Positions 1 to 60,584 of a stretch of 60,584 bases of DNA are shown piece by piece; the stretch's first letter is position 1, and each line of letters opens with the position of its first letter. The translations under genes and the position numbers were made by a program. The stretch lies in NCBI GenBank assembly GCA_017309115.1, contig JAFLEF010000047.1:1-60584 (forward strand). The letters run 5' to 3'. The stretch is from Verrucomicrobiota bacterium. Lineage in GTDB: Bacteria > Verrucomicrobiota > Verrucomicrobiia > Limisphaerales > UBA9464. Below the pieces are notes generated by a model, which worked only from the letters and a program-made list of their open reading frames with translations, made no database searches and was not told where the DNA came from.

Positions 1-236
1 TAGCGCAGCGCCAGCGCCTGAGCGAACCGGCCCATGGACTCGTAGGGATGCTGGTAATCGATGGGATTGGAGAAGTCCCGCGGAGTGGTTCGGACGGTGG
101 AGGCCGTGGAACCTGGGGAAGCCCCTGGCGGGGGCGTGGGGGTCGCCGCGAAATCCCGACTCTGGGCTTGGCGCCGAGCCTGGGCGTTTTTGAGGTACTT
201 GGATGAATGGTATAGGACTTGGTGCTTTTCATGCAC
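1..236 (-). CDS. Unknown protein, N-terminal fragment running off the left edge
   Basis: An open reverse-strand frame starts at a GTG (236-234), after an in-frame TGA upstream, and stays open to the window edge. About 78 residues are visible. Codons end mostly in G or C, as in real genes of this genome, whereas the overlapping forward frame looks like its shadow. The protein begins VHEKHQVLYHSSKYLK, has a Thr/Pro-rich linker near residues 35-50, and continues with DYQHPYESMGRFAQALALR. I do not recognise the family. It does not look like the N-terminus of an IntI integrase, although its position and orientation, divergent from the cassette array, are where an integrase could sit. The start codon is uncertain. 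Confidence 0.4.
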   Translation of the reverse strand, partial: MHEKHQVLYHSSKYLKNAQARRQAQSRDFAATPTPPPGASPGSTASTVRTTPRDFSNPIDYQHPYESMGRFAQALALR

Positions 237-330
237 CGCCCAGCCTATACGCTCCGCCCATGCAGTCAGTCAGAGCCAGCCCAGTTACGAATCCCGCCCC
301 AACCCCCGCTTCGCCGCGCAGCGGCTTAGT

Positions 331-421
331 TCAACCATGCGCTGCAGCGAACCCGGCGGGAGCGTCACGGTTGCAATCGTCGCCTCCCGTGCGCCGGGTC
401 GCTGAGCTTGGGTCGTTCGGC
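331..421 (+). other. Integron attC-like site 1
   Basis: Left box TTCAACC and right box GTTCGGC (415-421) flank an imperfect palindrome. The left arm ATGCGCTGCAGCGAACCCGG pairs with the right arm CCGGGTCGCTGAGC. The next gene begins 6 nt beyond the right box. It is the first site of the array that I can recognise. The right box is not the usual GTTAGGC form. Confidence 0.55.
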
Positions 422-427
422 TACACG

Positions 428-688
428 ATGACGATCATCGCCAAAGCACTTGTTGAGTTGGCTGGTTGCTTGGAGATTGCCAAGTTCGATGATCCGGATG
501 AAGCACAAGGCGCTGAGGATCTCCTGGAGTGGTGCCTGATCGAGGCTTCCCCGCAGGAGAGAGAGATCTTAGCGAAGGTAGCACGGGAGCGCGCACAAGA
601 GGAGGCAGCCAAAAGTTCAGATCGCCAGATCATCGAATTCTACGAACGTTTTGCGGCAAGAGCAGAAGACCACCAGAAATATGGATAG
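428..688 (+). CDS. Cassette gene 1: small helical hypothetical protein
   Basis: This frame encodes 86 residues beginning MTIIAKALVELAGCLE. The ATG lies 6 nt after the right box of attC 1, and the stop is directly followed by attC 2, the tight packing expected of an integron cassette. The protein is acidic and rich in Glu, Ala and Lys, so probably largely alpha-helical, with no signal peptide or membrane segment. A longer upstream frame extension would run through the attC site and is unlikely. I recognise no family. A small cytoplasmic regulator or antitoxin-like protein is possible but unsupported. Confidence 0.65.
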   Translation: MTIIAKALVELAGCLEIAKFDDPDEAQGAEDLLEWCLIEASPQEREILAKVARERAQEEAAKSSDRQIIEFYERFAARAEDHQKYG

Positions 689-691
689 AAA

Positions 692-784
692 GCCGAACAA
701 GCCGGATGCACCGAACCCCGCGATAGCGCCTCAGTTCCATGTCGGGCGTCATGGGCGCGGGGTCGGTGATCCGGGTCGTTAGGA
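692..784 (+). other. Integron attC-like site 2
   Basis: Left box GCCGAAC (692-698) and right box GTTAGGA (778-784) flank arms GCCGGATGCACCGAACCCCG and CGCGGGGTCGGTGATCCGG, which pair with a few bulged bases, as attC sites do. It closely resembles attC 3 (1852-1945), so the two sites share ancestry. Confidence 0.85.
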
Positions 785-795
785 AAAGAGGCACT

Positions 796-1848
796 ATGTC
801 GCACGCCTACGAATCCCTATTCGGCGACCCGAACCTCCCGTTTGCTTGGGACCTTACAAATTGGCCAGCAGCCGGCGTGGGGACGCACATTTGCGGAACG
901 TTGCGGAAAGCAATTAAAGAACAATTCTCAGACCTCGCCGATATGTTCCCTTTCCTGCACGGCGTCGAGTCAAAGGTTCACTTGGGGCAATGGTATATAT
1001 GCGCGTCACTCCTTTCAATTGAAGGCACCAATACCGGAGGCGAATTCGACGCAAATGAGATCAAGGAGCTTGAAGATGCTGCGGAGTGCGGTCCTCTGTC
1101 CTACGAGCAGGTCGTAACTCTTCTACCATCCAAATGGTTCTCTTCGGATCGATTCACGTACATCGGCCCTTACAGAAAGCCTTTCGGATGTTGGCCACAC
1201 TTGGTGCTTCATCTGAACTCTTGGTTGCAGCAGTTCGTGCTCCCAGATGTTCTTGAGCGGAATCAACGCCGCGTGCAGCGCGTTATTCCGGTAGCCCCAC
1301 GCTTTGATCCATTGCCAATTTTAGACTCATTATGGGTCCTCGAGTCGGAAGAGGCTTCAACTCAGGGCACAGGCTTCAGGCTGGATGGTGTGGGATTTGT
1401 TACAAACGCTCACGTATTGTACCCGGATACGCACGCGTTTCGAGCGACAGATCCGTCCGTTAAATGGCCGGTTCGGACGATTCGTCGAGACGACGTGATT
1501 GATTTGAGTGTATTTGAGATCGACTCGAGCGCTGGATCGAGTCTGCATAGGGGAAGCGCAGATGAGCTGAAACTTATGGACCATTTGCTTTTGGCTGGTT
1601 TTCCCAATTATAGGTTGGGCGATTCCGGGTACGTAGCACCGGGTCTTGTGACAGGCTTTCGGATGGTTTCCGCGATTCGACGAATCCTGACCAACGCCCC
1701 CATCATTGCTGGAAACAGTGGAGGTCCCGTCGTCGGTGCGGACGGGCGAGTGTGTGGAGTCGCAGTTACAGGCGCGCCGGCCATGATTGCGTCGAATGAA
1801 ACAGAAAACCACGGGATCATTCCGATCGATGCGTTGCGCTTCTTATAA
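796..1848 (+). CDS. Cassette gene 2: trypsin-like serine protease domain protein
   Basis: This 350-residue protein has a C-terminal trypsin-like (chymotrypsin-fold, Trypsin_2 type) peptidase domain from about residue 185 to the end. The catalytic triad is readable: H206 in FVTNAHVLYPD, D236 in DVIDLSVFEID and S308 in AGNSGGPVVG. The first 180 residues, beginning MSHAYESLFGDPNLPFAW, match no domain I know and may sense a target or regulate the protease. There is no signal peptide, so it should act in the cytoplasm. The ATG at 796 is 11 nt after the right box of attC 2; an upstream extension would overlap the site. It is large for a cassette gene. Intracellular trypsin-like proteases occur in phage-defence and stress systems, but a defence role here is inference. 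Confidence 0.85.
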   Translation: MSHAYESLFGDPNLPFAWDLTNWPAAGVGTHICGTLRKAIKEQFSDLADMFPFLHGVESKVHLGQWYICASLLSIEGTNTGGEFDANEIKELEDAAECGPLSYEQVVTLLPSKWFSSDRFTYIGPYRKPFGCWPHLVLHLNSWLQQFVLPDVLERNQRRVQRVIPVAPRFDPLPILDSLWVLESEEASTQGTGFRLDGVGFVTNAHVLYPDTHAFRATDPSVKWPVRTIRRDDVIDLSVFEIDSSAGSSLHRGSADELKLMDHLLLAGFPNYRLGDSGYVAPGLVTGFRMVSAIRRILTNAPIIAGNSGGPVVGADGRVCGVAVTGAPAMIASNETENHGIIPIDALRFL

Positions 1849-1851
1849 GAA

Positions 1852-1945
1852 TCCTAACAAACCGGATGCACACGAACCCCGCGACAACGCCGCAGTTCCA
1901 AACCGAGCACGACAAGCGCGGGGTCGGTGATCCGGAGCGTTAGCC
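1852..1945 (+). other. Integron attC-like site 3
   Basis: This is the clearest attC of the array. Left box TCCTAAC (1852-1858) and right box GTTAGCC (1939-1945) flank arms CCGGATGCACACGAACCCCG and CGCGGGGTCGGTGATCCGG, which pair over about 20 bp with the small bulges typical of attC folding. The site follows the protease stop by 3 nt, and the next gene starts 11 nt after it. Confidence 0.9.
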
Positions 1946-1956
1946 GTCATCGCGTC

Positions 1957-2271
1957 ATGCAAAAGCCCAAGATCGGCAAGGCTTACACGTTCGTTCGGAA
2001 GCGCGGTGATGCTTTCGAGCACACCGATTTCACTCGGCATGAGGAAGGCAGCGCGGGATTTGTGGCAGACGGACATGCCGCCATTTTTGAGTGCCACCCA
2101 GATGCTTGGCAGCGCGCATTGTCGGAACTTGCACGTCTAGGCTTTGTCGAGTTGCGCGAGGCGAGAGAGTCGGGTCTTGTTCCTGCCGGGTGGCAGCCCA
2201 CACCCAAGACTTCGACGCTTCATGCCTGTGGCATCGTTACGCCAGTTTCAAATGAGAAGACGAACGGCTAA
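1957..2271 (+). CDS. Cassette gene 3: hypothetical protein
   Basis: The frame encodes 104 residues starting MQKPKIGKAYTFVRKRGD, with the ATG 11 nt after the right box of attC 3. The stop codon TAA lies inside the left box of attC 4. The middle, with FVADGHAAIFECHPDAWQ followed by a helix ending LARLGFVELREARESG, suggests a small mixed alpha/beta cytoplasmic domain. There is no signal peptide, membrane segment or recognisable catalytic motif. I do not recognise a family. Its packing between two attC sites supports a real cassette gene. Confidence 0.7.
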   Translation: MQKPKIGKAYTFVRKRGDAFEHTDFTRHEEGSAGFVADGHAAIFECHPDAWQRALSELARLGFVELREARESGLVPAGWQPTPKTSTLHACGIVTPVSNEKTNG

Positions 2272-2361
2272 CCAGATCACTGGACCGAACGCGGGCGGGC
2301 CGAGTCAGTTTGCAATTCCAACGCCACTCGCCGCCCGCGTCGGTCAGTTCTGGCGTTGTGC
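2266..2361 (+). other. Integron attC-like site 4
   Basis: Left box GGCTAAC (2266-2272) overlaps the stop of the preceding gene. The right box is GTTGTGC (2355-2361). Arms AGATCACTGGACCGAACGCG and CGCGTCGGTCAGTTCTGG pair imperfectly. The site is closely similar to attC 12 (7130-7224). Confidence 0.85.
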
Positions 2362-2370
2362 CAATAAAGC

Positions 2371-2895
2371 ATGAGCCCTCGTCAGCTTATCGATCTCCAG
2401 TTGGATGCGATGTTTGGGCGCACGATGCCGCAGAAAATGCAAGCGTTGGTTGACGCGGACATTAATGAGGGCGGTTGGCAAGATGGATATGAGTTAGCTT
2501 TTATATCAGCAAGCCTGGATCAAGCCGGGGGCCAGAAATTATTGAACATGGTGCTTGCGCAACATCCAGAGTTCGTGATCGACCAAGCTCGATTGCTCGC
2601 GGCAATCGAGAGTGTACTCCCACAGAGGCGAGTTGGAGCTCGCGTCCTTTGGATTGTAGATGAGACTGGCTCCTATGCACTAACCGACAGCCTCAGAGTC
2701 GCACGATTTGAAGGGAGCCGGGTGATCTGGAGGAGCCCAAGGATTTCTTGGGATGGAATCGAGTTTGATTCTCTTATCGATGGCAGGTTGCGGGGCAGAG
2801 CTTGGTGGTTGGGATCCCATGAATCACCTGACTCACCATTTGAGTTTGATTTCGAGTCTGGAGAGCTTCTCGTCGGTCAGATCGTTCCCGAATGA
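2371..2895 (+). CDS. Cassette gene 4: hypothetical protein
   Basis: A 174-residue protein begins MSPRQLIDLQLDAMFGRT, with its ATG 9 nt after attC 4. The N-terminal 85 residues look helical. The C-terminal half, about residues 90-174, is rich in beta-strand patterns such as VARFEGSRVIWRSPRISWDG and FEFDFESGELLVGQIVPE, reminiscent of a small beta-barrel or WD-like sheet at the end of other cassette proteins. No signal peptide or catalytic motif is evident. Function unknown. attC 5 follows within 8 nt of the stop. Confidence 0.75.
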   Translation: MSPRQLIDLQLDAMFGRTMPQKMQALVDADINEGGWQDGYELAFISASLDQAGGQKLLNMVLAQHPEFVIDQARLLAAIESVLPQRRVGARVLWIVDETGSYALTDSLRVARFEGSRVIWRSPRISWDGIEFDSLIDGRLRGRAWWLGSHESPDSPFEFDFESGELLVGQIVPE

Positions 2896-2902
2896 ATGAC
2901 AG

Positions 2903-3028
2903 GCACAACCAGACGCTGGAGACGAACTGCCGCCCCGCCTCTCCGCTTGACACGGGGCAGGAATTCGGTTGGGCCGTGCACGCTCGACCTTGGCTTTCCG
3001 GCGGCAGTCGCTCAGCTTTGCGTTCGGT
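2903..3028 (+). other. Integron attC-like site 5
   Basis: A long site of about 126 bp. The left box region GCACAACC and right box GTTCGGT (3022-3028) flank arms AGACGCTGGAGACGAACTGC and GCAGTCGCTCAGCTTTGC, which pair with bulges. The central spacer is long and variable, as in the longest known attC sites. Confidence 0.75.
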
Positions 3029-3061
3029 AATAATGCAAGCCACCCCGGCAAAGGACCAACG

Positions 3062-3553
3062 ATGAAGTGCGCTCCGTATCCAAGAGGTTTACGGGGTCTT
3101 TTCGTCTTCGCGATGATTGCAGCATTGGCGGTGGGGTTTCTTTTCATGACGAGAGTTGCCACACCATCGTTTCCTACTACGACGCTTACCCTTCTTCGGC
3201 TGACGAATCTCCCCCCGATTGGCATCATGACTGCGTTCGCCGTGAGCAACGGAAGTCCGCACCGACTGTTATATGATCCACGAATGGTCAAATATCTCAC
3301 CTCGACTGGCTGGGTGGTTGTGCCTCCCGGCGCGATTGTAGATCGTGTCGGCGTGGTCAGTCCCGGACAGACCTACGTCTTCCTAGTGCCTGGTGTTGTC
3401 ACGAATCACTCCCTTCGAGTTCAGGTCGTGTCTCGACGGAAAACAGAACTACAAAGGGTGTTCACTAAAGTCGATCAGTTCGCGCAGAGAGCGAGTAAGA
3501 CAGAGGCGTGGTTTGGGAGGCGTTACGAGGCTATTCTTGAGCCCAGTCACTGA
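3062..3553 (+). CDS. Cassette gene 5a: membrane-anchored hypothetical protein
   Basis: The frame encodes 163 residues beginning MKCAPYPRGLRGLFVFAM. A single hydrophobic segment at about residues 13-32 acts as a membrane anchor or uncleaved signal. It is followed by an extracytoplasmic beta-rich domain whose core reads VVVPPGAIVDRVGVVSPGQ then YVFLVPGVVTNHSLRVQVVSRR. The start lies 33 nt after attC 5. Only 38 nt without an attC separate it from the next frame, so the two genes may travel as one cassette. Family not recognised; an envelope role is inferred only from the anchor. Confidence 0.7.
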   Translation: MKCAPYPRGLRGLFVFAMIAALAVGFLFMTRVATPSFPTTTLTLLRLTNLPPIGIMTAFAVSNGSPHRLLYDPRMVKYLTSTGWVVVPPGAIVDRVGVVSPGQTYVFLVPGVVTNHSLRVQVVSRRKTELQRVFTKVDQFAQRASKTEAWFGRRYEAILEPSH

Positions 3554-3591
3554 CCAAACTGAAACCCCGCGTTGCCCGCATTCCTCATTCC

Positions 3592-4149
3592 ATGCTCCTA
3601 CGCCTGTCCAACACTCTCATTGAACATTGGCGCGTCGCTTACGAGGCCAATGATCGGCCAGTCCGGGGCTTTCCTCAGACCTGGAGTTTTGCCGCCTTCG
3701 CGGCTGACTCTGAAGCGCACGTGGTGCTGGCCATTGAGGAGTATACGCTCTTCACGATTTTGTTTCCTCACGTGTGGACGGGTTCGTTGGGCGATGCATT
3801 GATCGCGTTTGAGGATCGCGTATCAGAGTTGTTATCCAACGCACGGTCCCACGAGGGCTTCCAGACTGTTGGATTTGCAATCACAAAGCTTACTGACCAG
3901 AGGATTGCCAGCCATGCCGAGCACGTTGCGTCAGTGGTCCGAGGGAACCCGGAGCTAATTAGGGAGTTCGGATTGATTCGCGGCATTCGATCCATTGAGG
4001 AGCGCATCAATTCGCATTCACTGGAATTTCTGAATGGGCAGACTCCGATTCAGGCATTTCTGCACGCGGCTAGGGGCGAACCATCGACTGCAGCCAACCG
4101 CGGGACGCGCATTCGTTCCAAACCTTTCCGCCCCGTCCGCGGTACCTGA
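3592..4149 (+). CDS. Cassette gene 5b: hypothetical protein, possibly DUF6933-like
   Basis: This 185-residue frame begins MLLRLSNTLIEHWRVAYEAN. The opening residues and the stretch VVLAIEEYTLFTILFPHV recall DUF6933-type proteins, which start with a similar strand and contain a W-x-A-x-F / FTLFxxLxP pattern. This is a weak recognition made by eye. The protein is soluble, with a helical middle (about residues 70-130). The last 25 residues are encoded by DNA that forms attC 6, which suggests the natural stop was lost on joining to the site, or that overlap is normal here. It may share a cassette with the preceding membrane protein. Confidence 0.65.
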   Translation: MLLRLSNTLIEHWRVAYEANDRPVRGFPQTWSFAAFAADSEAHVVLAIEEYTLFTILFPHVWTGSLGDALIAFEDRVSELLSNARSHEGFQTVGFAITKLTDQRIASHAEHVASVVRGNPELIREFGLIRGIRSIEERINSHSLEFLNGQTPIQAFLHAARGEPSTAANRGTRIRSKPFRPVRGT

Positions 4150-4164
4150 GCCGGATCGTTTGGC
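4075..4164 (+). other. Integron attC-like site 6
   Basis: Left box GGCGAACC and right box GTTTGGC (4158-4164) flank arms ATCGACTGCAGCCAACCGCG and CCGCGGTACCTGAGCCGGAT, which pair imperfectly. The site overlaps the 3' end of the preceding gene. The right box departs from the GTTRRRY consensus at one position. Confidence 0.6.
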
Positions 4165-4180
4165 CGGTCGCACGCACACC

Positions 4181-4438
4181 GTGAATCCATTTTTCCAGAA
4201 GGCGCTAGCCAGCGCGTTCCTTTTGTGGGGCGTTGCGGGCGGCTTCGGCTTGCGGCGAGACATTCGCACTGGAAGGACGACGTCGGGCACTGGTCGCAAC
4301 AGTCGCGTGGTTCCTGTGTCTCGTGATGAGGCTCCGAGTCGCTTCTGGACTTGCATCGCGATCAACGCTGTCTGCATCGCGGCTATTATCGGTATTGGTA
4401 TTTGGGTCTTGGTAGACGGGTTGAGGGGATTTAGATGA
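4181..4438 (+). CDS. Cassette gene 6: small two-helix membrane protein
   Basis: A GTG at 4181, 16 nt after attC 6, opens a frame of 85 residues. It holds two hydrophobic segments, at about residues 4-24 (FLLWGVAGGFGL) and 56-79 (AINAVCIAAIIGIGIWVLV), joined by a basic loop, and ends LVDGLRGFR. Upstream codons in the same frame run through the attC site and are not taken as coding. No family recognised. Small membrane proteins are common cassette cargo. The GTG start and short length make the call moderate. Confidence 0.5.
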   Translation: MNPFFQKALASAFLLWGVAGGFGLRRDIRTGRTTSGTGRNSRVVPVSRDEAPSRFWTCIAINAVCIAAIIGIGIWVLVDGLRGFR

Positions 4439-4456
4439 TAAACCGGCGATGCCTCT

Positions 4457-4509
4457 TGCTAATTCGGAAGCCTCGGAGGGGCCGCCTTCGGTGAGCCGAA
4501 ATGTTGGCG
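4457..4509 (+). other. Short integron attC-like site 7
   Basis: A compact palindrome of 53 bp. Left box TGCTAAT and right box GTTGGCG (4503-4509) flank arms TTCGGAAGCCTCGG and CCTTCGGTGAGCCGAA, close to the smallest known attC length. The next gene starts 2 nt downstream. It is weaker than its neighbours. Confidence 0.5.
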
Positions 4510-4511
4510 TC

Positions 4512-4889
4512 ATGACAGCCGTCCGCCACTCTTTATTTCTTCTCGTCGCCGTGTTCGCTGTGTCATGTGGACGGAGAGCGGACGTGCATTGGCGCGATGG
4601 GAATTTTGAAGTCTACGCTTTGGACATGGACTTCACCGCTACCAAGCTCGGCTACAATCACCATCCCGGCATTTTGGGGCTTGTGGAGGCCGAAGTCGTA
4701 GCGGCAGGCAGCACGGCTCAGTGGGTTTTCGTCGAGCGTAGAGTTTCAGGGCGCACAGAGTTCTACATTGTTCCAAAGGAGGGGATGCCACAGCATCATT
4801 CAGGCACAACCGAAGGACCATTTTCAGACACACAGTTTCGAGAGTTGCGGGCAACCCGACAGTTGCCAGAGTTTACTTGGAGGAAATAG
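4512..4889 (+). CDS. Cassette gene 7: putative lipoprotein
   Basis: The frame encodes 125 residues beginning MTAVRHSLFLLVAVFAVSC. The hydrophobic leader ends in a lipobox-like AVSC with C19 as the probable lipidation site, so the mature protein should be tethered to a membrane. The mature domain of about 105 residues is beta-rich (VHWRDGNFEVYALD, VFVERRVSGRTEFYIVPKEG) and ends FTWRK. I chose the ATG at 4512 because it precedes the signal directly and lies next to attC 7. An ATG at 4501 is out of frame. Function unknown. Confidence 0.7.
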   Translation: MTAVRHSLFLLVAVFAVSCGRRADVHWRDGNFEVYALDMDFTATKLGYNHHPGILGLVEAEVVAAGSTAQWVFVERRVSGRTEFYIVPKEGMPQHHSGTTEGPFSDTQFRELRATRQLPEFTWRK

Positions 4890-4896
4890 AAATGAC

Positions 4897-5021
4897 CCAG
4901 AACAGTCGCTGCACACGAATCGCCGCTCCCCATATCGGGCTCGGGCGCACTGGTTCAACGGACGCTGGATTCGCTGCCAGTGCCCGATTCCGGCGGCGGT
5001 CGGTGCGCTGATGCGTTCACC
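4897..5021 (+). other. Integron attC-like site 8
   Basis: Left box CCCAGAAC and right box GTTCACC (5015-5021) flank arms AGTCGCTGCACACGAATCGC and GCGGTCGGTGCGCTGATGC. The inner segment GGACGCTGGATTCGC is shared with attC 9 and attC 13, showing common descent. Confidence 0.8.
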
Positions 5022-5029
5022 GGATTCGA

Positions 5030-5374
5030 ATGCCCATGGATCAGCCACCAGTCATCAAACCATCTGAACATTGGACATCCAGAGCTCCTCTTTGGTTGGC
5101 TGTCGGAGCAAATGTCTCCAATTTCCTCCTGAGCATTCAGTTCTATTCTTTTCCATCTGGCATACACATTCGACCCATGATGTGGGCTGTCTGGGTGTCC
5201 TGTATTGCCGCCGGAGGTTTCAGTGCCGTGCTGTTGGTGTGGCCTGTGATTCGACGAGGGCCGCGCCGCTTCCGATCGTGGATCACGGTGATCCTAGCTC
5301 TCACCCCTTTGCCACTCGCATCCGCGATGTTGCATCATGCCGCCAGAGTGAGAGGTTTCTTTATCGCACCATGA
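5030..5374 (+). CDS. Cassette gene 8: three-helix membrane protein
   Basis: A 114-residue frame starts MPMDQPPVIKPSEHW, 8 nt after attC 8. Three hydrophobic segments are visible, at about residues 20-41, 49-73 and 83-101, with a basic loop (RRGPRRFRS) between the second and third that fits a cytoplasmic side. No conserved motif identifies a family. attC 9 starts 9 nt after the stop. Confidence 0.7.
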   Translation: MPMDQPPVIKPSEHWTSRAPLWLAVGANVSNFLLSIQFYSFPSGIHIRPMMWAVWVSCIAAGGFSAVLLVWPVIRRGPRRFRSWITVILALTPLPLASAMLHHAARVRGFFIAP

Positions 5375-5382
5375 ATCACCTA

Positions 5383-5506
5383 GCTAACCCGATCGCTCCA
5401 CTCGAACCGTCGCTGCCCGTATCGACTTGGATCGACCCGGTTCGTCGGACGCTGGATTCGCAGTCAGCGCCCGCTCCCGGCGGCGGTCGGTGAGCTCTTG
5501 CGATGT
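5383..5506 (+). other. Integron attC-like site 9, with altered right box
   Basis: The left box is GCTAACC (5383-5389). Arms CGCTCCACTCGAACCGTCGC and GGCGGTCGGTGAGCTC pair. The expected right box reads GCGATGT (5500-5506), so the conserved GTT is changed. Most of the site matches attC 13 (7572-7693), including the inner stretch TTCGTCGGACGCTGGATTCG. Confidence 0.75.
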
Positions 5507-5774
5507 CGAGGGCTGGGATGTCACCTCAAAACCGAGGTTCGCCGGAGGAATCGGCGATGGTTTCAGCGTAGACATCGAGTCCGCCCTACCTAATGGTTTT
5601 CTTCGTGGGTGACGAGTTCCTAGGACATTCTCGGTTATTCGTTCGGCGGTGTGATTCGTCGGTCGACAACCTTCTAGCTCTGGACCCCGCTTCGGCGGAG
5701 TTTAACCCACGCTGCACTGGCTCGTCACCCACACTAGATCGAACACGGTCGAGCCATAGGGTCTCGGCGATGCC
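5507..5774. other. Cassette 9 region without a convincing gene, with a weak attC-like end
   Basis: This 268-bp stretch lies between attC 9 and the next gene. The only + frame of any length (5593-5778, 61 codons, ATG start) has no recognisable features and runs through the palindrome at its end. The 3' end (5700-5773) has arms CCACGCTGCACTGGCTCG and CGAGCCATAGGGTCTCGGCG that pair imperfectly, ending GCGATG like attC 9. It may be a cassette with no functional gene, or a decayed one. Confidence 0.4.
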
Positions 5775-6722
5775 ATGAAGCGCTTCTTCCAACTTGTTCT
5801 AGCCGCCGTGGGGCTGTGTTTTGGTTGCTCGCAGTCAGGCGTCGTGACTCCACGCGAGTTCACCCGAGAGTTCGCCGAGGCATTAAGGAAAGCCAGTCCG
5901 GAATTGAAGGTCGCCGTCGTAAGGGACCTGGAACTGAAGATTACCTCTGCGGATGGGCGCGACTCGACTTCGTTCTTGGACAACGCGTACGATACCTACA
6001 AGCAGGATCCGAAAGCAAAAGCGGACGTGATCCAGCGATTTGTTGCCGCTGGCCTGGAGACTATTGGGATAGTGAGAGACGGAGTAGATCGCACACGGAT
6101 CGTTCCGGTCATAAAGGATCGACCTTGGCTGGAGGAGACTCGGCAAGTGTTATTGAGCCGTGGAGCAAAGGAAGTTCCAGAACATGTCTATGAGGATTTC
6201 AGCCCCGATTTGATCATTCTGTACGCGGAGGATTCCCCGAAGAACATCCGTTACCTGGGACCGAAAGACTTGGAGTTTGCAAAGGTCGAACGATCGGAGT
6301 TGAGGGCTCTTGCCTGCGAGAATCTCAAACGCCTGCTCCCCAAGATCGAGCGGCACGGCACAAACGGTCTTTACATGATTACTGCTGGAGGCGACTACGA
6401 GGCCAGTCTGTTGGTGCTCGATTCGATTTGGAGCGATGGCGAGATGGATGTGAGCGGTGACGTGGTGGTCGCCGTTCCGACCAGAGATCTCCTGCTGGTG
6501 ACCGGAAGTCAGAATCCACAAGGAATTGAGAAAGTCAGGCAGATGGTCAAGGAGGCTTCAACTGCGGGTTCGTACCGGCTGACACAGAAGCTCTTTGTGT
6601 ATCGGAACGACAGATTCACTGAATTCAAAGGGAAAGCCGAACCAGTGGGGCCAGCGAACGGGAGCCAGCCGATTCGCTTAGAGAAAAATCGAACATCATC
6701 GGAGGCTAGCTTTCGTCGCTGA
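5775..6722 (+). CDS. Cassette gene 10: DUF1444 (YtpQ-like) family protein, probably exported
   Basis: This 315-residue protein starts MKRFFQLVLAAVGLCFGC. The hydrophobic leader ends near C18, suggesting an exported and possibly lipidated protein, though the lipobox is not canonical. The rest resembles DUF1444: the N-terminal ELKITSADGRDSTSFLDNAY, the block IVPVIKDRPWLEE, the central DLIILYAEDSPKNIRYL, and the C-terminal VAVPTRDLLLVTGSQNPQG. DUF1444 members elsewhere are mostly cytoplasmic proteins of unknown biochemical function, so a leader is a notable addition. It is the second-largest cassette gene and sits directly after the region with altered attC boxes. Its last 27 codons overlap an attC-like palindrome. 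Confidence 0.8.
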   Translation: MKRFFQLVLAAVGLCFGCSQSGVVTPREFTREFAEALRKASPELKVAVVRDLELKITSADGRDSTSFLDNAYDTYKQDPKAKADVIQRFVAAGLETIGIVRDGVDRTRIVPVIKDRPWLEETRQVLLSRGAKEVPEHVYEDFSPDLIILYAEDSPKNIRYLGPKDLEFAKVERSELRALACENLKRLLPKIERHGTNGLYMITAGGDYEASLLVLDSIWSDGEMDVSGDVVVAVPTRDLLLVTGSQNPQGIEKVRQMVKEASTAGSYRLTQKLFVYRNDRFTEFKGKAEPVGPANGSQPIRLEKNRTSSEASFRR

Positions 6723-6736
6723 CTTTTGTGCTATGC
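6636..6736 (+). other. Weak integron attC-like site 11
   Basis: Left box GCCGAACC lies inside the end of the preceding gene. Arms GGCCAGCGAACGGGAGC and GCTTTCGTCGCTGACTT pair imperfectly. The expected right box is degenerate (TGCTATG). The next gene's ATG overlaps the site end. The call rests on position and arm pairing. Confidence 0.45.
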
Positions 6737-7134
6737 CTAGTCTCGAATCCACAAAGCTTCGCCGCAAAAGCTGGACCGAGATACACGCATACTATCGGTC
6801 GGCCGTTGAGAGATCCGGTCTAGAAGAGTGGCGTGGGATGTGGGACTTCTCGCGAAACCTGGAGCAGCGCTCGCGCCTGCAATCCTTGATTACCGTCGGC
6901 AGCTTGGGGTGCATCTATGTCTATCGAGATCCAGACTGCACCGCAGAGAAGGGGTACATTCTCGTCGCCCCACCCCGCCCAGAGCCTGGGAATGTCCGGA
7001 TCCGGATCGGCTACTTTCTTGGAACAGCGTTCAATTCCGCCGCCCTTACCGAATTCAGCGATGCTGACTCGGCTGTCGAATACTTTGAGCGGTGCTTGTC
7101 ACAATTTGACTTCGAAAAAGTCGCTGGTGTATGA
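6733..7134 (+). CDS. Cassette gene 11: hypothetical protein
   Basis: A 133-residue frame begins MPSLESTKLRRKSWTEIHAY. A helical first half is followed by beta-strand patterns (SLGCIYVYRDPD, GYILVAPPRPEPG, VRIRIGYFLGTAFN) and a final helix AVEYFERCLSQFDF. There is no signal peptide. The layout resembles small immunity-type domains, but no specific family is recognised. The stop lies within attC 12. Confidence 0.7.
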   Translation: MPSLESTKLRRKSWTEIHAYYRSAVERSGLEEWRGMWDFSRNLEQRSRLQSLITVGSLGCIYVYRDPDCTAEKGYILVAPPRPEPGNVRIRIGYFLGTAFNSAALTEFSDADSAVEYFERCLSQFDFEKVAGV

Positions 7135-7224
7135 GCAGGTGACTGGTCCGAACGCGGTCGGTCCGCGTCAGTCTTCAATTCGGACACCACTGGCCGCCCG
7201 CGTCGGTCAGTTCTGCCGTTAGGT
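7130..7224 (+). other. Integron attC-like site 12
   Basis: The right box is GTTAGGT (7218-7224), a good consensus match. Arms GGTGACTGGTCCGAACGCGG and CCGCGTCGGTCAGTTCTG correspond almost base for base to attC 4. The left box is degenerate (TATGAGC instead of GGCTAAC), probably because it overlaps the preceding stop. Confidence 0.8.
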
Positions 7225-7240
7225 CAATCGTTCGTGCGCC

Positions 7241-7567
7241 ATGCCATTTCATTCCGCGAGAATCGAGACCAAGAAGATCACCGACTGGGCAAGCTTTCAT
7301 TCGGTGTTCGCCGAGACGCTGGGCTTTCCAGATTTCTACGGTCGGAACATGAATGCGTGGATTGATTGCATGACCCACATCGACGATGGCATGACACGCT
7401 TCACAGTCGCCCCCGGGGAGTTGTTCCATTTGGAGATTGCCGACACCAAGGATTTTGCGACGCGGCTTCCGGAGATTTATCAGGTTTTGATTGAGGATTC
7501 AGCGTTTGTGAACTGGCGACGCGTTGACGTCGGCGAGCCGCCAATTCTAGCATTGGTATTATTATGA
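7241..7567 (+). CDS. Cassette gene 12: barstar-like ribonuclease-inhibitor domain protein
   Basis: The 108-residue product matches the barstar family pattern. A first strand (HSARIETKKI) is followed by WASFHSVFAETLGFPDFYGR, NMNAWIDCMTHI and a C-terminal strand region. The FPDFYGRN-x-x-A-W-x-D-C block is the family signature that surrounds the barnase-binding helix. Barstar inhibits the secreted RNase barnase by blocking its active site; relatives often act as immunity proteins against RNase toxins from competitors. No RNase gene lies nearby, so this would be an orphan immunity cassette. The ATG is 16 nt after attC 12, and attC 13 starts 4 nt after the stop. Confidence 0.85.
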   Translation: MPFHSARIETKKITDWASFHSVFAETLGFPDFYGRNMNAWIDCMTHIDDGMTRFTVAPGELFHLEIADTKDFATRLPEIYQVLIEDSAFVNWRRVDVGEPPILALVLL

Positions 7568-7571
7568 TTGG

Positions 7572-7693
7572 CCACGAACGCCCCACTCGAACCGCCGTTG
7601 CCCGTATCGACATGGATCCGCCGGGTTCGTCGGACGCTGGATTCGCCGCCATCTCCGGTTTCCTCGGGCGGTCGCTGAGCTCTGGCGTTGGCC
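7572..7693 (+). other. Integron attC-like site 13
   Basis: The left box region is CCACGAAC and the right box GTTGGCC (7687-7693). Arms GCCCCACTCGAACCGCCG and GGGCGGTCGCTGAGCTCTGG pair. Much of the spacer is nearly identical to attC 9. Confidence 0.8.
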
Positions 7694-7775
7694 GACATCG
7701 CACGATGCCCAGGTTCAACACGATTGCTCCACCGAGGCATGGCCCCGGCGAAGGCTAGAGAATGCCAGAGGGGTG

Positions 7776-7812
7776 AACCGCAGATTAAGCGCCGATTGAA
7801 CGCAGATTTCTT
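7776..7812 (+). repeat. Partial copy of the dispersed terminal-inverted-repeat element
   Basis: The segment beginning AACCGCAGATTAAGCG matches the outer part of the terminal repeat of the 204-bp element at 40396-40599. Only one end is present. It sits where the 5' end of the following cassette gene should be, so it may have replaced the original start region. Confidence 0.65.
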
Positions 7813-7878
7813 CCGGCGAAAAGATCAAAGAGCACGCTTGCCGCCGCTTCAGCTGACTTCATTCAGAAATTCGCAGAT

Positions 7879-8157
7879 TTGGCGAACCGTCTGGCTGAAA
7901 TGGGTGTCGCCGTCCATACGGCGGACCTTCGATGGGGCAGCTTTGGTAGCTGGACTTTAATGGTGGTAGCGCGGCATGAGGCGGTGCGGTTCTCCTACGA
8001 CGGACGCGATTCGTTCCTCATCGTTGAGGTATCTCCGGCCATGAATCACAGCCACCCAAACGATTGGAAGGAACTCCTCGTGAAAGGATTGGATAATCGG
8101 CAGGACGAGGCTGTAGCGTTTGTCGAAGAACTCCTTCGGAAGCGATTCTCAATCTAG
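7879..8157 (+). CDS. Cassette gene 13: hypothetical protein, 5' end possibly disrupted
   Basis: From a TTG at 7879 the frame encodes 92 residues, but the frame is open from 7789 and the amphipathic segment SADFIQKFADLANRLAEMG suggests coding begins upstream. No ATG or GTG exists there, and the DNA between 7776 and 7812 is a repeat fragment, so the native start may have been lost. The protein is a small alpha/beta domain (DLRWGSFGSWTLMVVARHEA, VRFSYDGRDSFLIVEVS) ending in a helix VAFVEELLRKRF. Family unknown. Confidence 0.5.
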   Translation: MANRLAEMGVAVHTADLRWGSFGSWTLMVVARHEAVRFSYDGRDSFLIVEVSPAMNHSHPNDWKELLVKGLDNRQDEAVAFVEELLRKRFSI

Positions 8158-8162
8158 GACCA

Positions 8163-8242
8163 GGCAACGAGCACAGCCGATCGCTTCCCACGAACCGGCG
8201 CCATTTCGACGTCCGTCGGCTGACGAACCGGGAGCGTTCCCG
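8163..8242 (+). other. Integron attC-like site 14, last of the array
   Basis: Left box GGCAACG and right box GTTCCCG (8236-8242) flank arms AGCACAGCCGA and TCGGCTGACGAACCGGGAGC, with one arm longer by several bases. It follows the last cassette gene within 10 nt. No further site is seen to the right, so the array ends here. Confidence 0.5.
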
Positions 8243-8306
8243 TTTGAACTCTTTCCCCCGGTTCGCCAGTTTCCCAAGTCGTGGTTCGCCCCGTGGCCAG
8301 CCCGCT

Positions 8307-8328
8307 CCCCGAGACTCCTTTCTCGGGG
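8307..8328. terminator. Hairpin upstream of the delta-60-repeat gene, possible terminator
   Basis: CCCCGAGA and TCTCGGGG form a perfect 8-bp stem around a 6-nt loop. It is followed by a short A-run, not a T-run, on the + strand. It could end read-through from the cassette array or be part of the next gene's leader. Confidence 0.4.
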
Positions 8329-8361
8329 AAAAGGTCGCCCCGCTCAGATTCCTAAATCCCG

Positions 8362-11094
8362 ATGCGCACGTTATTGTCTCTCTGGAACCGCCTTTGCAGG
8401 CGGCATCGTTTCTTACACGTCTCGTTGGCCGTGCTCACGGGGACGCGACTTTTGAGTGCTGCGCCCGGAGATCTGGACCTGAGCTTCGACCCACCCTCTG
8501 CCTGGGCTTCGCTCGGCCCTGGTTTTGCAGTCGTTGATGGCCAAACCTATTACGTCAATTCGGCGCGGAAGCTGGCTCGGCTTCGCGAGGATGGGAGCGC
8601 CGACGAGGATTGGGCGCTCGCCATACCAGCTCAGGGCGCGTCGTCGCTGACGAGCACGGCCTTCGGCGGGTGGGTTGTTCGCGACTTTTCTATGGCCTAC
8701 TTGGTGCATCCGGACCAGTCCTTTCAGCGACTCGCGGTCAACATGGGCTTTTCCAGCGACTTTCCCGAAGACGATGGCGGGGTGGTCATCGACGGCCTGA
8801 GAAAGATAGGTCACGACGGCCAAGTGGACCTTCGTTTCGCCCGGAACCGTTCTGTAGTGGGGACCTCTTTCAACGATGGAGCGGGGACCGTAGTCACCGG
8901 GGGCATTTTTGTCAGCTCGGCTCGGGATCGTCAGGGAAGTTACCTCGTCGCCGGCAATTTTCGGGAAGTGGACGGGATCGAACGTTGGGGATTGGTTCGG
9001 TTTCGCACCGACGGGAGCGTGGACTTGAAATGGAACCCCGCCCCCGCCCTGAAAATCGAATCGAATGGGACCAACGGAATCAACTGCTTGCCGAACTGCA
9101 TGTCATCGGGACCGAACGATTCGGTCGTGGTCTGCCTCAGTTATGTGTCCACGAATGGACTACCCGACCAACGACTGGCCCGGATCACGGCTACCGGGGA
9201 GGTTGAGGCGGTGTTTTCCGTGCCCACCCGAACCTTCAGCCGTCCCTTGGTCCAACCGGACGGAAAGATCCTCTTCGCGGGCCAGTTTGCCCAATGGGAC
9301 GGCCAGCCAGCCACCGGTCTAGTTCGCCTCCACCCGAATGGTTCACTCGATTCTTCGTTCTCTCTCGACCTGACTGCCACCAACACCCCGAACGTGTATG
9401 CCGTGGAACACGACGGATCCGGGAGGATCTGGTTGCGGGGAAGTTTCACTCATGTCCACGGGATTGCCCGTCCGGGCGTGGCTCGCGTCTTCGCCTGGGA
9501 GCCGGAACTGACCCCGCCCTCCCTGACGCCATCTCCGTCGCCGCGGAGGATTGGCACCAACGAGATCCTGCACCTCGCGGCAACCGTTGGCGGCTACCCG
9601 CGCCCGCGGCTTCAATGGTACCGCCACGGAACTCTATTGCCGGGTGAAACCAACCGGGGACTGCGCCTCCCCGTCCACGCCGATACCGGCTTGGGTGAGT
9701 TCCGCCTCGTCGCCCAAAATGACCTCGGCACGAACGAAGTCACCTTCCCGGCAATAGAACGAGCCGTTCGCAGTCCGATGCTCGCCGGAGACGATCCGAA
9801 TTATCTACGGCCCTCAACCAATTTTGTGACCGTTTCCCAGATCGTGTCGCTGGCGGATGGCAGCATCCTGGCCGGCGGAGGCGTCTGGGGCGGGGGCTTT
9901 GGCACCCAGCCCATGGTCGTTCGGCTCGCACCCGACGGAACGTTGGATCCGTCCTTCGGCACGGACGGAGTGGTGTCGGGCAACGGCGCGGCGGAGCGCC
10001 TCAGGGTACTGCCGGACGGCGGAATTCTCGTCGCCGGTGAGTTCACCCGCCTGGAAGGCGAACCTGCGTCCGGATTGGTCGAACTCGACGCCCGAGGCCA
10101 GCGCGTGAACCGCAGATTTCCAACCCTCGAAAATCCCCGGGTGACGGCCGTTCTCCCCTTGCCCGACGGCGGGCATCTTCTCGGCGGACGATTTTCGAAA
10201 GTGGACGGAATCGATCGGCGCAATCTGATTCGCCTGCGGCCGGACGGGACAGTTGACCCGTCCTTCCAATCCCCGTTGTTGCGGTGGCAGGGCGTGGATC
10301 AATTGGAACTGGATTCCCGAGGCGGCGTGCTGGTGGCAGGCGCGAGAATATATGCCGAACTTGGAGAATCCCTCACCAACCCACCGCCGACCGGACTGCT
10401 GCGGTTGCGCCTCGACGGAGCGGCGGATCCGGTGGACCCGAGCTTTCAACGGCAGACCAATCACCTTCGGTATCTGTGGATCGAGCCCACCGGTACGCTG
10501 CTGGTCGGGATGCCTCCCCGCCGGCTGCAGGCCGATGAAACTCTCCTCACTTCTTTTGAAACATCGCCGGATCTGAGCCTGGAGAATCGCGGATTCAGGA
10601 CGGAGCATATGATGGTGCGACTGCCGGACGGCGGCGTGGTGGCGGTGCGGAATCCGCGTGCGGGTGTGGTGGCAGAACTGGCGCGGTGGCGAACAACCGG
10701 GGAACGAGACTTTGAATTTCGCCGGGTATTTGGTTCCCCGGTGGATGGCTCTCTAATCCAAGCTTTGGGTGTAGCTCCCGATGGGGCGGTCTTGGTCGTG
10801 ACAACTTCGGGTACGACGACGCAACCCCCGGCGACTGTCTGGCGGGTGCGCCGTTTGCTGCCCGATTCCGACCTACGACTACTCGATCTCCGCGTAGCGA
10901 ACGGATCCTTCACCGCCACCCTGGCCTCCCAAGTAGGACGCCGATATGACGTCACCGTGGGAGGATTGGGGCGGCCCGAGGGTGCCCTGCTCGAATCCTG
11001 GGATGGGGACGGTTACCTCATGGAACTGGGAACCCCGGGCGATGCAACCCAGCGATTCATGGAGCTGAGGCGAGAGTGGGCCCCCGAGCCGTAG
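8362..11094 (+). CDS. Secreted delta-60-repeat protein with an Ig-like domain
   Basis: This 910-residue protein starts with a basic, hydrophobic leader (RFLHVSLAVLTGTRLLSAA) that looks like a signal peptide. It contains many delta-60-type repeats, each about 55-60 residues, with the diagnostic G-x-x-D-x-S/R-F motif: DLDLSFDPP near residue 37, GQVDLRFARN, GSLDSSFSLD, GTLDPSFGTDG, GTVDPSFQSP and DPVDPSFQRQ. These repeats are expected to build beta-propellers. An Ig-like domain (about 385-470, with LQWYRHGTLLPGETN) splits the repeat region. The last 80 residues form a separate beta domain. Delta-60 proteins are typical large secreted proteins of Verrucomicrobiota. The specific role is unknown; surface binding is a guess. 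Confidence 0.9.
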   Translation: MRTLLSLWNRLCRRHRFLHVSLAVLTGTRLLSAAPGDLDLSFDPPSAWASLGPGFAVVDGQTYYVNSARKLARLREDGSADEDWALAIPAQGASSLTSTAFGGWVVRDFSMAYLVHPDQSFQRLAVNMGFSSDFPEDDGGVVIDGLRKIGHDGQVDLRFARNRSVVGTSFNDGAGTVVTGGIFVSSARDRQGSYLVAGNFREVDGIERWGLVRFRTDGSVDLKWNPAPALKIESNGTNGINCLPNCMSSGPNDSVVVCLSYVSTNGLPDQRLARITATGEVEAVFSVPTRTFSRPLVQPDGKILFAGQFAQWDGQPATGLVRLHPNGSLDSSFSLDLTATNTPNVYAVEHDGSGRIWLRGSFTHVHGIARPGVARVFAWEPELTPPSLTPSPSPRRIGTNEILHLAATVGGYPRPRLQWYRHGTLLPGETNRGLRLPVHADTGLGEFRLVAQNDLGTNEVTFPAIERAVRSPMLAGDDPNYLRPSTNFVTVSQIVSLADGSILAGGGVWGGGFGTQPMVVRLAPDGTLDPSFGTDGVVSGNGAAERLRVLPDGGILVAGEFTRLEGEPASGLVELDARGQRVNRRFPTLENPRVTAVLPLPDGGHLLGGRFSKVDGIDRRNLIRLRPDGTVDPSFQSPLLRWQGVDQLELDSRGGVLVAGARIYAELGESLTNPPPTGLLRLRLDGAADPVDPSFQRQTNHLRYLWIEPTGTLLVGMPPRRLQADETLLTSFETSPDLSLENRGFRTEHMMVRLPDGGVVAVRNPRAGVVAELARWRTTGERDFEFRRVFGSPVDGSLIQALGVAPDGAVLVVTTSGTTTQPPATVWRVRRLLPDSDLRLLDLRVANGSFTATLASQVGRRYDVTVGGLGRPEGALLESWDGDGYLMELGTPGDATQRFMELRREWAPEP

Positions 11095-11127
11095 CCGCCG
11101 GCTAAGGGAGGAACTCGTCCGGCTCTT

Positions 11128-11160
11128 GTCTTCCTTCTCTCAGCTCTCAGCTCTCAGCTA
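11128..11160. repeat. CTCTCAG short tandem repeat
   Basis: The spacer after the delta-60 gene contains CAGCTCTCAGCTCTCAGC, the same 7-base motif that recurs near 23655, 37590 and 37728. Here it stands alone, without the larger palindromic repeat seen elsewhere. Confidence 0.6.
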
Positions 11161-11321
11161 ATCCGGCCTCCCGCTCAGGTCTCCGAGGGCACTCCGGATA
11201 CCCCGACCAGCCCGAACATTCCCCGGCCACGCCCCCACCGGCCCGGCCGATTCGCCTGCTTTTGGCCTTTGCTGCGCTTCCGGCACCTCGCTAGCTTCCG
11301 CGCTCCTTTGAAGGCCGTCCG

Positions 11322-14189
11322 ATGAGCGAAAAGCCAGATTACAAAAACACGCTGAATTTGCCCCGCACCGGTTTCCCGATGCAGGCGAACCTGGTCCAAC
11401 GCGAACCCGAGCGTCTCGCGCGCTGGGAGTCCCAGGGTATTTACGCCCGCATTCAGGAAGCTCGCGCCGGAGCCGAACCGTTCGTGCTCCACGACGGGCC
11501 GCCGTTCGCCAACGGGGACGTGCACGTCGGCACCGCCCTCAACAAGATCCTCAAGGACTTGGTGGTGAAGTCCAAGACGCTCCGCGGCTTCCAGGCGCCC
11601 TACATCCCGGGATGGGACTGCCACGGTCTGCCCATTGAGTCGAAGGTCACCCAGGAACTGCGCGCCGCCGGCCGGACCGATGCCGATGCCGCAACCATTC
11701 GGACCGCCTGCGAAGCCTACGCCCGCAAGTACATCGACTTGCAGCGGGGTCAGTTCAAGCGCCTCGGGGTCTTTGGTGACTGGGAAAATCCCTACCTCAC
11801 GCTCGACCGGGCCTACGAAGCCGACGAACTCCGTCTGTTCGCCGACCTGGTGGAACGCGGCTTTGTGTACCGGGGCAAAAAGCCGGTGTATTGGAGCATT
11901 CCGTTCAAGACCGCGCTGGCCGAAGCGGAAGTGGAATACGCCGACCACATCAGCCAGAGCATCTTCGTGAAGTTCCGCCTCAAAGGGGAACCCAACACGT
12001 TCATCCTGATCTGGACCACCACGCCCTGGACCCTGCCGGCCAACCTCGCCGTCGCGTTCAACCCCTCCTTCCACTACTCGCTGGTGATGGCCGAAGGTGG
12101 CGCGTATCTGGTCGCCAATCCCCTGCTCTCTGCGGTCGCCCAGAAGTTGAACTGGGAAAGCTACCAGATCGTCCGGACCGTCCAAGCCGAGGAACTCGCG
12201 CAACTCGAATACGAACACCCGTTCTGCGCCCGAACCGGCAAGCTGCATCCGGCGGGCTTCGTCACCAGCGACACCGGTTCCGGGTTCGTCCACATCGCTC
12301 CCGGCCACGGCATGGACGACTATCAACTCGGACTCAAAGTCGGCCTGCCGATCTATTGTCCGGTCGATGACGACGGCCGGCTCGCGCTGACCTCGGATCT
12401 ACCGCGGGAACAGCAGATGCCGGATTCCCTGGTCGGCCTCTCGACGCTCGAGAAGAACAATCGTTCCGAGGCCAACGAAGCGGTCCTCGCGCTGCTCACC
12501 GAAAAGCAGGCGCTGGCCCATCGGGAGAATTATCCGCACAGCTATCCGCACTGCTGGCGCTCCAAGACAGCGATCATCTTCCGCGCTACCGACCAGTGGT
12601 TCATCGGCATGACCCGACCGTTCCCGAAGCCGGACGCCGCCGAGGAAGTCACCTTCCGCCAGGAAGCAGTCCGGACGATTCTGGACGACGTGAAGTGGAT
12701 CCCGGATTGGGGCCAAAACCGCATCAAGAGCGCCGTCGAATCGCGGCCGGACTGGTGCATCTCGCGGCAACGCTCATGGGGCGTTCCGATCCCGGCCTTC
12801 TACGACGCTGCCGGCGAGCCCATCCTCAACGCCGAGAGCGTTCGCAAAGCCGCCGACCTGATCGAAAAAGAAGGCAGCAACGTGTGGTTCGCTACCCCGG
12901 TGGAGGCCCTGTGGGCGCACTGTCGTCCGACCGGCTGGACTGGTCCCGAAGCCGTTCGCAAAGGTCTGGACACACTGGACGTCTGGATCGATTCCGGTAG
13001 CTCGTCCCGTGCCGTGGTCCAACGCCGACCCGAACTCACTCCAGCTGGTTCCCCGGAGTTCCACCCGGCGGACATGTACCTGGAAGGTTCCGATCAGCAT
13101 CGCGGTTGGTTCCAGTCGTCCCTGCTCCTCTCGCTTGCCGGCAATGGTGCCGCGCCGTTCAAGTCGGTGTTGACCCACGGCTTCATGGTCGATGAAGACC
13201 GGGAGAAGATCTCGAAGTCCAAACAGGGCGCCGGTGGATATCAGAAGCCCCAGACCGCCGACCGCTATGTGAAGGAGTTCGGCGCCGATGTCGTGCGGCT
13301 CTGGGTCGCGTCCCAGGATTATCGCAACGACATCGTCGTCAGTGAGGAACGCTTGAAGAAGGTGGGCGAAACCTACCGACTGCTGCGCAACACCCTCCGC
13401 TATCAGCTGAGCAATCTGTACGACTTCGATCCCGCGAAGGACGCGGTGCCGGAAGAAAAGCTGACGCCGTTGGACCGCTGGATCTTGGCGGAGTTCGCCC
13501 AACTGGAGCGTGAGGTCGCCGCGGCGTATGAGAACTACGAGTTCCACGCGGTGTATCAGAAGGTGTCGCAGTTCGCAGCGGTCCAACTGAGCGCGATGTT
13601 CCATGACATCGTCAAGGACCGCCTCTACACCGACGCCATCAACTCCCCGCGCCGTCGGAGCACCCAGACCGTGCTGCATCGGATGGTCGTGCGGTTCTGT
13701 CAGATGCTGTCGCCAATGCTGGCGTTCACTGCGGAGGAGACCTGGGAATTCATTCCGGGCGCGCCCACCGCGTCGGTCCACTTGTCCACTTGGCATCCCA
13801 CGAACTTCGCGCCGACCGCGGCGGAAACGGAACTGTGGCGGGCCCTGTTTGAGCTGCGGACTCAGGTGCTGCCGGAGTTGGAAAAAGCCCGCCAAGCCAA
13901 GCGGATTGGCAAGGCCTTGGATGCCGTCGTGCGCCTGGAACTCAGTGGCGCCCCGCGGGCCTTGGCGGAAACCCACCGCGCGGTGTTGCAAGAGCTGCTG
14001 AACGTCTCTGGACTGGAAGTCAGTGACGGCACCACTAGGGCCATTCAGATCCAACCGGCCAGCGAACTCGGCTGGCAGAAGTGCGAACGCTGCTGGCATT
14101 GGGAGCCGCAGATTGGGGTGGATCCGGCGTATCCGGGGATCTGTGCCCGGTGCGCGGACGCCCTTCGATCCATGGCGAGTCCAGCCTAA
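11322..14189 (+). CDS. ileS: Isoleucyl-tRNA synthetase
   Basis: A class I aminoacyl-tRNA synthetase of 955 residues that charges tRNA-Ile in the cytoplasm. The HIGH-type motif appears as HVGT near residues 68-71 within PPFANGDVHVGTALNK. The KMSKS motif appears as KISKS near residue 629. The connective editing domain (TTPWTLPANLAVAF) lies between them. The C-terminal zinc finger CERCWHWEPQIG followed by CARC is complete, marking the bacterial zinc-bearing form. The length is normal. The ATG at 11322 begins MSEKPDYKNTLNLPRTGFPM, a standard family start. It is a single gene, followed 2 nt after its stop by a hairpin. The lspA gene that often follows ileS is absent. The 227-bp leader shows no T-box that I can recognise. 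Confidence 0.98.
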   Translation: MSEKPDYKNTLNLPRTGFPMQANLVQREPERLARWESQGIYARIQEARAGAEPFVLHDGPPFANGDVHVGTALNKILKDLVVKSKTLRGFQAPYIPGWDCHGLPIESKVTQELRAAGRTDADAATIRTACEAYARKYIDLQRGQFKRLGVFGDWENPYLTLDRAYEADELRLFADLVERGFVYRGKKPVYWSIPFKTALAEAEVEYADHISQSIFVKFRLKGEPNTFILIWTTTPWTLPANLAVAFNPSFHYSLVMAEGGAYLVANPLLSAVAQKLNWESYQIVRTVQAEELAQLEYEHPFCARTGKLHPAGFVTSDTGSGFVHIAPGHGMDDYQLGLKVGLPIYCPVDDDGRLALTSDLPREQQMPDSLVGLSTLEKNNRSEANEAVLALLTEKQALAHRENYPHSYPHCWRSKTAIIFRATDQWFIGMTRPFPKPDAAEEVTFRQEAVRTILDDVKWIPDWGQNRIKSAVESRPDWCISRQRSWGVPIPAFYDAAGEPILNAESVRKAADLIEKEGSNVWFATPVEALWAHCRPTGWTGPEAVRKGLDTLDVWIDSGSSSRAVVQRRPELTPAGSPEFHPADMYLEGSDQHRGWFQSSLLLSLAGNGAAPFKSVLTHGFMVDEDREKISKSKQGAGGYQKPQTADRYVKEFGADVVRLWVASQDYRNDIVVSEERLKKVGETYRLLRNTLRYQLSNLYDFDPAKDAVPEEKLTPLDRWILAEFAQLEREVAAAYENYEFHAVYQKVSQFAAVQLSAMFHDIVKDRLYTDAINSPRRRSTQTVLHRMVVRFCQMLSPMLAFTAEETWEFIPGAPTASVHLSTWHPTNFAPTAAETELWRALFELRTQVLPELEKARQAKRIGKALDAVVRLELSGAPRALAETHRAVLQELLNVSGLEVSDGTTRAIQIQPASELGWQKCERCWHWEPQIGVDPAYPGICARCADALRSMASPA

Positions 14190-14190
14190 T

Positions 14191-14214
14191 TCTGAATCGG
14201 TCGGTTGATTCAGA
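14191..14214 (+). terminator. Hairpin directly after ileS
   Basis: TCTGAATC and GATTCAGA form a perfect 8-bp stem around an 8-nt loop, starting 2 nt after the ileS stop. There is no T-run, so it is a structural candidate for 3'-end formation, not a classic intrinsic terminator. Confidence 0.45.
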
Positions 14215-14348
14215 CGCGCTCTGCACTTGACAGCGCCGCACCCTTCGCGGCACGCTGTTGCGTCCGCTTGCCCGGACCATCTTGATGGCCTGGGTTTCGG
14301 CTCCCACCCTGTCTCGTTTAACTTTAATCCAACCCCATCGAATCTAGC

Positions 14349-15035
14349 ATGAAGAAATACGGCGCAGAGTTCATTGGCACCTTTTGGCTGGTGCTCGGAG
14401 GTTGCGGCAGTGCCGTCTTGGCCGCCGCGTTCCCCAACGTTGGTATTGGTCTGCTCGGCGTGGCCTTCGCCTTCGGACTCACGGTCCTCACCATGGCCTT
14501 CGCCATTGGTCACATCTCCGGATGCCATCTCAACCCGGCCGTCTCCATCGGCCTTTGGGCCGGCGGCCGCTTCCCGGCGGGTCAGCTGATTCCCTACATT
14601 ATTTCCCAGGTCCTGGGTGCCATCGCCGCCGGCGGTGTCCTGTATCTGATCGCCAGCGGCAAGTCGGGCTTCCAGCTCTCGGCTGGGTTCGCCTCCAATG
14701 GCTACGGCGAACATTCTCCGGGCGGATACGCGCTGTCGTCGGCCTTCATCTGTGAAGTCGTGATGACCATGATGTTCCTTCTGATCATTCTTGGCGCGAC
14801 CGACAAGCGGGCGCCGCAAGGCTTCGCTCCCATCGCCATCGGTCTGGGTCTGACCCTGATTCATTTGATCAGCATTCCGGTCACCAACACTTCGGTGAAT
14901 CCCGCCCGCAGCACCGGTGTCGCCCTGTACGTCGGCGGCTGGGCCACGGCTCAGTTGTGGCTGTTCTGGGTTGCCCCGATCCTCGGAGCCGGCCTAGGCG
15001 CGGGCATCTACCGCTTCCTCAGCCGCGAAGACTGA
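14349..15035 (+). CDS. aqpZ: Aquaporin Z
   Basis: A 228-residue inner-membrane water channel of the MIP family with six hydrophobic helices. Both Asn-Pro-Ala boxes are present: HLNPAVS at N62 and SVNPARS at N184. The arginine after the second box (R187) is the selectivity-filter Arg. The pore residues around [15 protein letters not shown] fit a water-selective channel more than a glycerol facilitator. The start [20 protein letters not shown] is the standard family N-terminus. It stands alone, convergent with the HEAT-repeat gene, with a long palindrome in between. Confidence 0.97.
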
Positions 15036-15042
15036 TTCCCAG

Positions 15043-15105
15043 TGGGTCCACCGAGGTCGCCTTCCACCGCTACAACTGCGGTTTCGAGCGCCGTCGGTGG
15101 ACCCA
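15043..15105. terminator. Large nested palindrome between convergent genes
   Basis: TGGGTCCACCGA (15043-15054) and TCGGTGGACCCA (15094-15105) form a perfect 12-bp stem. Inside its loop a second stem pairs ACCGC (15066-15070) with GCGGT (15078-15082). It lies between the stops of aqpZ and the HEAT-repeat gene, a natural place for a two-way terminator or a REP-like element. Confidence 0.55.
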
Positions 15106-15134
15106 ACTTCCGTTTGTCGGATTACCCGCCCCGT

Positions 15135-16034
15135 TCAGGGCTGGATCGGGCGAAGCCCGTTGGTTTCCATTTCGGCCAGGCGCTCGAGAATATACGCCCT
15201 CCGGGAGATGTCGGCGGCGTCCCGATGTTGGATCAGTATCGGAATGGACTCGGTGGAGACCCCGGTGATCTGCCACAGAGCGATCGCGGCATTTACGGCC
15301 ACCTGAGAGTTGCTTGAAACCAAGAGAGTCCGCAGGGGCGGCACCGCCGCGCTGGACGCTGGACCAATTGCTCCAAGCGCATAGGCGGCCAAATGAGATT
15401 GAGGCGTCCCAATCACTGGGATCAGGGCCGGAACCGCATTGCTGGCGGCGGGCCCAAAACGCGCCAACCCCACCATCGCTTGGTACCGGACAAAGCGATC
15501 TTGGTCCTCCAGCCTGCGAACAAAGGCCACGACAATGTCGGGGATGGGGTTGGTGATTCCGTTGAGGGCGATCAGGGCCGCCACCCGCACATCCGCCTGA
15601 TCGCTCTGCGTGGCTCGCAGGACCAGATCCACCGATTGGGGAAACGTCTGCCGACAACTCAGCGCCACAAAGTTCAGGTACGGGATCAACTCGGGGTACT
15701 CGAGCCTCAGGGGTGGTTCAGGCACGATCGATGGAAATCGCCGGTACGCGGTCCGAAGAAGTCGTTCCCAGTACGGGATCGAACGACGATCCACGGCATC
15801 GAAAAGGTACGGCAGGGCTTCAAGGCCCAGGGCCTTAATCGCCGCCCTGGCTTCGGTATGGGGTGGCCTCTCGAACCGTTCCTGCTCGCGAATCTCCTTA
15901 ATCCACGTGCGAACCGATTTCCCACCGTAGCTGGGCGTCTGGCTCCGGTTTGTGGCGTTCCAGACGAGCCCACCCGCCAAGAACAACAGCAACACGGCCA
16001 GGACTCCCCAGCTTGTTCCCGATCGGGTTCTCAT
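15135..16034 (-). CDS. HEAT-repeat protein with N-terminal membrane anchor
   Basis: A 299-residue protein beginning MRTRSGTSWGVLAVLLLFLAGG, with a single transmembrane segment at about residues 9-25. The motif SYGGKSVRTWIKEI follows it; a Y-x-G-K-S/P-x-x-x-W box of this kind precedes HEAT repeats in many Verrucomicrobiota proteins. From about residue 55 come helical HEAT-type repeats of some 35 residues (ADVRVAALIALNGITNPIP, DRFVRYQAMVGLARFGPAAS, SHLAAYALGAIGPASSAAVP). HEAT arrays mediate protein binding. The partner and role are unknown. It lies 57 nt downstream of the giant Calx-beta gene on the same strand and could be co-transcribed with it. Confidence 0.8.
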   Translation of the reverse strand: MRTRSGTSWGVLAVLLLFLAGGLVWNATNRSQTPSYGGKSVRTWIKEIREQERFERPPHTEARAAIKALGLEALPYLFDAVDRRSIPYWERLLRTAYRRFPSIVPEPPLRLEYPELIPYLNFVALSCRQTFPQSVDLVLRATQSDQADVRVAALIALNGITNPIPDIVVAFVRRLEDQDRFVRYQAMVGLARFGPAASNAVPALIPVIGTPQSHLAAYALGAIGPASSAAVPPLRTLLVSSNSQVAVNAAIALWQITGVSTESIPILIQHRDAADISRRAYILERLAEMETNGLRPIQP

Positions 16035-16091
16035 ATTCTTCCTCGAACCGTCGCGGCTCGGAGTAACGCGTTCTGCTTTCCCCAGTGTTCG

Positions 16092-19000
16092 CTAGTCCAC
16101 TTCCACCACTCGATAGAATCCCTGGTCCTCCAACGGCTCCGGATCTTCCATCACCATCACGCTTCCATTCCCCAGGATCGCAGCGCCAATCGGTTGCCAG
16201 GCTTCGCCGAGCAGATTCGCCCGCTCCAACTGGTACCGAACCCCCGCCACGGTTTCCACGGGCAACTGCATCCCGGGTCCGGCGAGGGACGGGAACCCCA
16301 GCCGTAGTTCCGCCAGCGGATCATCATTCACGATCAGAATTCGAATGCCCGGTGGCGCCGCTCGCAAATCGGGTCCGGCAATCAACACGAGGCGAAAGGA
16401 CTCGTCTGATTCCGGGACCCGGTCGCCCAGAATAGGAACCCGCAGCACGGCCTCCGATTGTCCCGTCGCAAACGCGAGCACACCTCGGATCGGCGAGAAA
16501 TCCGCGCCCGCCAGCGCCGTCTCCACTTCGGTCGTGTATTCGATCCGGGATGCGCCCAAGGCCGGTGAACTCAACCGAATGGGAACCGACGCCCAGGACA
16601 CGCCGCCATTCCCTTCCGTCACGGAAACCGATTCGGCCCGAGCCTGCGGACGGTCGTTGTCGACAATCGTGATGACGGCGGAGTCCACCGCTCCCAAGCG
16701 AGCCCCGCGAGCCGACACCAAGCGACAGCGGAAGGTCTCGAGCGTCTCCGGAGTGACATCGCCGCGAAGCTGGACGCCCGCGACCGCCTCCAGGTTTCCG
16801 GGCAGAATCAGGACGGACGTGGCGCCCGGCGAAAAACTGAAATCAGCCGGCGTCTCCGCCGTGATCGGCTCAAACTTGATTCCGACCTGAACCGTATCCA
16901 AGGCCGGACCCGAGAGCCGAATGGGAATGCGGACCTGCTGGTTTCCGGAATCGCCTTCCGTGATGGTCAGTGGATAGACGGTAACTTCGGGCAGCGGCAT
17001 GATCCGAACGACCGGGGAAATCGACGGCGGCGTGGGGAGGGGAGTTGGTCCCTCGGCGGATGCCATGAAGGTGGGCGCATAATCCCCCAATTGGCTGCGG
17101 CCAACCGATTGCAGTCGCAGGGACGCGGTGTTGAGGGCCGGCAGCACGGGAATGCGGATCTGTCCCGGTTCCCGAATGGCATTCAGCCAGGTCGGCTCGA
17201 CGGTAATGCTCTGGAAGGCGGTGTCGGCATCTGCGGGGAGTTTCAACACCACACCGCGGGCATCCGCCGGGCCGGGATTGCTCAACGAAAGGTTCAGGAC
17301 TCCGATGGACTCAGCTGGTTGGAGAGGCCGACTCCAAGCGCCGGAAAACACCAACGGCGCCGAGGGCGTCTCCAACGGCACCAAGGGAAGGAACCACAGT
17401 TCCGAGGCCGTACTCAGGATGAGGGTGTCGGGACCCGCCAGCAGCAGGCGGAGGGGAGTTCCGCCTCCGGAGGTGGTGATGGTCCATTGGGTTTCGCCTT
17501 GGGGCAACCCCACGCCCCGCACATAGCGTCCGGCTTCGGGTGTCTGTTCCCGAAGCACCGCAATCGCCTGGTTTCGGATCGGATCTCCCACCATTAAATC
17601 CGCCGCCGGCAGCCCGTTCTGTTGCAGGAACTCGCTCCGGGGCAGCGCCAGTTCTTCGCTTCCGTCCTCCAATCGGACCACGCGTCCCTCTTGAAACACC
17701 GCGCGATCGCCCAGCAGCGTGAACCAAGGAAATCCGGGCCACACCACCGAGGGAAACACCGTGCCCTCCGAAACGCCGTTGGGCGTCACATTCAATCGGT
17801 AGAGACCCGTCCCAAAGGTCGCCACCAATTCGCCGGCGTGACGGAAAACAAGGTTCCCCGGATTCACCCGGTACAAAAGATCCTCCTGGCTGGGCTGATA
17901 CGGCTGGCCCACCGGAACTCCCTGATTGAAGACCACCAGCCCGGCGTAAAAGCCGCCGCGGTATTGACTCACCGCCAGCACCGCGGAGTCCGCCGGTGAA
18001 ACCGCCATGGAAAAGACGCCGACATTCGCCGGGGAATCGCCACCCAGAGGAATCTGTAGATCTACGGTGCGGCTCGCGAGATTCAGCCGCCGCACCGGCC
18101 CCACCGCCGGAGCGACGTACAGGTATTTCCCGTCGTCACTAATCGCCAGGCGAACGGGTTCAAAGTCCAGTCTCACGAGATCCATGAGGCGGCGTTGCGC
18201 GGGATCAAACACCGCCAGAGTTCCAGGCGTTCCCGGAATCGCTCCCCACAACTCCTTCCGGGTCCGATCGTACGCCAGGTCGTGGAAGGTGGCTCCGGCG
18301 ACTTGGAATCGCCCGGCGGAGGTCGGCTCGGCCCACACAACATCGCCAGTCACCAGCGGATCCGCGAGTAGGAACGACGGGGTCACCACGGTTGGCTGGA
18401 GCTGCCTGAGCAGACCATAGGGCGCGCGGTAACGCAGAATTCCCCCCGCCGTGGCTCCGGGTTCCAGCACATCCACGACCAGTTCCTCTCCCTCCATTCG
18501 GGCGCCTCCTTCGGCGATGAATTCCACCCGCTCGGCGGGATAAAGTCCGACGTTTACCCGCAATCCCACCGCCCGGTCAGGTCCCCCGTTGGTCATCCGA
18601 AGCTTCGTCTCCAGCCATTCGCCCGGGGCCACGCTACGGGACTTCGCGATCCAGTCGATTGAAATCCGGGAGGCGCGCACGTCGTCATACGGCACGGGCA
18701 CCACCCCCTCGTATCCGTTCAACCCGATCAAGACCACTCCATCGGGTCCCGCCGCCGCGAGATTGGCCGCCACCGGCCGTTCGGGAACCGCCCGACGACC
18801 CCGGGGTGTCAGGTCCTGACCCCATCGTTTCAGGAATACCGGCACCGGCACCGTCTCGATCGTCAGCGCTTCCTCCAAGCCGGGAATGGTGGTGACCCCG
18901 GTGGCTTCCGGTCCCACTCGCAACACCTGGTTGGTTCCCCCTTGGACGTTGCGATGGACCCAACCGAGACCGCCCACATAGGTGTCCGGAGCCAACTGGT

Positions 19001-22000
19001 CCGGCGTGGGGAGTTCGGGTAACTCCTCCAACCACTGCAACCCGTCGGCGGTAAACCGAATCCGTTGGAACGGCGACGGCGAAGAATCGCGGTCCACCCC
19101 AAAGAACTCACCGGGCCCAGACCCGGGAATGAAAAATCCCGCCTTGCGGGTCACTTGCGCCGGAAGCTTCTCGGTCATCCGATACGACGCCACTTCCACA
19201 AAGGAGGGCATCTGGTCAGTGCGCATGACGGACACGGCAACTTCGTCGGACCGCGCGGGATTGACATAAATCTGGCTGAACGCCCGGTTGGCGGGTGCGG
19301 CAACGATGAGCTCGGTGTGCCCATCGGTGAGCCGCGTTCGCCGCACTTCGGTTGCGCCCGACGACAGCGAGTAGAACGCCGAACCGTCGGCGGTGAGCGA
19401 AAGCTGTTCCGCCGGGACCGCCAGGCTGAGCCAGCGTTCCGGACGGCCCTGGCGGTCCAGAATCAGCACTCCCGGCCGGGCCAATCCGCCCACGGTGGCC
19501 ACACTCAACACAAAGCGCTGCAGCGCCCGATGGTAAACGAGGGAGAGCGGCGCCAGATCCAGATGCCGCCCCACCGATTCCTCCACGTGAACCACGACTC
19601 CAGAGGCCGTATCGGCCGGGGTCATTTCGGTTCCCGTTCCCCCCACAAATCCACCCAGCCACCGCGTGCCGAAGGAGGCGGCGGTCCAAGGGACAATGAT
19701 TTCCGCAGTGGCGCCGCCTGCCAGATCGCCGAGATCCCATTCCAGCGCTCCGAGACGAACCTCGACCGCCGGCGGGGATGTGGTGGCGGCCCGATCTGAG
19801 GGTGGGCCTTCGAGACGAAGCCGAACGCGCGGCGCGACGGTGCTCAATTCGTTGGTGACCCGCGCCCGCACCAGGTAGTTCGTCGCCGTGGACGCCCGGG
19901 GAAGCACCGTCAGTTCGAGGGACAGGCCAACGGGGTCCCCTTGTGGAACCAGCTTCGACTCGACGAAGTACACCTGTCCTCCACTCGTGGCGAACGCGAG
20001 TCCGCGCGCTCCCCACCGGGTGAGACGGGACACCCGTCCGACGACCCCGGGAATGGACTCGACGCCGATTCTTCGGCGGCTGCTGAGATCGTAGGCGGCC
20101 AATTCCATGCCCACCGGTCCCGGGGATTGCGTGGCAAAATAGATTCGTTGGGCGGGGGCGTCGGGCAGAACATCCACGCCCTCGCTCACCGAGAAGTGGT
20201 ACGGAGAGGTGAATCCGGCGCCCGTGCCAGCCACACTGCCATCGGCTCCGTACGCGCGGCCTTCGAGAATTCGGAAGCCGCTGACCGGACCCACCACGCC
20301 CGCCGGACCACCGCCAATTCCCGTGCGCAGCAAAGTCAGCCCCACGGTCGAGTAAAGGTAGAGATTTCCCGCATAAGCACCGATCCGATTGGCGGCCAGA
20401 TCGGGTTCAAGCCAGCCGTAGTCACCATTGGGCGCACCGATGGCAGTTCCCTCCCGGATCATCTGAATGCCCTGATCCGGACGATACACAATCACATCGG
20501 ATTCCCGCCCCGGAGAAGCCACCAAGTCCTGGATGGGTGCGGGCATGGCGACGTGCAGATTGGTGACGCCGGTGGCGAGGTCCATTCGCACCAATTCGGT
20601 TCCGTTGTTGAGAACCACATAGAGCTGGGAACCATTGGCGGAAGCCACCACCAGTCCGGGTGCGGACGGCAGATTCCACTGCCGCGTCAGGGACGCCGTT
20701 GTGGGATCAAGTTCCATCAACTGCGGGCCAGCCCCATTGGTCGACGTGGCGTAAAACCGGTTCCGCGCTGCGCTGAACGCCAGGTCCTGCAATCCGGGCC
20801 ACTGGAACGAACTTCCGCCGGCGAAACTCGGAATGGTCGCCTGAAGCGAAACTCGCGCCTGGGCCGACCCGGGATCGGGATCGGGGTTGTCCGATCCGGC
20901 GGTGGCCGTGAGTTCGCCAAATCCCGGCTGCAACGCCTCCAGCGCAACGTCCACGGAACGCACTTCACCGACCGCCAAGGGACCCAGTTCCATCCGCGAC
21001 TGGGACGATCCGCCGAGGGCAAATCCGGGCGTCACAGCGAGGGTCAGGGCCGCCCGTTCTGCTCGGGCCGGACCGAGATTGCGCACACTCAAGGTCACCG
21101 TTCCCATCGCCCCGGCGCGATCCTGCCACGAAGCCGGCGCGCCCACTTCCAGGCGCGCCGCCTCCAATTGTCCGGTTCGAATGGGAACCACTTCGAAGGG
21201 TCCCGTCAGCAGCACACGACCGTCCTGATCCCGCAGGCGCAGTCGAACGTTATAGGCCGCACCTTCCATGTGAAAACTCAGGGGAGCGCTCCCTCCCACC
21301 ACGGTCACGGAGGACGGACCGACGTAGCGAACATCCTGAATTCCCGCATCGAGTTCGATCTGGAACGTGCCTCCGCCGGCGGTATAGAGCGGCGAACCCG
21401 GACCGGAATAGAGGATTACCGAGGCCGAATTGGTAACCCCGGAGAACACGTACGCCGGCTCCCATACCGAGAGACCCAGGTCCAGTCCCACCTGGGAGTA
21501 GTCGTTGTCCTCCACCCGCAGCATCAGTCCCCCCGGAAGCCAACCTTCCGCGGTGGAAATGACTTCCACCAGCGTGACGCCACTGGCCGCGGCGTTGTCA
21601 GCCACCACCACTGGGACCGCCACCTGATTTGTCATCGCGGGCAGAACCACGAACTCCGGCAGAGAGAGCAATCCACCGGCGGTGTGACTGAGGCGAACGG
21701 TGAGATTGGAAGACAGCAGCGCATTGACGGACACATACAGCCCGTTCGTGACCAACCCGGCGCCCTCCACCAGCGGCACATGCCCGACGGGTTGCACGCG
21801 GAGGTCGACCCGGGGAATCACTTCCAACCGAACGGCGGCGTTGGACCATCCCGGCATCTGGGTCTCGAGGCGGAGTTGGGTCGGAAAGGCATAAGGACCC
21901 AACTGGGCGACACCGGCCACGACGGCGTTGGTTCTCCCCGGGTAAATGACCGCCTCCGGCAGGATTACCGCGCGGATCCCTGGTGCCGGATCGGCGGGAG

Positions 22001-23363
22001 ACTCCTGCACCACGGTCAGGGGCACGCGCAGCTCCCGGTCGGCGGGACGATCCAGACTCACTTCCACCGAAACGGGTGTTGTTCCGAAGGCGTTGACGTC
22101 GATTCGTTCCGGGGCCCGGATTCCGACCCGAACGCCGCTGGCATCGTGCACGGTGACTAACGCCGGGTCGGCCGAACGATAGCCCGAAGCTTCGGCCCAC
22201 AGACGGACGGTCCGCGTCCCGTTCACCCGGCCGTCATTCACCGGCGTGACGACGAAGCTCACATTCGTCGCCCCCGCCGGAAGACTAATTTCGCCTGGGA
22301 ACTCGAGTCCTTCCGCCTCGTCGCCGCGAAGCTGGACTGTCACCGACCCGGTCGCGGATTCGCTGAGGGCGACTTCGGCCCCGAGAGGTTCCCCGGCTTC
22401 GTGCGTCACGTTGGTGCCGGTCCAACGCCAGATCAAGCAGGGACGAAGCCGAACAGGAAACTCCGGACTTTCCGCGACTCCGCCCGCCCAGTCGTCCAAC
22501 TGCAAACGCCCGGATCCCGCTGGTTCCGAAACGACGATAGTTCCCGACCACCCTCCTTGAACCAGCGAAACTTGATCAGGCTGGACGGCAATCCGACGTC
22601 CGTACGGAGCCAGCGGTAGGGTCAAGGCCGCCGGTGGCGGGATTGGAAACTCGGCGACGGTCTCCCAATCCAGAGCGGTTCCGGTCCGGACCAATCCAAT
22701 CCGTCGAAAGGAAAAACTCCGTTCGGTTCGTGCGATCACCCCAGGACCCGTCCAAACCGGTGGAACCTGGGTCTCGCTACTCAGCAACTCCATCGCGCCC
22801 GGGGCGGCGGTCACCAACGCATCCAGCACACGATCCTCTTGCCGGACGACCACGGCCACCACCCCGACCTGAGCCACCTGGGAGATGGCAGTATTCAAGA
22901 CTCGAAACTGGGTTTCAGAGGAATTGGGAGTCGGCCCCACGCGGACCCGCTCTCCGGGTTCGAGCCGAACCTGTCCGCCTTCCCCACTGCCGGAAAAATC
23001 CTGAACGCCCTGAAGCGTGCGACCCGATCGGAAGCCATAGAACACGACCTGACCGCTGAAGGTCAGCGGCGTCCGACCGGCATTCACCAACTCGAAACTG
23101 CCCACCCCGGTGGAGATGTAGGAAATCACCAAACCCGGCGGTTGCGGCGTCTCTACGAACGAGAGGTGATAGGACCCATCGGGCAGCGCGGTCTCGTTAC
23201 CCTTTCGAACAACGGATGCGGCGAGTGGGTCTCCAACCCGGGTCCCCTGCTCCGGGACGGTCCAATCCATTGTTGCCGCCAAACCCGCGGGAGAAAAAAC
23301 GCAGGAGGCCAAAACGAGAACCGCCAAGAGCGTTCTCCAACCCACCAAGTGAAGGGATTTCAT
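16092..23363 (-). CDS. Giant secreted protein: beta-propeller modules with Calx-beta domains
   Basis: At 2423 residues this is the largest gene in the window. A signal peptide (TLLAVLVLASCVFSPAGLAA) ends near residue 29. After an N-terminal beta region come Calx-beta-like segments. Three repeats of a module follow, each with a DUF11/CARDB-like Ig domain (for example VSVRNLGPARAERAALTLAV) leading into a beta-propeller (LAFSAARNRFYATSTNGAG, LVYHRALQRFVLSVATVGG, LAYDRTRKELWGAIPGTPG). Two clear Calx-beta domains close the chain (LTITEGDSGNQQVRIPIRLS and VSVTEGNGGVSWASVPIRLS). The last 60 residues form a C-terminal beta domain ending QGFYRVVEVD, a common verrucomicrobial ending. It is likely a cell-surface or secreted adhesion protein; the role is inferred only from domain type. 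Confidence 0.9.
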   Translation of the reverse strand: MKSLHLVGWRTLLAVLVLASCVFSPAGLAATMDWTVPEQGTRVGDPLAASVVRKGNETALPDGSYHLSFVETPQPPGLVISYISTGVGSFELVNAGRTPLTFSGQVVFYGFRSGRTLQGVQDFSGSGEGGQVRLEPGERVRVGPTPNSSETQFRVLNTAISQVAQVGVVAVVVRQEDRVLDALVTAAPGAMELLSSETQVPPVWTGPGVIARTERSFSFRRIGLVRTGTALDWETVAEFPIPPPAALTLPLAPYGRRIAVQPDQVSLVQGGWSGTIVVSEPAGSGRLQLDDWAGGVAESPEFPVRLRPCLIWRWTGTNVTHEAGEPLGAEVALSESATGSVTVQLRGDEAEGLEFPGEISLPAGATNVSFVVTPVNDGRVNGTRTVRLWAEASGYRSADPALVTVHDASGVRVGIRAPERIDVNAFGTTPVSVEVSLDRPADRELRVPLTVVQESPADPAPGIRAVILPEAVIYPGRTNAVVAGVAQLGPYAFPTQLRLETQMPGWSNAAVRLEVIPRVDLRVQPVGHVPLVEGAGLVTNGLYVSVNALLSSNLTVRLSHTAGGLLSLPEFVVLPAMTNQVAVPVVVADNAAASGVTLVEVISTAEGWLPGGLMLRVEDNDYSQVGLDLGLSVWEPAYVFSGVTNSASVILYSGPGSPLYTAGGGTFQIELDAGIQDVRYVGPSSVTVVGGSAPLSFHMEGAAYNVRLRLRDQDGRVLLTGPFEVVPIRTGQLEAARLEVGAPASWQDRAGAMGTVTLSVRNLGPARAERAALTLAVTPGFALGGSSQSRMELGPLAVGEVRSVDVALEALQPGFGELTATAGSDNPDPDPGSAQARVSLQATIPSFAGGSSFQWPGLQDLAFSAARNRFYATSTNGAGPQLMELDPTTASLTRQWNLPSAPGLVVASANGSQLYVVLNNGTELVRMDLATGVTNLHVAMPAPIQDLVASPGRESDVIVYRPDQGIQMIREGTAIGAPNGDYGWLEPDLAANRIGAYAGNLYLYSTVGLTLLRTGIGGGPAGVVGPVSGFRILEGRAYGADGSVAGTGAGFTSPYHFSVSEGVDVLPDAPAQRIYFATQSPGPVGMELAAYDLSSRRRIGVESIPGVVGRVSRLTRWGARGLAFATSGGQVYFVESKLVPQGDPVGLSLELTVLPRASTATNYLVRARVTNELSTVAPRVRLRLEGPPSDRAATTSPPAVEVRLGALEWDLGDLAGGATAEIIVPWTAASFGTRWLGGFVGGTGTEMTPADTASGVVVHVEESVGRHLDLAPLSLVYHRALQRFVLSVATVGGLARPGVLILDRQGRPERWLSLAVPAEQLSLTADGSAFYSLSSGATEVRRTRLTDGHTELIVAAPANRAFSQIYVNPARSDEVAVSVMRTDQMPSFVEVASYRMTEKLPAQVTRKAGFFIPGSGPGEFFGVDRDSSPSPFQRIRFTADGLQWLEELPELPTPDQLAPDTYVGGLGWVHRNVQGGTNQVLRVGPEATGVTTIPGLEEALTIETVPVPVFLKRWGQDLTPRGRRAVPERPVAANLAAAGPDGVVLIGLNGYEGVVPVPYDDVRASRISIDWIAKSRSVAPGEWLETKLRMTNGGPDRAVGLRVNVGLYPAERVEFIAEGGARMEGEELVVDVLEPGATAGGILRYRAPYGLLRQLQPTVVTPSFLLADPLVTGDVVWAEPTSAGRFQVAGATFHDLAYDRTRKELWGAIPGTPGTLAVFDPAQRRLMDLVRLDFEPVRLAISDDGKYLYVAPAVGPVRRLNLASRTVDLQIPLGGDSPANVGVFSMAVSPADSAVLAVSQYRGGFYAGLVVFNQGVPVGQPYQPSQEDLLYRVNPGNLVFRHAGELVATFGTGLYRLNVTPNGVSEGTVFPSVVWPGFPWFTLLGDRAVFQEGRVVRLEDGSEELALPRSEFLQQNGLPAADLMVGDPIRNQAIAVLREQTPEAGRYVRGVGLPQGETQWTITTSGGGTPLRLLLAGPDTLILSTASELWFLPLVPLETPSAPLVFSGAWSRPLQPAESIGVLNLSLSNPGPADARGVVLKLPADADTAFQSITVEPTWLNAIREPGQIRIPVLPALNTASLRLQSVGRSQLGDYAPTFMASAEGPTPLPTPPSISPVVRIMPLPEVTVYPLTITEGDSGNQQVRIPIRLSGPALDTVQVGIKFEPITAETPADFSFSPGATSVLILPGNLEAVAGVQLRGDVTPETLETFRCRLVSARGARLGAVDSAVITIVDNDRPQARAESVSVTEGNGGVSWASVPIRLSSPALGASRIEYTTEVETALAGADFSPIRGVLAFATGQSEAVLRVPILGDRVPESDESFRLVLIAGPDLRAAPPGIRILIVNDDPLAELRLGFPSLAGPGMQLPVETVAGVRYQLERANLLGEAWQPIGAAILGNGSVMVMEDPEPLEDQGFYRVVEVD

Positions 23364-23710
23364 TTCTGATTACGTTGGCCTACGCACCATGCCAACCTGC
23401 GGACCGGATTCAAGGCTGCGCCCCGAACCTCGCCGAAAAGTCACCGTCTACCGTTCATCGGCCCCGTTGAGAGTTGGGAAAAAAAAGCCGGTAGGGCGAG
23501 GTTCCACCGAGCCGTTCGCGTCCGGGCAAATGACGCGCCACCACTCCACCCACGCACGGCTCCGCACAGCGTCGCCCTACCAAAGGGCCAGTTGAGAGTT
23601 GAAAGTTGAGAGTTGAGAGAAAAGCGAGTGCCTTACCGCTTCCCCTTTCCGACCTCTCAGCTCTCAGCTCTCAGTTCTCAGCTCTCAGCTCTCAGCTTGG
23701 CCTCCAGCCT
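23364..23710. repeat. Spacer with composite palindromic repeat, copy A
   Basis: This 347-bp spacer holds three repeat parts. First is a palindromic unit from about 23492, beginning GGTAGGGCGAGGTTCCACCG and ending CGTCGCCCTACC near 23582. Second is a GTTGAGAG tract (23591-23618). Third is a CTCTCAG tract (23655-23697). The last two are roughly reverse complements of each other. The promoter of the giant gene must lie at the left of this spacer. No coding frame is supported. Confidence 0.7.
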
Positions 23711-25255
23711 TCACAACACCTTCACCACCACCACGGTCAGATCGTCAGCCGGAAGTTCCGGGGCGGTGAATTGCCGGGCGGCTTCACAAATGGCCTCCAC
23801 GATCTCTGCCGCCGGCCGATCCCTCAAGGCGCGCACCACGTCGAGCGCCCGATCCACTCCAAACAATTCCTCATCGGCCCGCATGGCTTCATCAATGCCA
23901 TCGGTGAGCATCAGCAGAATGTCCCCGGACTCCAACGTGATCTCCTTGCCCGGCGGATACGCGATGTCGCCCTGACGTCCCAGCGGACGTCCCGTCCGGC
24001 CCAGTACCGCCCGGACCGAGCCATCCGCGCCTAGCAACTGTCCGGCGGGATGCCCGGCATTGGCGAAGGACAGGCTCCGAGTGGAACCTTGCAGGCGAAT
24101 GAAGAGCAGCGTGATGTAGCGCTCTTTGCCGAGGTCATCGCGCAACAACTCCTGCGCGCGGGTCAGGATTTCGCCGGAATCCTCAAAACGCCGCGCCACC
24201 GGTCGCAAATACGCCCGCGCTTCGGCCATGAGAAGTGACGGACCGAGACCGTGTCCGCTCACATCCGCCACGACAATCCCGAGGCAATCCTCCCGGATGC
24301 TGAGGAAGTCGAAGTAATCGCCACCGGTGGCTTCGGCGGGATGAGACACTCCGGCGATGTCGTATCCCGCCATTTCAGGGGACCGTTTGGGGAACAGACG
24401 CTGCTGAATTTCCCGCGCGGCGGCGAACTCCTCGCGACTCTTGCGCAATTCCCGTTCGGCCCTCCGGCGTTCCGTGACGTCGCGCAGAAAAATGACCACC
24501 CACAGTTCCTCGCCCATCCGCATTTCGGTGAGCGCGAGATCAATCTCCACCGCCGAACCGTCCCGACGTCGACCAACCGTCTGATCGGACTTGGCGGAAC
24601 CGGCCGCGCGGAACGACTGCCACCATTGACCCGACGGCAATTCGGGTGGCTGCAACACATCGAGCGTTTGTCCCGCCAGTTGGTTGGGTTCCCAGCCGAA
24701 CACCGATTGGGTGGCCGGATTGGCGAAGCGGATAGTGCCGGAGACGTCGAGTAGGAGCACCGCATCTGTGGAATTCTCCCACACCGACCGATAGCGCAAT
24801 TCACTCTCGCGCAAGGCGGCCTCGGTTTCTCGTCGAGCGCTCCGCACCTTGGCTTCGTTGAGTTCGCGTTGAACCGCTGGCACCAGGCGACCCAGCGAAC
24901 CCTTCATCAGAAAATCGTGGGCGCCCGCCTTCATGGCCGCGATGGCCACGCCCTCTTCAATGCCGCCAGAAATGATGATGAACGGGATGTCGAGCTGAGT
25001 TTCCTGGAAGACCTTCAACGCTTCCGGAGCGCTAAACGCAGGCATTGTGTGATCGCACAGGATCAGGTCCCACGTGTCGGGTTGAAGTGCTTCCCGGAGG
25101 TCGTGGGCGGAAGCGACCCGTTTGAAGGATACGGTCCAACCCCCGGTACGCAGCAGGGTCACCAAAATCCGGGCATCAAACTCCGAATCCTCGACGATCA
25201 GGACACGCAGTTTGGGGCCGGGTTGAGCCGGTGGTGAGGCAGCCGGCGCGCTCAT
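23711..25255 (-). CDS. Response regulator with PAS domain and PP2C-type (RsbU/SpoIIE) phosphatase output
   Basis: A 514-residue cytoplasmic signalling protein. Residues 16-130 form a receiver domain with the phospho-acceptor Asp in DLILCDHTMP (about D68) and the conserved Lys in FLMKGSLG. Residues about 150-265 form a PAS domain (RYRSVWENSTDAVLLLD). A short coiled coil (RRAERELRKSREEFAAAREI) links to a PP2C/SpoIIE phosphatase domain with metal-binding acidic motifs GDYFDFLSI, VVADVSGHG and LMLTDGIDEA. Such proteins usually dephosphorylate an anti-sigma-factor antagonist in partner-switching control. No partner kinase or antagonist lies next to it. The start is the first ATG, giving a short Pro/Ala-rich lead-in. 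Confidence 0.93.
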   Translation of the reverse strand: MSAPAASPPAQPGPKLRVLIVEDSEFDARILVTLLRTGGWTVSFKRVASAHDLREALQPDTWDLILCDHTMPAFSAPEALKVFQETQLDIPFIIISGGIEEGVAIAAMKAGAHDFLMKGSLGRLVPAVQRELNEAKVRSARRETEAALRESELRYRSVWENSTDAVLLLDVSGTIRFANPATQSVFGWEPNQLAGQTLDVLQPPELPSGQWWQSFRAAGSAKSDQTVGRRRDGSAVEIDLALTEMRMGEELWVVIFLRDVTERRRAERELRKSREEFAAAREIQQRLFPKRSPEMAGYDIAGVSHPAEATGGDYFDFLSIREDCLGIVVADVSGHGLGPSLLMAEARAYLRPVARRFEDSGEILTRAQELLRDDLGKERYITLLFIRLQGSTRSLSFANAGHPAGQLLGADGSVRAVLGRTGRPLGRQGDIAYPPGKEITLESGDILLMLTDGIDEAMRADEELFGVDRALDVVRALRDRPAAEIVEAICEAARQFTAPELPADDLTVVVVKVL

Positions 25256-25280
25256 GGGAGCGGGAGGAAACCACCCGGAC

Positions 25281-25973
25281 TCAGCGGGACTGCGGACGGC
25301 GCCAGGCCCAGATCAGACCGACTAGGCCTACCCCCGCTAGTGCGACCGTCGAAGGCTCAGGAACCGCCGTAACGCGAGCGTAGAAGTTGGCCGGTACCGT
25401 CCCGCCCGCGAGGGTGTTCAGGGCCCAGGAATCTTCGGTTGAGCCGTTCTTGATCCAGAAATCGTTGAAGCTGCCGATCGCCCCATTGCTCAGCACCCCG
25501 CCAATGGTCACGGGATTGACCACCGACAAGGCCGCGCCATTGCCGACGACATTGCCCAACCCCTGAAATTGAATCGACCAAGTGAACGTGTCCGGAACCG
25601 TGATGTTCGGATTGACCACGATTTCCTGATTGTTCGCGGCCAGCGTGAAGGGCGCGCTCTCCCAAAGAAGCGTCTTCGGACGCAGCGCCACTTGAGGTCC
25701 CGGAATGGCATCGCTGCCGTCGTTGACGTAAATGCGCAGGGTTCCCGTCGGGCTGCCGGAGGAAAAATCACCAAAGTACCCGACGAGGAATTCGGTCACG
25801 AACCGATCCGACCCAGCCAGCTTGATTTCATCGCCGTATTCCAAACCCGTACGAAAGGCGGACGACTGGAGGTTGGCTTGGGTCGTATTGTCGAAGACCA
25901 CGGCCGCGGCGAGCGGACCAGCCAACGTGAGAGTGCCAAACGCCAGCAGAGAGACTGGGAGAAGGGTTTTCAT
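25281..25973 (-). CDS. PEP-CTERM sorting-domain protein
   Basis: A 230-residue exported protein. The N-terminal signal peptide reads MKTLLPVSLLAFGTLTLAG. The C-terminus carries a complete PEP-CTERM signal: AVPEPSTVALAGVGLVGLIW followed by the basic tail AWRRPQSR. Exosortase recognises this tail and anchors or releases the protein at the cell surface, usually in bacteria that make exopolysaccharide. The central 180 residues are a beta-rich domain of a type common in such proteins (FVTEFLVGYFGDFSSGSPTG, TLRIYVNDGSDAIPGPQ). No exosortase is in the window, but polysaccharide genes at 44298-51605 fit the usual context. Confidence 0.93.
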   Translation of the reverse strand: MKTLLPVSLLAFGTLTLAGPLAAAVVFDNTTQANLQSSAFRTGLEYGDEIKLAGSDRFVTEFLVGYFGDFSSGSPTGTLRIYVNDGSDAIPGPQVALRPKTLLWESAPFTLAANNQEIVVNPNITVPDTFTWSIQFQGLGNVVGNGAALSVVNPVTIGGVLSNGAIGSFNDFWIKNGSTEDSWALNTLAGGTVPANFYARVTAVPEPSTVALAGVGLVGLIWAWRRPQSR

Positions 25974-26012
25974 GGAGTCGGGATCAAACGGACAAGGCCA
26001 ACGAAATTGAAA

Positions 26013-26087
26013 TGGTGCCCCGGCCAGGACTTGAACCTGGAACCAACTGATTAAGAGTCAGCTGCTCTGCCATTGAGCTACCGAGGC
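26013..26087 (-). tRNA. tRNA-Lys (anticodon CTT)
   Basis: Read on the minus strand, the acceptor arm GCCTCGG pairs with CCGGGGC. The anticodon stem GCTGA/TCAGT encloses the loop CTCTTAA with anticodon CTT. The T arm holds CAGGTTCAAGTCCTG. The CCA end is encoded (26013-26015). The length is 75 nt including CCA. Confidence 0.97.
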
Positions 26088-26209
26088 ACGGCAACAGCGG
26101 CGAGAAACTGAGGAGTGTACTTCCAAATGTCAACGTTCCGCTTTGATCGTGACGATGCTTCCCGCCCACCCAACCTTCCGACTAGCGTTTCCAACGCTTC
26201 GTTCCTGAC

Positions 26210-27157
26210 ATGACAACGCCTCTTCGCCTCGTGTTCATGGGCACACCTGAGCTTGCCCGCACTCTTTTGCTCGGCGTGGCGTCGGCGCCGTGGATCCGAC
26301 TTGAAGCCGTCGTTTCGCAACCGGATCGCCCGTCCGGCCGACATCTCCAACCGACGCCGCCGCCCGTGAAATTGGCCGCGCAGGAACTGGGCGTTCCCGT
26401 GCTGCAACCGCTGAAGGCCCGCGATCCTGAGTTCTTGAATCAGCTGCGACACTTGACGCCGGATCTCATCCTGGTCGCCGCCTACGGACAGATCCTCCCC
26501 GCCGCGCTGCTCGAAATCCCGCGCTGGGGGTGCCTCAACGTCCACACGTCCTTGCTGCCCCGCTGGCGGGGTGCCGCGCCCATTCAGTGGGCGATCGCTT
26601 CCGGAGATCCGGAAACAGGGGTGACCTTGATGAAGATGGATGTCGGCATGGACACCGGGCCGGTTTTGAATCGGATCACCACTCCCATTGCCCCGGATGA
26701 AACCAGCCAGAGTCTTCACGATCGGCTCGCCCGACTGGGAGTGGACCTCGTGCTCACCACCGTTCCGGACTATGTCTCCGGCCATTGTTTGCCCGTTCCC
26801 CAGCCGCAGGAGGGAGTCACCCATGCCCGCAAAATCACGCGGGATGACGGCCGGGTGGATTGGTCGCAATCGGCTGCGTTTCTGGATCAACGTCGCCGCG
26901 CCTTCACTCCCTGGCCGGGAGCCTACGCCTTCATTCCGGGAACGCCCCAACCCCGCTTGTTGAAGATCCACTCCGCCCGACCAGACCTTCGACCGGTGGA
27001 CGCTCCTGCCGGAACCGTTTTGTCGTCCGGTCCGGAAGGCATCGTGGTGGCGTGCGGCACTGGTTCCTGGGTACTCACCGAGGTTCAACTGGAAGGCGGC
27101 CGGCGCCTTTCAGCCCAGGAGTTCGCCGCTGGCCACGCCGTCACCCGTCTGGAGTGA
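26210..27157 (+). CDS. fmt: Methionyl-tRNA formyltransferase
   Basis: A 315-residue cytoplasmic enzyme that formylates initiator Met-tRNA with 10-formyl-THF. The formyltransferase domain (residues about 5-190) starts LRLVFMGTPELARTLL. It carries the catalytic Asn-His-Asp set in CLNVHTSLLP and MKMDVGMDTGPVL, plus the signature LLPRWRGAAPIQWAI. The C-terminal tRNA-binding domain occupies the last 105 residues (FTPWPGAYAF). The length is normal. The usual neighbour def (peptide deformylase) is missing here. It stands just beyond the divergent tRNA-Lys gene. Confidence 0.97.
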   Translation: MTTPLRLVFMGTPELARTLLLGVASAPWIRLEAVVSQPDRPSGRHLQPTPPPVKLAAQELGVPVLQPLKARDPEFLNQLRHLTPDLILVAAYGQILPAALLEIPRWGCLNVHTSLLPRWRGAAPIQWAIASGDPETGVTLMKMDVGMDTGPVLNRITTPIAPDETSQSLHDRLARLGVDLVLTTVPDYVSGHCLPVPQPQEGVTHARKITRDDGRVDWSQSAAFLDQRRRAFTPWPGAYAFIPGTPQPRLLKIHSARPDLRPVDAPAGTVLSSGPEGIVVACGTGSWVLTEVQLEGGRRLSAQEFAAGHAVTRLE

Positions 27158-27166
27158 GTCGGTCAG

Positions 27167-28372
27167 TCAGCTCACCCGCAGATACACGGCCTTCAGATAC
27201 TCGGCCTCGGCAAACGTTGCCGCATGGTCCGCCGGGTGGCCTTCCAGGGCCAACTCCTCGGCCTTTCGTCGCCGCGCTCGAACCGCGGAGCGGACGGCTC
27301 CTACAAATTCATCCCGGCTCACGTGCGCACTGCACGAGGCGGCCAGCAAAACTCCACCCCGGCGAACCCGATCGAGTCCCAACGCGGCCAGGCGCTCGTA
27401 GGCCCGAATCGCTTCCTCCCGTTCCATTTCCCGCTTCGCCAACGACGGCGGATCCAGGATGACCATGTCAAACTGCCGGTCCCGCGCCTCCGCCAACCAG
27501 GCGAAGGCATCGCCTTGGATCTGCTCGTGCCGGGCCGCCGCGCACGCCGGATTGAGCGCAAAATTCCTTCGAGCCTGCGCCAGCGCATGACCCGAAATGT
27601 CGAGGTCCGTCACGGTTCGGGCTCCACCCCGCGCGGCGTAGAGACTGAAGCCACCGGAAAAACTGAACACGTTGAGCACGTCAGCCCCGGCCGACAACTC
27701 CCCAATCCGACGCCGATTCTCGCGCTGATCGAGAAAGAATCCGGTCTTCTGCCCGCGCACGACTTCCGACTCAAACTTCAGACCCGATTCCAAGAACACT
27801 ACGCGTTCGGACTCGTCCGTTCCGTGGAGATTTTGTCCGTCCCACAGTCCCAAGCGCTCCCCGGCTTCCCGCTGATTGCGACTCCAGCGCAGGACCAACC
27901 GTTCCGGACGGGCCTCCTCCACCAGCAGCCGAGTGATCAGTTCGAGCCGGGACCACCAGACCCCGGAGTAGATTTTCAGCACCAGGGTTCCGCCATACCG
28001 GTCCACCACCAATCCCGGCCAGCCATCGCTTTCCCCGTAAACACAGCGGTACCCGGTGGTGTCGTCGGCAAACAGCCCTTCCCGTCGCCGCCAGGCCGCC
28101 CGCATCCGCTCGCGCCACCAGTCATCTGCCACCTGAACCGGCCTCCCCACATGCAGCACGCGCAAGCGCAAGGGCGAATCCGGGTCCCACAGGCCCAACG
28201 CTAGAAACCGGTCGGAGCGATCGTACACCACCCCCAGTTCTCCGACGTTCGCCTCCCGGGATTGCTCCCGAATCGAAGTCGCGTAGACCCAAGGATGACC
28301 CCGGCGCACGGCGGTTTCGGCCGCAGCCGTGAGTCGAAGGCGCAGGGTCGTTCGGGCAGGAACGGAGGACAT
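27167..28372 (-). CDS. rlmI: RlmI-like 23S rRNA (cytosine-5) methyltransferase
   Basis: A 401-residue class I SAM-dependent methyltransferase with an N-terminal PUA domain (residues about 8-85, with [12 protein letters not shown]). A middle segment contains [20 protein letters not shown] Rossmann methyltransferase domain follows, with the SAM loop [20 protein letters not shown], the acidic [12 protein letters not shown], and motif IV DPPSLA. RLxxG-type families such as RlmI methylate C1962 of 23S rRNA; that exact target is assumed from family membership. It is convergent with fmt, 9 nt away. Confidence 0.92.
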
Positions 28373-28402
28373 GGCGGAAAACCGTTCCGGCGACCCGCCC
28401 GC

Positions 28403-28744
28403 TCAGGCCGGCACCAGGACTTCGTCGGACTCTTTTTCCGTTTGCTCGGCGGTCAGCTCGTCCTCCTCAGTCTGCAATGGGGCAAACCGTTCGGCATTGA
28501 AGCCCAGTTCGCCGTTCAGTCCGCGCTTCAGGAAGGGATCCCGGGGATTCACCAATTCCTCCAACAAAACTCCAATTTCCCCATCTTTGCGCCCCCCAGC
28601 CGCTGCCGTGTAGTGACCCCGACCAATGTAGATGCCTCGGACGGTGTACACGGAATCCTTCTTGGGCAGATACTTGAAGAGCAACCGCGCCATCGGCGGG
28701 AACTCGTCATCGACACAGACTACTTTCTGACCTTTCGCGAACAC
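28403..28744 (-). CDS. Small conserved hypothetical protein
   Basis: A GTG start gives 113 residues, beginning with the sequence FAKGQKVVCVDDEFPPMARL. The first 60 residues look like a small SH3-like beta domain (KGQKVVCVDD, SVYTVRGIYIGRGHY). The tail from about residue 90 is acidic (EEDELTAEQTEKESDE) and probably disordered. Similar K-G-x-x-V-x-C-V-D-D-x-F-P proteins occur in diverse bacteria and phages without a known function. It lies just upstream of the rlmI gene on the same strand and may be its operon partner. Confidence 0.7.
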   Translation of the reverse strand: MFAKGQKVVCVDDEFPPMARLLFKYLPKKDSVYTVRGIYIGRGHYTAAAGGRKDGEIGVLLEELVNPRDPFLKRGLNGELGFNAERFAPLQTEEDELTAEQTEKESDEVLVPA

Positions 28745-28951
28745 CCGATGAGGCTAGCGAAAGGCTCGCGCCGAAGGAAGAACAGAGCCCCGGTGGTCAG
28801 CGAGCGCCGGGAACCAAGGTCCGAAAACCCTCCCCGGTAGAACGGAGCCGACTCAAGCCGACTCAGCATCAGTTCCGGGAATGGCGCTTGATTCGAACAT
28901 GCGCCTGCCTAGGCTGACGACACTCAACCCGACGTCAGGAGATCCAAAACC

Positions 28952-30322
28952 TTGGAGCCGACGGACCTTTCCAAACGACTCCAAAGCAGTGGGGCATCCT
29001 CTTGGGACCATCCACCAAAGATTCCCCAACGCCGGTCGCCGATGCTCAAACTCACTGAAAACCAATCCCCGTCCCCGCAACTTCGGACGCAGCAGGTCGT
29101 CACCCGAGTCCTGGCCGAAGTGCTCCCGCCCACTGAAACCATTCGGGAAGTACTCCAATCCTTGCTCACGACCGAGGGCTGGGAGTTCGCTGCCTACTGG
29201 GAACCGGATACCGACCAGGAATTCCTGCGCTGTTCCCTGACCCAGGCCCAGGGGAACGACTGGGATCGCCATCGGCTGCGACTCCAAGCCAGCGCCCCGC
29301 GACGAGGCGAGGAACTGGTGGGCCAAGCTTGGTCCCGGATGGCTCCGCTAGGAGAGACGCTCAAGACCAATCCTGCGACGTTTCCTGATCGCTTCGCCGC
29401 GCAGGTTCCCGACGGTGCCTGGGCCTGGGCCTTCCCAGTTGCCCACGCCAACGAAGTGCTGGGGATCATCGAAGGTCTTTCGTCGGCGCCCCCGAGTGAC
29501 ACAGCCGGCCCGTTTTGGACGGAGTTGGGTCAGGTCCTCGGCCGCTACCTCAGCCGACGTCAGGTCAGTGGAGATTCCGCTGGCTTGGTCACCGAACTGG
29601 AGCGCCGCCTGCAAGACCGTTCCGAAGCCCTCAACGAAGCCACCCGCGAATTGGAATCCTTCTCGTATTCGGTGTCTCACGACCTCCGCTCGCCTTTGCG
29701 AGCCATTGACGGATTCTCCCAAGCCTTGGTGGAAGATTTCGCCGCCCAACTCCCGGAGGAAGCCCGGCGCGACCTCGACATCATTCGCGCGGAGACGCGC
29801 CGCATGGGTCAGCTTATCGATGATCTGTTGACCTTTTCGCGCCTGAGTCGGGCGCCATTCAATCCGCAACCGGTGGACATGACCGGGCTCGCCCAATCAG
29901 CCCTGGGAGAAGCCACCCGAGCGCACCCCGAACGCGCCCAATTCGTTCGCCTGCCCGCTCTGCCCCCAGCCCACGGAGACGCCGCCCTCCTGCGACAAGT
30001 CTGGTTTCAACTGCTCACCAATGCGCTGAAGTTCTCCGGCCGCCAAAATCCCCCAGCGATTCTGATCCGCGCAGAAACGCGAGGTCCGCAGGTGGTCTAC
30101 TCGGTCCGCGACAATGGAGTAGGCTTTGACATGCAGTACGCCCATAAACTCTTTGGAGTCTTCCAGCGGTTGCACCGGGCGGAGGAGTTTCCCGGCACCG
30201 GAGTCGGACTCGCCATTACCCAGCGCATTATCCACCGCCATGGAGGAAAAATCTGGGCTGAAGCGGCCGCCAACCAGGGCGCCACCTTTTTCTTCACCGT
30301 CAATCCCGGATCCCCCTCCTGA
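28952..30322 (+). CDS. GAF-domain sensor histidine kinase
   Basis: A 456-residue soluble histidine kinase. Residues about 45-205 form a GAF-type sensor domain ([37 protein letters not shown]). A short coiled coil follows ([20 protein letters not shown]). The HisKA domain carries the phospho-acceptor H243 in [18 protein letters not shown]. The ATPase domain shows the N box ([10 protein letters not shown]), G1 (DNGVGFDM) and G2 (GTGVGLAI). I chose a TTG start because AGGAGA lies 9 nt upstream. An ATG at 29042 would shorten it by 30 residues without touching a domain. The stop overlaps the next start (TGATG), so kinase and regulator are coupled. Confidence 0.92.
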
Positions 30323-30780
30323 TGCCTGCTGCCCTGGCGGAGATGGTCGAAATTCTCTTGGTCGAGGATAATCCCAACGACCTCGCCCTGACGACCCGGG
30401 CCCTCGAAAGAGCGCGCTTGGCAAATCACATCAAGGTTTGCCGTGATGGGGCCGAAGCGTTGGAATTTCTGTTCGCCACCGGGACCTTTGCCGGCCGGGA
30501 TCCGGGCAACGCTCCCAAGGTCATTCTGCTCGACTTGAAACTGCCCAAGGTCGACGGACTGGAAGTCCTTCGCCGCATCAAGGCCGATCCGCGAACGAAT
30601 TCCATTCCCGTGGTGGTTCTGACGTCTTCCCAGGAACAGAGTGACGTCGTGGAGAGCTACCAACTGGGCGTTAACAGCTACATCGTGAAGCCGGTGAACT
30701 TCGAACGGTTCATCGCCGCCGTGGGCGACCTGGGCATGTACTGGCTGCTCTTGAATCAACCGCCGCGCCTCCAGAGCTAG
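30322..30780 (+). CDS. Single-domain response regulator (Rcp1-like)
   Basis: A 152-residue receiver-only protein. The acidic pair lies in [10 protein letters not shown], the phospho-acceptor is D71 in [12 protein letters not shown], the conserved Thr/Ser in [10 protein letters not shown] and the Lys in [11 protein letters not shown]. An insertion around residues 52-66 ([11 protein letters not shown]) and the phrase V-x-S-Y-x-L-G-V-N-S-Y place it in the Rcp1 type paired with phytochrome or GAF kinases. There is no output domain, so it probably acts by protein contact. It overlaps the upstream kinase stop by 1 nt, which makes that kinase its likely partner. Confidence 0.93.
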
Positions 30781-30827
30781 CCTCTGTTTCAGTGGCACGG
30801 ACGGATCAGCTGAACCATGGTGGGTCC

Positions 30828-31523
30828 ATGCTTCGAGGATTGCTCGGAATCGGCCTTGTTTTGATCGGGCTCGGGAGGGCTTGGGCTCAACCGTCGGACC
30901 CCGCCCAAACGAATCGTTTTGAGGCCGAGATCCAAAAGTTCGAACAGGCGGATTCCCTCCGCGCGCCCGTAACCGATTCTGTTTTATTCGTCGGCAGTTC
31001 CAGCATTCGCAAATGGACCAATCTGGCCTCGGCGTTTCCCGAGTGGACGGTGCTGAATCGCGGGTTTGGCGGATCCACGCTGGCCGATGTGGATTTCTTC
31101 TTCAATCGGGTGATTCGGCCGTACCAACCCCGGGTGGTGGTTCTGTATGAGGGGGACAATGACCTGGCCCGGAATCAAACCGTGGAGCAACTGACCGACC
31201 GATTTGAGGCCTTCGTTGACCGTTTGGCGACCGAACTTCCCGGAACCTCCCTGGTCTTGCTGGCCGTGAAGCCCAGCCCAAGTCGGTTGTCCTATCTGCC
31301 CGTCCAACGGCAGTTGAACGCTGAACTGCAGCGGCTCGCGCAGACCCGCTCCCGGGTCTATTTTGCCGATACCTTTCGCCCGCTCCTGAACATAGATCAG
31401 CAACCGGATCCCCAGTGGTACGAGTCCGACCAACTTCACCTGAATCCCGCTGGCTACGCCCGCTGGATCCCAGTGGTGCGAGCTGCGCTGGAGCAGGCGG
31501 TTCCCCGTCCCCTCTCCCCATGA
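30828..31523 (+). CDS. Exported SGNH/GDSL-family hydrolase
   Basis: A 231-residue protein with a signal peptide (LRGLLGIGLVLIGLGRAWAQ). The SGNH blocks are present: block I as FVGSSSIRKW with the nucleophile Ser, block II Gly in NRGFGGSTL, block III Asn in YEGDNDLA, and block V Asp/His in SDQLHLNPAGY. Members are esterases or carbohydrate deacetylases; the substrate is unknown. The frame is open from a GTG at 30792, but the ATG at 30828 directly precedes the signal peptide and is preferred. Its stop overlaps the next start (ATGA), so the thioredoxin gene is translationally coupled. Confidence 0.88.
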   Translation: MLRGLLGIGLVLIGLGRAWAQPSDPAQTNRFEAEIQKFEQADSLRAPVTDSVLFVGSSSIRKWTNLASAFPEWTVLNRGFGGSTLADVDFFFNRVIRPYQPRVVVLYEGDNDLARNQTVEQLTDRFEAFVDRLATELPGTSLVLLAVKPSPSRLSYLPVQRQLNAELQRLAQTRSRVYFADTFRPLLNIDQQPDPQWYESDQLHLNPAGYARWIPVVRAALEQAVPRPLSP

Positions 31524-32077
31524 AACCCCGCTTCAACGCCCGCTGGGTCTATCCGTTTCTGATGGCAGTGGTGTTCGGCTGGCTGGTGAGTCGACCCTCC
31601 GGCCCGTCCTTCTCTCGTCTGCCGGCGGGCGGGGGGCCAGCGCCAAAATGGTCCATGCCGGATTTGGAGGGTCGAACTGTCCGGTCGGAGGACTTTGCCG
31701 GGCGGATTGTGGTGTTGAATTTCTGGGCGACCTGGTGCCCGCCGTGTCGTCGGGAAATCCCCGAGCTGAAAGATTTTCAACGCGCTCATTCGACCAACGA
31801 CGTGATGGTCATCGGGGCCGCCACGGATGCCGATGGACCCGAATTCCTGAAGTCCTTTGTGAGCCGGCATGAGCTCAACTACCCCGTCCTGCGCGCCGGA
31901 CCCGAGGTGCAGATGAGTTTCTACGTCACCAGTCTACCGTCGACCTGGATTATCGGTCGGGACGGCCGGGTGGAAGCCCGCTACCTCGGAGCGCTCACCC
32001 GCAAGGAACTGGACCGGGCCATCGCTCCGCTACTGTCCAAAGGCACTCCGGGCGTCCCACCGCCACCCCTGCTCTAG
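31520..32077 (+). CDS. TlpA/ResA-like thioredoxin-fold protein
   Basis: A 185-residue membrane-anchored thiol-disulfide protein. The N-terminal hydrophobic segment ([16 protein letters not shown]) anchors it with the domain outside the cytoplasm. The redox motif is WCPPC in [18 protein letters not shown]. The cis-Pro region [20 protein letters not shown] completes the TlpA fold. It should act in cytochrome maturation or in keeping envelope thiols reduced; no cytochrome gene is adjacent. The ATG at 31520 overlaps the stop of the SGNH hydrolase (ATGA). Upstream in-frame codons overlap that gene and are not used. Confidence 0.92.
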
Positions 32078-32178
32078 GTTTGCCCCAATCGGGAATCCCG
32101 AGACTGGGCGTGGACTGCAGGCAATGATTACGCGATGAAACCCTTCCCCCCGACCCACTCTCTGCCCTATCTTTGGCA

Positions 32179-33399
32179 ATGCCTTTTCGCCAAATGGGGC
32201 TTTCGGCGCCGGTGATTGAAGGGATTCAAGCCATGGGCTACACCGAGCCCACGCCCATCCAACTCCGCGCCATTCCCCTCATTCTTTCCGGCCGGGACGT
32301 CATTGGAAGCGCCCAGACGGGCACGGGAAAAACCGCTGCCTTTGCCCTGCCAATTCTCTCCAAGTTGGATCAACCTGCTCCAGGTCCGCGCGTCCTGGTA
32401 CTGGAGCCGACGCGCGAACTTGCCGCCCAGGTCGAAACGGCCTTCCGCGCCCTCTCCCGCTTCACCCAACTGAGCATCGGTCTCGTCTACGGCGGCGTCG
32501 GCTACGGGCAGCAAAATGACTCCCTCCGCAAGGGCGTCGACATCCTCATCGCCACCCCCGGACGGCTCTTGGATCATTTGCAACGGGGTACTGCCCGGTT
32601 GAACCGCGTGGAGTATCTGGTGCTCGACGAAGCCGACCGCATGCTCGACATGGGCTTCCTGCCCGACGTTCGCCGAATCATCGAACGTTGTCCGGCTCAG
32701 CGTCACACCAGCCTGTTTTCCGCCACCGTTCCTCCCGACATCGCCGCACTAATCAAATGGGCCATGAAGAACCCGGAGGTTGTGGAGATCGGCGCGCGCC
32801 GGTCCCCCGCGGAAACCGTCAAACACGTCATCTACCCGGTCGTTGATGAACAAAAGAACGATCTGCTCCTGGCGTTGCTTCAGCAGGTGAACTTCGACTC
32901 CGTGATCATCTTCTGCCGCACTCGCCACCGGGCGGATCGCATCGGCAGTCTGCTCAAGAAGAACAATCACGCGGTGGCCATCCTGCATTCGGATCGCACC
33001 CAGAAGGAACGCGAGCAGGCCTTAAAAGGATTCCGGGACGGTCTTTTCGAAGTGCTGGTCGCGACCGATATCGCGGCCCGCGGACTCGACATCCCGGACG
33101 TCAGTCACGTCATCAACTACGACGTGCCGCAACATCCGGAAGACTACGTGCACCGCATTGGCCGAACGGGCCGCGCCCAGACCGAAGGAGATGCCTTCAC
33201 TCTGATGGCCGTGGCGGACAAGAGCCACGTGGCCGACATCGAGCGCTATATCGGGCAGAAGATCGAACGCACCAAATTGGAAGGCTTCAGCTATCAGCAA
33301 AGCGTGCTGTTCGCCGCCGACGGTTCCATTCGCAAGGACAAGCCGGTCCTCGGCGCCCTGCTCCGCCGGGGCCGAACCTTCCGCCCCCGCCGTCGCTAA
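32179..33399 (+). CDS. DEAD-box ATP-dependent RNA helicase (RhlE-like)
   Basis: A 406-residue cytoplasmic helicase. Motifs in order: Q motif (MGYTEPTPIQLRAIP), Walker A (GSAQTGTGKT), Ia (PTRELA), Ib (TPGRLLD), II (VLDEADRMLDMGF), III (SAT), IV (IIFCRTRHRAD), V (ATDIAARGLDIP) and VI (HRIGRTGRA). The short tail ends with an Arg-rich run (RRGRTFRPRRR) typical of RhlE-type proteins, which work on rRNA assembly or mRNA decay. A TTG lies two codons upstream; the ATG at 32179 is preferred. Confidence 0.95.
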   Translation: MPFRQMGLSAPVIEGIQAMGYTEPTPIQLRAIPLILSGRDVIGSAQTGTGKTAAFALPILSKLDQPAPGPRVLVLEPTRELAAQVETAFRALSRFTQLSIGLVYGGVGYGQQNDSLRKGVDILIATPGRLLDHLQRGTARLNRVEYLVLDEADRMLDMGFLPDVRRIIERCPAQRHTSLFSATVPPDIAALIKWAMKNPEVVEIGARRSPAETVKHVIYPVVDEQKNDLLLALLQQVNFDSVIIFCRTRHRADRIGSLLKKNNHAVAILHSDRTQKEREQALKGFRDGLFEVLVATDIAARGLDIPDVSHVINYDVPQHPEDYVHRIGRTGRAQTEGDAFTLMAVADKSHVADIERYIGQKIERTKLEGFSYQQSVLFAADGSIRKDKPVLGALLRRGRTFRPRRR

Positions 33400-33402
33400 C
33401 GG

Positions 33403-34320
33403 TTATTTGGTCATGGCCGGACGCGGACGCGGCTTGTACAGCGACAGGACGTCGGTTTGATGCCGATTCCCGCCTCGATCCCGCGGAGATTCACCGCGGG
33501 AAAAGACCGGGCTGTCCAACCGATCCGACGGAGTGCCGGTCAGGATTTCCGGGGTGAGATCCGCCACGCTCTGGAGAATTCGGGTGGGCTGATAAACATA
33601 ATCGCCCACCAACTCCAACTGTGTTGATCCGGTGAGCACCAAGTATCCGGAGATCCCAGCTTCCACTGCCCCCCGGATATCGGTCTCCATGGTGTCCCCA
33701 ATCATGACAATGGATTCCGGCGTGCCGAGGGCCTGTTCCTTGAGTCGTCGACAGGCGCGGTGAAACATATAGCCATTGGGCTTGCCCAGGAAATACGCCC
33801 GGCGACCGGTGCTCGCCTCGAGAAACGCCGCCGTGGCGCCAGCGCCAGGTCTTGTTTTCTCGGGTCCCACTGGACACCAGTTGTCGGGATTGGTCGCCAA
33901 AAGGCGCGCTCCCCGTTCGATGCATTCGTGGGCCTTGGCCAAACGTTCCATCGTCGGCGTCCCTTCGCCCACCACGACGTAACTAGGACGAATCCCGTCG
34001 TTGGCGATCCCGCGCTGATGGAATGCAGTCAGCAATCCCCCTTCCCCAAGCACGAACACCGTGCACGTCGGATCTGTTTCGCAGAGGAAGTCGGCCGTGT
34101 TGAGCGCCGAGGTGTAGAAGTGGCGGGCGGAAATGCCGCCTATGCCCAGATGTTTGAGGCGTACCGCCAGGTCTTCCGGGGTCGGAGCCGAGTTGTTGGT
34201 GAGGAACAGGAAGGGCGTTCCTGTGGCCAGGAGCGCCGAGACAAACTCGGGAGCCCCTTTGATGAGGTTGTTCTCCCGATAGATCACCCCGTCCATGTCG
34301 ATCAGATAACCGGTCTTCAT
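33403..34320 (-). CDS. HAD-IIA family phosphatase (NagD-like)
   Basis: A 305-residue cytoplasmic hydrolase of the haloacid dehalogenase superfamily. Motif I is YLIDMDGVIY with the nucleophile D8 and D10. Motif II Thr/Ser is in FLFLTNNSAPTPEDLAVR. The C2-type cap lies between. Motif III Lys is in FLGKPNGYMF and motif IV in IVMIGDTMETDIRGAVEAGI. The NagD/4-nitrophenylphosphatase branch uses sugar or nucleotide phosphates; the true substrate is not clear. The C-terminal 45 residues are Arg/Pro-rich and absent from most family members. I used the ATG directly before KTGYLIDMDG. The gene is convergent with the helicase, 3 nt apart. Confidence 0.9.
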   Translation of the reverse strand: MKTGYLIDMDGVIYRENNLIKGAPEFVSALLATGTPFLFLTNNSAPTPEDLAVRLKHLGIGGISARHFYTSALNTADFLCETDPTCTVFVLGEGGLLTAFHQRGIANDGIRPSYVVVGEGTPTMERLAKAHECIERGARLLATNPDNWCPVGPEKTRPGAGATAAFLEASTGRRAYFLGKPNGYMFHRACRRLKEQALGTPESIVMIGDTMETDIRGAVEAGISGYLVLTGSTQLELVGDYVYQPTRILQSVADLTPEILTGTPSDRLDSPVFSRGESPRDRGGNRHQTDVLSLYKPRPRPAMTK

Positions 34321-34678
34321 GACGTTTGGGATTTGGGTTTGGGGTGACTCTTCAGCAGCCCACAGGGCGACGTCCAACTCATGGAAAGATCCAGAGCAAC
34401 TGTGTTGCCGACTGTGATCACCCCCTCAAACACCCTTGCATCCAGTTTTACGTTAACGACTTAAACAAATCGTCCCAAGATCGAACACGACCACCAACCT
34501 GCCCAAATCACAGCACTCTGCCGGTTTCCTCACCTCGATTACCGCCGCAACGGGCAGGCTTCGCCAACCGGGAGGAATCGCCGCAGTCAGTGCCTTGGAT
34601 CGTCCGGAGACGCCGAGATCCAAGGAGAACCCTCCCGGCCTCTTGACGGGTCGGCAGCCAATTCCGGATGTTGTCCCC
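34321..34678. other. Divergent intergenic region with a structured hairpin
   Basis: This 358-bp spacer separates the divergent HAD phosphatase and zinc-ribbon genes and must carry both promoters; no clear -35/-10 pair stands out. Near its right end CCTTGGATC (34593-34601) pairs with GATCCAAGG (34617-34625), with an inner CGTC/GACG stem. The hairpin lies about 54 nt before the zinc-ribbon start codon. No gene is supported. Confidence 0.5.
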
Positions 34679-35182
34679 ATGCCGATCTACGAGTTCGCCT
34701 GTCCCAAATGCCGGCGGATCTTCAGTTTCCTTTCGAAACGGATCAATCCGTCCCATTCCCCAACCTGCCCCAAGTGCGGACGGAAAAATTTGAGTCGAGA
34801 GATGAGCCGCTTCGCCCTGCTCAAAGGCGCACCTGAACCAAAGGCCGCCGCTCCGGAGGATGGCGCAGGGGAGGCTCCAATGCCCGATCTAGATGATCCG
34901 CGGGTCGCCCGGGCCATGTCCGAAATGGAACGGGACATGGAACATATGGATGAGAACAACCCCAAGCACATGGCCCACATGCTGCGTAAAATGAAGGATC
35001 TCATGCCGGCGGGAACAATTCCCAAGGAGTTTGATGTCGCCATCAAGCGACTGGAGGCCGGGGAGGATCCGGAGAAGATCGAGGCCGACATGGGTGATGT
35101 GCTGGGCGACTTCATGGGCGGTGAGGATGGCCCGGGCGGTGGCGGTGGCTACACCCACGACGAAGGACTCTACGACTACTGA
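34679..35182 (+). CDS. FmdB-type zinc-ribbon protein with acidic helical tail
   Basis: A 167-residue protein. The first 45 residues form an FmdB/CxxC zinc ribbon: MPIYEFACPKCRRIF then TCPKCGRKN. The rest is not standard for the family: an acidic Pro/Ala linker (about 55-75), a Met-rich helical region (about 80-145, with ARAMSEMERDMEHMDENNPK and MAHMLRKMKDLMPAG) and a Gly-rich end with GGGGGYTHDEGLYDY. FmdB proteins are usually short regulators or zinc-binding accessory proteins. The long tail suggests a binding partner. The ATG at 34679 fits the family N-terminus exactly. Confidence 0.85.
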   Translation: MPIYEFACPKCRRIFSFLSKRINPSHSPTCPKCGRKNLSREMSRFALLKGAPEPKAAAPEDGAGEAPMPDLDDPRVARAMSEMERDMEHMDENNPKHMAHMLRKMKDLMPAGTIPKEFDVAIKRLEAGEDPEKIEADMGDVLGDFMGGEDGPGGGGGYTHDEGLYDY

Positions 35183-35288
35183 GCGGGACGGAATCACCGA
35201 CCTGAAATTCCTCTGTTCGCCCGGGGTCGATTCGGCACACTGAAATCGTTTTCGTACCAACCACCACCACAATTACACCCCACGACTT

Positions 35289-36374
35289 ATGGGCCTGATG
35301 GATTACCTCAAGACGCAACTGCTCGAAATCATCCAATGGGAAGACGATTCCCGGGACACCTTGAGTTGGCGTTTCCCGGATCAGGACAAGGAAATCAAAC
35401 GCGGCGCCCAGTTGATTGTTCGGGAATCCCAAGTCGCGCAGTTCATTTATCTGGGTCAATTCGGCGACACCTTCGGCCCGGGCAAGCACACACTCGTTAC
35501 CGACAACATTCCGATCCTGAGCACGCTGAAGGGCTGGAAGTATGGCTTCGAAAGCCCCTTCAAGGCGGACATCTACTACGTCAACACCCGCCTCTTCACC
35601 GGCAACAAATGGGGCACCCAGAATCCCGTCATGCTGCGGGATCCCGATTTCGGCATCGTGCGGGCGCGGGCCTTCGGGACGTTCGACTTCAAGGTGACGG
35701 ACGTGAAGACGTTCCTGAAGGAAGTCGCCGGAACCGACCATCAGTTCCGGCTCGAGGAATTTTTGGACGCGATGCGGTCCCGTCTGGTGAGTGTGTTCAG
35801 TGACGCCTTGGCCTCGGCCAAGGTGCCGGTTCTGGATGTCGCGACCCGCTACAGCGAACTGGGTGAGGCCTTGTTGCCGCTGGTGAATCAGCAAACGGTG
35901 CCGAAGTACGGCATCGAGTTCGCGAGCTTCATCATCGAGAACGTCAGTGTTCCCGAAGAAGTCGAGAAGGCGATCGACAAACGGTCGAGCATGGCAGCGA
36001 TTGGGAATCTGAACGATTACGTGAAGTTTCAAATGGCTGAAGCCATGACCCGCGGCGATGCCGGCGGTGGTTTGGCCGGCAGTGCAGCTCAACTCGGCGC
36101 CGGTCTCGCTATGGGCCAGCAAATGATGGCCGCAATGACCGCCGCCCAGACCACCCCGCCCGCCGGCACCCCGCCGGTCCCGCCCTCGGCGCTAGCTCCC
36201 ACGACCGGATCCGGTCTCCCGGAACTCCTCGGTCCAGCGCAGGCCGCGGAAGTCCTGGGTGTGACCGAGGCCGATGTACTCGCCGCTCTCTCCGAAGGCA
36301 GCTTGAAGGGCAAAAAGATCGGGACCGCTTGGCGCATCACGCGCGCCAATCTGGAGGAGTTCCTCAAGAGCTAG
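35289..36374 (+). CDS. SPFH-domain (YdjI-like) protein with C-terminal helix-turn-helix
   Basis: A 361-residue protein. Residues about 1-245 form an SPFH/band-7 domain of the YdjI or virion-core-like type (QWEDDSRDTLSWRFPDQDKE, KRGAQLIVRESQVAQFIYLG, FASFIIENVSVPEEVEKAID). A Gly/Ala/Pro linker follows (about 255-310). The last 50 residues form an excisionase-type (MerR-like) helix-turn-helix: LLGPAQAAEVLGVTEADVLA then KGKKIGTAWRITRANLEEFL. Homologues usually end in a zinc ribbon or GYF domain; a DNA-binding tail would be unusual, although this fold can also bind protein. No transmembrane segment is seen. Its stop overlaps the convergent panE-type gene by 4 nt. Confidence 0.88.
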   Translation: MGLMDYLKTQLLEIIQWEDDSRDTLSWRFPDQDKEIKRGAQLIVRESQVAQFIYLGQFGDTFGPGKHTLVTDNIPILSTLKGWKYGFESPFKADIYYVNTRLFTGNKWGTQNPVMLRDPDFGIVRARAFGTFDFKVTDVKTFLKEVAGTDHQFRLEEFLDAMRSRLVSVFSDALASAKVPVLDVATRYSELGEALLPLVNQQTVPKYGIEFASFIIENVSVPEEVEKAIDKRSSMAAIGNLNDYVKFQMAEAMTRGDAGGGLAGSAAQLGAGLAMGQQMMAAMTAAQTTPPAGTPPVPPSALAPTTGSGLPELLGPAQAAEVLGVTEADVLAALSEGSLKGKKIGTAWRITRANLEEFLKS

Positions 36375-37354
36375 TCCGCCTGCGCCCCGCTTCGGGATCG
36401 CGCCAAGCCCGTCAACACGCGCGCCAAAGCCTCCAAACGAGGCACTGGCACGCCCGCTTGCCGGGCTTGGCGCAACGGTTCGAGGAACAGGCTGTCCAAC
36501 TCCAGTTCCTGGCCCCGCTCGAAATCAATCAACGTCGACGCCCGGTAAGAACCCATTTCCCGGGTGCGCTGAATCTCGCCGTCGCCGTAGTTGAGCGGAA
36601 TGGGATGCCCCAACGCATTGGCTGCAGCGATGACTTCACCCATCAGATCGCGCACCTCCTGAGACCAGCCTGGATCGGCCAGTAAACGATCGGTGGGCAG
36701 ACACGGCCCAACGGGTTGGAGTGGACCTTCACTCCCGTTCCGCAACGCGTCCCAGCCGGCACTACTGGCCACCCCCAAGCCGTTGAACGGAATGTTCCAG
36801 ACCAACTTCTCCCAGTGCACCTGGGCCAGATTGGCGGTGACGGAACACGGCACGCCGCAATGCCGCCACGCCGACGCCAAATCGTGGGTGCGAGGCCCCG
36901 GCCAGCCTGAGTACTCCCCGAGGATGATTTTGCCGTGGGCCAGATGTTGAATCACTCCGGGTTCGATCCGGTTGAGACACACGAAACACAGTCCACCCAA
37001 GATCTGTCGCACCGGAAAAATCCGAGCCAAGGCTTCCTCATTTCCCAGTCCATTCTGCAAGGTGAGGATGGCGGTGTTCGGAGTCACCAACGGCGTCAGC
37101 AACCGAGCAAACTCTCCATTGGCTGTGGTTTTGAGTCCGATAATCACCCAATCCACCGGGCCAATCTCGGCGGGCTCGCGAGCCACCTTGGGACGGGCGA
37201 CGAAATCTCCCTCCGGACTCAGAATCCGCACTCCGCGCCGACGCACGACGTCATAATCGGAACGGAGCAGAAAATGGACTTCGTGCCCATCCCGACACAA
37301 CCGAGCGCCGTAGAAACTGCCCAAGGCTCCACAACCAACAACGGCGATTTTCAT
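36371..37354 (-). CDS. panE: 2-dehydropantoate 2-reductase family protein
   Basis: A 327-residue NADPH-dependent ketopantoate reductase (ApbA/PanE) of the pantothenate pathway. The dinucleotide fold opens IAVVGCGALGSFYGARLCRD with G-x-G-x-x-G. NADP-binding continues through LKTTANGEFARLL and LTLQNGLGNEEALARIF. The conserved catalytic Lys is in WEKLVWNIPFNGLG, and the C-terminal domain has the Ser/Glu-type region YRASTLIDFERGQELELD. The family includes paralogues with other substrates, so the symbol is probable, not certain. The gene has no pan neighbours. Confidence 0.88.
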   Translation of the reverse strand: MKIAVVGCGALGSFYGARLCRDGHEVHFLLRSDYDVVRRRGVRILSPEGDFVARPKVAREPAEIGPVDWVIIGLKTTANGEFARLLTPLVTPNTAILTLQNGLGNEEALARIFPVRQILGGLCFVCLNRIEPGVIQHLAHGKIILGEYSGWPGPRTHDLASAWRHCGVPCSVTANLAQVHWEKLVWNIPFNGLGVASSAGWDALRNGSEGPLQPVGPCLPTDRLLADPGWSQEVRDLMGEVIAAANALGHPIPLNYGDGEIQRTREMGSYRASTLIDFERGQELELDSLFLEPLRQARQAGVPVPRLEALARVLTGLARSRSGAQAD

Positions 37355-37864
37355 GACGGGATCAATTTGAGCGCGAGCAGTTGAGAGTTGAGAGATGAAA
37401 GTTGAGAGAAAAAGGCCGGTGGGGCGAGATCCGTCGAGCCGTCCGCTTCCCGGCGAATCGACGCGTCACCCCTCCACCACCACGCGGCTCCGCCGAGCGT
37501 CGCCCTACCGAAAGCCCAGTTGAGAGTTGAAAGTTGAGAGTTGAGAGAAAAGCGATCGCCTTACCGCTTACCGCCTCCCCTTCCGACCCCACAGCTCTCA
37601 GCTCTCAGCTTTCCCCACCCCGGTGGGGCGAGGCTCCGCCGAGCCGTTCGCGTCCCGGCGAATTGATGCGTCACCACATCATCCATGCACGGCTCCGCAG
37701 AGCGTCGCCCTACCGCATCCCGACCTCTCAGCTCTCAGCTCTCCCCGTCCCGGCGAATCAACGCGTTACCACTCAACCCCGCACGGCTCCGCCGAGCGTC
37801 GCCCTACCGACACAAAAAAAAACGGCACCCGTGACCGGGTGCCGTTGAGTCGTGAAGCCAGGGC
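37355..37864. repeat. Repeat-filled spacer: three copies (B, C, D) of the composite palindromic element
   Basis: This 510-bp spacer is almost entirely repeats. Copy B spans about 37419-37512 with GTTGAGAG tracts on both sides (37377-37408 and 37517-37548) and a CTCTCAG tract after it (37590-37612). Copy C spans about 37622-37712, with a CTCTCAG tract at 37728-37744. Copy D (37747-37810) keeps only the inner and right part. The shared unit reads GGTGGGGCGAGGCTCCGCCG at its left and CGGCTCCGCCGAGCGTCGCC at its right. No coding frame is supported. Confidence 0.8.
37814..37846 (-). terminator. Rho-independent terminator of the HU gene
   Basis: On the minus strand AACGGCACCCG and CGGGTGCCGTT form a stem of about 11 bp with a short loop, followed at once by a run of nine T (37814-37822 complement). 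It begins 19 nt after the HU stop. It is the most classical intrinsic terminator in the window. Confidence 0.9.
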
Positions 37865-38152
37865 TTACTTGGAGCCGAGGATCGAGTCCTTGGCCGCCTT
37901 GGCGACGCGGAACTTCACAACCTTCTTGGCGGGAATCTTGATTTCCGCGCCGGTGGCCGGATTGCGGCCGATGCGGGCTTTGCGGTTCACGAGCACCAGC
38001 TTGCCGATGCCGGGGAACGTGAAGCTGTTCTTGGCATTCTTGTAGGCGAGTTCAGCCAGCGACTCGAGGACGACCACAGCCTGCTTCTTGGAAATCTCCG
38101 CCTTTTCAGCGAGAGCGGTAGCGATTTGGGATTTAGTGAGGGCTTTAGCCAT
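37865..38152 (-). CDS. HU-family DNA-binding protein
   Basis: A 95-residue nucleoid protein. It starts MAKALTKSQIATALAEKAEI and has the helical dimer core, the flexible DNA-binding arm with the conserved GRNPATGAEIKIPA, and the C-terminal VVKFRVAKAAKDSI. HU binds and bends DNA as a dimer. The frame extends upstream to 38245, but that part has no similarity and is leader. The strong terminator downstream fits a highly expressed single gene. Confidence 0.96.
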   Translation of the reverse strand: MAKALTKSQIATALAEKAEISKKQAVVVLESLAELAYKNAKNSFTFPGIGKLVLVNRKARIGRNPATGAEIKIPAKKVVKFRVAKAAKDSILGSK

Positions 38153-38368
38153 GTTGGGAGACTTTATTGTTTGTGTACTTTGAGTCGTGAAAAACGAACG
38201 GAATGGCGGGCGATTTAAGCGGTGGCGACCATCACGGCAAGGCAAATTCCCTGAAAAACATCGAGAAAATCACCTTAGGGTCACGAATTCAGGCCGGAAA
38301 TCGGGGCTTTTGGCCTCTGCCAACCCGTACGGATCCCCGAATCCACGGCTCTTCCCAGGTACCCGTGA

Positions 38369-39478
38369 TTGAACGTTTCACCTTTCTCCGGGCGATGCCT
38401 TGACCCTGACCCGGTGCCCTCTCAACCTCAGCCCGTGCCGGCGCTGCGCACCATCACCGGGGAATTCCGCTACGAGATCATTCGCCAGATCTACGAGGGC
38501 GGCATGGGAGTTGTTTACGAGGCACTCCAGCACGGCGGGCGCGGATTCCGAAAGCGGGTGGCGATCAAAGTCATTCGGGAACGCTTTGCCAGTCAGCCCG
38601 ACTTCCTCGCGAACTTCGCCGGCGAAGCCCGCCTGGTGGCCGACTTGATCCACACCAACATCGTTCAGACCTACCACTTCTCGGAATTCGACGGAGCCTG
38701 CTTCATCTGCATGGAGCTCATTCGCGGGGTCAATCTCGAGCAGTTCCTGCAACGCCTCCATTTGTCCGGACGCAAACTGCCGGTGGAGCTCGCGGTGTTT
38801 ATCGTCAGCCGGATCGCCCGCGGCCTCGCTTACGCCCACGCCAAAACCGACGGCACCGGCACGCCCCTCGGCATCGTCCACCGCGACATCAATCCCAAGA
38901 ACATCCTCATCGCCTTCGAAGGGGACGTGAAACTTACTGATTTCGGAGTGGCCAAGGCGCGTGGATTCCTGACGAGCAAGGAAGGTGAGGAGGTGGCCGG
39001 CAAACCCGAGTACATGAGCCCGGAGCAGGCCGATTTTCAGGTGACCGACCGTCGCTCGGACCTGTTCTCAGTCGGCATTGTGCTGAGTCAGTTACTGACC
39101 AGCCAGAACGTCTTCCGCGGCCCGAATGCCGACGAATCGCGGCAGCGAGTCCTGTGCTTGCCCATTCCCGATTTTGGGCGCCTCGCGCCAGAAATCGAAC
39201 CCAAGCTGAACCAGATTCTTCAGCGGACCCTGGAGCGTGATTTGTCGCGCCGGTATCAGACCGCCGATGAACTGCTCTACGACCTCGAGTTTTTCATTTA
39301 TCACCGAGGCTACGGTCCGACCAATGAGACTCTAGGGCGCTTTATTCGGGAATTATTCCGCGAGGAAAGCCAGCCTAAGGCCAATCCCAACCGAGGCGGC
39401 ACGGTCAAACTGGGCCGCAAACTTCGATCCGAAGGCGGCAGCCAAGTGATTCCCAAGAGCAAATCCAAATCGACATGA
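38369..39478 (+). CDS. Serine/threonine protein kinase
   Basis: A Hanks-type kinase of 369 residues when read from a TTG at 38369. The Gly-rich loop is YEGGMGVVYEA, the ATP-anchoring Lys is K67 in VAIKVIRER, the catalytic loop is HRDINPKN with D173, and the DFG motif is at D191. The activation segment ends KPEYMSPEQA. The catalytic domain ends near residue 315. The last 50 residues are basic (GGTVKLGRKLRSEGG) with no transmembrane segment, so the kinase is soluble. The start is uncertain; GTG codons at 38414 and 38435 are alternatives in the low-complexity N-terminus. Its stop overlaps the amidase start (ATGA), so the two are translationally coupled. Confidence 0.92.
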   Translation: MNVSPFSGRCLDPDPVPSQPQPVPALRTITGEFRYEIIRQIYEGGMGVVYEALQHGGRGFRKRVAIKVIRERFASQPDFLANFAGEARLVADLIHTNIVQTYHFSEFDGACFICMELIRGVNLEQFLQRLHLSGRKLPVELAVFIVSRIARGLAYAHAKTDGTGTPLGIVHRDINPKNILIAFEGDVKLTDFGVAKARGFLTSKEGEEVAGKPEYMSPEQADFQVTDRRSDLFSVGIVLSQLLTSQNVFRGPNADESRQRVLCLPIPDFGRLAPEIEPKLNQILQRTLERDLSRRYQTADELLYDLEFFIYHRGYGPTNETLGRFIRELFREESQPKANPNRGGTVKLGRKLRSEGGSQVIPKSKSKST

Positions 39479-40377
39479 GCAAACGCGTGCGCCCTTCCCG
39501 GTCGTCCGTCACCTTGGGCCTGCTGCAGCATGCCTGTGGAACCGATCCCGCCGCCAATCTGGATACCTGCTTGACCGCCGCCGACCGTGCCGCGCGGGAT
39601 GGCGCCCAGGTGATCTGCACTCAGGAACTCTTCCGTTCCCAGTACTTCTGCCAAAGCGAAGACCACGCGCAGTTCGCGCTCGCGGAAACCATTCCCGGCC
39701 CCAGCACCGAAGCGTTTCAGAAGCTGGCCCGTCGCCGCAAGGTGGTGGTGATTGCGTCCCTGTTCGAACGTCGCTCGGCCGGACTCTACCACAACACCGC
39801 CGTCATCATTGACGCCGACGGCACGGTCCTCGGGAAGTACCGGAAGATGCACATTCCGGACGACCCGTTGTTTTACGAAAAGTTCTATTTTACGCCGGGC
39901 GACCTCGGCTTCCGCACGTGGCAAACCCGCTACGGGCGCCTCGGCGTTCTGATCTGTTGGGATCAATGGTATCCGGAGGCTGCGCGGCTGACGGCCCTGC
40001 AGGGCGCCGAGATCCTGTTCTATCCGACCGCCATTGGCTGGCATCCGTCGGAGAAGTCCGAGTATGGCGTGAACCAGCATCTCGCCTGGGAAACCATCCA
40101 ACGCTCCCACGCCGTGGCCAACGGCTGCTATGTCGCCGCGATCAACCGCATCGGCTTGGAACAGCCCGTAGGGGGCGATGGCCTGGAATTCTGGGGACAG
40201 AGCTTCGTGGCCGGAACCAGCGGACAAATCCTGGCCAAGGCCAGCGTTGATAAGCCCGAAAACCTCCTAGTGACCGTGGACCTCGCCAAGCTGGACGTGA
40301 CCCGGACCCACTGGCCCTTCCTGCGCGACCGCCGCATCGACGCCTACGGCGACTTGACCCGCCGCTTCGTGGACTAG
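39475..40377 (+). CDS. aguB: N-carbamoylputrescine amidase-type carbon-nitrogen hydrolase
   Basis: A 300-residue nitrilase-superfamily enzyme. The catalytic Glu-Lys-Cys triad is readable: E51 in VICTQELFRSQYFC, K124 in KYRKMHIPDDPLFYEKFY and C161 in GVLICWDQWYPEAARL. The sequence EKFYFTPGD and the C-terminal HWPFLRDRRIDAYGDL are characteristic of AguB, which converts N-carbamoylputrescine to putrescine in the agmatine pathway. The partner agmatine deiminase (aguA) is not next to it; the upstream coupled gene is a Ser/Thr kinase. The ATG at 39475 overlaps the kinase stop. Confidence 0.94.
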   Translation: MSKRVRPSRSSVTLGLLQHACGTDPAANLDTCLTAADRAARDGAQVICTQELFRSQYFCQSEDHAQFALAETIPGPSTEAFQKLARRRKVVVIASLFERRSAGLYHNTAVIIDADGTVLGKYRKMHIPDDPLFYEKFYFTPGDLGFRTWQTRYGRLGVLICWDQWYPEAARLTALQGAEILFYPTAIGWHPSEKSEYGVNQHLAWETIQRSHAVANGCYVAAINRIGLEQPVGGDGLEFWGQSFVAGTSGQILAKASVDKPENLLVTVDLAKLDVTRTHWPFLRDRRIDAYGDLTRRFVD

Positions 40378-40395
40378 CCGGAGCGAGGAAGTCGA

Positions 40396-40599
40396 AACCG
40401 CAGATTAAGCGGAGATTCACACAAAAATCTTCTGAAGGCACGGAGTCCCGCCTTCAGGCGGCGGAGCGCTCGCCAAGCAACGGGCCGTCGAACTCACGGG
40501 AAGCTCAGAACGCCAATTGCATATGATGCGGGACCGGCTAAAGCCGGGACTCCGTGCCTTCAGAAAAAATCTGCGTCAATCTGCGCTTAATCTGCGGTT
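40396..40599. mobile_element. 204-bp MITE-like element with about 55-bp terminal inverted repeats
   Basis: The left end AACCGCAGATTAAGCGGAGA (40396 to about 40450) is the imperfect reverse complement of the right end (about 40545-40599), and both run inward to GGCACGGAGTCCCG. The centre of about 95 bp has no coding frame and holds smaller palindromes such as CCGCCTTCAGGCGG. One end of the same element occurs in the cassette array at 7776-7812. It lies between the convergent aguB and trxB genes, so it could also serve as a transcriptional end. Confidence 0.8.
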
Positions 40600-40632
40600 C
40601 ACCATCCGCAGTGGTTCTGCCGCGACTCCGGG

Positions 40633-41562
40633 TCAGCCGCACAGACCCGCGAGATACCGTTCCGCCTCAATCGCTGCGGCGCAGCCCATGCCGGCCGCCG
40701 TGACCGCCTGACGGTAGACGGAGTCGGAACAGTCGCCGGCCACAAAGACTCCCGGAACCTTTGTGGCCATGCCCTTGACCGGAACCACGTAGCCGGCGGG
40801 ATCCAGATCCAGCTGACCCTGGAACAACTGGGTGTTTGGAACGTGTCCCACCGCCACGAACAACCCGGCACAGGGCAGCACGGATTCCTCGCCGGTCTTC
40901 ACGTTCTTCAATTTCACCCCGGTGACTTTGCCGGCGGCCACGTCCTGCACCTCGGTCACAACGCTGTCCCACACCGGCTTGATCTTCGGATTCGCGAGCG
41001 TGCGTTCCGCCATGATTTTCGACGCGCGCAACGTGTCGCGGCGATGGACCAAATACACCTGGGAGGCGAATCGGGTCAGGTAGTTGGCCTCTTCGCACGC
41101 GGAATCACCCCCACCCACGACCACGAGCGGTTGATTCCGGAACACGGGCAACGCGCCATCGCAGGTCGCGCAATAGGTGACTCCCTTCTTCTCCAGTTCG
41201 TGTTCGCCGGGAATGTCCAGATGCTTGTGTCCCGCGCCGCTGGCAATGATCAGGGTCTGGGTCTCCACCGTCTCGCCATCCACGGTAAGGCGGATCGGTC
41301 GGACGCTGAGGTCCACGGCCTCGACGACCGCGAACTTGATCTGGGCGCCGAACTTCTCGGCTTGCTGCTGCATCCGCTGCATCAGCTCGAACCCATCCAC
41401 GCCCTCGGGAAATCCGGGAAAGTTCTCCACAATGCTGGTCGTCGTCAGCAGTCCCCCGGGCATCACGCCCGTCAGAACCAGGGGACGCAAATTGGCGCGG
41501 GCGGTGTAGATGGCGGCGGTCAATCCGGCGCAGCCGGTGCCAATGATGACGACATTTTCCAT
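40633..41562 (-). CDS. trxB: Thioredoxin-disulfide reductase
   Basis: A 309-residue cytoplasmic FAD/NADPH flavoprotein that reduces thioredoxin. The FAD-binding motif is VVIIGTGCAGLTAAIYTARA at the N-terminus. The redox pair is CATCD in GVTYCATCDGALP. The NADPH-binding loop is VVVGGGDSACEEANYL, with HRRDTLRASK following, and the FAD-binding C-terminal motif is GVFVAGDCSDSVYRQAVTAA. The frame runs further upstream, but the ATG at 41562 gives the standard N-terminus MENVVIIGTG. Confidence 0.97.
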   Translation of the reverse strand: MENVVIIGTGCAGLTAAIYTARANLRPLVLTGVMPGGLLTTTSIVENFPGFPEGVDGFELMQRMQQQAEKFGAQIKFAVVEAVDLSVRPIRLTVDGETVETQTLIIASGAGHKHLDIPGEHELEKKGVTYCATCDGALPVFRNQPLVVVGGGDSACEEANYLTRFASQVYLVHRRDTLRASKIMAERTLANPKIKPVWDSVVTEVQDVAAGKVTGVKLKNVKTGEESVLPCAGLFVAVGHVPNTQLFQGQLDLDPAGYVVPVKGMATKVPGVFVAGDCSDSVYRQAVTAAGMGCAAAIEAERYLAGLCG

Positions 41563-41959
41563 AAAGGACGCGGACGTTAGGCCGACAGGGAACCGCCGGC
41601 AAGACACGGCCGCAGCCGTAGCCGCCGGCGGCAGGAGGCGCCATTCCCTCCACCCCCGCTTCGCGACGCACCTGTCTCCGGTAGGGCGAGGTTCCCACTG
41701 AGCCGCCGGAAGACAAAAGAGAATCTCCCGCAGAGGCGCTGAGACGCAGAGATCCAAACCTCTTCTTCTCCGCGCCTCTGCGCCTCCGCGGGATGATCTG
41801 CTTTTCCCGCTTCCAAGTTATGTCTACCGAAACGAAACAGTCTCTCTCGAAAAGCCACAGCCGTTGAGTCCCTGAATCCACTCCTTTTCAAGGCGCACAT
41901 TACCTTGAGCGACCCTCCCTGTTCTTGCGAACGGCGAGCAGGGCACCAACCTCGGCCTC
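41563..41959. repeat. Spacer with repeat fragments and a palindrome
   Basis: A 397-bp divergent spacer. Near 41681-41708 it holds a short piece of the composite repeat (GGTAGGGCGAGGTTCCCACT). At 41727-41792 lies a palindromic unit: CCCGCAGAGGCGCTGAGACG at the left and GCGCCTCTGCGCCTCCGCGG at the right. Similar CGCAGAGGCGCAGAGACGCAGAG units are scattered in many environmental bacterial genomes. No coding frame is supported. Confidence 0.65.
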
Positions 41960-42847
41960 GTGCGTGCCGACCGCCCCAGTTCCACCGCCCGCCTCATTGC
42001 CCGGTGTACGCTCCTCGCGGCGCGCGAACCCCGGCTCAACCGGCTGGTCCCCGTCGGTTGCGTCGAACCCCTCGAAACCATTCTAACTTCGATCGGCGGG
42101 GGGCGCTGGTTCGATTTCGCGTTGCGCCACTCCTCGCTTCGCGCACTTCTTTTCGCCAGCGAACGCGCCGTGCTCCCGGGCATCATCGCCCACTATCTCG
42201 TCCGCAAGCGCTGGCTCGAAGCCCACGCCACGGCCGCTCTCGCCGACGGCTGCGATCAACTTGTCGTGCTCGGAGCCGGCTTCGATACCCTCGCTTTTCG
42301 CCTGCACCGTTCATACCCCACCGTCCGCTTCTTCGAACTCGACCATCCCGCCACGCAACACCCCAAAGCTGCCGCCCTGAGCACCGTGCCCCATCCCACC
42401 TTCCTTCCCGCCGACCTCGCTCACGTCCTTCCCACGTCCGTTTTGCAGTCTGATCCGAGTTTCGATCCCCGTCGCCGCACCTGCTTTATTGCTGAGGGTC
42501 TGCTCATGTATTTCTCCGATTCGCGTGTGCGCGAAATCCTCTCCGACCTCGCCCGCCACCCTGACTCCACCCTCGCGTTCTCCTTCATGGCCCCCGATGC
42601 CGATGGTCGCGCCGCGTTTCGCGGCGGCAGTTCCGCCATTGGCGCGTGGCTACGCCTCCGCCGCGAGCCCTTGGCGTGGGCGCTCCCTCCCGCCCAACTC
42701 GCCGCCTTCCTCCGCCCGCTCGGCTTCCACCTACACGCCAGCGCAGGCGTGGCGGAACTCCGCACCGAAATCCTCGCGCCCTCCGGCCTCTCCAGCCTTC
42801 CCCTCGCCGAAGGCGAACACCTCGCCCTCGCCGCCACTTCCCCGTGA
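41960..42847 (+). CDS. Class I SAM-dependent methyltransferase (leucine carboxyl methyltransferase-like)
   Basis: A GTG start gives 295 residues of the LCMT/PPM1-type methyltransferase family. The SAM-binding motif is LVVLGAGFDTLAFRLHRSYP, followed by the acidic FFELDHPATQHPKAAAL and the later FIAEGLLMYFSDSRVREIL, the usual block order of bacterial members. Those enzymes methylate small molecules or polyketide-type acids; the substrate here is unknown. The codons strongly favour C in the third position and the DNA is more C-rich than its neighbours. The stop overlaps the next start (GTGA), so a FAD oxidase is coupled to it. Confidence 0.88.
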   Translation: MRADRPSSTARLIARCTLLAAREPRLNRLVPVGCVEPLETILTSIGGGRWFDFALRHSSLRALLFASERAVLPGIIAHYLVRKRWLEAHATAALADGCDQLVVLGAGFDTLAFRLHRSYPTVRFFELDHPATQHPKAAALSTVPHPTFLPADLAHVLPTSVLQSDPSFDPRRRTCFIAEGLLMYFSDSRVREILSDLARHPDSTLAFSFMAPDADGRAAFRGGSSAIGAWLRLRREPLAWALPPAQLAAFLRPLGFHLHASAGVAELRTEILAPSGLSSLPLAEGEHLALAATSP

Positions 42848-44259
42848 ACTCTGCCACCCCGCTCCTCGTCAACGACCTCCATTCTCAGCTCAACCCCACG
42901 CGTGTCACCCGCATCCTCGCGCCGTCGGGCTCCGCCGAAATTGCCGCCGCGATCGACGCCGCCTCCGCGGCCAGTGCTCAACTCTCGATCAGTGGCAGTC
43001 GCCACGCCATGGGTGGACAACAGTTCGGGACCGACACCTGGCTCCTCGATCTGCGCCGCCACGCCACGATCCGCCACTTCGATACCGAGCGCGGCCTGGT
43101 CACCGCGGACGCTGGCATCGAGTGGCCTGCCCTCATCGCCGGCTGCGCTGCGCTCCAACTGCCTACCGCCAGCCCCATGTGGGGCATTCGGCAAAAGCAA
43201 ACGGGGGCCGACCGTCTCACGCTGGGCGGTGCTCTCGCCGCCAACATTCATGGTCGGGGCCTCCGCCTCCCACCCATCGTCGGCGACGTCGAAGCGTTCA
43301 CCCTCGTTGGTCCCGATGGCCTCGCTCGCTCGTGTTCGCGTTCCGTCCATTCCGATCTCTTCCGTCTGGGCATCGGCGGGTACGGCCTGTTCGGCGTCAT
43401 TTCCGAAGTCACACTCCGCCTCACGCCCCGCGTGCCGGTCGAGCGCCAGGTCGAGATTCTGACCCTCGACGAACTCGTCCGCGTGCCTACGGAACGTGAC
43501 ACCACCGACTGGCTCTATGGCGATTTCCAATATTCCATCGACGAGCGCTCACCCGATTTTCTCCAACGCGGTGTCTTCTCTGCCTATCGCCGCTGCGCGG
43601 AACCGCTCCCGTCCCACGATCCCACGCAACGCCAACTCGACGACTCCGATTGGGAGGAACTCCTGTGGCTCGCCCACACCGACCGCGCGAAAGTCTGGGA
43701 CGTCTACTCGTCGTTTTATCTTTCGACACAGGGTCAGCGCTATTGGAGCGACACCCATCAACTCAGCGTTTACCCCGACAATTATCACGTCGCCCTGGAT
43801 CGCCGCCTCGGTTCGCCTTGCCCGTGCAGTGAAATGATCTCCGAACTCTACGTGCCTCGCCCCGCACTCCGCGAATTCATGGGACGCGCTGCCGATCTCC
43901 TTCGTTCCGGCGCGACGCCGGTGATTTATGGAACCATCCGCCTCATTGAGCGCGATTCCGAGACCCTCCTCGCGTGGGCCCGCGAGCCTTGGGCCTGCAT
44001 TATTTTCAATCTTCACTGCGAACACACGCCCACCGGACTCGCCCGGGCGGCCGGAGCCTTCCGCGCACTCATCGATCTCGCGCTCGCCTTCGGCGGCAGC
44101 TACTACCTCACTTACCATCGCTGGGCCACGCGCACTCAAGTCGAGGCCGCCCACCCGCGCTTTCGCGAATTCCTAGCCGAGAAACAAGCTCGGGATCCTG
44201 CCGAACGCTTCACCAGCGACTGGTATCGCCACCACCGCGATCTTTTCGCCGCGACGTAA
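42844..44259 (+). CDS. FAD-linked oxidase (FAD_binding_4, VAO type)
   Basis: A 471-residue flavoprotein. Its N-terminal p-cresol methylhydroxylase-type FAD domain shows ILAPSGSAEIAAAIDAASAA, ISGSRHAMGGQQFGTDTWLL, and TLGGALAANIHGRGLRLPP with PIVGDVEAFTLVGPDG and GIGGYGLFGVISEVTL. The C-terminal substrate domain ends WYRHHRDLF and contains FGGSYYLTYHRWATRTQ. Family members oxidise alcohols such as sugars or aldonolactones. The GTG start at 42844 overlaps the methyltransferase stop; a longer upstream reading would overlap that gene and is rejected. The two genes share the same unusual C-rich codon use. Confidence 0.92.
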   Translation: MNSATPLLVNDLHSQLNPTRVTRILAPSGSAEIAAAIDAASAASAQLSISGSRHAMGGQQFGTDTWLLDLRRHATIRHFDTERGLVTADAGIEWPALIAGCAALQLPTASPMWGIRQKQTGADRLTLGGALAANIHGRGLRLPPIVGDVEAFTLVGPDGLARSCSRSVHSDLFRLGIGGYGLFGVISEVTLRLTPRVPVERQVEILTLDELVRVPTERDTTDWLYGDFQYSIDERSPDFLQRGVFSAYRRCAEPLPSHDPTQRQLDDSDWEELLWLAHTDRAKVWDVYSSFYLSTQGQRYWSDTHQLSVYPDNYHVALDRRLGSPCPCSEMISELYVPRPALREFMGRAADLLRSGATPVIYGTIRLIERDSETLLAWAREPWACIIFNLHCEHTPTGLARAAGAFRALIDLALAFGGSYYLTYHRWATRTQVEAAHPRFREFLAEKQARDPAERFTSDWYRHHRDLFAAT

Positions 44260-44297
44260 CCCCCTCACTCGCGTCTCCCGGATCATCCCAACCCATT

Positions 44298-45281
44298 CTA
44301 GAACACCAGGGTAACCGCCCCCGCGAGCACCGCGGCCGCCCACAGAATCAACACGGCCTGCAGTCGCGAACAGCCCGCCCGAACCAGTCGGTGCGAAAAG
44401 TGATTGGTGTCGCCCAGCCAGAAGGGTCGCCGGAGTCGGGTCCGGATCCACACCACGGACGCCAGATCGGCCAAAGGCACGGCCAAAATCAGCAGCGGGC
44501 TCAACACCGCCCAGCGACTGGGATCCTCCTGCTTGGGGGAATAGAAGTGCGGCAGAATCGCCAGAACGGCCAGCAGGAAGCCGATCAGATGACTCCCGGC
44601 ATCGCCCAGAAACACGGAGGCGCGGGGAAAGTTGAACGGCAGAAAACCCATCAGCGCACCCAGAATGAGCCAGGCCAGGGACGCCACCAGATACTGCCCT
44701 TCCCGGCCGGCATGCCAGGCCACCCAACCGGCGGCGACCACTCCCAGACCGCCGCACAAGCCGTTCATGTTGTCGTTAAAATTGAGGGCGTTGGTGACGG
44801 AAACGATCCAGAGCACCGTCACGACGTAACTGAAGACCACGCTCGGAACGAACAGCGTGACCCGCACCCCAGCCCCCGCCACGGCCAGGGCGATCAGGAT
44901 CTGACCCAGAAACTTGGCGGCCGGCTTCAACTCCTGCCGATCGTCCCACCAACCGAGGATCAGCATGGCCAAGGCTCCGAGAAGAATCGCTGCCAGTTCC
45001 GGCGCCCGCCGTCCCAATCCGTACGACAGTTTCTCCACGGCCTCCGGATTCAGCAGCTGGAGTTTCACCACGGCCAGTCCTCCCAGGACCACGACCGCCA
45101 TGCCAGTGAACACCGCCAGGCCTCCCGCTAGCGGGACGGGTTGATGGTGGATCTTGCGGTGACCGGGATCATCCACCAAGCCGTGCCGTTCGCACCAAGC
45201 GCGCCAAAGCGGCAGGGAGGCGGAGGTCACGAGACCAGCCCCCAGGAAGGCCAACAAATAGGCGTTGAAGGGAAAGTTCAT
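44298..45281 (-). CDS. WecA/TagO-like undecaprenyl-phosphate sugar-1-phosphate transferase
   Basis: A 327-residue integral membrane enzyme of the MraY/WecA family with about ten hydrophobic segments. Family blocks visible: GLVDDPGHRKIHHQPVPLAG (cytoplasmic loop 1), LGWWDDRQELKPAAKFLGQI (Asp-Asp-x-x-x metal site), NALNFNDNMNGLCGG and FLGDAGSHLIGFLLAV. It transfers a sugar phosphate from UDP-sugar to undecaprenyl phosphate, the first step of many envelope polysaccharides. The NxFNDN variant replaces the usual N-x-x-D-G. The upstream glycosyltransferase stop overlaps its start (ATGA), so they form an operon. Confidence 0.93.
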   Translation of the reverse strand: MNFPFNAYLLAFLGAGLVTSASLPLWRAWCERHGLVDDPGHRKIHHQPVPLAGGLAVFTGMAVVVLGGLAVVKLQLLNPEAVEKLSYGLGRRAPELAAILLGALAMLILGWWDDRQELKPAAKFLGQILIALAVAGAGVRVTLFVPSVVFSYVVTVLWIVSVTNALNFNDNMNGLCGGLGVVAAGWVAWHAGREGQYLVASLAWLILGALMGFLPFNFPRASVFLGDAGSHLIGFLLAVLAILPHFYSPKQEDPSRWAVLSPLLILAVPLADLASVVWIRTRLRRPFWLGDTNHFSHRLVRAGCSRLQAVLILWAAAVLAGAVTLVF

Positions 45282-46453
45282 GAGACCACCCGGGATGATC
45301 GTGACTGGGCCAAGCGCCGATACAGCGCCGCCAATTCGTCCACCATGACTTCCACCGAAAAGCGATCCCGAACGAACTGCCGGCCAGTTTCTCCCAAACG
45401 ATGCCGCAACTCCGGATCGGCCATCAATTGCCCCAGACTTTCCTTCAATCCCGGAAGATCACCCACCGGGATCAGGAACCCGGTTTCACCATTCCGGCAC
45501 ACCTCCCCTGCCCCGTCGCAATCAAAGGCCACCACCGGCTTGCCCGCCGCCAGCGCCTGCGGCAGCGCCCGGGGCAATCCTTCCCGCCGGCTGAGGTGGA
45601 CCAACGCATCCATCTGTCCGACCAATCCCGCGACCGCCGTGGGTGGAACCAGTCCTGCAAACACAATGTGACCGCGCAGGTCGGGCTCCTGGGCGCGGGC
45701 TTCCAAGCGCGCTCGCCACGGACCATCGCCGACCCACAGGAACTTCAACTGCGGCCAACGCCGCACCAATTCCGGCGCCACGGCCAGCAGATCGTCGTGA
45801 CCTTTCAATTCAAACAGCCGCGCGATCGTGCCTACGACAAAGTCACCCGGTTTCAACCCGAGCCGCGCCGCCAATGCCGGATCCCGCTGAGCCGTGAGGT
45901 AAGGGTTCAGATCAAATCCGCTGAAAATCCGGGTGTAATCTTGCGGCCGCCCAATCCCGGCGGTGAGGTATTGGCGGGTCATCGCTTCGGCGACCACCAC
46001 AAAGTGATCTGTCACCGCTCCGGCCCGCCGTTCCGCCCAGGTGAACGCCGCGTTGGCCACCGCGCCTTGGAATGGTCCGAAGCTGGGTCCATGAATCGTG
46101 TGCACAATCCAAGGCACGCCAGCACGGTGGGCCGCCAAACGCCCGAGAAACCCGGCCTTGCCACTGTGGGTGTGCACCACGTCCGGCCGGGTCCGCCGAA
46201 ACCGATCCCGCAAATGACGGTAGCCCCGCCAATCCGCCAGAGGCCGCACGGGACGGAGCAAATCCGGTTCCACCGAAAGACAGCCGGGATGCGCGGCGAA
46301 CAAGGGTTCCAGGGTCCCTTCCGGACCGTTGGTCGGACCGGAAATCAGATCGACTTTCAGTCCTTCCCGCTGCCGCAGCCCCAGGACGGACGACACGGTG
46401 TTTTCCTGCGCGCCCCCGACGATCAGCCGGGTGATGACATGCGTGACGTACAT
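45278..46453 (-). CDS. Glycosyltransferase family 4
   Basis: A 391-residue GT-B fold enzyme. The N-terminal domain begins YVTHVITRLIVGGAQENTVS and has VVHTHSGKAGFLGRLAAHRA. The C-terminal nucleotide-sugar domain shows FVVGTIARLFELKGHDDLLA and the E-x7-E motif region SRREGLPRALPQALAAGKPV with VVAFDCDGAGEVCRNGETG. It adds a sugar to a lipid-linked glycan in the cytoplasm. It shares an ATGA junction with the WecA-like gene and lies 24 nt downstream of the DUF2723 gene, so the three probably form one transcription unit. Confidence 0.94.
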   Translation of the reverse strand: MYVTHVITRLIVGGAQENTVSSVLGLRQREGLKVDLISGPTNGPEGTLEPLFAAHPGCLSVEPDLLRPVRPLADWRGYRHLRDRFRRTRPDVVHTHSGKAGFLGRLAAHRAGVPWIVHTIHGPSFGPFQGAVANAAFTWAERRAGAVTDHFVVVAEAMTRQYLTAGIGRPQDYTRIFSGFDLNPYLTAQRDPALAARLGLKPGDFVVGTIARLFELKGHDDLLAVAPELVRRWPQLKFLWVGDGPWRARLEARAQEPDLRGHIVFAGLVPPTAVAGLVGQMDALVHLSRREGLPRALPQALAAGKPVVAFDCDGAGEVCRNGETGFLIPVGDLPGLKESLGQLMADPELRHRLGETGRQFVRDRFSVEVMVDELAALYRRLAQSRSSRVVS

Positions 46454-46477
46454 GGAGCGTCCGGCGGACAGGACCGC

Positions 46478-49300
46478 TCAGCGCCCCGCACTCCGCATCT
46501 GGGACACCCGCTCCACCACATTGGAATACTCGACGGTATTGGTGGGTGCGTTCTTGAGGTATTTCTCCAGATGCTCGAGAGCGTCGTTGGTGTTCTTCCG
46601 GCGCAGGGATATCTCCGCCAAACCGAACTGAATCATCGGCAGGTCGGGAATCCTCTCCGCCACCAATTGGTACTCCCGTTTGGCATCGTCGAGCCGGTTC
46701 AACTGCAGCAGGCTGATGGCCTTATTGAGCCGGGCTCCTGGATTGTCGGGTTGCAGCACCAGCAACTGATCGAGCAGACGAAGCGCGGTTTCGAATTGAG
46801 CTCGCGTGATGTAGATCGCCGCGAGGCGCAAAGTTGCCGGCGGATCCTCTGGCCGCTGCTTGCGCCACTGCTCCAACAACGGCATCGCTTCATCATAACG
46901 ACCCTGGCGAATATACAGTTCGGTCAGCAGATCCAGGAGGGACGTATCCGAGGCGAACTGGGTCCGAGCGTCGGCGATCAGCCGCTCGGCGCCGGCAATG
47001 TCTCCCTGGGTTAAGGCGTAATAGATTTCCAAGCGTTGCAGGGCGGCGACGAATTCCCGGCTGGGCGTCTGTGCGGCCGGCGACTGTTTCACCTCATTCA
47101 GGGCGGTCCGAGCCTGGGGGTACATTCCCGCCTGCAACAGGGCTTCGATCTGACCGAAGCGCGCCATGGTTTCCGTCGGGGCCAATTGCTCTGCCCGACG
47201 GAAAGCATCCCAAGCCTGCCGCGGCAAACGCTCCACGGCCGACAGAAGGCTTTGCCCGATATTGCGCAGGGAAACCGGTTCATCGAGTGGGCCGTCGGTG
47301 TTGAGCACCTGGATCGTCACGCTATTCGCCACCGGCTTGTTGAGTTCCGTGGACAGGACCCGACCCGCCTGCAAGTCGGCATTGACGGCGGCGTTCACCA
47401 GGGCGGCCTTGTTTTCGGGCGAAAGCTTCTGGGATTGGGCAAAGAGTTGACCGGCTTCGGGCAGACGCCCCTGCCGCTGAAGTTCAACTCCGAGCGAATT
47501 CGCCGCCCGGGACCACATTTCCGACATCCGTTTCCCATCCTTGGCGCCCACCAGGCGGGCGCGCGCGACTCCGTCCAAGGCCGGACTCAAAGCCTGCCAC
47601 GACCGCAGCGCTGCCGCCGACTGTTCCGGCGTTCCTTGGAGGGAAACCATCATGGACGGCTGCGGCGTCAGGGAATAAATCACTCCCGCGGGCTGCAGCC
47701 GAACGCGCTCGAAGAAAAATCCGAAGCTCGGATGGAGATAAAACGCCCGACCCTCACCCGCCAGTTGGGTAACGACGTCGGTCGTCACACCCGCGATGTT
47801 CTCCGTGACTCCCCCCAAGGCGGCAAACTCGGGTATCGTCGACTTCGTTCGCTGAACCACCCATTCCCGATAACGCGGGTCCGGTCCGCGCTGCGTTTCA
47901 AAGAAAAAGTGGGCCGGAGTTCCCGGCCGAGTCAGGGCTGCCGCCCGTGCCAGACGCAACAGGTAGGGATTATCCGACAACACCACCGAAGGCGTGGCTG
48001 GAAGTGACTCCAACAACGCTCGGGACAGGATCAAGGAATCCGCAGTGTTTCCCGCTCGGATAACCGGCCAGTTGCGCACCATCAGCCCCACTGGCACGGC
48101 CACCGTGGCTACCAGGACGATTGCCGCCGCCCCTTTGCCCAGCATTGTGAACAGCGATCCGGACTGATCCCAGGTCTTGCTGGGATTGGTGAATCCGATC
48201 AGGAGGAACCACCCGGATAGGTACCCCGCCGCCAGCGCACCACAAAAGCTAAAGGTGAGCAGCGGAAGGCCCCCGGAAGTTTCCTCGAGATAAACCATCC
48301 GGCGGGCACTGAAGGGGGGATCGAAGGCCAGATAGGAAACGCCAACCAACCACAGGACTTGCAGCAAAATGATCCCGCTAAAGGTCGCATACCGTTCCAC
48401 GGTCGTGCCCTTGCTTCCTTGCCAACGGATACCCACTAGAGCGAGGGGAAGCACTAGGACCAAGGCCAGCAGCAGGGGCCGTCCCCGGGGCACGCTAAAG
48501 AGGTAGGTCTTTTCGATGATTAAATTCGTTTTCAGAGCCCCCCAAAATCCCAAGCCCGGAACATCCGACAGCAAACCCAAAAGCGGTATTACCAAATACA
48601 ATCCGAGACCCGACACTCCCCAAACGATCATTCGCGTCAGAAACGCCGCATTGAAGAAGGACCAACCCCGAATCCAGATGATGGCCGTCAGGAACAACGG
48701 GGCGAATCCAATCATGGCCCAGTTGGTGGAGATACCCGCACCCCAAACGAACGAAGCCGCCCACAGCCAGCCTTCCTTCAAGTCCTGCCGATACTCCAAG
48801 AGCGCCAGCACGCAGAACGAAAACATCAGGAGGTCGAGCATTTCCCCCGTTTGCAGGGTGGCATTCTCCCAGAAGGTCAGTTGCAGCCCCAGCAGGCCGG
48901 CCGCGAAAATCACCGGCAACGGTGAAAACCAACCGTGCAGCAAAGTGTCATCCGCATGCCCCCGAATCCGCTGCTCGCGCATCCGATCATGCGGCAATAA
49001 GGCCACACACCGGGCCAGGATCGCCACGTTCACGGCTCCCAACACCGCCGCCAACAGGTTCATGAGGAACGGCAGGCGCTCGGCCGGCAGCCACCGCAAC
49101 AGCAGCCCGATCAGGTACAGCAAGGGCTCCGTGTAGGGTGGGTCCGCTTCCCAGCCAAACAGTTGTCCCATCAAAGGAACATTGGAGGGTCCCATCCACG
49201 GATGCAGCGTGAGACAATAAAGAATCAGGAAGCCCGCGCCCACGATCCAAGGCAAAAGCCGGACGTTAAAGGGACGAGGCGACGGTGAGGTTTCATCCAT
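46478..49300 (-). CDS. DUF2723 (GT117-type) membrane protein with C-terminal TPR domain
   Basis: A 940-residue protein. Residues about 10-430 form a multi-spanning membrane domain of DUF2723, a GT-C glycosyltransferase-like family. The signature includes YCLTLHPWMGPSNVPLMGQ (acidic/aromatic first loop), LQLTFWENATLQTGEMLDLL and AGISTNWAMIG. After a soluble segment (about 430-600), the last 350 residues hold tetratricopeptide-like repeats (SLLDLLTELYIRQGRYDEAM, ALRLLDQLLVLQPDNPGARL, GLAEISLRRKNTNDALEHLE). TPRs mediate protein contacts, so it may organise a glycan assembly complex. The frame is open upstream to a TTG at 49345; the ATG at 49300 is preferred. Confidence 0.88.
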   Translation of the reverse strand: MDETSPSPRPFNVRLLPWIVGAGFLILYCLTLHPWMGPSNVPLMGQLFGWEADPPYTEPLLYLIGLLLRWLPAERLPFLMNLLAAVLGAVNVAILARCVALLPHDRMREQRIRGHADDTLLHGWFSPLPVIFAAGLLGLQLTFWENATLQTGEMLDLLMFSFCVLALLEYRQDLKEGWLWAASFVWGAGISTNWAMIGFAPLFLTAIIWIRGWSFFNAAFLTRMIVWGVSGLGLYLVIPLLGLLSDVPGLGFWGALKTNLIIEKTYLFSVPRGRPLLLALVLVLPLALVGIRWQGSKGTTVERYATFSGIILLQVLWLVGVSYLAFDPPFSARRMVYLEETSGGLPLLTFSFCGALAAGYLSGWFLLIGFTNPSKTWDQSGSLFTMLGKGAAAIVLVATVAVPVGLMVRNWPVIRAGNTADSLILSRALLESLPATPSVVLSDNPYLLRLARAAALTRPGTPAHFFFETQRGPDPRYREWVVQRTKSTIPEFAALGGVTENIAGVTTDVVTQLAGEGRAFYLHPSFGFFFERVRLQPAGVIYSLTPQPSMMVSLQGTPEQSAAALRSWQALSPALDGVARARLVGAKDGKRMSEMWSRAANSLGVELQRQGRLPEAGQLFAQSQKLSPENKAALVNAAVNADLQAGRVLSTELNKPVANSVTIQVLNTDGPLDEPVSLRNIGQSLLSAVERLPRQAWDAFRRAEQLAPTETMARFGQIEALLQAGMYPQARTALNEVKQSPAAQTPSREFVAALQRLEIYYALTQGDIAGAERLIADARTQFASDTSLLDLLTELYIRQGRYDEAMPLLEQWRKQRPEDPPATLRLAAIYITRAQFETALRLLDQLLVLQPDNPGARLNKAISLLQLNRLDDAKREYQLVAERIPDLPMIQFGLAEISLRRKNTNDALEHLEKYLKNAPTNTVEYSNVVERVSQMRSAGR

Positions 49301-49372
49301 AGGGTCGCGAAGCGAGACGGTGGGGTCGACGCCCGGTTGAGGCAAAACAAAAGGGATCAGCCCCAGCGCCCC

Positions 49373-50263
49373 TCAAGGTTTGATCCCGCGCAAATGAAGG
49401 TCAAACCAGTCTGCGAACAACACCAGGTCCTTCTCAATTCCGTCCCAACCGTGGAGCTTGCCCGGGCGTCGATCCACCTTCACCGGGGCCTTCACTCCCA
49501 CGTCCTGCGACTTCTTGAGAAACTGTTCGGCCTGATAGATGGGCACCAAGGCGTCGGCATCCCCGTGGATGATCAGGGTCGGCGGCAGGGCCGGTGTGAT
49601 GAAATTCACGGGCGAAATCTCCTTACCGTACACCGCCCGACTCTCCGCCGTGTCACTTCGGGGGCCAAAGGCCGGCTTGAAGTCTTTCAGAACGCCCACC
49701 CCAACAGCGTCGTCGCCAGGTTCCCTCCAGTTCAGGTAGTCCGTGGGCGGAAAAAAGCAGGCGACGGCCTGAACTTCACTCGATTCCCGATCGACCGGAT
49801 CCTTGGCATTGGCCGGTCCCACCTTGCCTTGGGTCCCCAGAGTCAGGGAAAGATGCCCTCCCGCACTGGCGCCAAAGACCCCCAGCCGATCCGGCCGAAT
49901 GCCGTAGTCCGTCGCATGACTCCGGATCCAGCGGACGCTGCGGTGCAGATCCTCGACAATCTCCGGAATGGTAAACTTGGGTTGAGATCCGTGAACGACG
50001 GCAAACACCGTGTATCCCCGGTCCAGGAACGGCTTCATCAGGCCGGGGTTGATCCCGTCATGACTGGAAAAAAAACCTCCCGAAATGATGGAGATGACGC
50101 CATATCCGTTGGTTTTGGCGGGCTGAATGACGTCCAGCGTGAGGGCAGTGCCAAACTTGCGACCATAGATGACCTCCGTCCGCTGAAACGGCACCGGCTC
50201 GGCCGCCATCAGCCAACTCGAAGAAAACAGCGCAAGAGCGCAGAACGCCAAAAGAGCCTTCAT
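49373..50263 (-). CDS. Exported alpha/beta-hydrolase esterase
   Basis: A 296-residue protein with a signal peptide (LLAFCALALFSSSWLMAAEP). The alpha/beta fold has the nucleophile elbow GVFGASAGGHLSLTL with Ser in G-A-S-A-G, the oxyanion-hole region VISIISGGFFSSHDGINPG, Asp in LIIHGDADALVPI and His in PGKLHGWDGI. It resembles the acetyl-esterase/BD-FAE group. An envelope role in removing acyl groups from polysaccharide fits the locus but is inference. It is upstream of the DUF2723 gene on the same strand, 72 nt away. Confidence 0.9.
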   Translation of the reverse strand: MKALLAFCALALFSSSWLMAAEPVPFQRTEVIYGRKFGTALTLDVIQPAKTNGYGVISIISGGFFSSHDGINPGLMKPFLDRGYTVFAVVHGSQPKFTIPEIVEDLHRSVRWIRSHATDYGIRPDRLGVFGASAGGHLSLTLGTQGKVGPANAKDPVDRESSEVQAVACFFPPTDYLNWREPGDDAVGVGVLKDFKPAFGPRSDTAESRAVYGKEISPVNFITPALPPTLIIHGDADALVPIYQAEQFLKKSQDVGVKAPVKVDRRPGKLHGWDGIEKDLVLFADWFDLHLRGIKP

Positions 50264-50474
50264 GGATGGAAGTAGTCTGCGAGAAAGCGTTCCCTGCCGG
50301 CAAGGGGCTTCAGCTCCGGCAGGTCGTCCGGTGGGTACCTCGCCCTACCTCGCCCCGGGGAGATGACCGATTCTTGACACGCAGGGAGTGCGGTCGACAC
50401 GGTGCGAGAGCCAGCCGGGACTCATTCACCTCCCCTTCCCAACGGAGACTCTGGCGACCAACCCAAACCATCGG

Positions 50475-51605
50475 ATGCCTCAGGGAAAACCAACTCCGGT
50501 CATTAAACTGTACCAAGGGATCGAGGAGTTTGCGGCCCTCCAACCCCGGTGGAAGTCCCTGACCTCCCGGGTAGTCGGTGGGCCCCGGTTCTGCAATAGC
50601 CCATGGTTCCATCAATGCGCCCTGAACGCCTTGTCCGATTACGCCCAGCGCGTGCTCTTCGCGACCGTTGGTGACGGTGACGAACTTCAGGCGGTCCTTC
50701 CCGTGGTGATCCGCGAGGAGCGATGGAAAGGGATCCCCTTCCGGTGCCTCGAACTGGTGGGCCGGGTGGAATTCTTTGTTCGCGATGGGGCCGTGGCCGA
50801 CGAGTCCTTCCTGGCCCAAGCCCTGCCCCGCCTGCTGAAGGCGGTCCGCGCGCACCCGGGATTCCAGTTCGATTCCCTGGCTTTCCGCAGCCTTCCAGAA
50901 GGTTCCGGTCTGCTCGGCGCCTGTGATTGCCTACCCGCCCCCCAGGTGTCGTTTGCATCAACCTTCACTCAGTACATCCCGCTTCCCGAAGGACCCAACA
51001 TCGCCAGCGACTTCCGCCGCAACCTGCGCCGACGGGCCCGTCGGCTGGGGGAAATTGGCGACGTGGTTCATCAGGTGGCACCCGGCGACCTGAGTCGGGA
51101 GGAAGCCTTCCGCATCTTTCTCGATCTGGAGGCTTCCGGTTGGAAAGGAGCCGGCGGGAGTGCGTCAGCCGTGAAGCTCTCGGAATCACGCTGCCAGCTG
51201 TATCGGTTGCTGACCCAAGGAACGGAGGAAACCCAGGTGTTCATCCATCTGCTCCGCTGCGGTCCCCAACCAATTGCCGCCTACTACACGGTCACCTGCG
51301 GACCGACGCTGACCATTCTCACCACTGGGTACGACGAGAGCTTCTCCCGCTATGGTCCCGGGTTTCTGCTCTGTGAGCGCGTGCTGGAATGGGCCATGTC
51401 CCAACCCCAACTCCGGGAGTGCGACCTTTATACCAACGTTAATTCCTACGCCGAGTGGCAGCCAAAGACGCATCCGCTTTGCGACACCTATGCCTTTCGT
51501 CGCACGCCCCAGGGACTTCTTTCGTGGGCGCTCATGCGCTGGCGGAATCGATCAGGATGGCACCAGTCGATCCGCCCGAACCCGAAGCGGTCGCCTTCAC
51601 CCTAA
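50475..51605 (+). CDS. GNAT/FemAB-fold acyltransferase (CelD/BcsL-like)
   Basis: A 376-residue protein of the Acetyltransf_6 (CelD/BcsL) group. The core region (about residues 145-300) contains IASDFRRNLRRRARRLGEIG and FRIFLDLEASGWKGAGGSAS, then YRLLTQGTEETQVFIHLLRC, ending GFLLCERVLEWAMSQPQLRE and CDLYTNVNSYAEWQPKTHP. The pattern D-x-E-x-S-G-W-K-G-x-x-G is typical of this family, which acylates polysaccharides or links amino acids in the envelope. It is divergent from the esterase and probably part of the glycan locus. The ATG at 50475 gives the compact form. Confidence 0.85.
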   Translation: MPQGKPTPVIKLYQGIEEFAALQPRWKSLTSRVVGGPRFCNSPWFHQCALNALSDYAQRVLFATVGDGDELQAVLPVVIREERWKGIPFRCLELVGRVEFFVRDGAVADESFLAQALPRLLKAVRAHPGFQFDSLAFRSLPEGSGLLGACDCLPAPQVSFASTFTQYIPLPEGPNIASDFRRNLRRRARRLGEIGDVVHQVAPGDLSREEAFRIFLDLEASGWKGAGGSASAVKLSESRCQLYRLLTQGTEETQVFIHLLRCGPQPIAAYYTVTCGPTLTILTTGYDESFSRYGPGFLLCERVLEWAMSQPQLRECDLYTNVNSYAEWQPKTHPLCDTYAFRRTPQGLLSWALMRWRNRSGWHQSIRPNPKRSPSP

Positions 51606-51616
51606 CGGCCGTCCGC

Positions 51617-52915
51617 TCATGACGCCGGCGTTAGCGCTTTGGCCGCAATGTCCCGACGGAACTGCATGCCTTCGAAGTGGACCAATCCCAGTGCCGCATA
51701 GGCCTCGTCGCGCGCGCGCTGGAGCGTTGGAGCCCAGGCCGTCACCCCCAACACCCGGCCGCCCGTGGTCACCAGGGTTCCGTCCTTCAAGGCCGTTCCA
51801 GCGTGAAACACTTTGACCCCGGGACGGGCGGCGGCCGCTTCCAGTCCCTGGATCGCCACCCCCTTCCGATAGTCTCCCGGATAACCCCCACTGGCAGCCA
51901 CCACACAGACGCTGGCGTCGGAAGACCAACGAAGCTCAGTGCGGTTCAAGGTGCCTTCGACACTCGCCATCAGCAGTTCCACCAAATCGTTCTCCAACCG
52001 CGTCAAATACACCTGAGTTTCCGGATCTCCGAACCGGGCATTGAACTCCAGCACCTTGGGTCCCGCCGCAGTCAACATCACCCCCGGATACAGCAGCCCG
52101 CGGAAATCAATTCCCTCCGCCGCGCAACCCGCCAGCCAAGGCTCCAAAATCTGACGTCCCACGCTCGCCAGTTCAGCCTCCGACAGAAACGGGGCCGGTG
52201 AGTAGGTCCCCATCCCACCCGTATTCAGACCCTGATCCCCATCCAGGGCGCGCTTGTGATCCTGCGCCGTCGGAAACAACCGCGCCGTTTTGCCGTCGCA
52301 GAGGGCGTGCAGGGAAATCTCCATCCCTTCCAACAGTTCTTGAATGACTGCCTGTGACCCAGCCGCTCCGAACGCCCGGTCCACCATGATTTCGTCCACG
52401 GCCCGATGCGCCTCGGCGACAGAAGTGGTCAGGAGCACTCCTTTTCCCAACGCCAAGCCGTCCGCCTTGACCGCACAACGCCCCCCCAGTTCCTCACAAA
52501 AACGTCGGGCGGCGGCCGGGTCCGAGAAGGTTCCCGACCGTGCCGTGGGAATTCCGTGACGGAGCATGAAGTCCTGGGAGAAGGCCTTGGACGCCTCAAA
52601 CTGGGCCGCGCGCCGATTCGGACCCCAGATTTTGAAGCCGTTTTCCTGAAACAAATCCACCACCCCCAACGCCAGCGGATTGTCCGGCCCCACCACGGTC
52701 AGATCCGGCCGGTGCTCCTGGGCAAACGCCAACAGTTGAGGCAGGTCCTCCGCCTTGATCGGCACATTCTCGACCAACCGACCGTTCGCGAGACGTTCCT
52801 GAGCGGTCCCGCCGTTGCCGGGCGCAACCCACAAACGGGTGGGATGAGGCGACTGCGCCAATTTCCAGACCAATGCGTGCTCCCGCCCGCCGGAACCCAA
52901 CACCAGAAGCTTCAT
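51617..52915 (-). CDS. purD: Phosphoribosylamine-glycine ligase
   Basis: A 432-residue ATP-grasp enzyme that joins glycine to 5-phosphoribosylamine in purine synthesis. The N-terminal domain begins MKLLVLGSGGREHALVWKLA. The ATP-grasp region holds GRCAVKADGLALGKGVLLTT, and the metal-binding set NARFGDPETQVYLTRLENDL is intact. GGMGTYSPAPF is the PurD signature. The length is normal. The frame extends five codons upstream, but this ATG matches the family start. It has no pur neighbours. Confidence 0.98.
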   Translation of the reverse strand: MKLLVLGSGGREHALVWKLAQSPHPTRLWVAPGNGGTAQERLANGRLVENVPIKAEDLPQLLAFAQEHRPDLTVVGPDNPLALGVVDLFQENGFKIWGPNRRAAQFEASKAFSQDFMLRHGIPTARSGTFSDPAAARRFCEELGGRCAVKADGLALGKGVLLTTSVAEAHRAVDEIMVDRAFGAAGSQAVIQELLEGMEISLHALCDGKTARLFPTAQDHKRALDGDQGLNTGGMGTYSPAPFLSEAELASVGRQILEPWLAGCAAEGIDFRGLLYPGVMLTAAGPKVLEFNARFGDPETQVYLTRLENDLVELLMASVEGTLNRTELRWSSDASVCVVAASGGYPGDYRKGVAIQGLEAAAARPGVKVFHAGTALKDGTLVTTGGRVLGVTAWAPTLQRARDEAYAALGLVHFEGMQFRRDIAAKALTPAS

Positions 52916-52981
52916 GAAGCCGCGAGCCAATCAGCGCCATAGCCCACTCGGCAACCGATTTTCTATCGGCACCCGGGGCGG

Positions 52982-53677
52982 TCAGCTTCCTGCCCGCCGC
53001 TTGAGCACCGGTTCCAACACGAGCCACAGGTTGCTGGCAATGATGGCGTGTCCCTGAGCGGTGGGATGAATCAGGTCCGGCAGATTCAGTTCCGGCACCC
53101 CGCCCACGCCCTCCAGTAAAAACGGCATCAGCGTGGCCTTCTGCTCGCGGGCCACTTCCGGGAAGATCGCCTGGAATTTGGCCGTGTAGTCCTCGCCCAG
53201 ATTGGGAGGCATTTGCATTCCGGCGACTACGACCTCGACGTCCGGGTACTTGGATCGGGTCCGCGTTATAATGCTCGTCAGGTTGCTCCGGGTCGCCTCC
53301 ACCGGCAAACCCCGCAAACCATCATTCCCCCCCAACTCCACCAGCAGCACATCGATGGGCCGCCGCAATAGCCAGTCCAACCGCCGCAATCCCCCCGCCG
53401 TCGTGTCCCCACTCACGCCACCGTTCACCACCACAAACGGCAACCCCGCCTGTTCCGCCTTCTTTTGAATCAAAGCGGGAAACCCCTCGGACGGATCCAC
53501 CCCATAACTTGCCGCCAAGGAGTCTCCCAAAATTAATAGAGCCTTCGCCGGTCGCGAAACTGGTCCTGCGTCCGGCACCGGGGCCGACCGCGCCGTCAGT
53601 GACATCAGCACGAAAACAATTGCGAACCATACCGCAAGAAATGCGGAGGGCAGCAATCGTTCCCAGCAGGCTTTCAT
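52982..53677 (-). CDS. TesA-like SGNH arylesterase/lysophospholipase
   Basis: A 231-residue exported hydrolase with a signal peptide (AFLAVWFAIVFVLMSLTARS). The SGNH blocks are complete: ALLILGDSLAASYGVDPSEG with the nucleophile Ser, VVNGGVSGDTTAGGLRRLDW, LVELGGNDGLRGLPV, and LPDLIHPTAQGHAIIAS with the catalytic Asp/His. This arrangement is that of E. coli TesA and other arylesterases. It lies upstream of purD on the same strand, 66 nt away. The substrate is not predictable beyond acyl esters. Confidence 0.92.
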   Translation of the reverse strand: MKACWERLLPSAFLAVWFAIVFVLMSLTARSAPVPDAGPVSRPAKALLILGDSLAASYGVDPSEGFPALIQKKAEQAGLPFVVVNGGVSGDTTAGGLRRLDWLLRRPIDVLLVELGGNDGLRGLPVEATRSNLTSIITRTRSKYPDVEVVVAGMQMPPNLGEDYTAKFQAIFPEVAREQKATLMPFLLEGVGGVPELNLPDLIHPTAQGHAIIASNLWLVLEPVLKRRAGS

Positions 53678-53840
53678 GGCGAAAGGATTTGCTTTGCTGG
53701 CGATCTGTCAATGCAACGGGCGAAGAAATCGGTTCATATGAAAAGATTTCTTCTCCATATCGGATGATCCCGCTTCAGATCAATTCTGACCGCCGCCATT
53801 TTCCCGGTTTCCGTTTCCGCCCAAACCGCCATTCTTCCGC

Positions 53841-54182
53841 ATGCGCAACTGGTGGTATAGTCTCCTGCAACTGGTCATCTACCTGACCGTCTTCCGCCTG
53901 TGGCAGGACCAGGAAGCCCGCCGGGTTCAGCTCGTTGGGGCGCTCGGCTTGACCGTCTTGGTCCTGGGATTCGCCTTCGCGACGCGGTCGGGCTACTTCC
54001 GAAATGCCTGGGATGCTGCCGGTCACGCCTCGGTCATTCTCGACGTGTTTCTGGAGGCGTTCTGGGTCCGGTGGCATCCCGATGCCTCGTACCTCGCTTG
54101 CGCGGTAGCCTTTGCCGTGGTTTTGGGCGGATACCGCTGGCGCCTGCTCCACCAAAGTCCGCTAACGGAGCGGAACGTCTGA
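53841..54182 (+). CDS. Small multi-helix membrane protein
   Basis: A 113-residue protein beginning MRNWWYSLLQLVIYLTVFRL. Hydrophobic segments lie at about residues 5-20, 30-48, 60-73 and 84-99, with basic ends (RRVQLVG, YRWRLLHQ). No catalytic motif or family is recognised. It is convergent with the AsmA-like gene and its last 21 nt overlap that gene's end. A divergent spacer of 163 bp separates it from the TesA-like gene. Confidence 0.65.
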   Translation: MRNWWYSLLQLVIYLTVFRLWQDQEARRVQLVGALGLTVLVLGFAFATRSGYFRNAWDAAGHASVILDVFLEAFWVRWHPDASYLACAVAFAVVLGGYRWRLLHQSPLTERNV

Positions 54183-54839
54183 CGGAACCGGGGCCATTCC
54201 CGGAAGGGAAATTGGCAAGGGCCGTTGATTGCGCAGGGCTAGCTCGAAGGCCAGCGGGAGGAATGCGCTCCAATGGGTCACGTTGGTCAGCGTGTAGTTC
54301 GTAATCGCCAGATCCCATTGAACTGACCGCCGAGGATCAGACTCATCGATCATCCCCACCCGACCGAGGGTTAGTTGGAGCCGATCAATCCCGCCAAACT
54401 CCATGCCCCGCAGGAGGTCCCGGGTCATTTTCTCCGGACCTTGGCCATCCAGCCCCGGCACATTGGTCCGACCTTTCTGATCGCGGATGACCCGCAACTC
54501 CGCCAGATGCAACCGGACCTCTGACAAGCGAAACACGTTGGAAGTCGCCGCCGACAAATCCGCCCGAACATACAGTTCCGGCAGCGAAAGCATGGGACCA
54601 GGCCCGAACCCCGGTGGATTGCTTAGGACGAGGTTGTGGATTCGATACGAACCATCGCGCAGTCCCAACTCCACGCGATCCAACCGAACCCCCACTCCCA
54701 ACGTACGCTCCAGGGACAAACGAACTGCGCGAGTCAGGATCGAATCCAAGCTGAGCACCACCCCAATCGTGACGACGACCAGCAGTCCCGCCACGACTGC
54801 GGCGACCCAGGCCAACCGGCGAAGCCAGATCCGCTTCAC
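54162..54839 (-). CDS. AsmA-like envelope protein
   Basis: A GTG start gives 225 residues. A transmembrane segment (VAAVVAGLLVVVTIGVVLSL, about residues 9-28) is followed by an AsmA/DUF748-like repeat: ILTRAVRLSLERTLGVGVRL, VRLDRVELGLRDGSYRIHNL, LVLSNPPGFG and VRLHLAELRVIRDQKGRTNV. AsmA-like proteins reach into the periplasm and help lipid transport to the outer membrane. This one is short. Its start overlaps the preceding gene's stop (GTGA), so the two are translationally coupled. Confidence 0.8.
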   Translation of the reverse strand: MKRIWLRRLAWVAAVVAGLLVVVTIGVVLSLDSILTRAVRLSLERTLGVGVRLDRVELGLRDGSYRIHNLVLSNPPGFGPGPMLSLPELYVRADLSAATSNVFRLSEVRLHLAELRVIRDQKGRTNVPGLDGQGPEKMTRDLLRGMEFGGIDRLQLTLGRVGMIDESDPRRSVQWDLAITNYTLTNVTHWSAFLPLAFELALRNQRPLPISLPGMAPVPSDVPLR

Positions 54840-55447
54840 AACTGTATGTCCTCGGGACGAACTTCCAGGCATTCGTCCTGATCTTCCCACACCACGGCCG
54901 CATAGTGTTCCAATAAACGGGGCACGTGCTCAGCGGCGAGATCAGCGAGCAGGTCCTCCACCTTTTGCGCCGCATCTTCGAACGCCGCATCGTAGTCCAC
55001 GGACTGCCGGCGACGCTCGTCATCCCAGTGGGCAACCTCATGGATGGGTCCGTAGGCCTTGGTCCAATCGACAAGGGAATCCCGAATCTCCCCCGGAATC
55101 TGGTCTACCGGCACGGCGGTTTCGTTGCAGTGCATGCAGATCATTCCGGCCGTCCCGACATCGCGGGTGAGCAGCGGCAGCAGCGGAGCACGGCAGCAGG
55201 GTGCCTCCACATAGCCGGCCGGAAGATTGACTAACCGCTGCAACCAGATCTGTCGGTCATGCGCTTGTTGAGCCGCCAAACGATACGCGCCAACCAAGGG
55301 ATGCGACAACCGCCAGGCCCGCCCGCGCAACTGACCCAACGTCTGGGAACACCAACGAGCCAGAGTCAGATCGTCAAAATCACAGAAGCCCTTGGCATAT
55401 TCCTTCCACAACTTGTCGAGCGAAGTTTCTTCCTTCCCTTCAGGCAC
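54836..55447 (-). CDS. Zinc-ribbon-containing hypothetical protein
   Basis: A 203-residue soluble protein starting MPEGKEETSLDKLWKEYAKG. Residues about 80-110 carry a possible zinc site, APCCRAPLLPLLTRDVGTAG followed by CMHCNETAVP. The rest is helical and acidic (EDAAQKVEDLLADLAAEHVP). I do not recognise a named family; the pattern suggests a lineage-specific conserved protein. It is translationally coupled to the AsmA-like gene, which hints at a shared envelope function but proves nothing. Confidence 0.7.
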   Translation of the reverse strand: MPEGKEETSLDKLWKEYAKGFCDFDDLTLARWCSQTLGQLRGRAWRLSHPLVGAYRLAAQQAHDRQIWLQRLVNLPAGYVEAPCCRAPLLPLLTRDVGTAGMICMHCNETAVPVDQIPGEIRDSLVDWTKAYGPIHEVAHWDDERRRQSVDYDAAFEDAAQKVEDLLADLAAEHVPRLLEHYAAVVWEDQDECLEVRPEDIQL

Positions 55448-55650
55448 CCCGAAAGCATACGAGCCGATAAAACAAAATGGAAGAGGCCCCGCCGCTGATT
55501 CTGTTCCCGATTCAGCAAGGGAAGCCGGAGACCACCGCTACGCCATCAGTCAAAGCGATCAATCGCGGCCCAAACGCAGAGCGATTCTTCCGCTCATTTG
55601 CCTTCCCCGTGCCGTGACCTCCGAGACATAGTCCGCAGACGTATCATCCC

Positions 55651-57267
55651 ATGAGTTCTTCCTCTGATCCCGGCTTTGCCTGGTGGCGGCTTTTGAACCG
55701 TTACCAGTGGTTCGTTTTGGTGGTGGCGGCCCTGGGCTGGCTGCTGGATTGCATGGATCAACAACTCTTCAACCTGGCCCGGGTCCCGGCCATGCGGGAG
55801 TTGTTGAAAGGGACGTTCTCGCCGGAGGCCACGCCGGCCCAAGTCTCCGCCTCCGTGGCGGAGCATGCGGGATACGCCACCGCCATCTTCCTGCTCGGCT
55901 GGGCCACGGGCGGCCTGGTGTTCGGAGTTCTGGGAGATCGGATTGGGCGGGCGAAGACGATGATGATCACCATCCTCTTGTATTCCGGCTGTACCGGTCT
56001 GAGCGCCCTGTCGCATGCCTTTTGGGACTTCGCGTTGTACCGGTTCCTGACCGGTTTGGGCGTGGGGGGTGAGTTTGCCGTCGGGGTGGCGCTCGTGGCG
56101 GAAGTGATGCCGGAACGAGCCCGACCCTACGCGCTTAGTCTGCTGCAGGCTTTGTCCACAGTGGGGAACATCGGGGCGGCCGTCACCAGCATGTCCCTCG
56201 GCCATTTGGAATCCACCGGCATTCTGGGAACCTTCGGCGGCTGGGCCGCCTGGCGCTGGATGTTTGTGGTGGGGGCACTGCCGGCGGTGCTGGTCGTGGT
56301 CATCCGCCGCGGCCTCAAGGAACCGGAGCGTTGGGTGCAAATGAAGGCCAGCGGGGCCACTTCCAAGAAGCTCGGGGATTACGGCGAACTCTTCGGCAAT
56401 CCCAATTGGAAGTTGCCCGCCGGAATCGCCGCCACACTGCTCACCGTGGGTATTCTTCTGGCCTTTCTCGGACCCGCCTCGTGGTCAGCGCAAATGGTCA
56501 TTCCCGGGTTCTCCCGGTTGAAACTGACAGTTCTCTGCTTCGCCCTCGCGGCGCTCGCCGCCGGATTGTGGGTCGTCTACGGAGGAGGCGGAGATACCAC
56601 TTATCGCCGTCGGGCCGTCGTAGGATTGCTGCTGGCCCTCTCCGGCGTCATCGGCGTGTGGGGTATCGCCTTCTTCAGCTTCGACCTCGTTCGTCTGGTC
56701 CTTCAGCGCAAGTTCGAGGCCGAAGGCCTGGTCGGACCCGCCCTAGCCGGGAAGCTGACTCTTTGGGCCGGCATCACCTCCATGATCCAGAACACCGGCG
56801 CCTTCTTCGGGGTTTATGGATTCGGACTGCTCGCCCAACGGGTGGGCCGTAAACCCGCCTTTGCCGTGTCGCTGATTTTGGCCATGACGACCACCGCCGC
56901 CACCTTCTGGTTTCTGCGGGATTTCAAGGATCTATGGCTCGTCTTTGTCATGGGCTTCGGAACCCTGTCCGTCTTTGGCGGCTACGCCATTTACTTCCCG
57001 GAACTTTTCCCCACCCGACTGCGCAGCACCGGCACGAGTTTCTGCTACAACGTCGGACGGTTCGTGGCGGCCTCCGGGCCCGCCCTGCTGGGGGTCCTGA
57101 CAGGAGTGGTCTTCAAGGACACCGGCGAAACCGATCCCGCCAACCCCCTGCGGTACGCCGGCGTCACCATGTGTGCGGTGTATTTCATCGGACTTTTAGC
57201 CCTGCCCTTCGCCCCGGAAACCAAGGGCAAACCCCTGCCGGAAGAGGATCAAGTTCCGGCCCACTGA
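55651..57267 (+). CDS. MFS transporter (sugar or aromatic-acid symporter type)
   Basis: A 538-residue inner-membrane secondary transporter with 12 or more hydrophobic segments. The first helix opens YQWFVLVVAALGWLLDCMDQ, with the acidic residues of the AAHS/SHS families. The MFS loop motif is GVLGDRIGRAKTMMITILLY between helices 2 and 3, with the helix 4 motif FLTGLGVGGEFAVGVALVAE. The second half has FGLLAQRVGRKPAFAVSLIL and ELFPTRLRSTGTSFCYNVGR. A long central loop of about 90 residues separates the halves and has its own hydrophobic pair. The substrate is unknown. The secreted PHP-like gene starts 15 nt after the stop and probably shares the transcript. Confidence 0.93.
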   Translation: MSSSSDPGFAWWRLLNRYQWFVLVVAALGWLLDCMDQQLFNLARVPAMRELLKGTFSPEATPAQVSASVAEHAGYATAIFLLGWATGGLVFGVLGDRIGRAKTMMITILLYSGCTGLSALSHAFWDFALYRFLTGLGVGGEFAVGVALVAEVMPERARPYALSLLQALSTVGNIGAAVTSMSLGHLESTGILGTFGGWAAWRWMFVVGALPAVLVVVIRRGLKEPERWVQMKASGATSKKLGDYGELFGNPNWKLPAGIAATLLTVGILLAFLGPASWSAQMVIPGFSRLKLTVLCFALAALAAGLWVVYGGGGDTTYRRRAVVGLLLALSGVIGVWGIAFFSFDLVRLVLQRKFEAEGLVGPALAGKLTLWAGITSMIQNTGAFFGVYGFGLLAQRVGRKPAFAVSLILAMTTTAATFWFLRDFKDLWLVFVMGFGTLSVFGGYAIYFPELFPTRLRSTGTSFCYNVGRFVAASGPALLGVLTGVVFKDTGETDPANPLRYAGVTMCAVYFIGLLALPFAPETKGKPLPEEDQVPAH

Positions 57268-57282
57268 CGAGCCCAGGTCCCC

Positions 57283-58617
57283 GTGTCTTTCTGGATCCAG
57301 CTATGGGCCCTGGTCGCGATCACGGCAGTCCTCTTTCGGCCGGTCTGCGGCGCGGAGGAATTTACCACCCGCTTCTCGCCGTCCGAGCGAATGACCCGCG
57401 TTCGCCTGGCAGCCGCCCAGGAATCGGTCCAAACCCTTCAGCGCGCCCGGCGCAACGTGCCCGTCCGACCAGGCTTCCAGGATTTTCGGTGCATACTGCA
57501 CGCGCACGCCGAGGATTCCGTGCACACCGGAGGCACCCGACCGGAAATGCTGGCCGATGCCCAGACCGCCGGCGTTCGGGGCATTTTTCTGTCCGACCAC
57601 TTCCGGCCGCCCCGGGATTTCATGGATTCCTGGCGACTGCTGACCAACGGAGTCCGCTTCATTCCTGGATCGGAAGTCCGAGGATTCCTGATCTACCCGG
57701 AACGCTCCCTGATGCCGGAAATGCAGGCACCGCTCCCGGAGTTTGTCTCCCGGGTGACCGCCGGCCGAGGGCTCATCTTCCTGTCCCACATTGAAGAACG
57801 GCCCGATCATCCTTTGGAAGGACTCACTGGGCTGGAAATCTACAATCGTCACTACGACGCCAAGCAGGACTTCCGCGGCTTGCTCTCGATCGTCATGCGG
57901 ATGACGAATCCCGAGGATGCAGCTGAACTCTCTGATCTGTTGAAGCAGTATCCGGACGAACTCCTGGCGTCCCAGGTCCAGTATCCGGCCGCCTACCTGG
58001 AGAAGTGGGACAGCGGAACCCGAACCCTGCGGCTCACCGGGGTCGCCGCCAACGATTGTCATCACAATCAGATCCTCCTCGTGAAGATGATCGATGCCGA
58101 CACCGTGCGCGTCGGGACCATCGTCGATAAGGACGAGGACATGCAGACCGTGTCGGCCACCCTGCGCCCGGGGATTCGTCGGTTGACCGCCGGGCGCAAG
58201 CCAGGAGACGTCCTGGTTCGGCTCGACTTCGATCCTTACTTCCGCTCCTTCCGCAACGTTTGCACCCATGTTCTGGCCACGGACCAGTCCGAACTGTCAC
58301 TGCGTCAGGCCTTGAAGGAGGGTCGGGCTTATGTGAGCCATGACTGGATGGGCGACCCAACCGGATTCGACTTCGAAACCGATGGCGGCTGGATGGGCGA
58401 CGAAGTTCCCTGGCGGCCCGGACTGGAACTGCGCGCCCAATTCCCGATCCCTGCCCAATTCCGTCTGTTGTGCGGCGGCGACGTGATTGCGACCGGCTAC
58501 GGCCCACGGATGACCGCGCACGTCAAAGGCCCGGGCGCCTATCGGGTGGAAGCGTGGCTGGAGGTCGGCGGGGAGTTGCGACCTTGGCTGTATTCCAATC
58601 CCATCTACGTCCGCTGA
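57283..58617 (+). CDS. Exported PHP-like metal-dependent phosphoesterase-type protein
   Basis: A GTG start gives 444 residues with a signal peptide (FWIQLWALVAITAVLFRPVC). The core resembles a PHP domain: CILHAHAEDSVHTGGTRPEM has the paired His residues, then GIFLSDHFRPPRDFMDSWRL, FIPGSEVRGFLIYP, FLSHIEERPDHPLEGLTGLE and the late VAANDCHHNQ. These His/Asp groups could hold metal ions as in PHP phosphoesterases. The C-terminal 130 residues are a beta-rich domain (VKGPGAYRVEAWLEVGGELR). Secreted PHP-like proteins are frequent in Verrucomicrobiota and Planctomycetota with unknown substrate. It follows the MFS gene by 15 nt, suggesting an uptake or degradation pair. Confidence 0.82.
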   Translation: MSFWIQLWALVAITAVLFRPVCGAEEFTTRFSPSERMTRVRLAAAQESVQTLQRARRNVPVRPGFQDFRCILHAHAEDSVHTGGTRPEMLADAQTAGVRGIFLSDHFRPPRDFMDSWRLLTNGVRFIPGSEVRGFLIYPERSLMPEMQAPLPEFVSRVTAGRGLIFLSHIEERPDHPLEGLTGLEIYNRHYDAKQDFRGLLSIVMRMTNPEDAAELSDLLKQYPDELLASQVQYPAAYLEKWDSGTRTLRLTGVAANDCHHNQILLVKMIDADTVRVGTIVDKDEDMQTVSATLRPGIRRLTAGRKPGDVLVRLDFDPYFRSFRNVCTHVLATDQSELSLRQALKEGRAYVSHDWMGDPTGFDFETDGGWMGDEVPWRPGLELRAQFPIPAQFRLLCGGDVIATGYGPRMTAHVKGPGAYRVEAWLEVGGELRPWLYSNPIYVR

Positions 58618-58629
58618 ACCTTCGCTGCC

Positions 58630-59145
58630 ATGTTGAATCTGTACCTCCTGCGACATTCCAACGCCGCCGAGAATCCGCCTCCTGGTGAGTCGGGTGATGC
58701 GGCGCGGCGCCTGACCCCTGAAGGCATCGAGAAGGCCCGTCACATCGGACGCGCGTTTCATCGCTTGGGTCTGGCCTTCGATTTAGTCCTTTCCTCACCA
58801 GCGGCCCGGGCCCGACACACCGCCGAACTCGTGGCCAAGGAATTGCAAACCTTTCCCAAGGTGGAACTGCTGGAGGATCTCTGGATTGACGGGGAACCCA
58901 AGGCCATCGTGGATCGGTTGCGCCGGGGTTCCCGTCCCCCCCGTGAGGCCCTGTTGGTGGGACACGAACCCGATCTGAGCCTATTCGCGTCAGTGCTGCT
59001 GGCGGGTTCGCCCGGACTGGACTTGATCTTCAAAAAGGGCGGCGTGGCCAAGTTGTCCATCGACTCTCTCAAGTTTGGCCGCTGTGCCGCGCTCGAGTGG
59101 TGGCTGACACCCCGGCATCTCCGGGCCATCGCTGGAATCGACTGA
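58630..59145 (+). CDS. sixA: SixA-like phosphohistidine phosphatase
   Basis: A 171-residue histidine-phosphatase enzyme. The active-site RHS is in LYLLRHSNAAENPPPGESGD (H9), the second Arg in LVLSSPAARARHTAELVAKE, and the second catalytic His in LLVGHEPDLSLFASVLLAG. SixA removes phosphate from histidine phosphotransfer proteins. The sequence RRLTPEGIEKARHIGRAFHR is usual for the family. It lies 12 nt after the PHP-like gene and could be part of the same transcript. No histidine phosphotransfer protein is near. Confidence 0.92.
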   Translation: MLNLYLLRHSNAAENPPPGESGDAARRLTPEGIEKARHIGRAFHRLGLAFDLVLSSPAARARHTAELVAKELQTFPKVELLEDLWIDGEPKAIVDRLRRGSRPPREALLVGHEPDLSLFASVLLAGSPGLDLIFKKGGVAKLSIDSLKFGRCAALEWWLTPRHLRAIAGID

Positions 59146-59201
59146 CGCCCCGGTTCGCTCCGGGGTTCGACAACTTCCGCGTTTCTGCCCACTCTCGCGC
59201 C

Positions 59202-60383
59202 ATGCGTTATCGCCGCTTTGGCCGAACCCAGTTGCCGATTCCCGTGTTCTCCTGCGGAGGCATGCGATATCAGCAATCCTGGTCCGACATTCCCTGGAAT
59301 GACGTCAAATCGGAGGGGCAGGCCAATCTGGAAGCCACGATCCACCGCTCGGTCGAACTGGGGATTAATCACATCGAGACCGCCCGGGGCTACGGCTCAT
59401 CGGAAATGCAGCTCGCCCCGGTGCTAAAGCAGTTTCCCCGCGAAAAGCTGATTCTCCAGACCAAGATCCCGCCCAAGCCCACCCAACGGGAATTCCGGGA
59501 AGTCTTCGAGACGTCCATGCGGACCTTGCAGCAGGATTACGTGGACCTGCTTTCCTTCCACGGCTTGAACAATCAGGAGCTCTTGGACCAAGCGCTCCGG
59601 CCGGGGGGATGCCTGGAAGTCTGCCGGGAGTGGCAGCGGGAAGGCCGGGTTCGCTTCGTCGGCTTCAGCACCCACGCCACGCCGGATCTGATCTCCCAGG
59701 CCATCCGCAGCGACGAGTTCGACTACGTCAATCTGCACTGGTACTTCGTCAACGATCTCAACCGTCCCTGCATCGCCGAAGCCGCTCAGCGAGACATGGG
59801 CGTGTTCATCATCAGCCCCAACGACAAGGGCGGTAAGTTGTACCTGGAACTGCCGAAGCTCCGAAGCCTGACCGCCCCGCTGACTCCCATGCAGTTCAAT
59901 GACCTCTACTGTCTGGCCCGACCGGAGGTCCATACCTTATCCCTCGGCGCGGCGAAGCCCTCCGACTTCGATGAGCACTTGGAAATCTTCCCGCACTACG
60001 ATCGGGCGGCAGAAGTCATAAGCCCCATTGAGCGCCGGCTGCGGGACGAGATGGAATCGGCACTGGGCGCCGACTGGTGCCGCCGCTGGTGGAGCGGATT
60101 GCCCGAGTACTTCCAGGTCCCGGGCGAGGTCAACGTGGTGGAGATTCTCCGGCTCTGGACTTACGCCAAGCCCCTGGAATTAGCCGAGTGGGCCAAGTTT
60201 CGGTACAACATGCTGGGTCAGGGCGAACATTGGTTCCCTGGCGAACACGTGGCCAAACTGGAAGGAACCCACTGGGCGGAAGTGCTCAAGAAAAGTCCGT
60301 TCGCCGAACGCATCCCGGCGATTCTGGAGGAGGCGCATCGGCTGTACTTCGACGCGCCGGTCCAACGCTTGAGCAAGAGTTAG
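59202..60383 (+). CDS. Aldo/keto reductase family oxidoreductase
   Basis: A 393-residue enzyme of the aldo/keto reductase superfamily. The barrel core shows RFGRTQLPIPVFSCGGMRYQ, the catalytic Asp-Tyr-type region HIETARGYGSSEMQLAPVLK, Lys in LILQTKIPPKPTQREF, the His-equivalent in LLSFHGLNNQELLDQ, and VRFVGFSTHATPDLISQAIR. The tail of about 110 residues after the barrel (PLELAEWAKFRYNMLGQGEH) is longer than in the simple family and looks like the C-terminal extension of YhhX-like or ferredoxin-linked AKRs, but no 4Fe-4S Cys cluster is present. The ATG at 59202 begins MRYRRFGRTQL, the standard start; the frame extends further upstream through non-homologous sequence. Confidence 0.92.
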   Translation: MRYRRFGRTQLPIPVFSCGGMRYQQSWSDIPWNDVKSEGQANLEATIHRSVELGINHIETARGYGSSEMQLAPVLKQFPREKLILQTKIPPKPTQREFREVFETSMRTLQQDYVDLLSFHGLNNQELLDQALRPGGCLEVCREWQREGRVRFVGFSTHATPDLISQAIRSDEFDYVNLHWYFVNDLNRPCIAEAAQRDMGVFIISPNDKGGKLYLELPKLRSLTAPLTPMQFNDLYCLARPEVHTLSLGAAKPSDFDEHLEIFPHYDRAAEVISPIERRLRDEMESALGADWCRRWWSGLPEYFQVPGEVNVVEILRLWTYAKPLELAEWAKFRYNMLGQGEHWFPGEHVAKLEGTHWAEVLKKSPFAERIPAILEEAHRLYFDAPVQRLSKS

Positions 60384-60584
60384 GCGGCGGAGTGATCGTC
60401 CTCCATCGACGCGGAGGGAGTTCTCCACAGCCCAGCTCGTTCCGAAACGGCACCGGCTAACCCGACTTCCGCTACTCGGAGGTGATTCTGGTAATTTTTG
60501 GGGGTTGTCGCGCGGATTTGCCAATGTTTTGGCAGGGTCTTTGGCCGAAGTGCGTGTAGTGGCGACCTACCCTCTTCCGGGCCG
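60384..60584. other. Right-edge intergenic sequence
   Basis: The last 201 bases contain no supported gene. A short inverted repeat TGCCAA-TGTT-TTGGCA lies near 60519-60534; a regulatory meaning is not established. The next gene would lie beyond the window. Confidence 0.4.

Follow-up and report, generated by a model that had tools for sequence, protein, structure and literature searches.

The window analysed here, a stretch of 60,584 nucleotides, forms the left end of contig C54 (60.6 kb) in a draft genome of 111 contigs from a probable member of the Verrucomicrobiota. An array of cassette genes separated by attC sites was found at its left edge (Table 1). The covariance models for attC were home-made, because scanning the window against Rfam at gathering thresholds returned only a tRNA. 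Model R1 was built from 19 sites, nine of them from the window, which makes it partly circular, so the attC calls in the window rest on model R2, built from 23 sites that all lie on contigs other than that of the window. R2 identified 11 sites between 328 and 8247, all on the plus strand and with E ≤ 0.0036, while the other 52 kb of the window gave only three R2 matches at chance level (E = 0.16–0.68). R1 added a weak site (6635–6736) and gave the last site (8170) only E = 0.34; another attC-like sequence (4436–4509) was spotted by eye and missed by both models. Eleven sites are thus supported and 12 or 13 are possible. The sequence-only reading had proposed an integron cassette array or a cluster of attC lacking integrase (CALIN) at 331..8242; this was correct, the covariance-model check it suggested returned significant attC, and its count of at least a dozen sites was about right. 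Folding the 19 sites of R1 with RNAalifold gave 11 pairs, seven of which showed compensatory changes, and the sites at the cassette ends have paired R and L boxes.

Table 1. Features of the cassette array and its borders in the window (R1 and R2, attC covariance models).
Feature	Position	Strand	Remarks
IS91-like element end	1..332	-	tyrosine recombinase N-terminal part, frame 3-236 on minus strand; terminal sequence CGCCGCGCAGCGGCTTAGTTC (312-332) adjoins attC 1
attC 1	328..421	+	R2 E=5.9e-10, R1 E=4.2e-13; R'' core is the element junction
Cassette gene, 86 aa	428..688	+	
attC 2	692..784	+	R2 E=9.5e-17
Cassette gene, 350 aa, trypsin-like peptidase domain	796..1848	+	Trypsin_2 E=4.8e-14
attC 3	1852..1945	+	R2 E=1.1e-10
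Cassette gene, 104 aa	1957..2271	+	
attC 4	2266..2361	+	R2 E=1.9e-17
Cassette gene, 174 aa	2371..2895	+	
attC 5	2902..3028	+	R2 E=4e-8
Cassette gene, 163 aa	3062..3553	+	
Gene, 185 aa, no attC found ahead	3592..4149	+	
attC 6, divergent	4074..4164	+	R2 E=8.8e-5, R1 E=0.0019
Cassette gene, 85 aa	4181..4438	+	
attC-like sequence	4436..4509	+	by eye only
Cassette gene, 125 aa	4512..4889	+	
attC 7	4895..5021	+	R2 E=8.3e-10
Cassette gene, 114 aa	5030..5374	+	
attC 8, R' box degenerate	5382..5508	+	R2 E=2e-13, R1 118.6 bits
Cassette gene, 315 aa, DUF1444	5775..6722	+	DUF1444 E=3e-14
Weak attC candidate	6635..6736	+	R1 E=0.0021 only; missed by R2
Cassette gene, 133 aa	6733..7134	+	
attC 9, AAC of R'' lost	7129..7224	+	R2 E=4.6e-15
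Cassette gene, 108 aa, Barstar	7241..7567	+	Barstar E=2.5e-15
attC 10	7567..7693	+	R1 E=2.3e-21, R2 E=1.7e-4
Cassette gene, 92 aa	7879..8157	+	
attC 11, distal array end	8161..8247	+	R2 E=0.0036, R1 E=0.34
First gene past array, 910-aa DUF5122 beta-propeller protein	8362..11094	+	

The array genes are short and lie on the plus strand, as had been described. Read from the sequence, they start 9–40 nt past the GTT where a gene directly follows the box, rather than the 2–33 nt first given. Promoter-sized spacers had been said to be missing, which holds except for two longer gaps (5508–5775 and 7693–7879). Neither R1 nor R2 found an attC between the gene ending at 3553 and that starting at 3592. 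PADLOC was run on ten of the 13 cassette proteins of the window, and the 350-aa protein matched RT-Protease_XI (E = 1.6e-33) over residues 176–347 only. Past the array, the next ORF after the DUF5122 gene (955 aa, at 11322) is, judged by eye, a putative ileS.

The left border of the array, placed at 331 by the sequence-only reading, is not its own: the contig begins within the end of a mobile element. This region is 98% identical over 336 nt to contig C44 (L110 14097–14432), where the frame of the recombinase continues into a 307-aa protein, and the exact element end recurs on C20, C44 and C46. Element ends adjoin attC R'' boxes in this genome and in four related genomes. The copy on C10 encodes a predicted Y2 HUH transposase with the IS91 zinc domain (NF033538, 311 bits; domains Zn_Tnp_IS91 and Y2_Tnp), which are the features of IS91 and ISCR elements. 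Three element copies, taken from two other genera, include a tyrosine recombinase of 363–366 aa, and their right end and left flank both resemble attC. The left element end reads GTT|GAAC, with GTT at both borders; other attC R'' boxes of the genome carry GTT but not GAAC, and no empty site was seen. IS91 elements insert with one end beside GTTC/CTTG and cause no duplication. The present element differs from them in its tyrosine recombinase, its attC-like right end and an attC-like left flank in place of a mere tetranucleotide. Nine copies of the right-end hairpin were found, both C94 copies having no element body behind them, and the hairpin may alternatively be an ordinary type of attC that the element took over. 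Only four of the nine right-end flanks strictly fit GTTRRRY, and GTT itself belonged to the pattern that was searched. On C55, the surroundings of the copy yielded no attC. An element-end match at C1:282962 (three mismatches) was judged to be chance, with other sequence around it and no attC seen. IntI-like proteins of ~310 aa on C44 and C46 had been considered as patch-less integron integrases that serve the arrays; this was dropped, as their neighbours are IS91-family transposase genes.

Contig C54 carries no intI, and the array may continue past the contig start. The claim that no integrase is visible therefore stands for the contig and fails for the organism, in which a 9-kb contig (C3) carries an intact intI, an attI and 11 attC. 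The C3 protein was, at 417 bits, the sole match to TIGR02249 above cut-off among the 20 genome matches listed, and scored 321.7 against NF011946, below the cut-off of 435. It aligns over 44–363 with IntI4 (2A3V, E = 5.4e-86), including KYPNAPxE..W, which we take to be the integron-specific patch, and R, K, HxxR, H and Y, presumably the catalytic residues of tyrosine recombinases. A predicted integron integrase with patch and catalytic residues is thus encoded outside the window.

A predicted attI site lies beside this gene (C3:5386–5405), and similar sites adjoin intI in the relatives L032, L036 and L037. The pattern TGTCGGTGAATCAACTG^TTR gave 12 matches in the genome, against none for the reversed pattern. 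Ten were kept as attI-like; C26:79926 and C49:22229 were rejected for want of flank homology. Only the C3 site has an intact intI alongside. In ungapped register, mean pairwise identity among the ten copies is 0.91 in the core, 0.56–0.64 in the preceding 60 nt and 0.28 in the 40 nt past TT, the similarity falling at the G^TT crossover. On C3, C67, C70, C81, C86 and C108, attC follow downstream on the same strand; on C10, an attI without intI is followed by one cassette and then the IS91-like element. No attC was found downstream of the copies on C37, C28 and C26, that on C28 lying only 0.5 kb from the contig end. At up to one mismatch, the pattern was absent from all 50 other genomes of the family searched.

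In the stretches examined, 150 attC matches (E ≤ 0.1) fell into 22 clusters, two of them single sites, on 20 contigs. Within each cluster the sites share one strand, so the cassettes are in one orientation. From these clusters, we estimate that the genome holds at least ten and probably about 17 arrays. Seven pairs of different arrays have a cassette stretch in common at 90–97% identity, and on C46 the first cassette of one array (C46b) duplicates the fourth at 100% identity over 486 nt, the only intI sequence alongside being an N-terminal relic. The ends of shared cassettes lie at an R' end in only 17 of 52 cases, inside attC in 25 and elsewhere in ten.

We consider it slightly better than an even chance that these arrays form one distributed integron, in which the IntI encoded on C3 serves dispersed, attI-headed arrays in trans and the window holds the distal part of one of them. 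A single IntI would be made at C3, beside its own attI and array, would bind folded attC and the scattered attI in trans, and would insert or excise cassettes and copy them from one array to another. Other arrays carry that attI core at their head but have no intact integrase. The window array is interrupted at its left edge by the IS91-family element, which lies at the G^TT of an R'' box and has its genes oriented against the cassettes. The assembly broke inside this repeated element. The missing head of the window array may be on C10 or C81, each of which starts in the other half of such an element and contains an attI without intI. Several observations speak against the distributed reading: the attI copies nearest to that of C3 sit on small contigs (C81, 29 kb; C108, 11 kb; C3 itself, 9 kb), C3, C10 and C20 correlate poorly in tetranucleotide composition with the window flank, few ends of shared cassettes coincide with an R' end, three attI copies (C37, C28 and C26) have no attC found behind them, and the 50 other family genomes lack the attI pattern. 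The first two also strengthen two of the rival explanations below.

The orphan attI heads may instead be what is left of complete integrons after the loss of intI. Such integrons would have multiplied through duplication or transfer, after which only one kept its integrase gene, and the dispersed arrays would be decaying CALINs with inactive attI. The intI relics on C108 (about the first 80 codons), C29 and C46 point this way, as do altered attI cores on C37 and C67 (at the crossover) and C28 (elsewhere in the core), and the consulted text of PMC9024848 proposes CALINs as degraded integrons. However, in 1.5-kb flanks of the remaining orphan attI (only 0.2 kb available at C67) tblastn (E ≤ 0.01) picked up no trace of intI, five of the ten cores (C3, C10, C26, C81 and C86) are identical over 19 nt despite diverged flanks, the first cassettes differ between heads except for a common start on C67 and C70, and cassettes are 90–100% alike between or within arrays. 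We regard this loss of integrases as rather unlikely, though the most probable of the rivals.

An artefact is improbable. One large superintegron could have been split over contigs, or the bin could mix contigs of related strains: contig ends hold many of the arrays, the available text of PMC9024848 warns that integrons become fragmented in draft assemblies and CALIN counts inflated, and the contamination of the draft is 3.69%. The lowest tetranucleotide correlations with the window flank were those of C20 (0.14), C3 (0.27) and C10 (0.28), all short stretches, and an unrelated Rhizobium reached 0.43; these three could be foreign contigs, and the test neither supports nor excludes a single genome. 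Yet a split array should have only one distal end, and distal ends border attC-free sequence on ten contigs in the stretches examined. Clusters also lie in the interior of contigs of 90–235 kb (C16, C36, C46 with two, and C90), and relatives too have attC matches on several contigs (six each in G002 and G046). Dispersal by attG insertion at random sites or by IS91-like carriage, with attI-like heads coincidental or duplicated along with the arrays, is the least probable of these explanations: element ends lie inside several arrays, attG insertion is reported for other hosts (PMC12444791 and PMC12901181, in the parts available) and C46a, C16, C36, C90 and C94 have no attI core within four mismatches in the stretches scanned, but the ten attI copies share a core and 47–502 nt of upstream homology that drops at G^TT, and the elements occupy attC of different types, pointing to separate insertions and not to a single co-mobilised block.

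The proposed distributed integron resembles sedentary chromosomal integrons in its predicted IntI with the specific patch, divergent attI, co-oriented cassettes, related attC and mostly unknown cargo. Those have one attI beside intI, whereas here many arrays and attI copies lie away from it. Less usual are the dispersal of the arrays, the occurrence of attI copies without intI and the presence of the element at the left border. Integrons in Verrucomicrobiota, thought by the sequence-only reading to be not commonly described, already appear in a review (PMC8618304, as far as its available text goes). As with CALINs, there are attC clusters that lack a neighbouring integrase, and the consulted part of PMC12444791 reports CALINs away from the intI locus in Xanthomonas. 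In contrast to CALINs, five orphan attI here have attC behind them on their own contig, and behind a sixth (C10) stand a cassette and the element; the portions of the CALIN literature examined contained no attI-headed CALIN.

IS1111-attC elements and group IIC-attC introns are likewise mobile elements inserted at attC, the former with an IS110/IS1111 DEDD transposase. The four element proteins scanned here yielded only predicted Y2_Tnp, phage integrase and inserted serine recombinase domains, no DEDD transposase among them, and the present element differs in combining an IS91-family Y2 transposase with a tyrosine recombinase and in its junction at R'' G^TT. Both known groups are named in the available sections of PMC12444791 and PMC12901181. 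In one collection of integron, CALIN, attG, attI and IS91 literature, the portions covered held no description of several attI per integrase or of an IS91-type element at attC. More tentatively, and with somewhat less than an even chance, we propose the combination of one IntI acting in trans on several attI platforms with a new family of IS91/tyrosine-recombinase elements that bear an attC-like end and insert in flipped orientation at the attC R'' box. IntI has a strand preference for attC, and the junctions suggest that the element's own recombinase, which would carry out the integration, can use attC in the orientation that IntI normally disfavours.

The usual picture of an integron is a single integrase with one attI and one array, CALINs being seen as debris. 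If the distributed reading is true, at least some CALINs would be working satellites of one integrase, which is directly testable, and cassettes would be exchangeable between chromosomal loci. The element adds a further kind of attC-associated mobile element.

A looser attI pattern was also applied to seven relative genomes and gave one match each in four. In G051 and G052 the match lies beside intI, and in G054 it heads attC sites on a contig that starts 0.6 kb upstream. The match in G055, in a 1.8-kb locus without attC or intI, is probably chance. Palindromes were noticed upstream of attI.

Candidate attC sites were cut out of the window (12) and of contig C3 of the same draft genome (11), and 19 of the 23 were aligned to build a covariance model, R1; the alignment had 11 consensus pairs, with compensatory changes in seven. 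Because nine of the 19 sites were the window's own, a second model, R2, was built from 23 sites on other contigs. R2 matched 11 attC sites near the left end of the window, and three further matches in the remaining window had E values of 0.16–0.68. The sequence-only reading had proposed an integron cassette array here and a covariance-model check of it; the significant matches of a model built free of window sites (E ≤ 0.0036) confirm that the array belongs to the integrons. Between or next to these sites are 13 genes; a Pfam scan of all 13 proteins (E ≤ 0.01) matched three, with a trypsin-like domain in one, DUF1444 in another and Barstar in the third. One of the C3 cassettes codes for an immunity-like protein (Imm35), which together with Barstar hints at immunity genes among the cassettes. 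The array stops short of a DUF5122 protein gene (8362), which is followed by a long ORF (11322); nothing can be read to the left of the window, which starts at a contig start.

The same reading described the array as lacking a visible integrase, which holds for the window's contig (C54, 1–60584) and fails for the genome. A TIGR02249 search of the draft (7.53 Mb, 111 contigs, completeness 95.3%, contamination 3.69%) gave a single match over the cut-off of 265 bits, an intact intI on C3 (417 bits). Its product aligned with the solved IntI4 (2A3V) over residues 44–363 (E = 5.4e-86), and the best five of 80 relatives returned, with the genome's own records possibly left out, were from Verrucomicrobia MAGs at 58–67% identity. 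The C3 cassettes include 11 attC matches and extend away from intI, on the strand opposite to it. TIGR02249 exceeded the cut-off in 15 of 51 family genomes, and R1 matched at least 32 of them (E ≤ 0.001, with no more than 68 candidates evaluated in each genome); a review passage lists integrons in Verrucomicrobiota (PMC8618304).

A genome-wide R1 search in which 150 of 7155 candidates were scored yielded at least 124 matches with E ≤ 1. Together with the window, 21 stretches selected from this list contained 150 attC matches at E ≤ 0.1, 147 of them below 0.01; under a 4-kb rule they formed 22 clusters on 20 contigs, every cluster on a single strand and two consisting of single sites. Another 14 stretches contained 11 more matches, several of them weak. 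A distal array end adjoins at least 4 kb without attC matches on C17, C20, C54, C57, C67, C68, C72, C75, C92 and C95. Since one broken superintegron would be expected to have a single distal end, we infer at least 10 arrays from these ten; with further arrays on C16, C36, C44, C46 (two, C46a and C46b), C90 and C94, the genome probably holds about 17.

The first C3 cassette is preceded by TGTCGGTGAATCAACTG^TTA. When as many as three mismatches were allowed, this attI pattern occurred at 12 places in the genome and its reversed control at none, and 10 of the 12 had homologous upstream sequence of 47–502 nt (C3, C10, C26, C28, C37, C67, C70, C81, C86 and C108). The identification is supported by three relatives (L032, L036 and L037), in which a similar site, TGTCGCTCACYTAAMTGTTAGG, adjoins intI. 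Ungapped mean pairwise identity of the copies was 0.91 in the core and 0.56–0.64 in the preceding 60 nt, and over the 40 nt that follow TT it was 0.28, a fall that matches expectation if different cassettes entered each copy; C67 and C70 have a first-cassette start in common. Five of the nine orphan copies, which stand without an intact intI, are followed by same-strand attC (C67, C70, C81, C86 and C108), and the one at C10 by one cassette and then a mobile element; no downstream attC was found at C26, C28 and C37. C108 retains about the first 80 intI codons, and tblastn of the 1.5-kb flanks of the remaining orphans (just 0.2 kb at C67) revealed no intI relic. The C81 and C108 copies are nearest to that of C3 and both lie on small contigs; the contigs of the other copies are 5.6–111 kb.

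None of the 50 other family genomes contained the attI core with at most one mismatch. A looser pattern matched once in each of four of seven relative genomes, twice beside intI, once heading attC at a contig start and once probably by chance. G002, a member of the same genus without intI at the thresholds used, has a similar attI-like site without intI, followed by a cassette and attC. Of the four looser-pattern matches, the attI-like one heading attC is in G054, a 9-Mb bin, where it lies on contig C390 and not on that of the IntI locus (L029), whose attI looks unlike it; C390 begins 0.6 kb upstream of the site, and an adjoining intI is possible.

The layout of the genome would make it a new variant among integrons; most likely, a single IntI would serve the dispersed attI copies in trans. 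Passages on Xanthomonas describe CALINs at several loci apart from intI (PMC12444791) and a Treponema paper, in the part seen, gives one attI per integron (PMC3607928); in the portions retrieved from the integron, CALIN and attI literature searched, no integrase with more than one attI head is described, nor are IS91-type elements located at attC.

Such an element occupies the left edge of the window, where positions 1–335 are 98% identical to C44 and continue there as a 307-aa tyrosine recombinase frame. Its body encodes an IS91-family transposase (NF033538, 311 bits), found at E ≤ 1e-30 in seven of 51 family genomes, its own included. One element end, CGCCGCGCAGCGGCTTAGTTC, is exact at C20, C44, C46 and C54, and each time the sequence passes into the AAC of an R'' box belonging to attC; on C46 a diverged copy likewise borders attC, and one at C101 borders an attC judged by eye to be decayed. 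A copy at C1 was judged chance. The opposite end is an attC-like hairpin. After its GTT, itself within the search pattern, the nine copies read AGGC (three), AGCC, CGGC, AGCG, GGGC, GGCC and CGGT, strictly RRRY in four; the element body is missing at two, both on C94. In G008, G009 and G043, the element is 2.66–2.68 kb long with a 363–366-aa recombinase and the same ends, and the left flank is attC-like in G002 (R1 E = 2.6e-11), G043 (6e-8), G008 (0.0023) and, by eye only, G009. GTT at both borders points to insertion by a G^TT crossover, as in cassette recombination, and not to ordinary IS91 insertion; no empty counterpart of the insertion site was seen. The element is cut by contig borders: its left half stands at the ends of C54 and C72 and its right half at the beginnings of C10 and C81, and C44 likewise stops within it. 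Given these halves, the window array may have its head at the attI on C10 or on C81, the pairing being ambiguous.

Cassette sharing was compared among 29 array stretches of the genome. Seven pairs of different arrays had a common stretch of 272–630 nt at 90–97% identity, such as C3–C81 (94%, 630 nt), C3–C46a (93%, 473 nt), C17–C68 (97%, 272 nt) and C108–C46b (93%, 555 nt). Other common stretches were 73–85% identical, and a C20–C46b match (87%) was element sequence and set aside. Among the 52 ends of 13 listed pairs (two within one array), 17 were 8 nt or less from an R' end, another 25 fell in an attC and 10 elsewhere; since attC arms resemble one another, ends within attC are to be expected, and the positions therefore support whole-cassette sharing in part only. 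The first and fourth cassettes of C46b are identical over 486 nt, and the first is adjoined only by an N-terminal intI relic and a different attI-like region. This duplication fits recombination supplied from elsewhere; it could also be older than the array's loss of intI.

Coordinates of features in the window (contig C54), on other contigs (C) and in examined stretches (L)
Feature	Location	Strand	Remark
attC sites matched by R2	window 328-8247	+	11 sites, E 1.9e-17 to 0.0036
Weak attC	window 6635-6736		R1 only, not R2
Non-coding repeat	window 5508-5775		after degenerate attC R'
Copies of this repeat	L126:5810-6209, L127:8541-8679		
GAGAGCTGAGAGCT-type repeats	window 11137-11160, 23590-23697, 37518-37547		scattered over many other contigs examined
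tRNA gene	window 26016-26087	-	sole Rfam match in window
intI	C3:5796-6767		
Imm35 cassette of C3	L017:1839-2273	-	
Diverged element end	C46:114952		
690-aa serine recombinase gene	L110:15149-17221		inserted within C44 element
attI-like region of C46b	L109:15804-16507		ATATACGAACCGG repeats, N-terminal relic of a different intI
attI-like site and attC, C390 (G054)	L183:606-2127		
Palindromes upstream of attI	L017:5400-5625, L156:2520-2760, L200:5950-6100		

Short palindromes, among them TGTCGGTATATTGCGCAATATCCGACA and TGTCGGACGATTGGTAATCGTCCGACA, are repeated ahead of attI copies and have arms that differ but match; an operator, an accessory integrase site or a repeat are candidate roles. The non-coding stretch of the window recurs as a repeat of about 80% identity in the C36 array and, by eye, at the C20 end, and might be another attC-like type.
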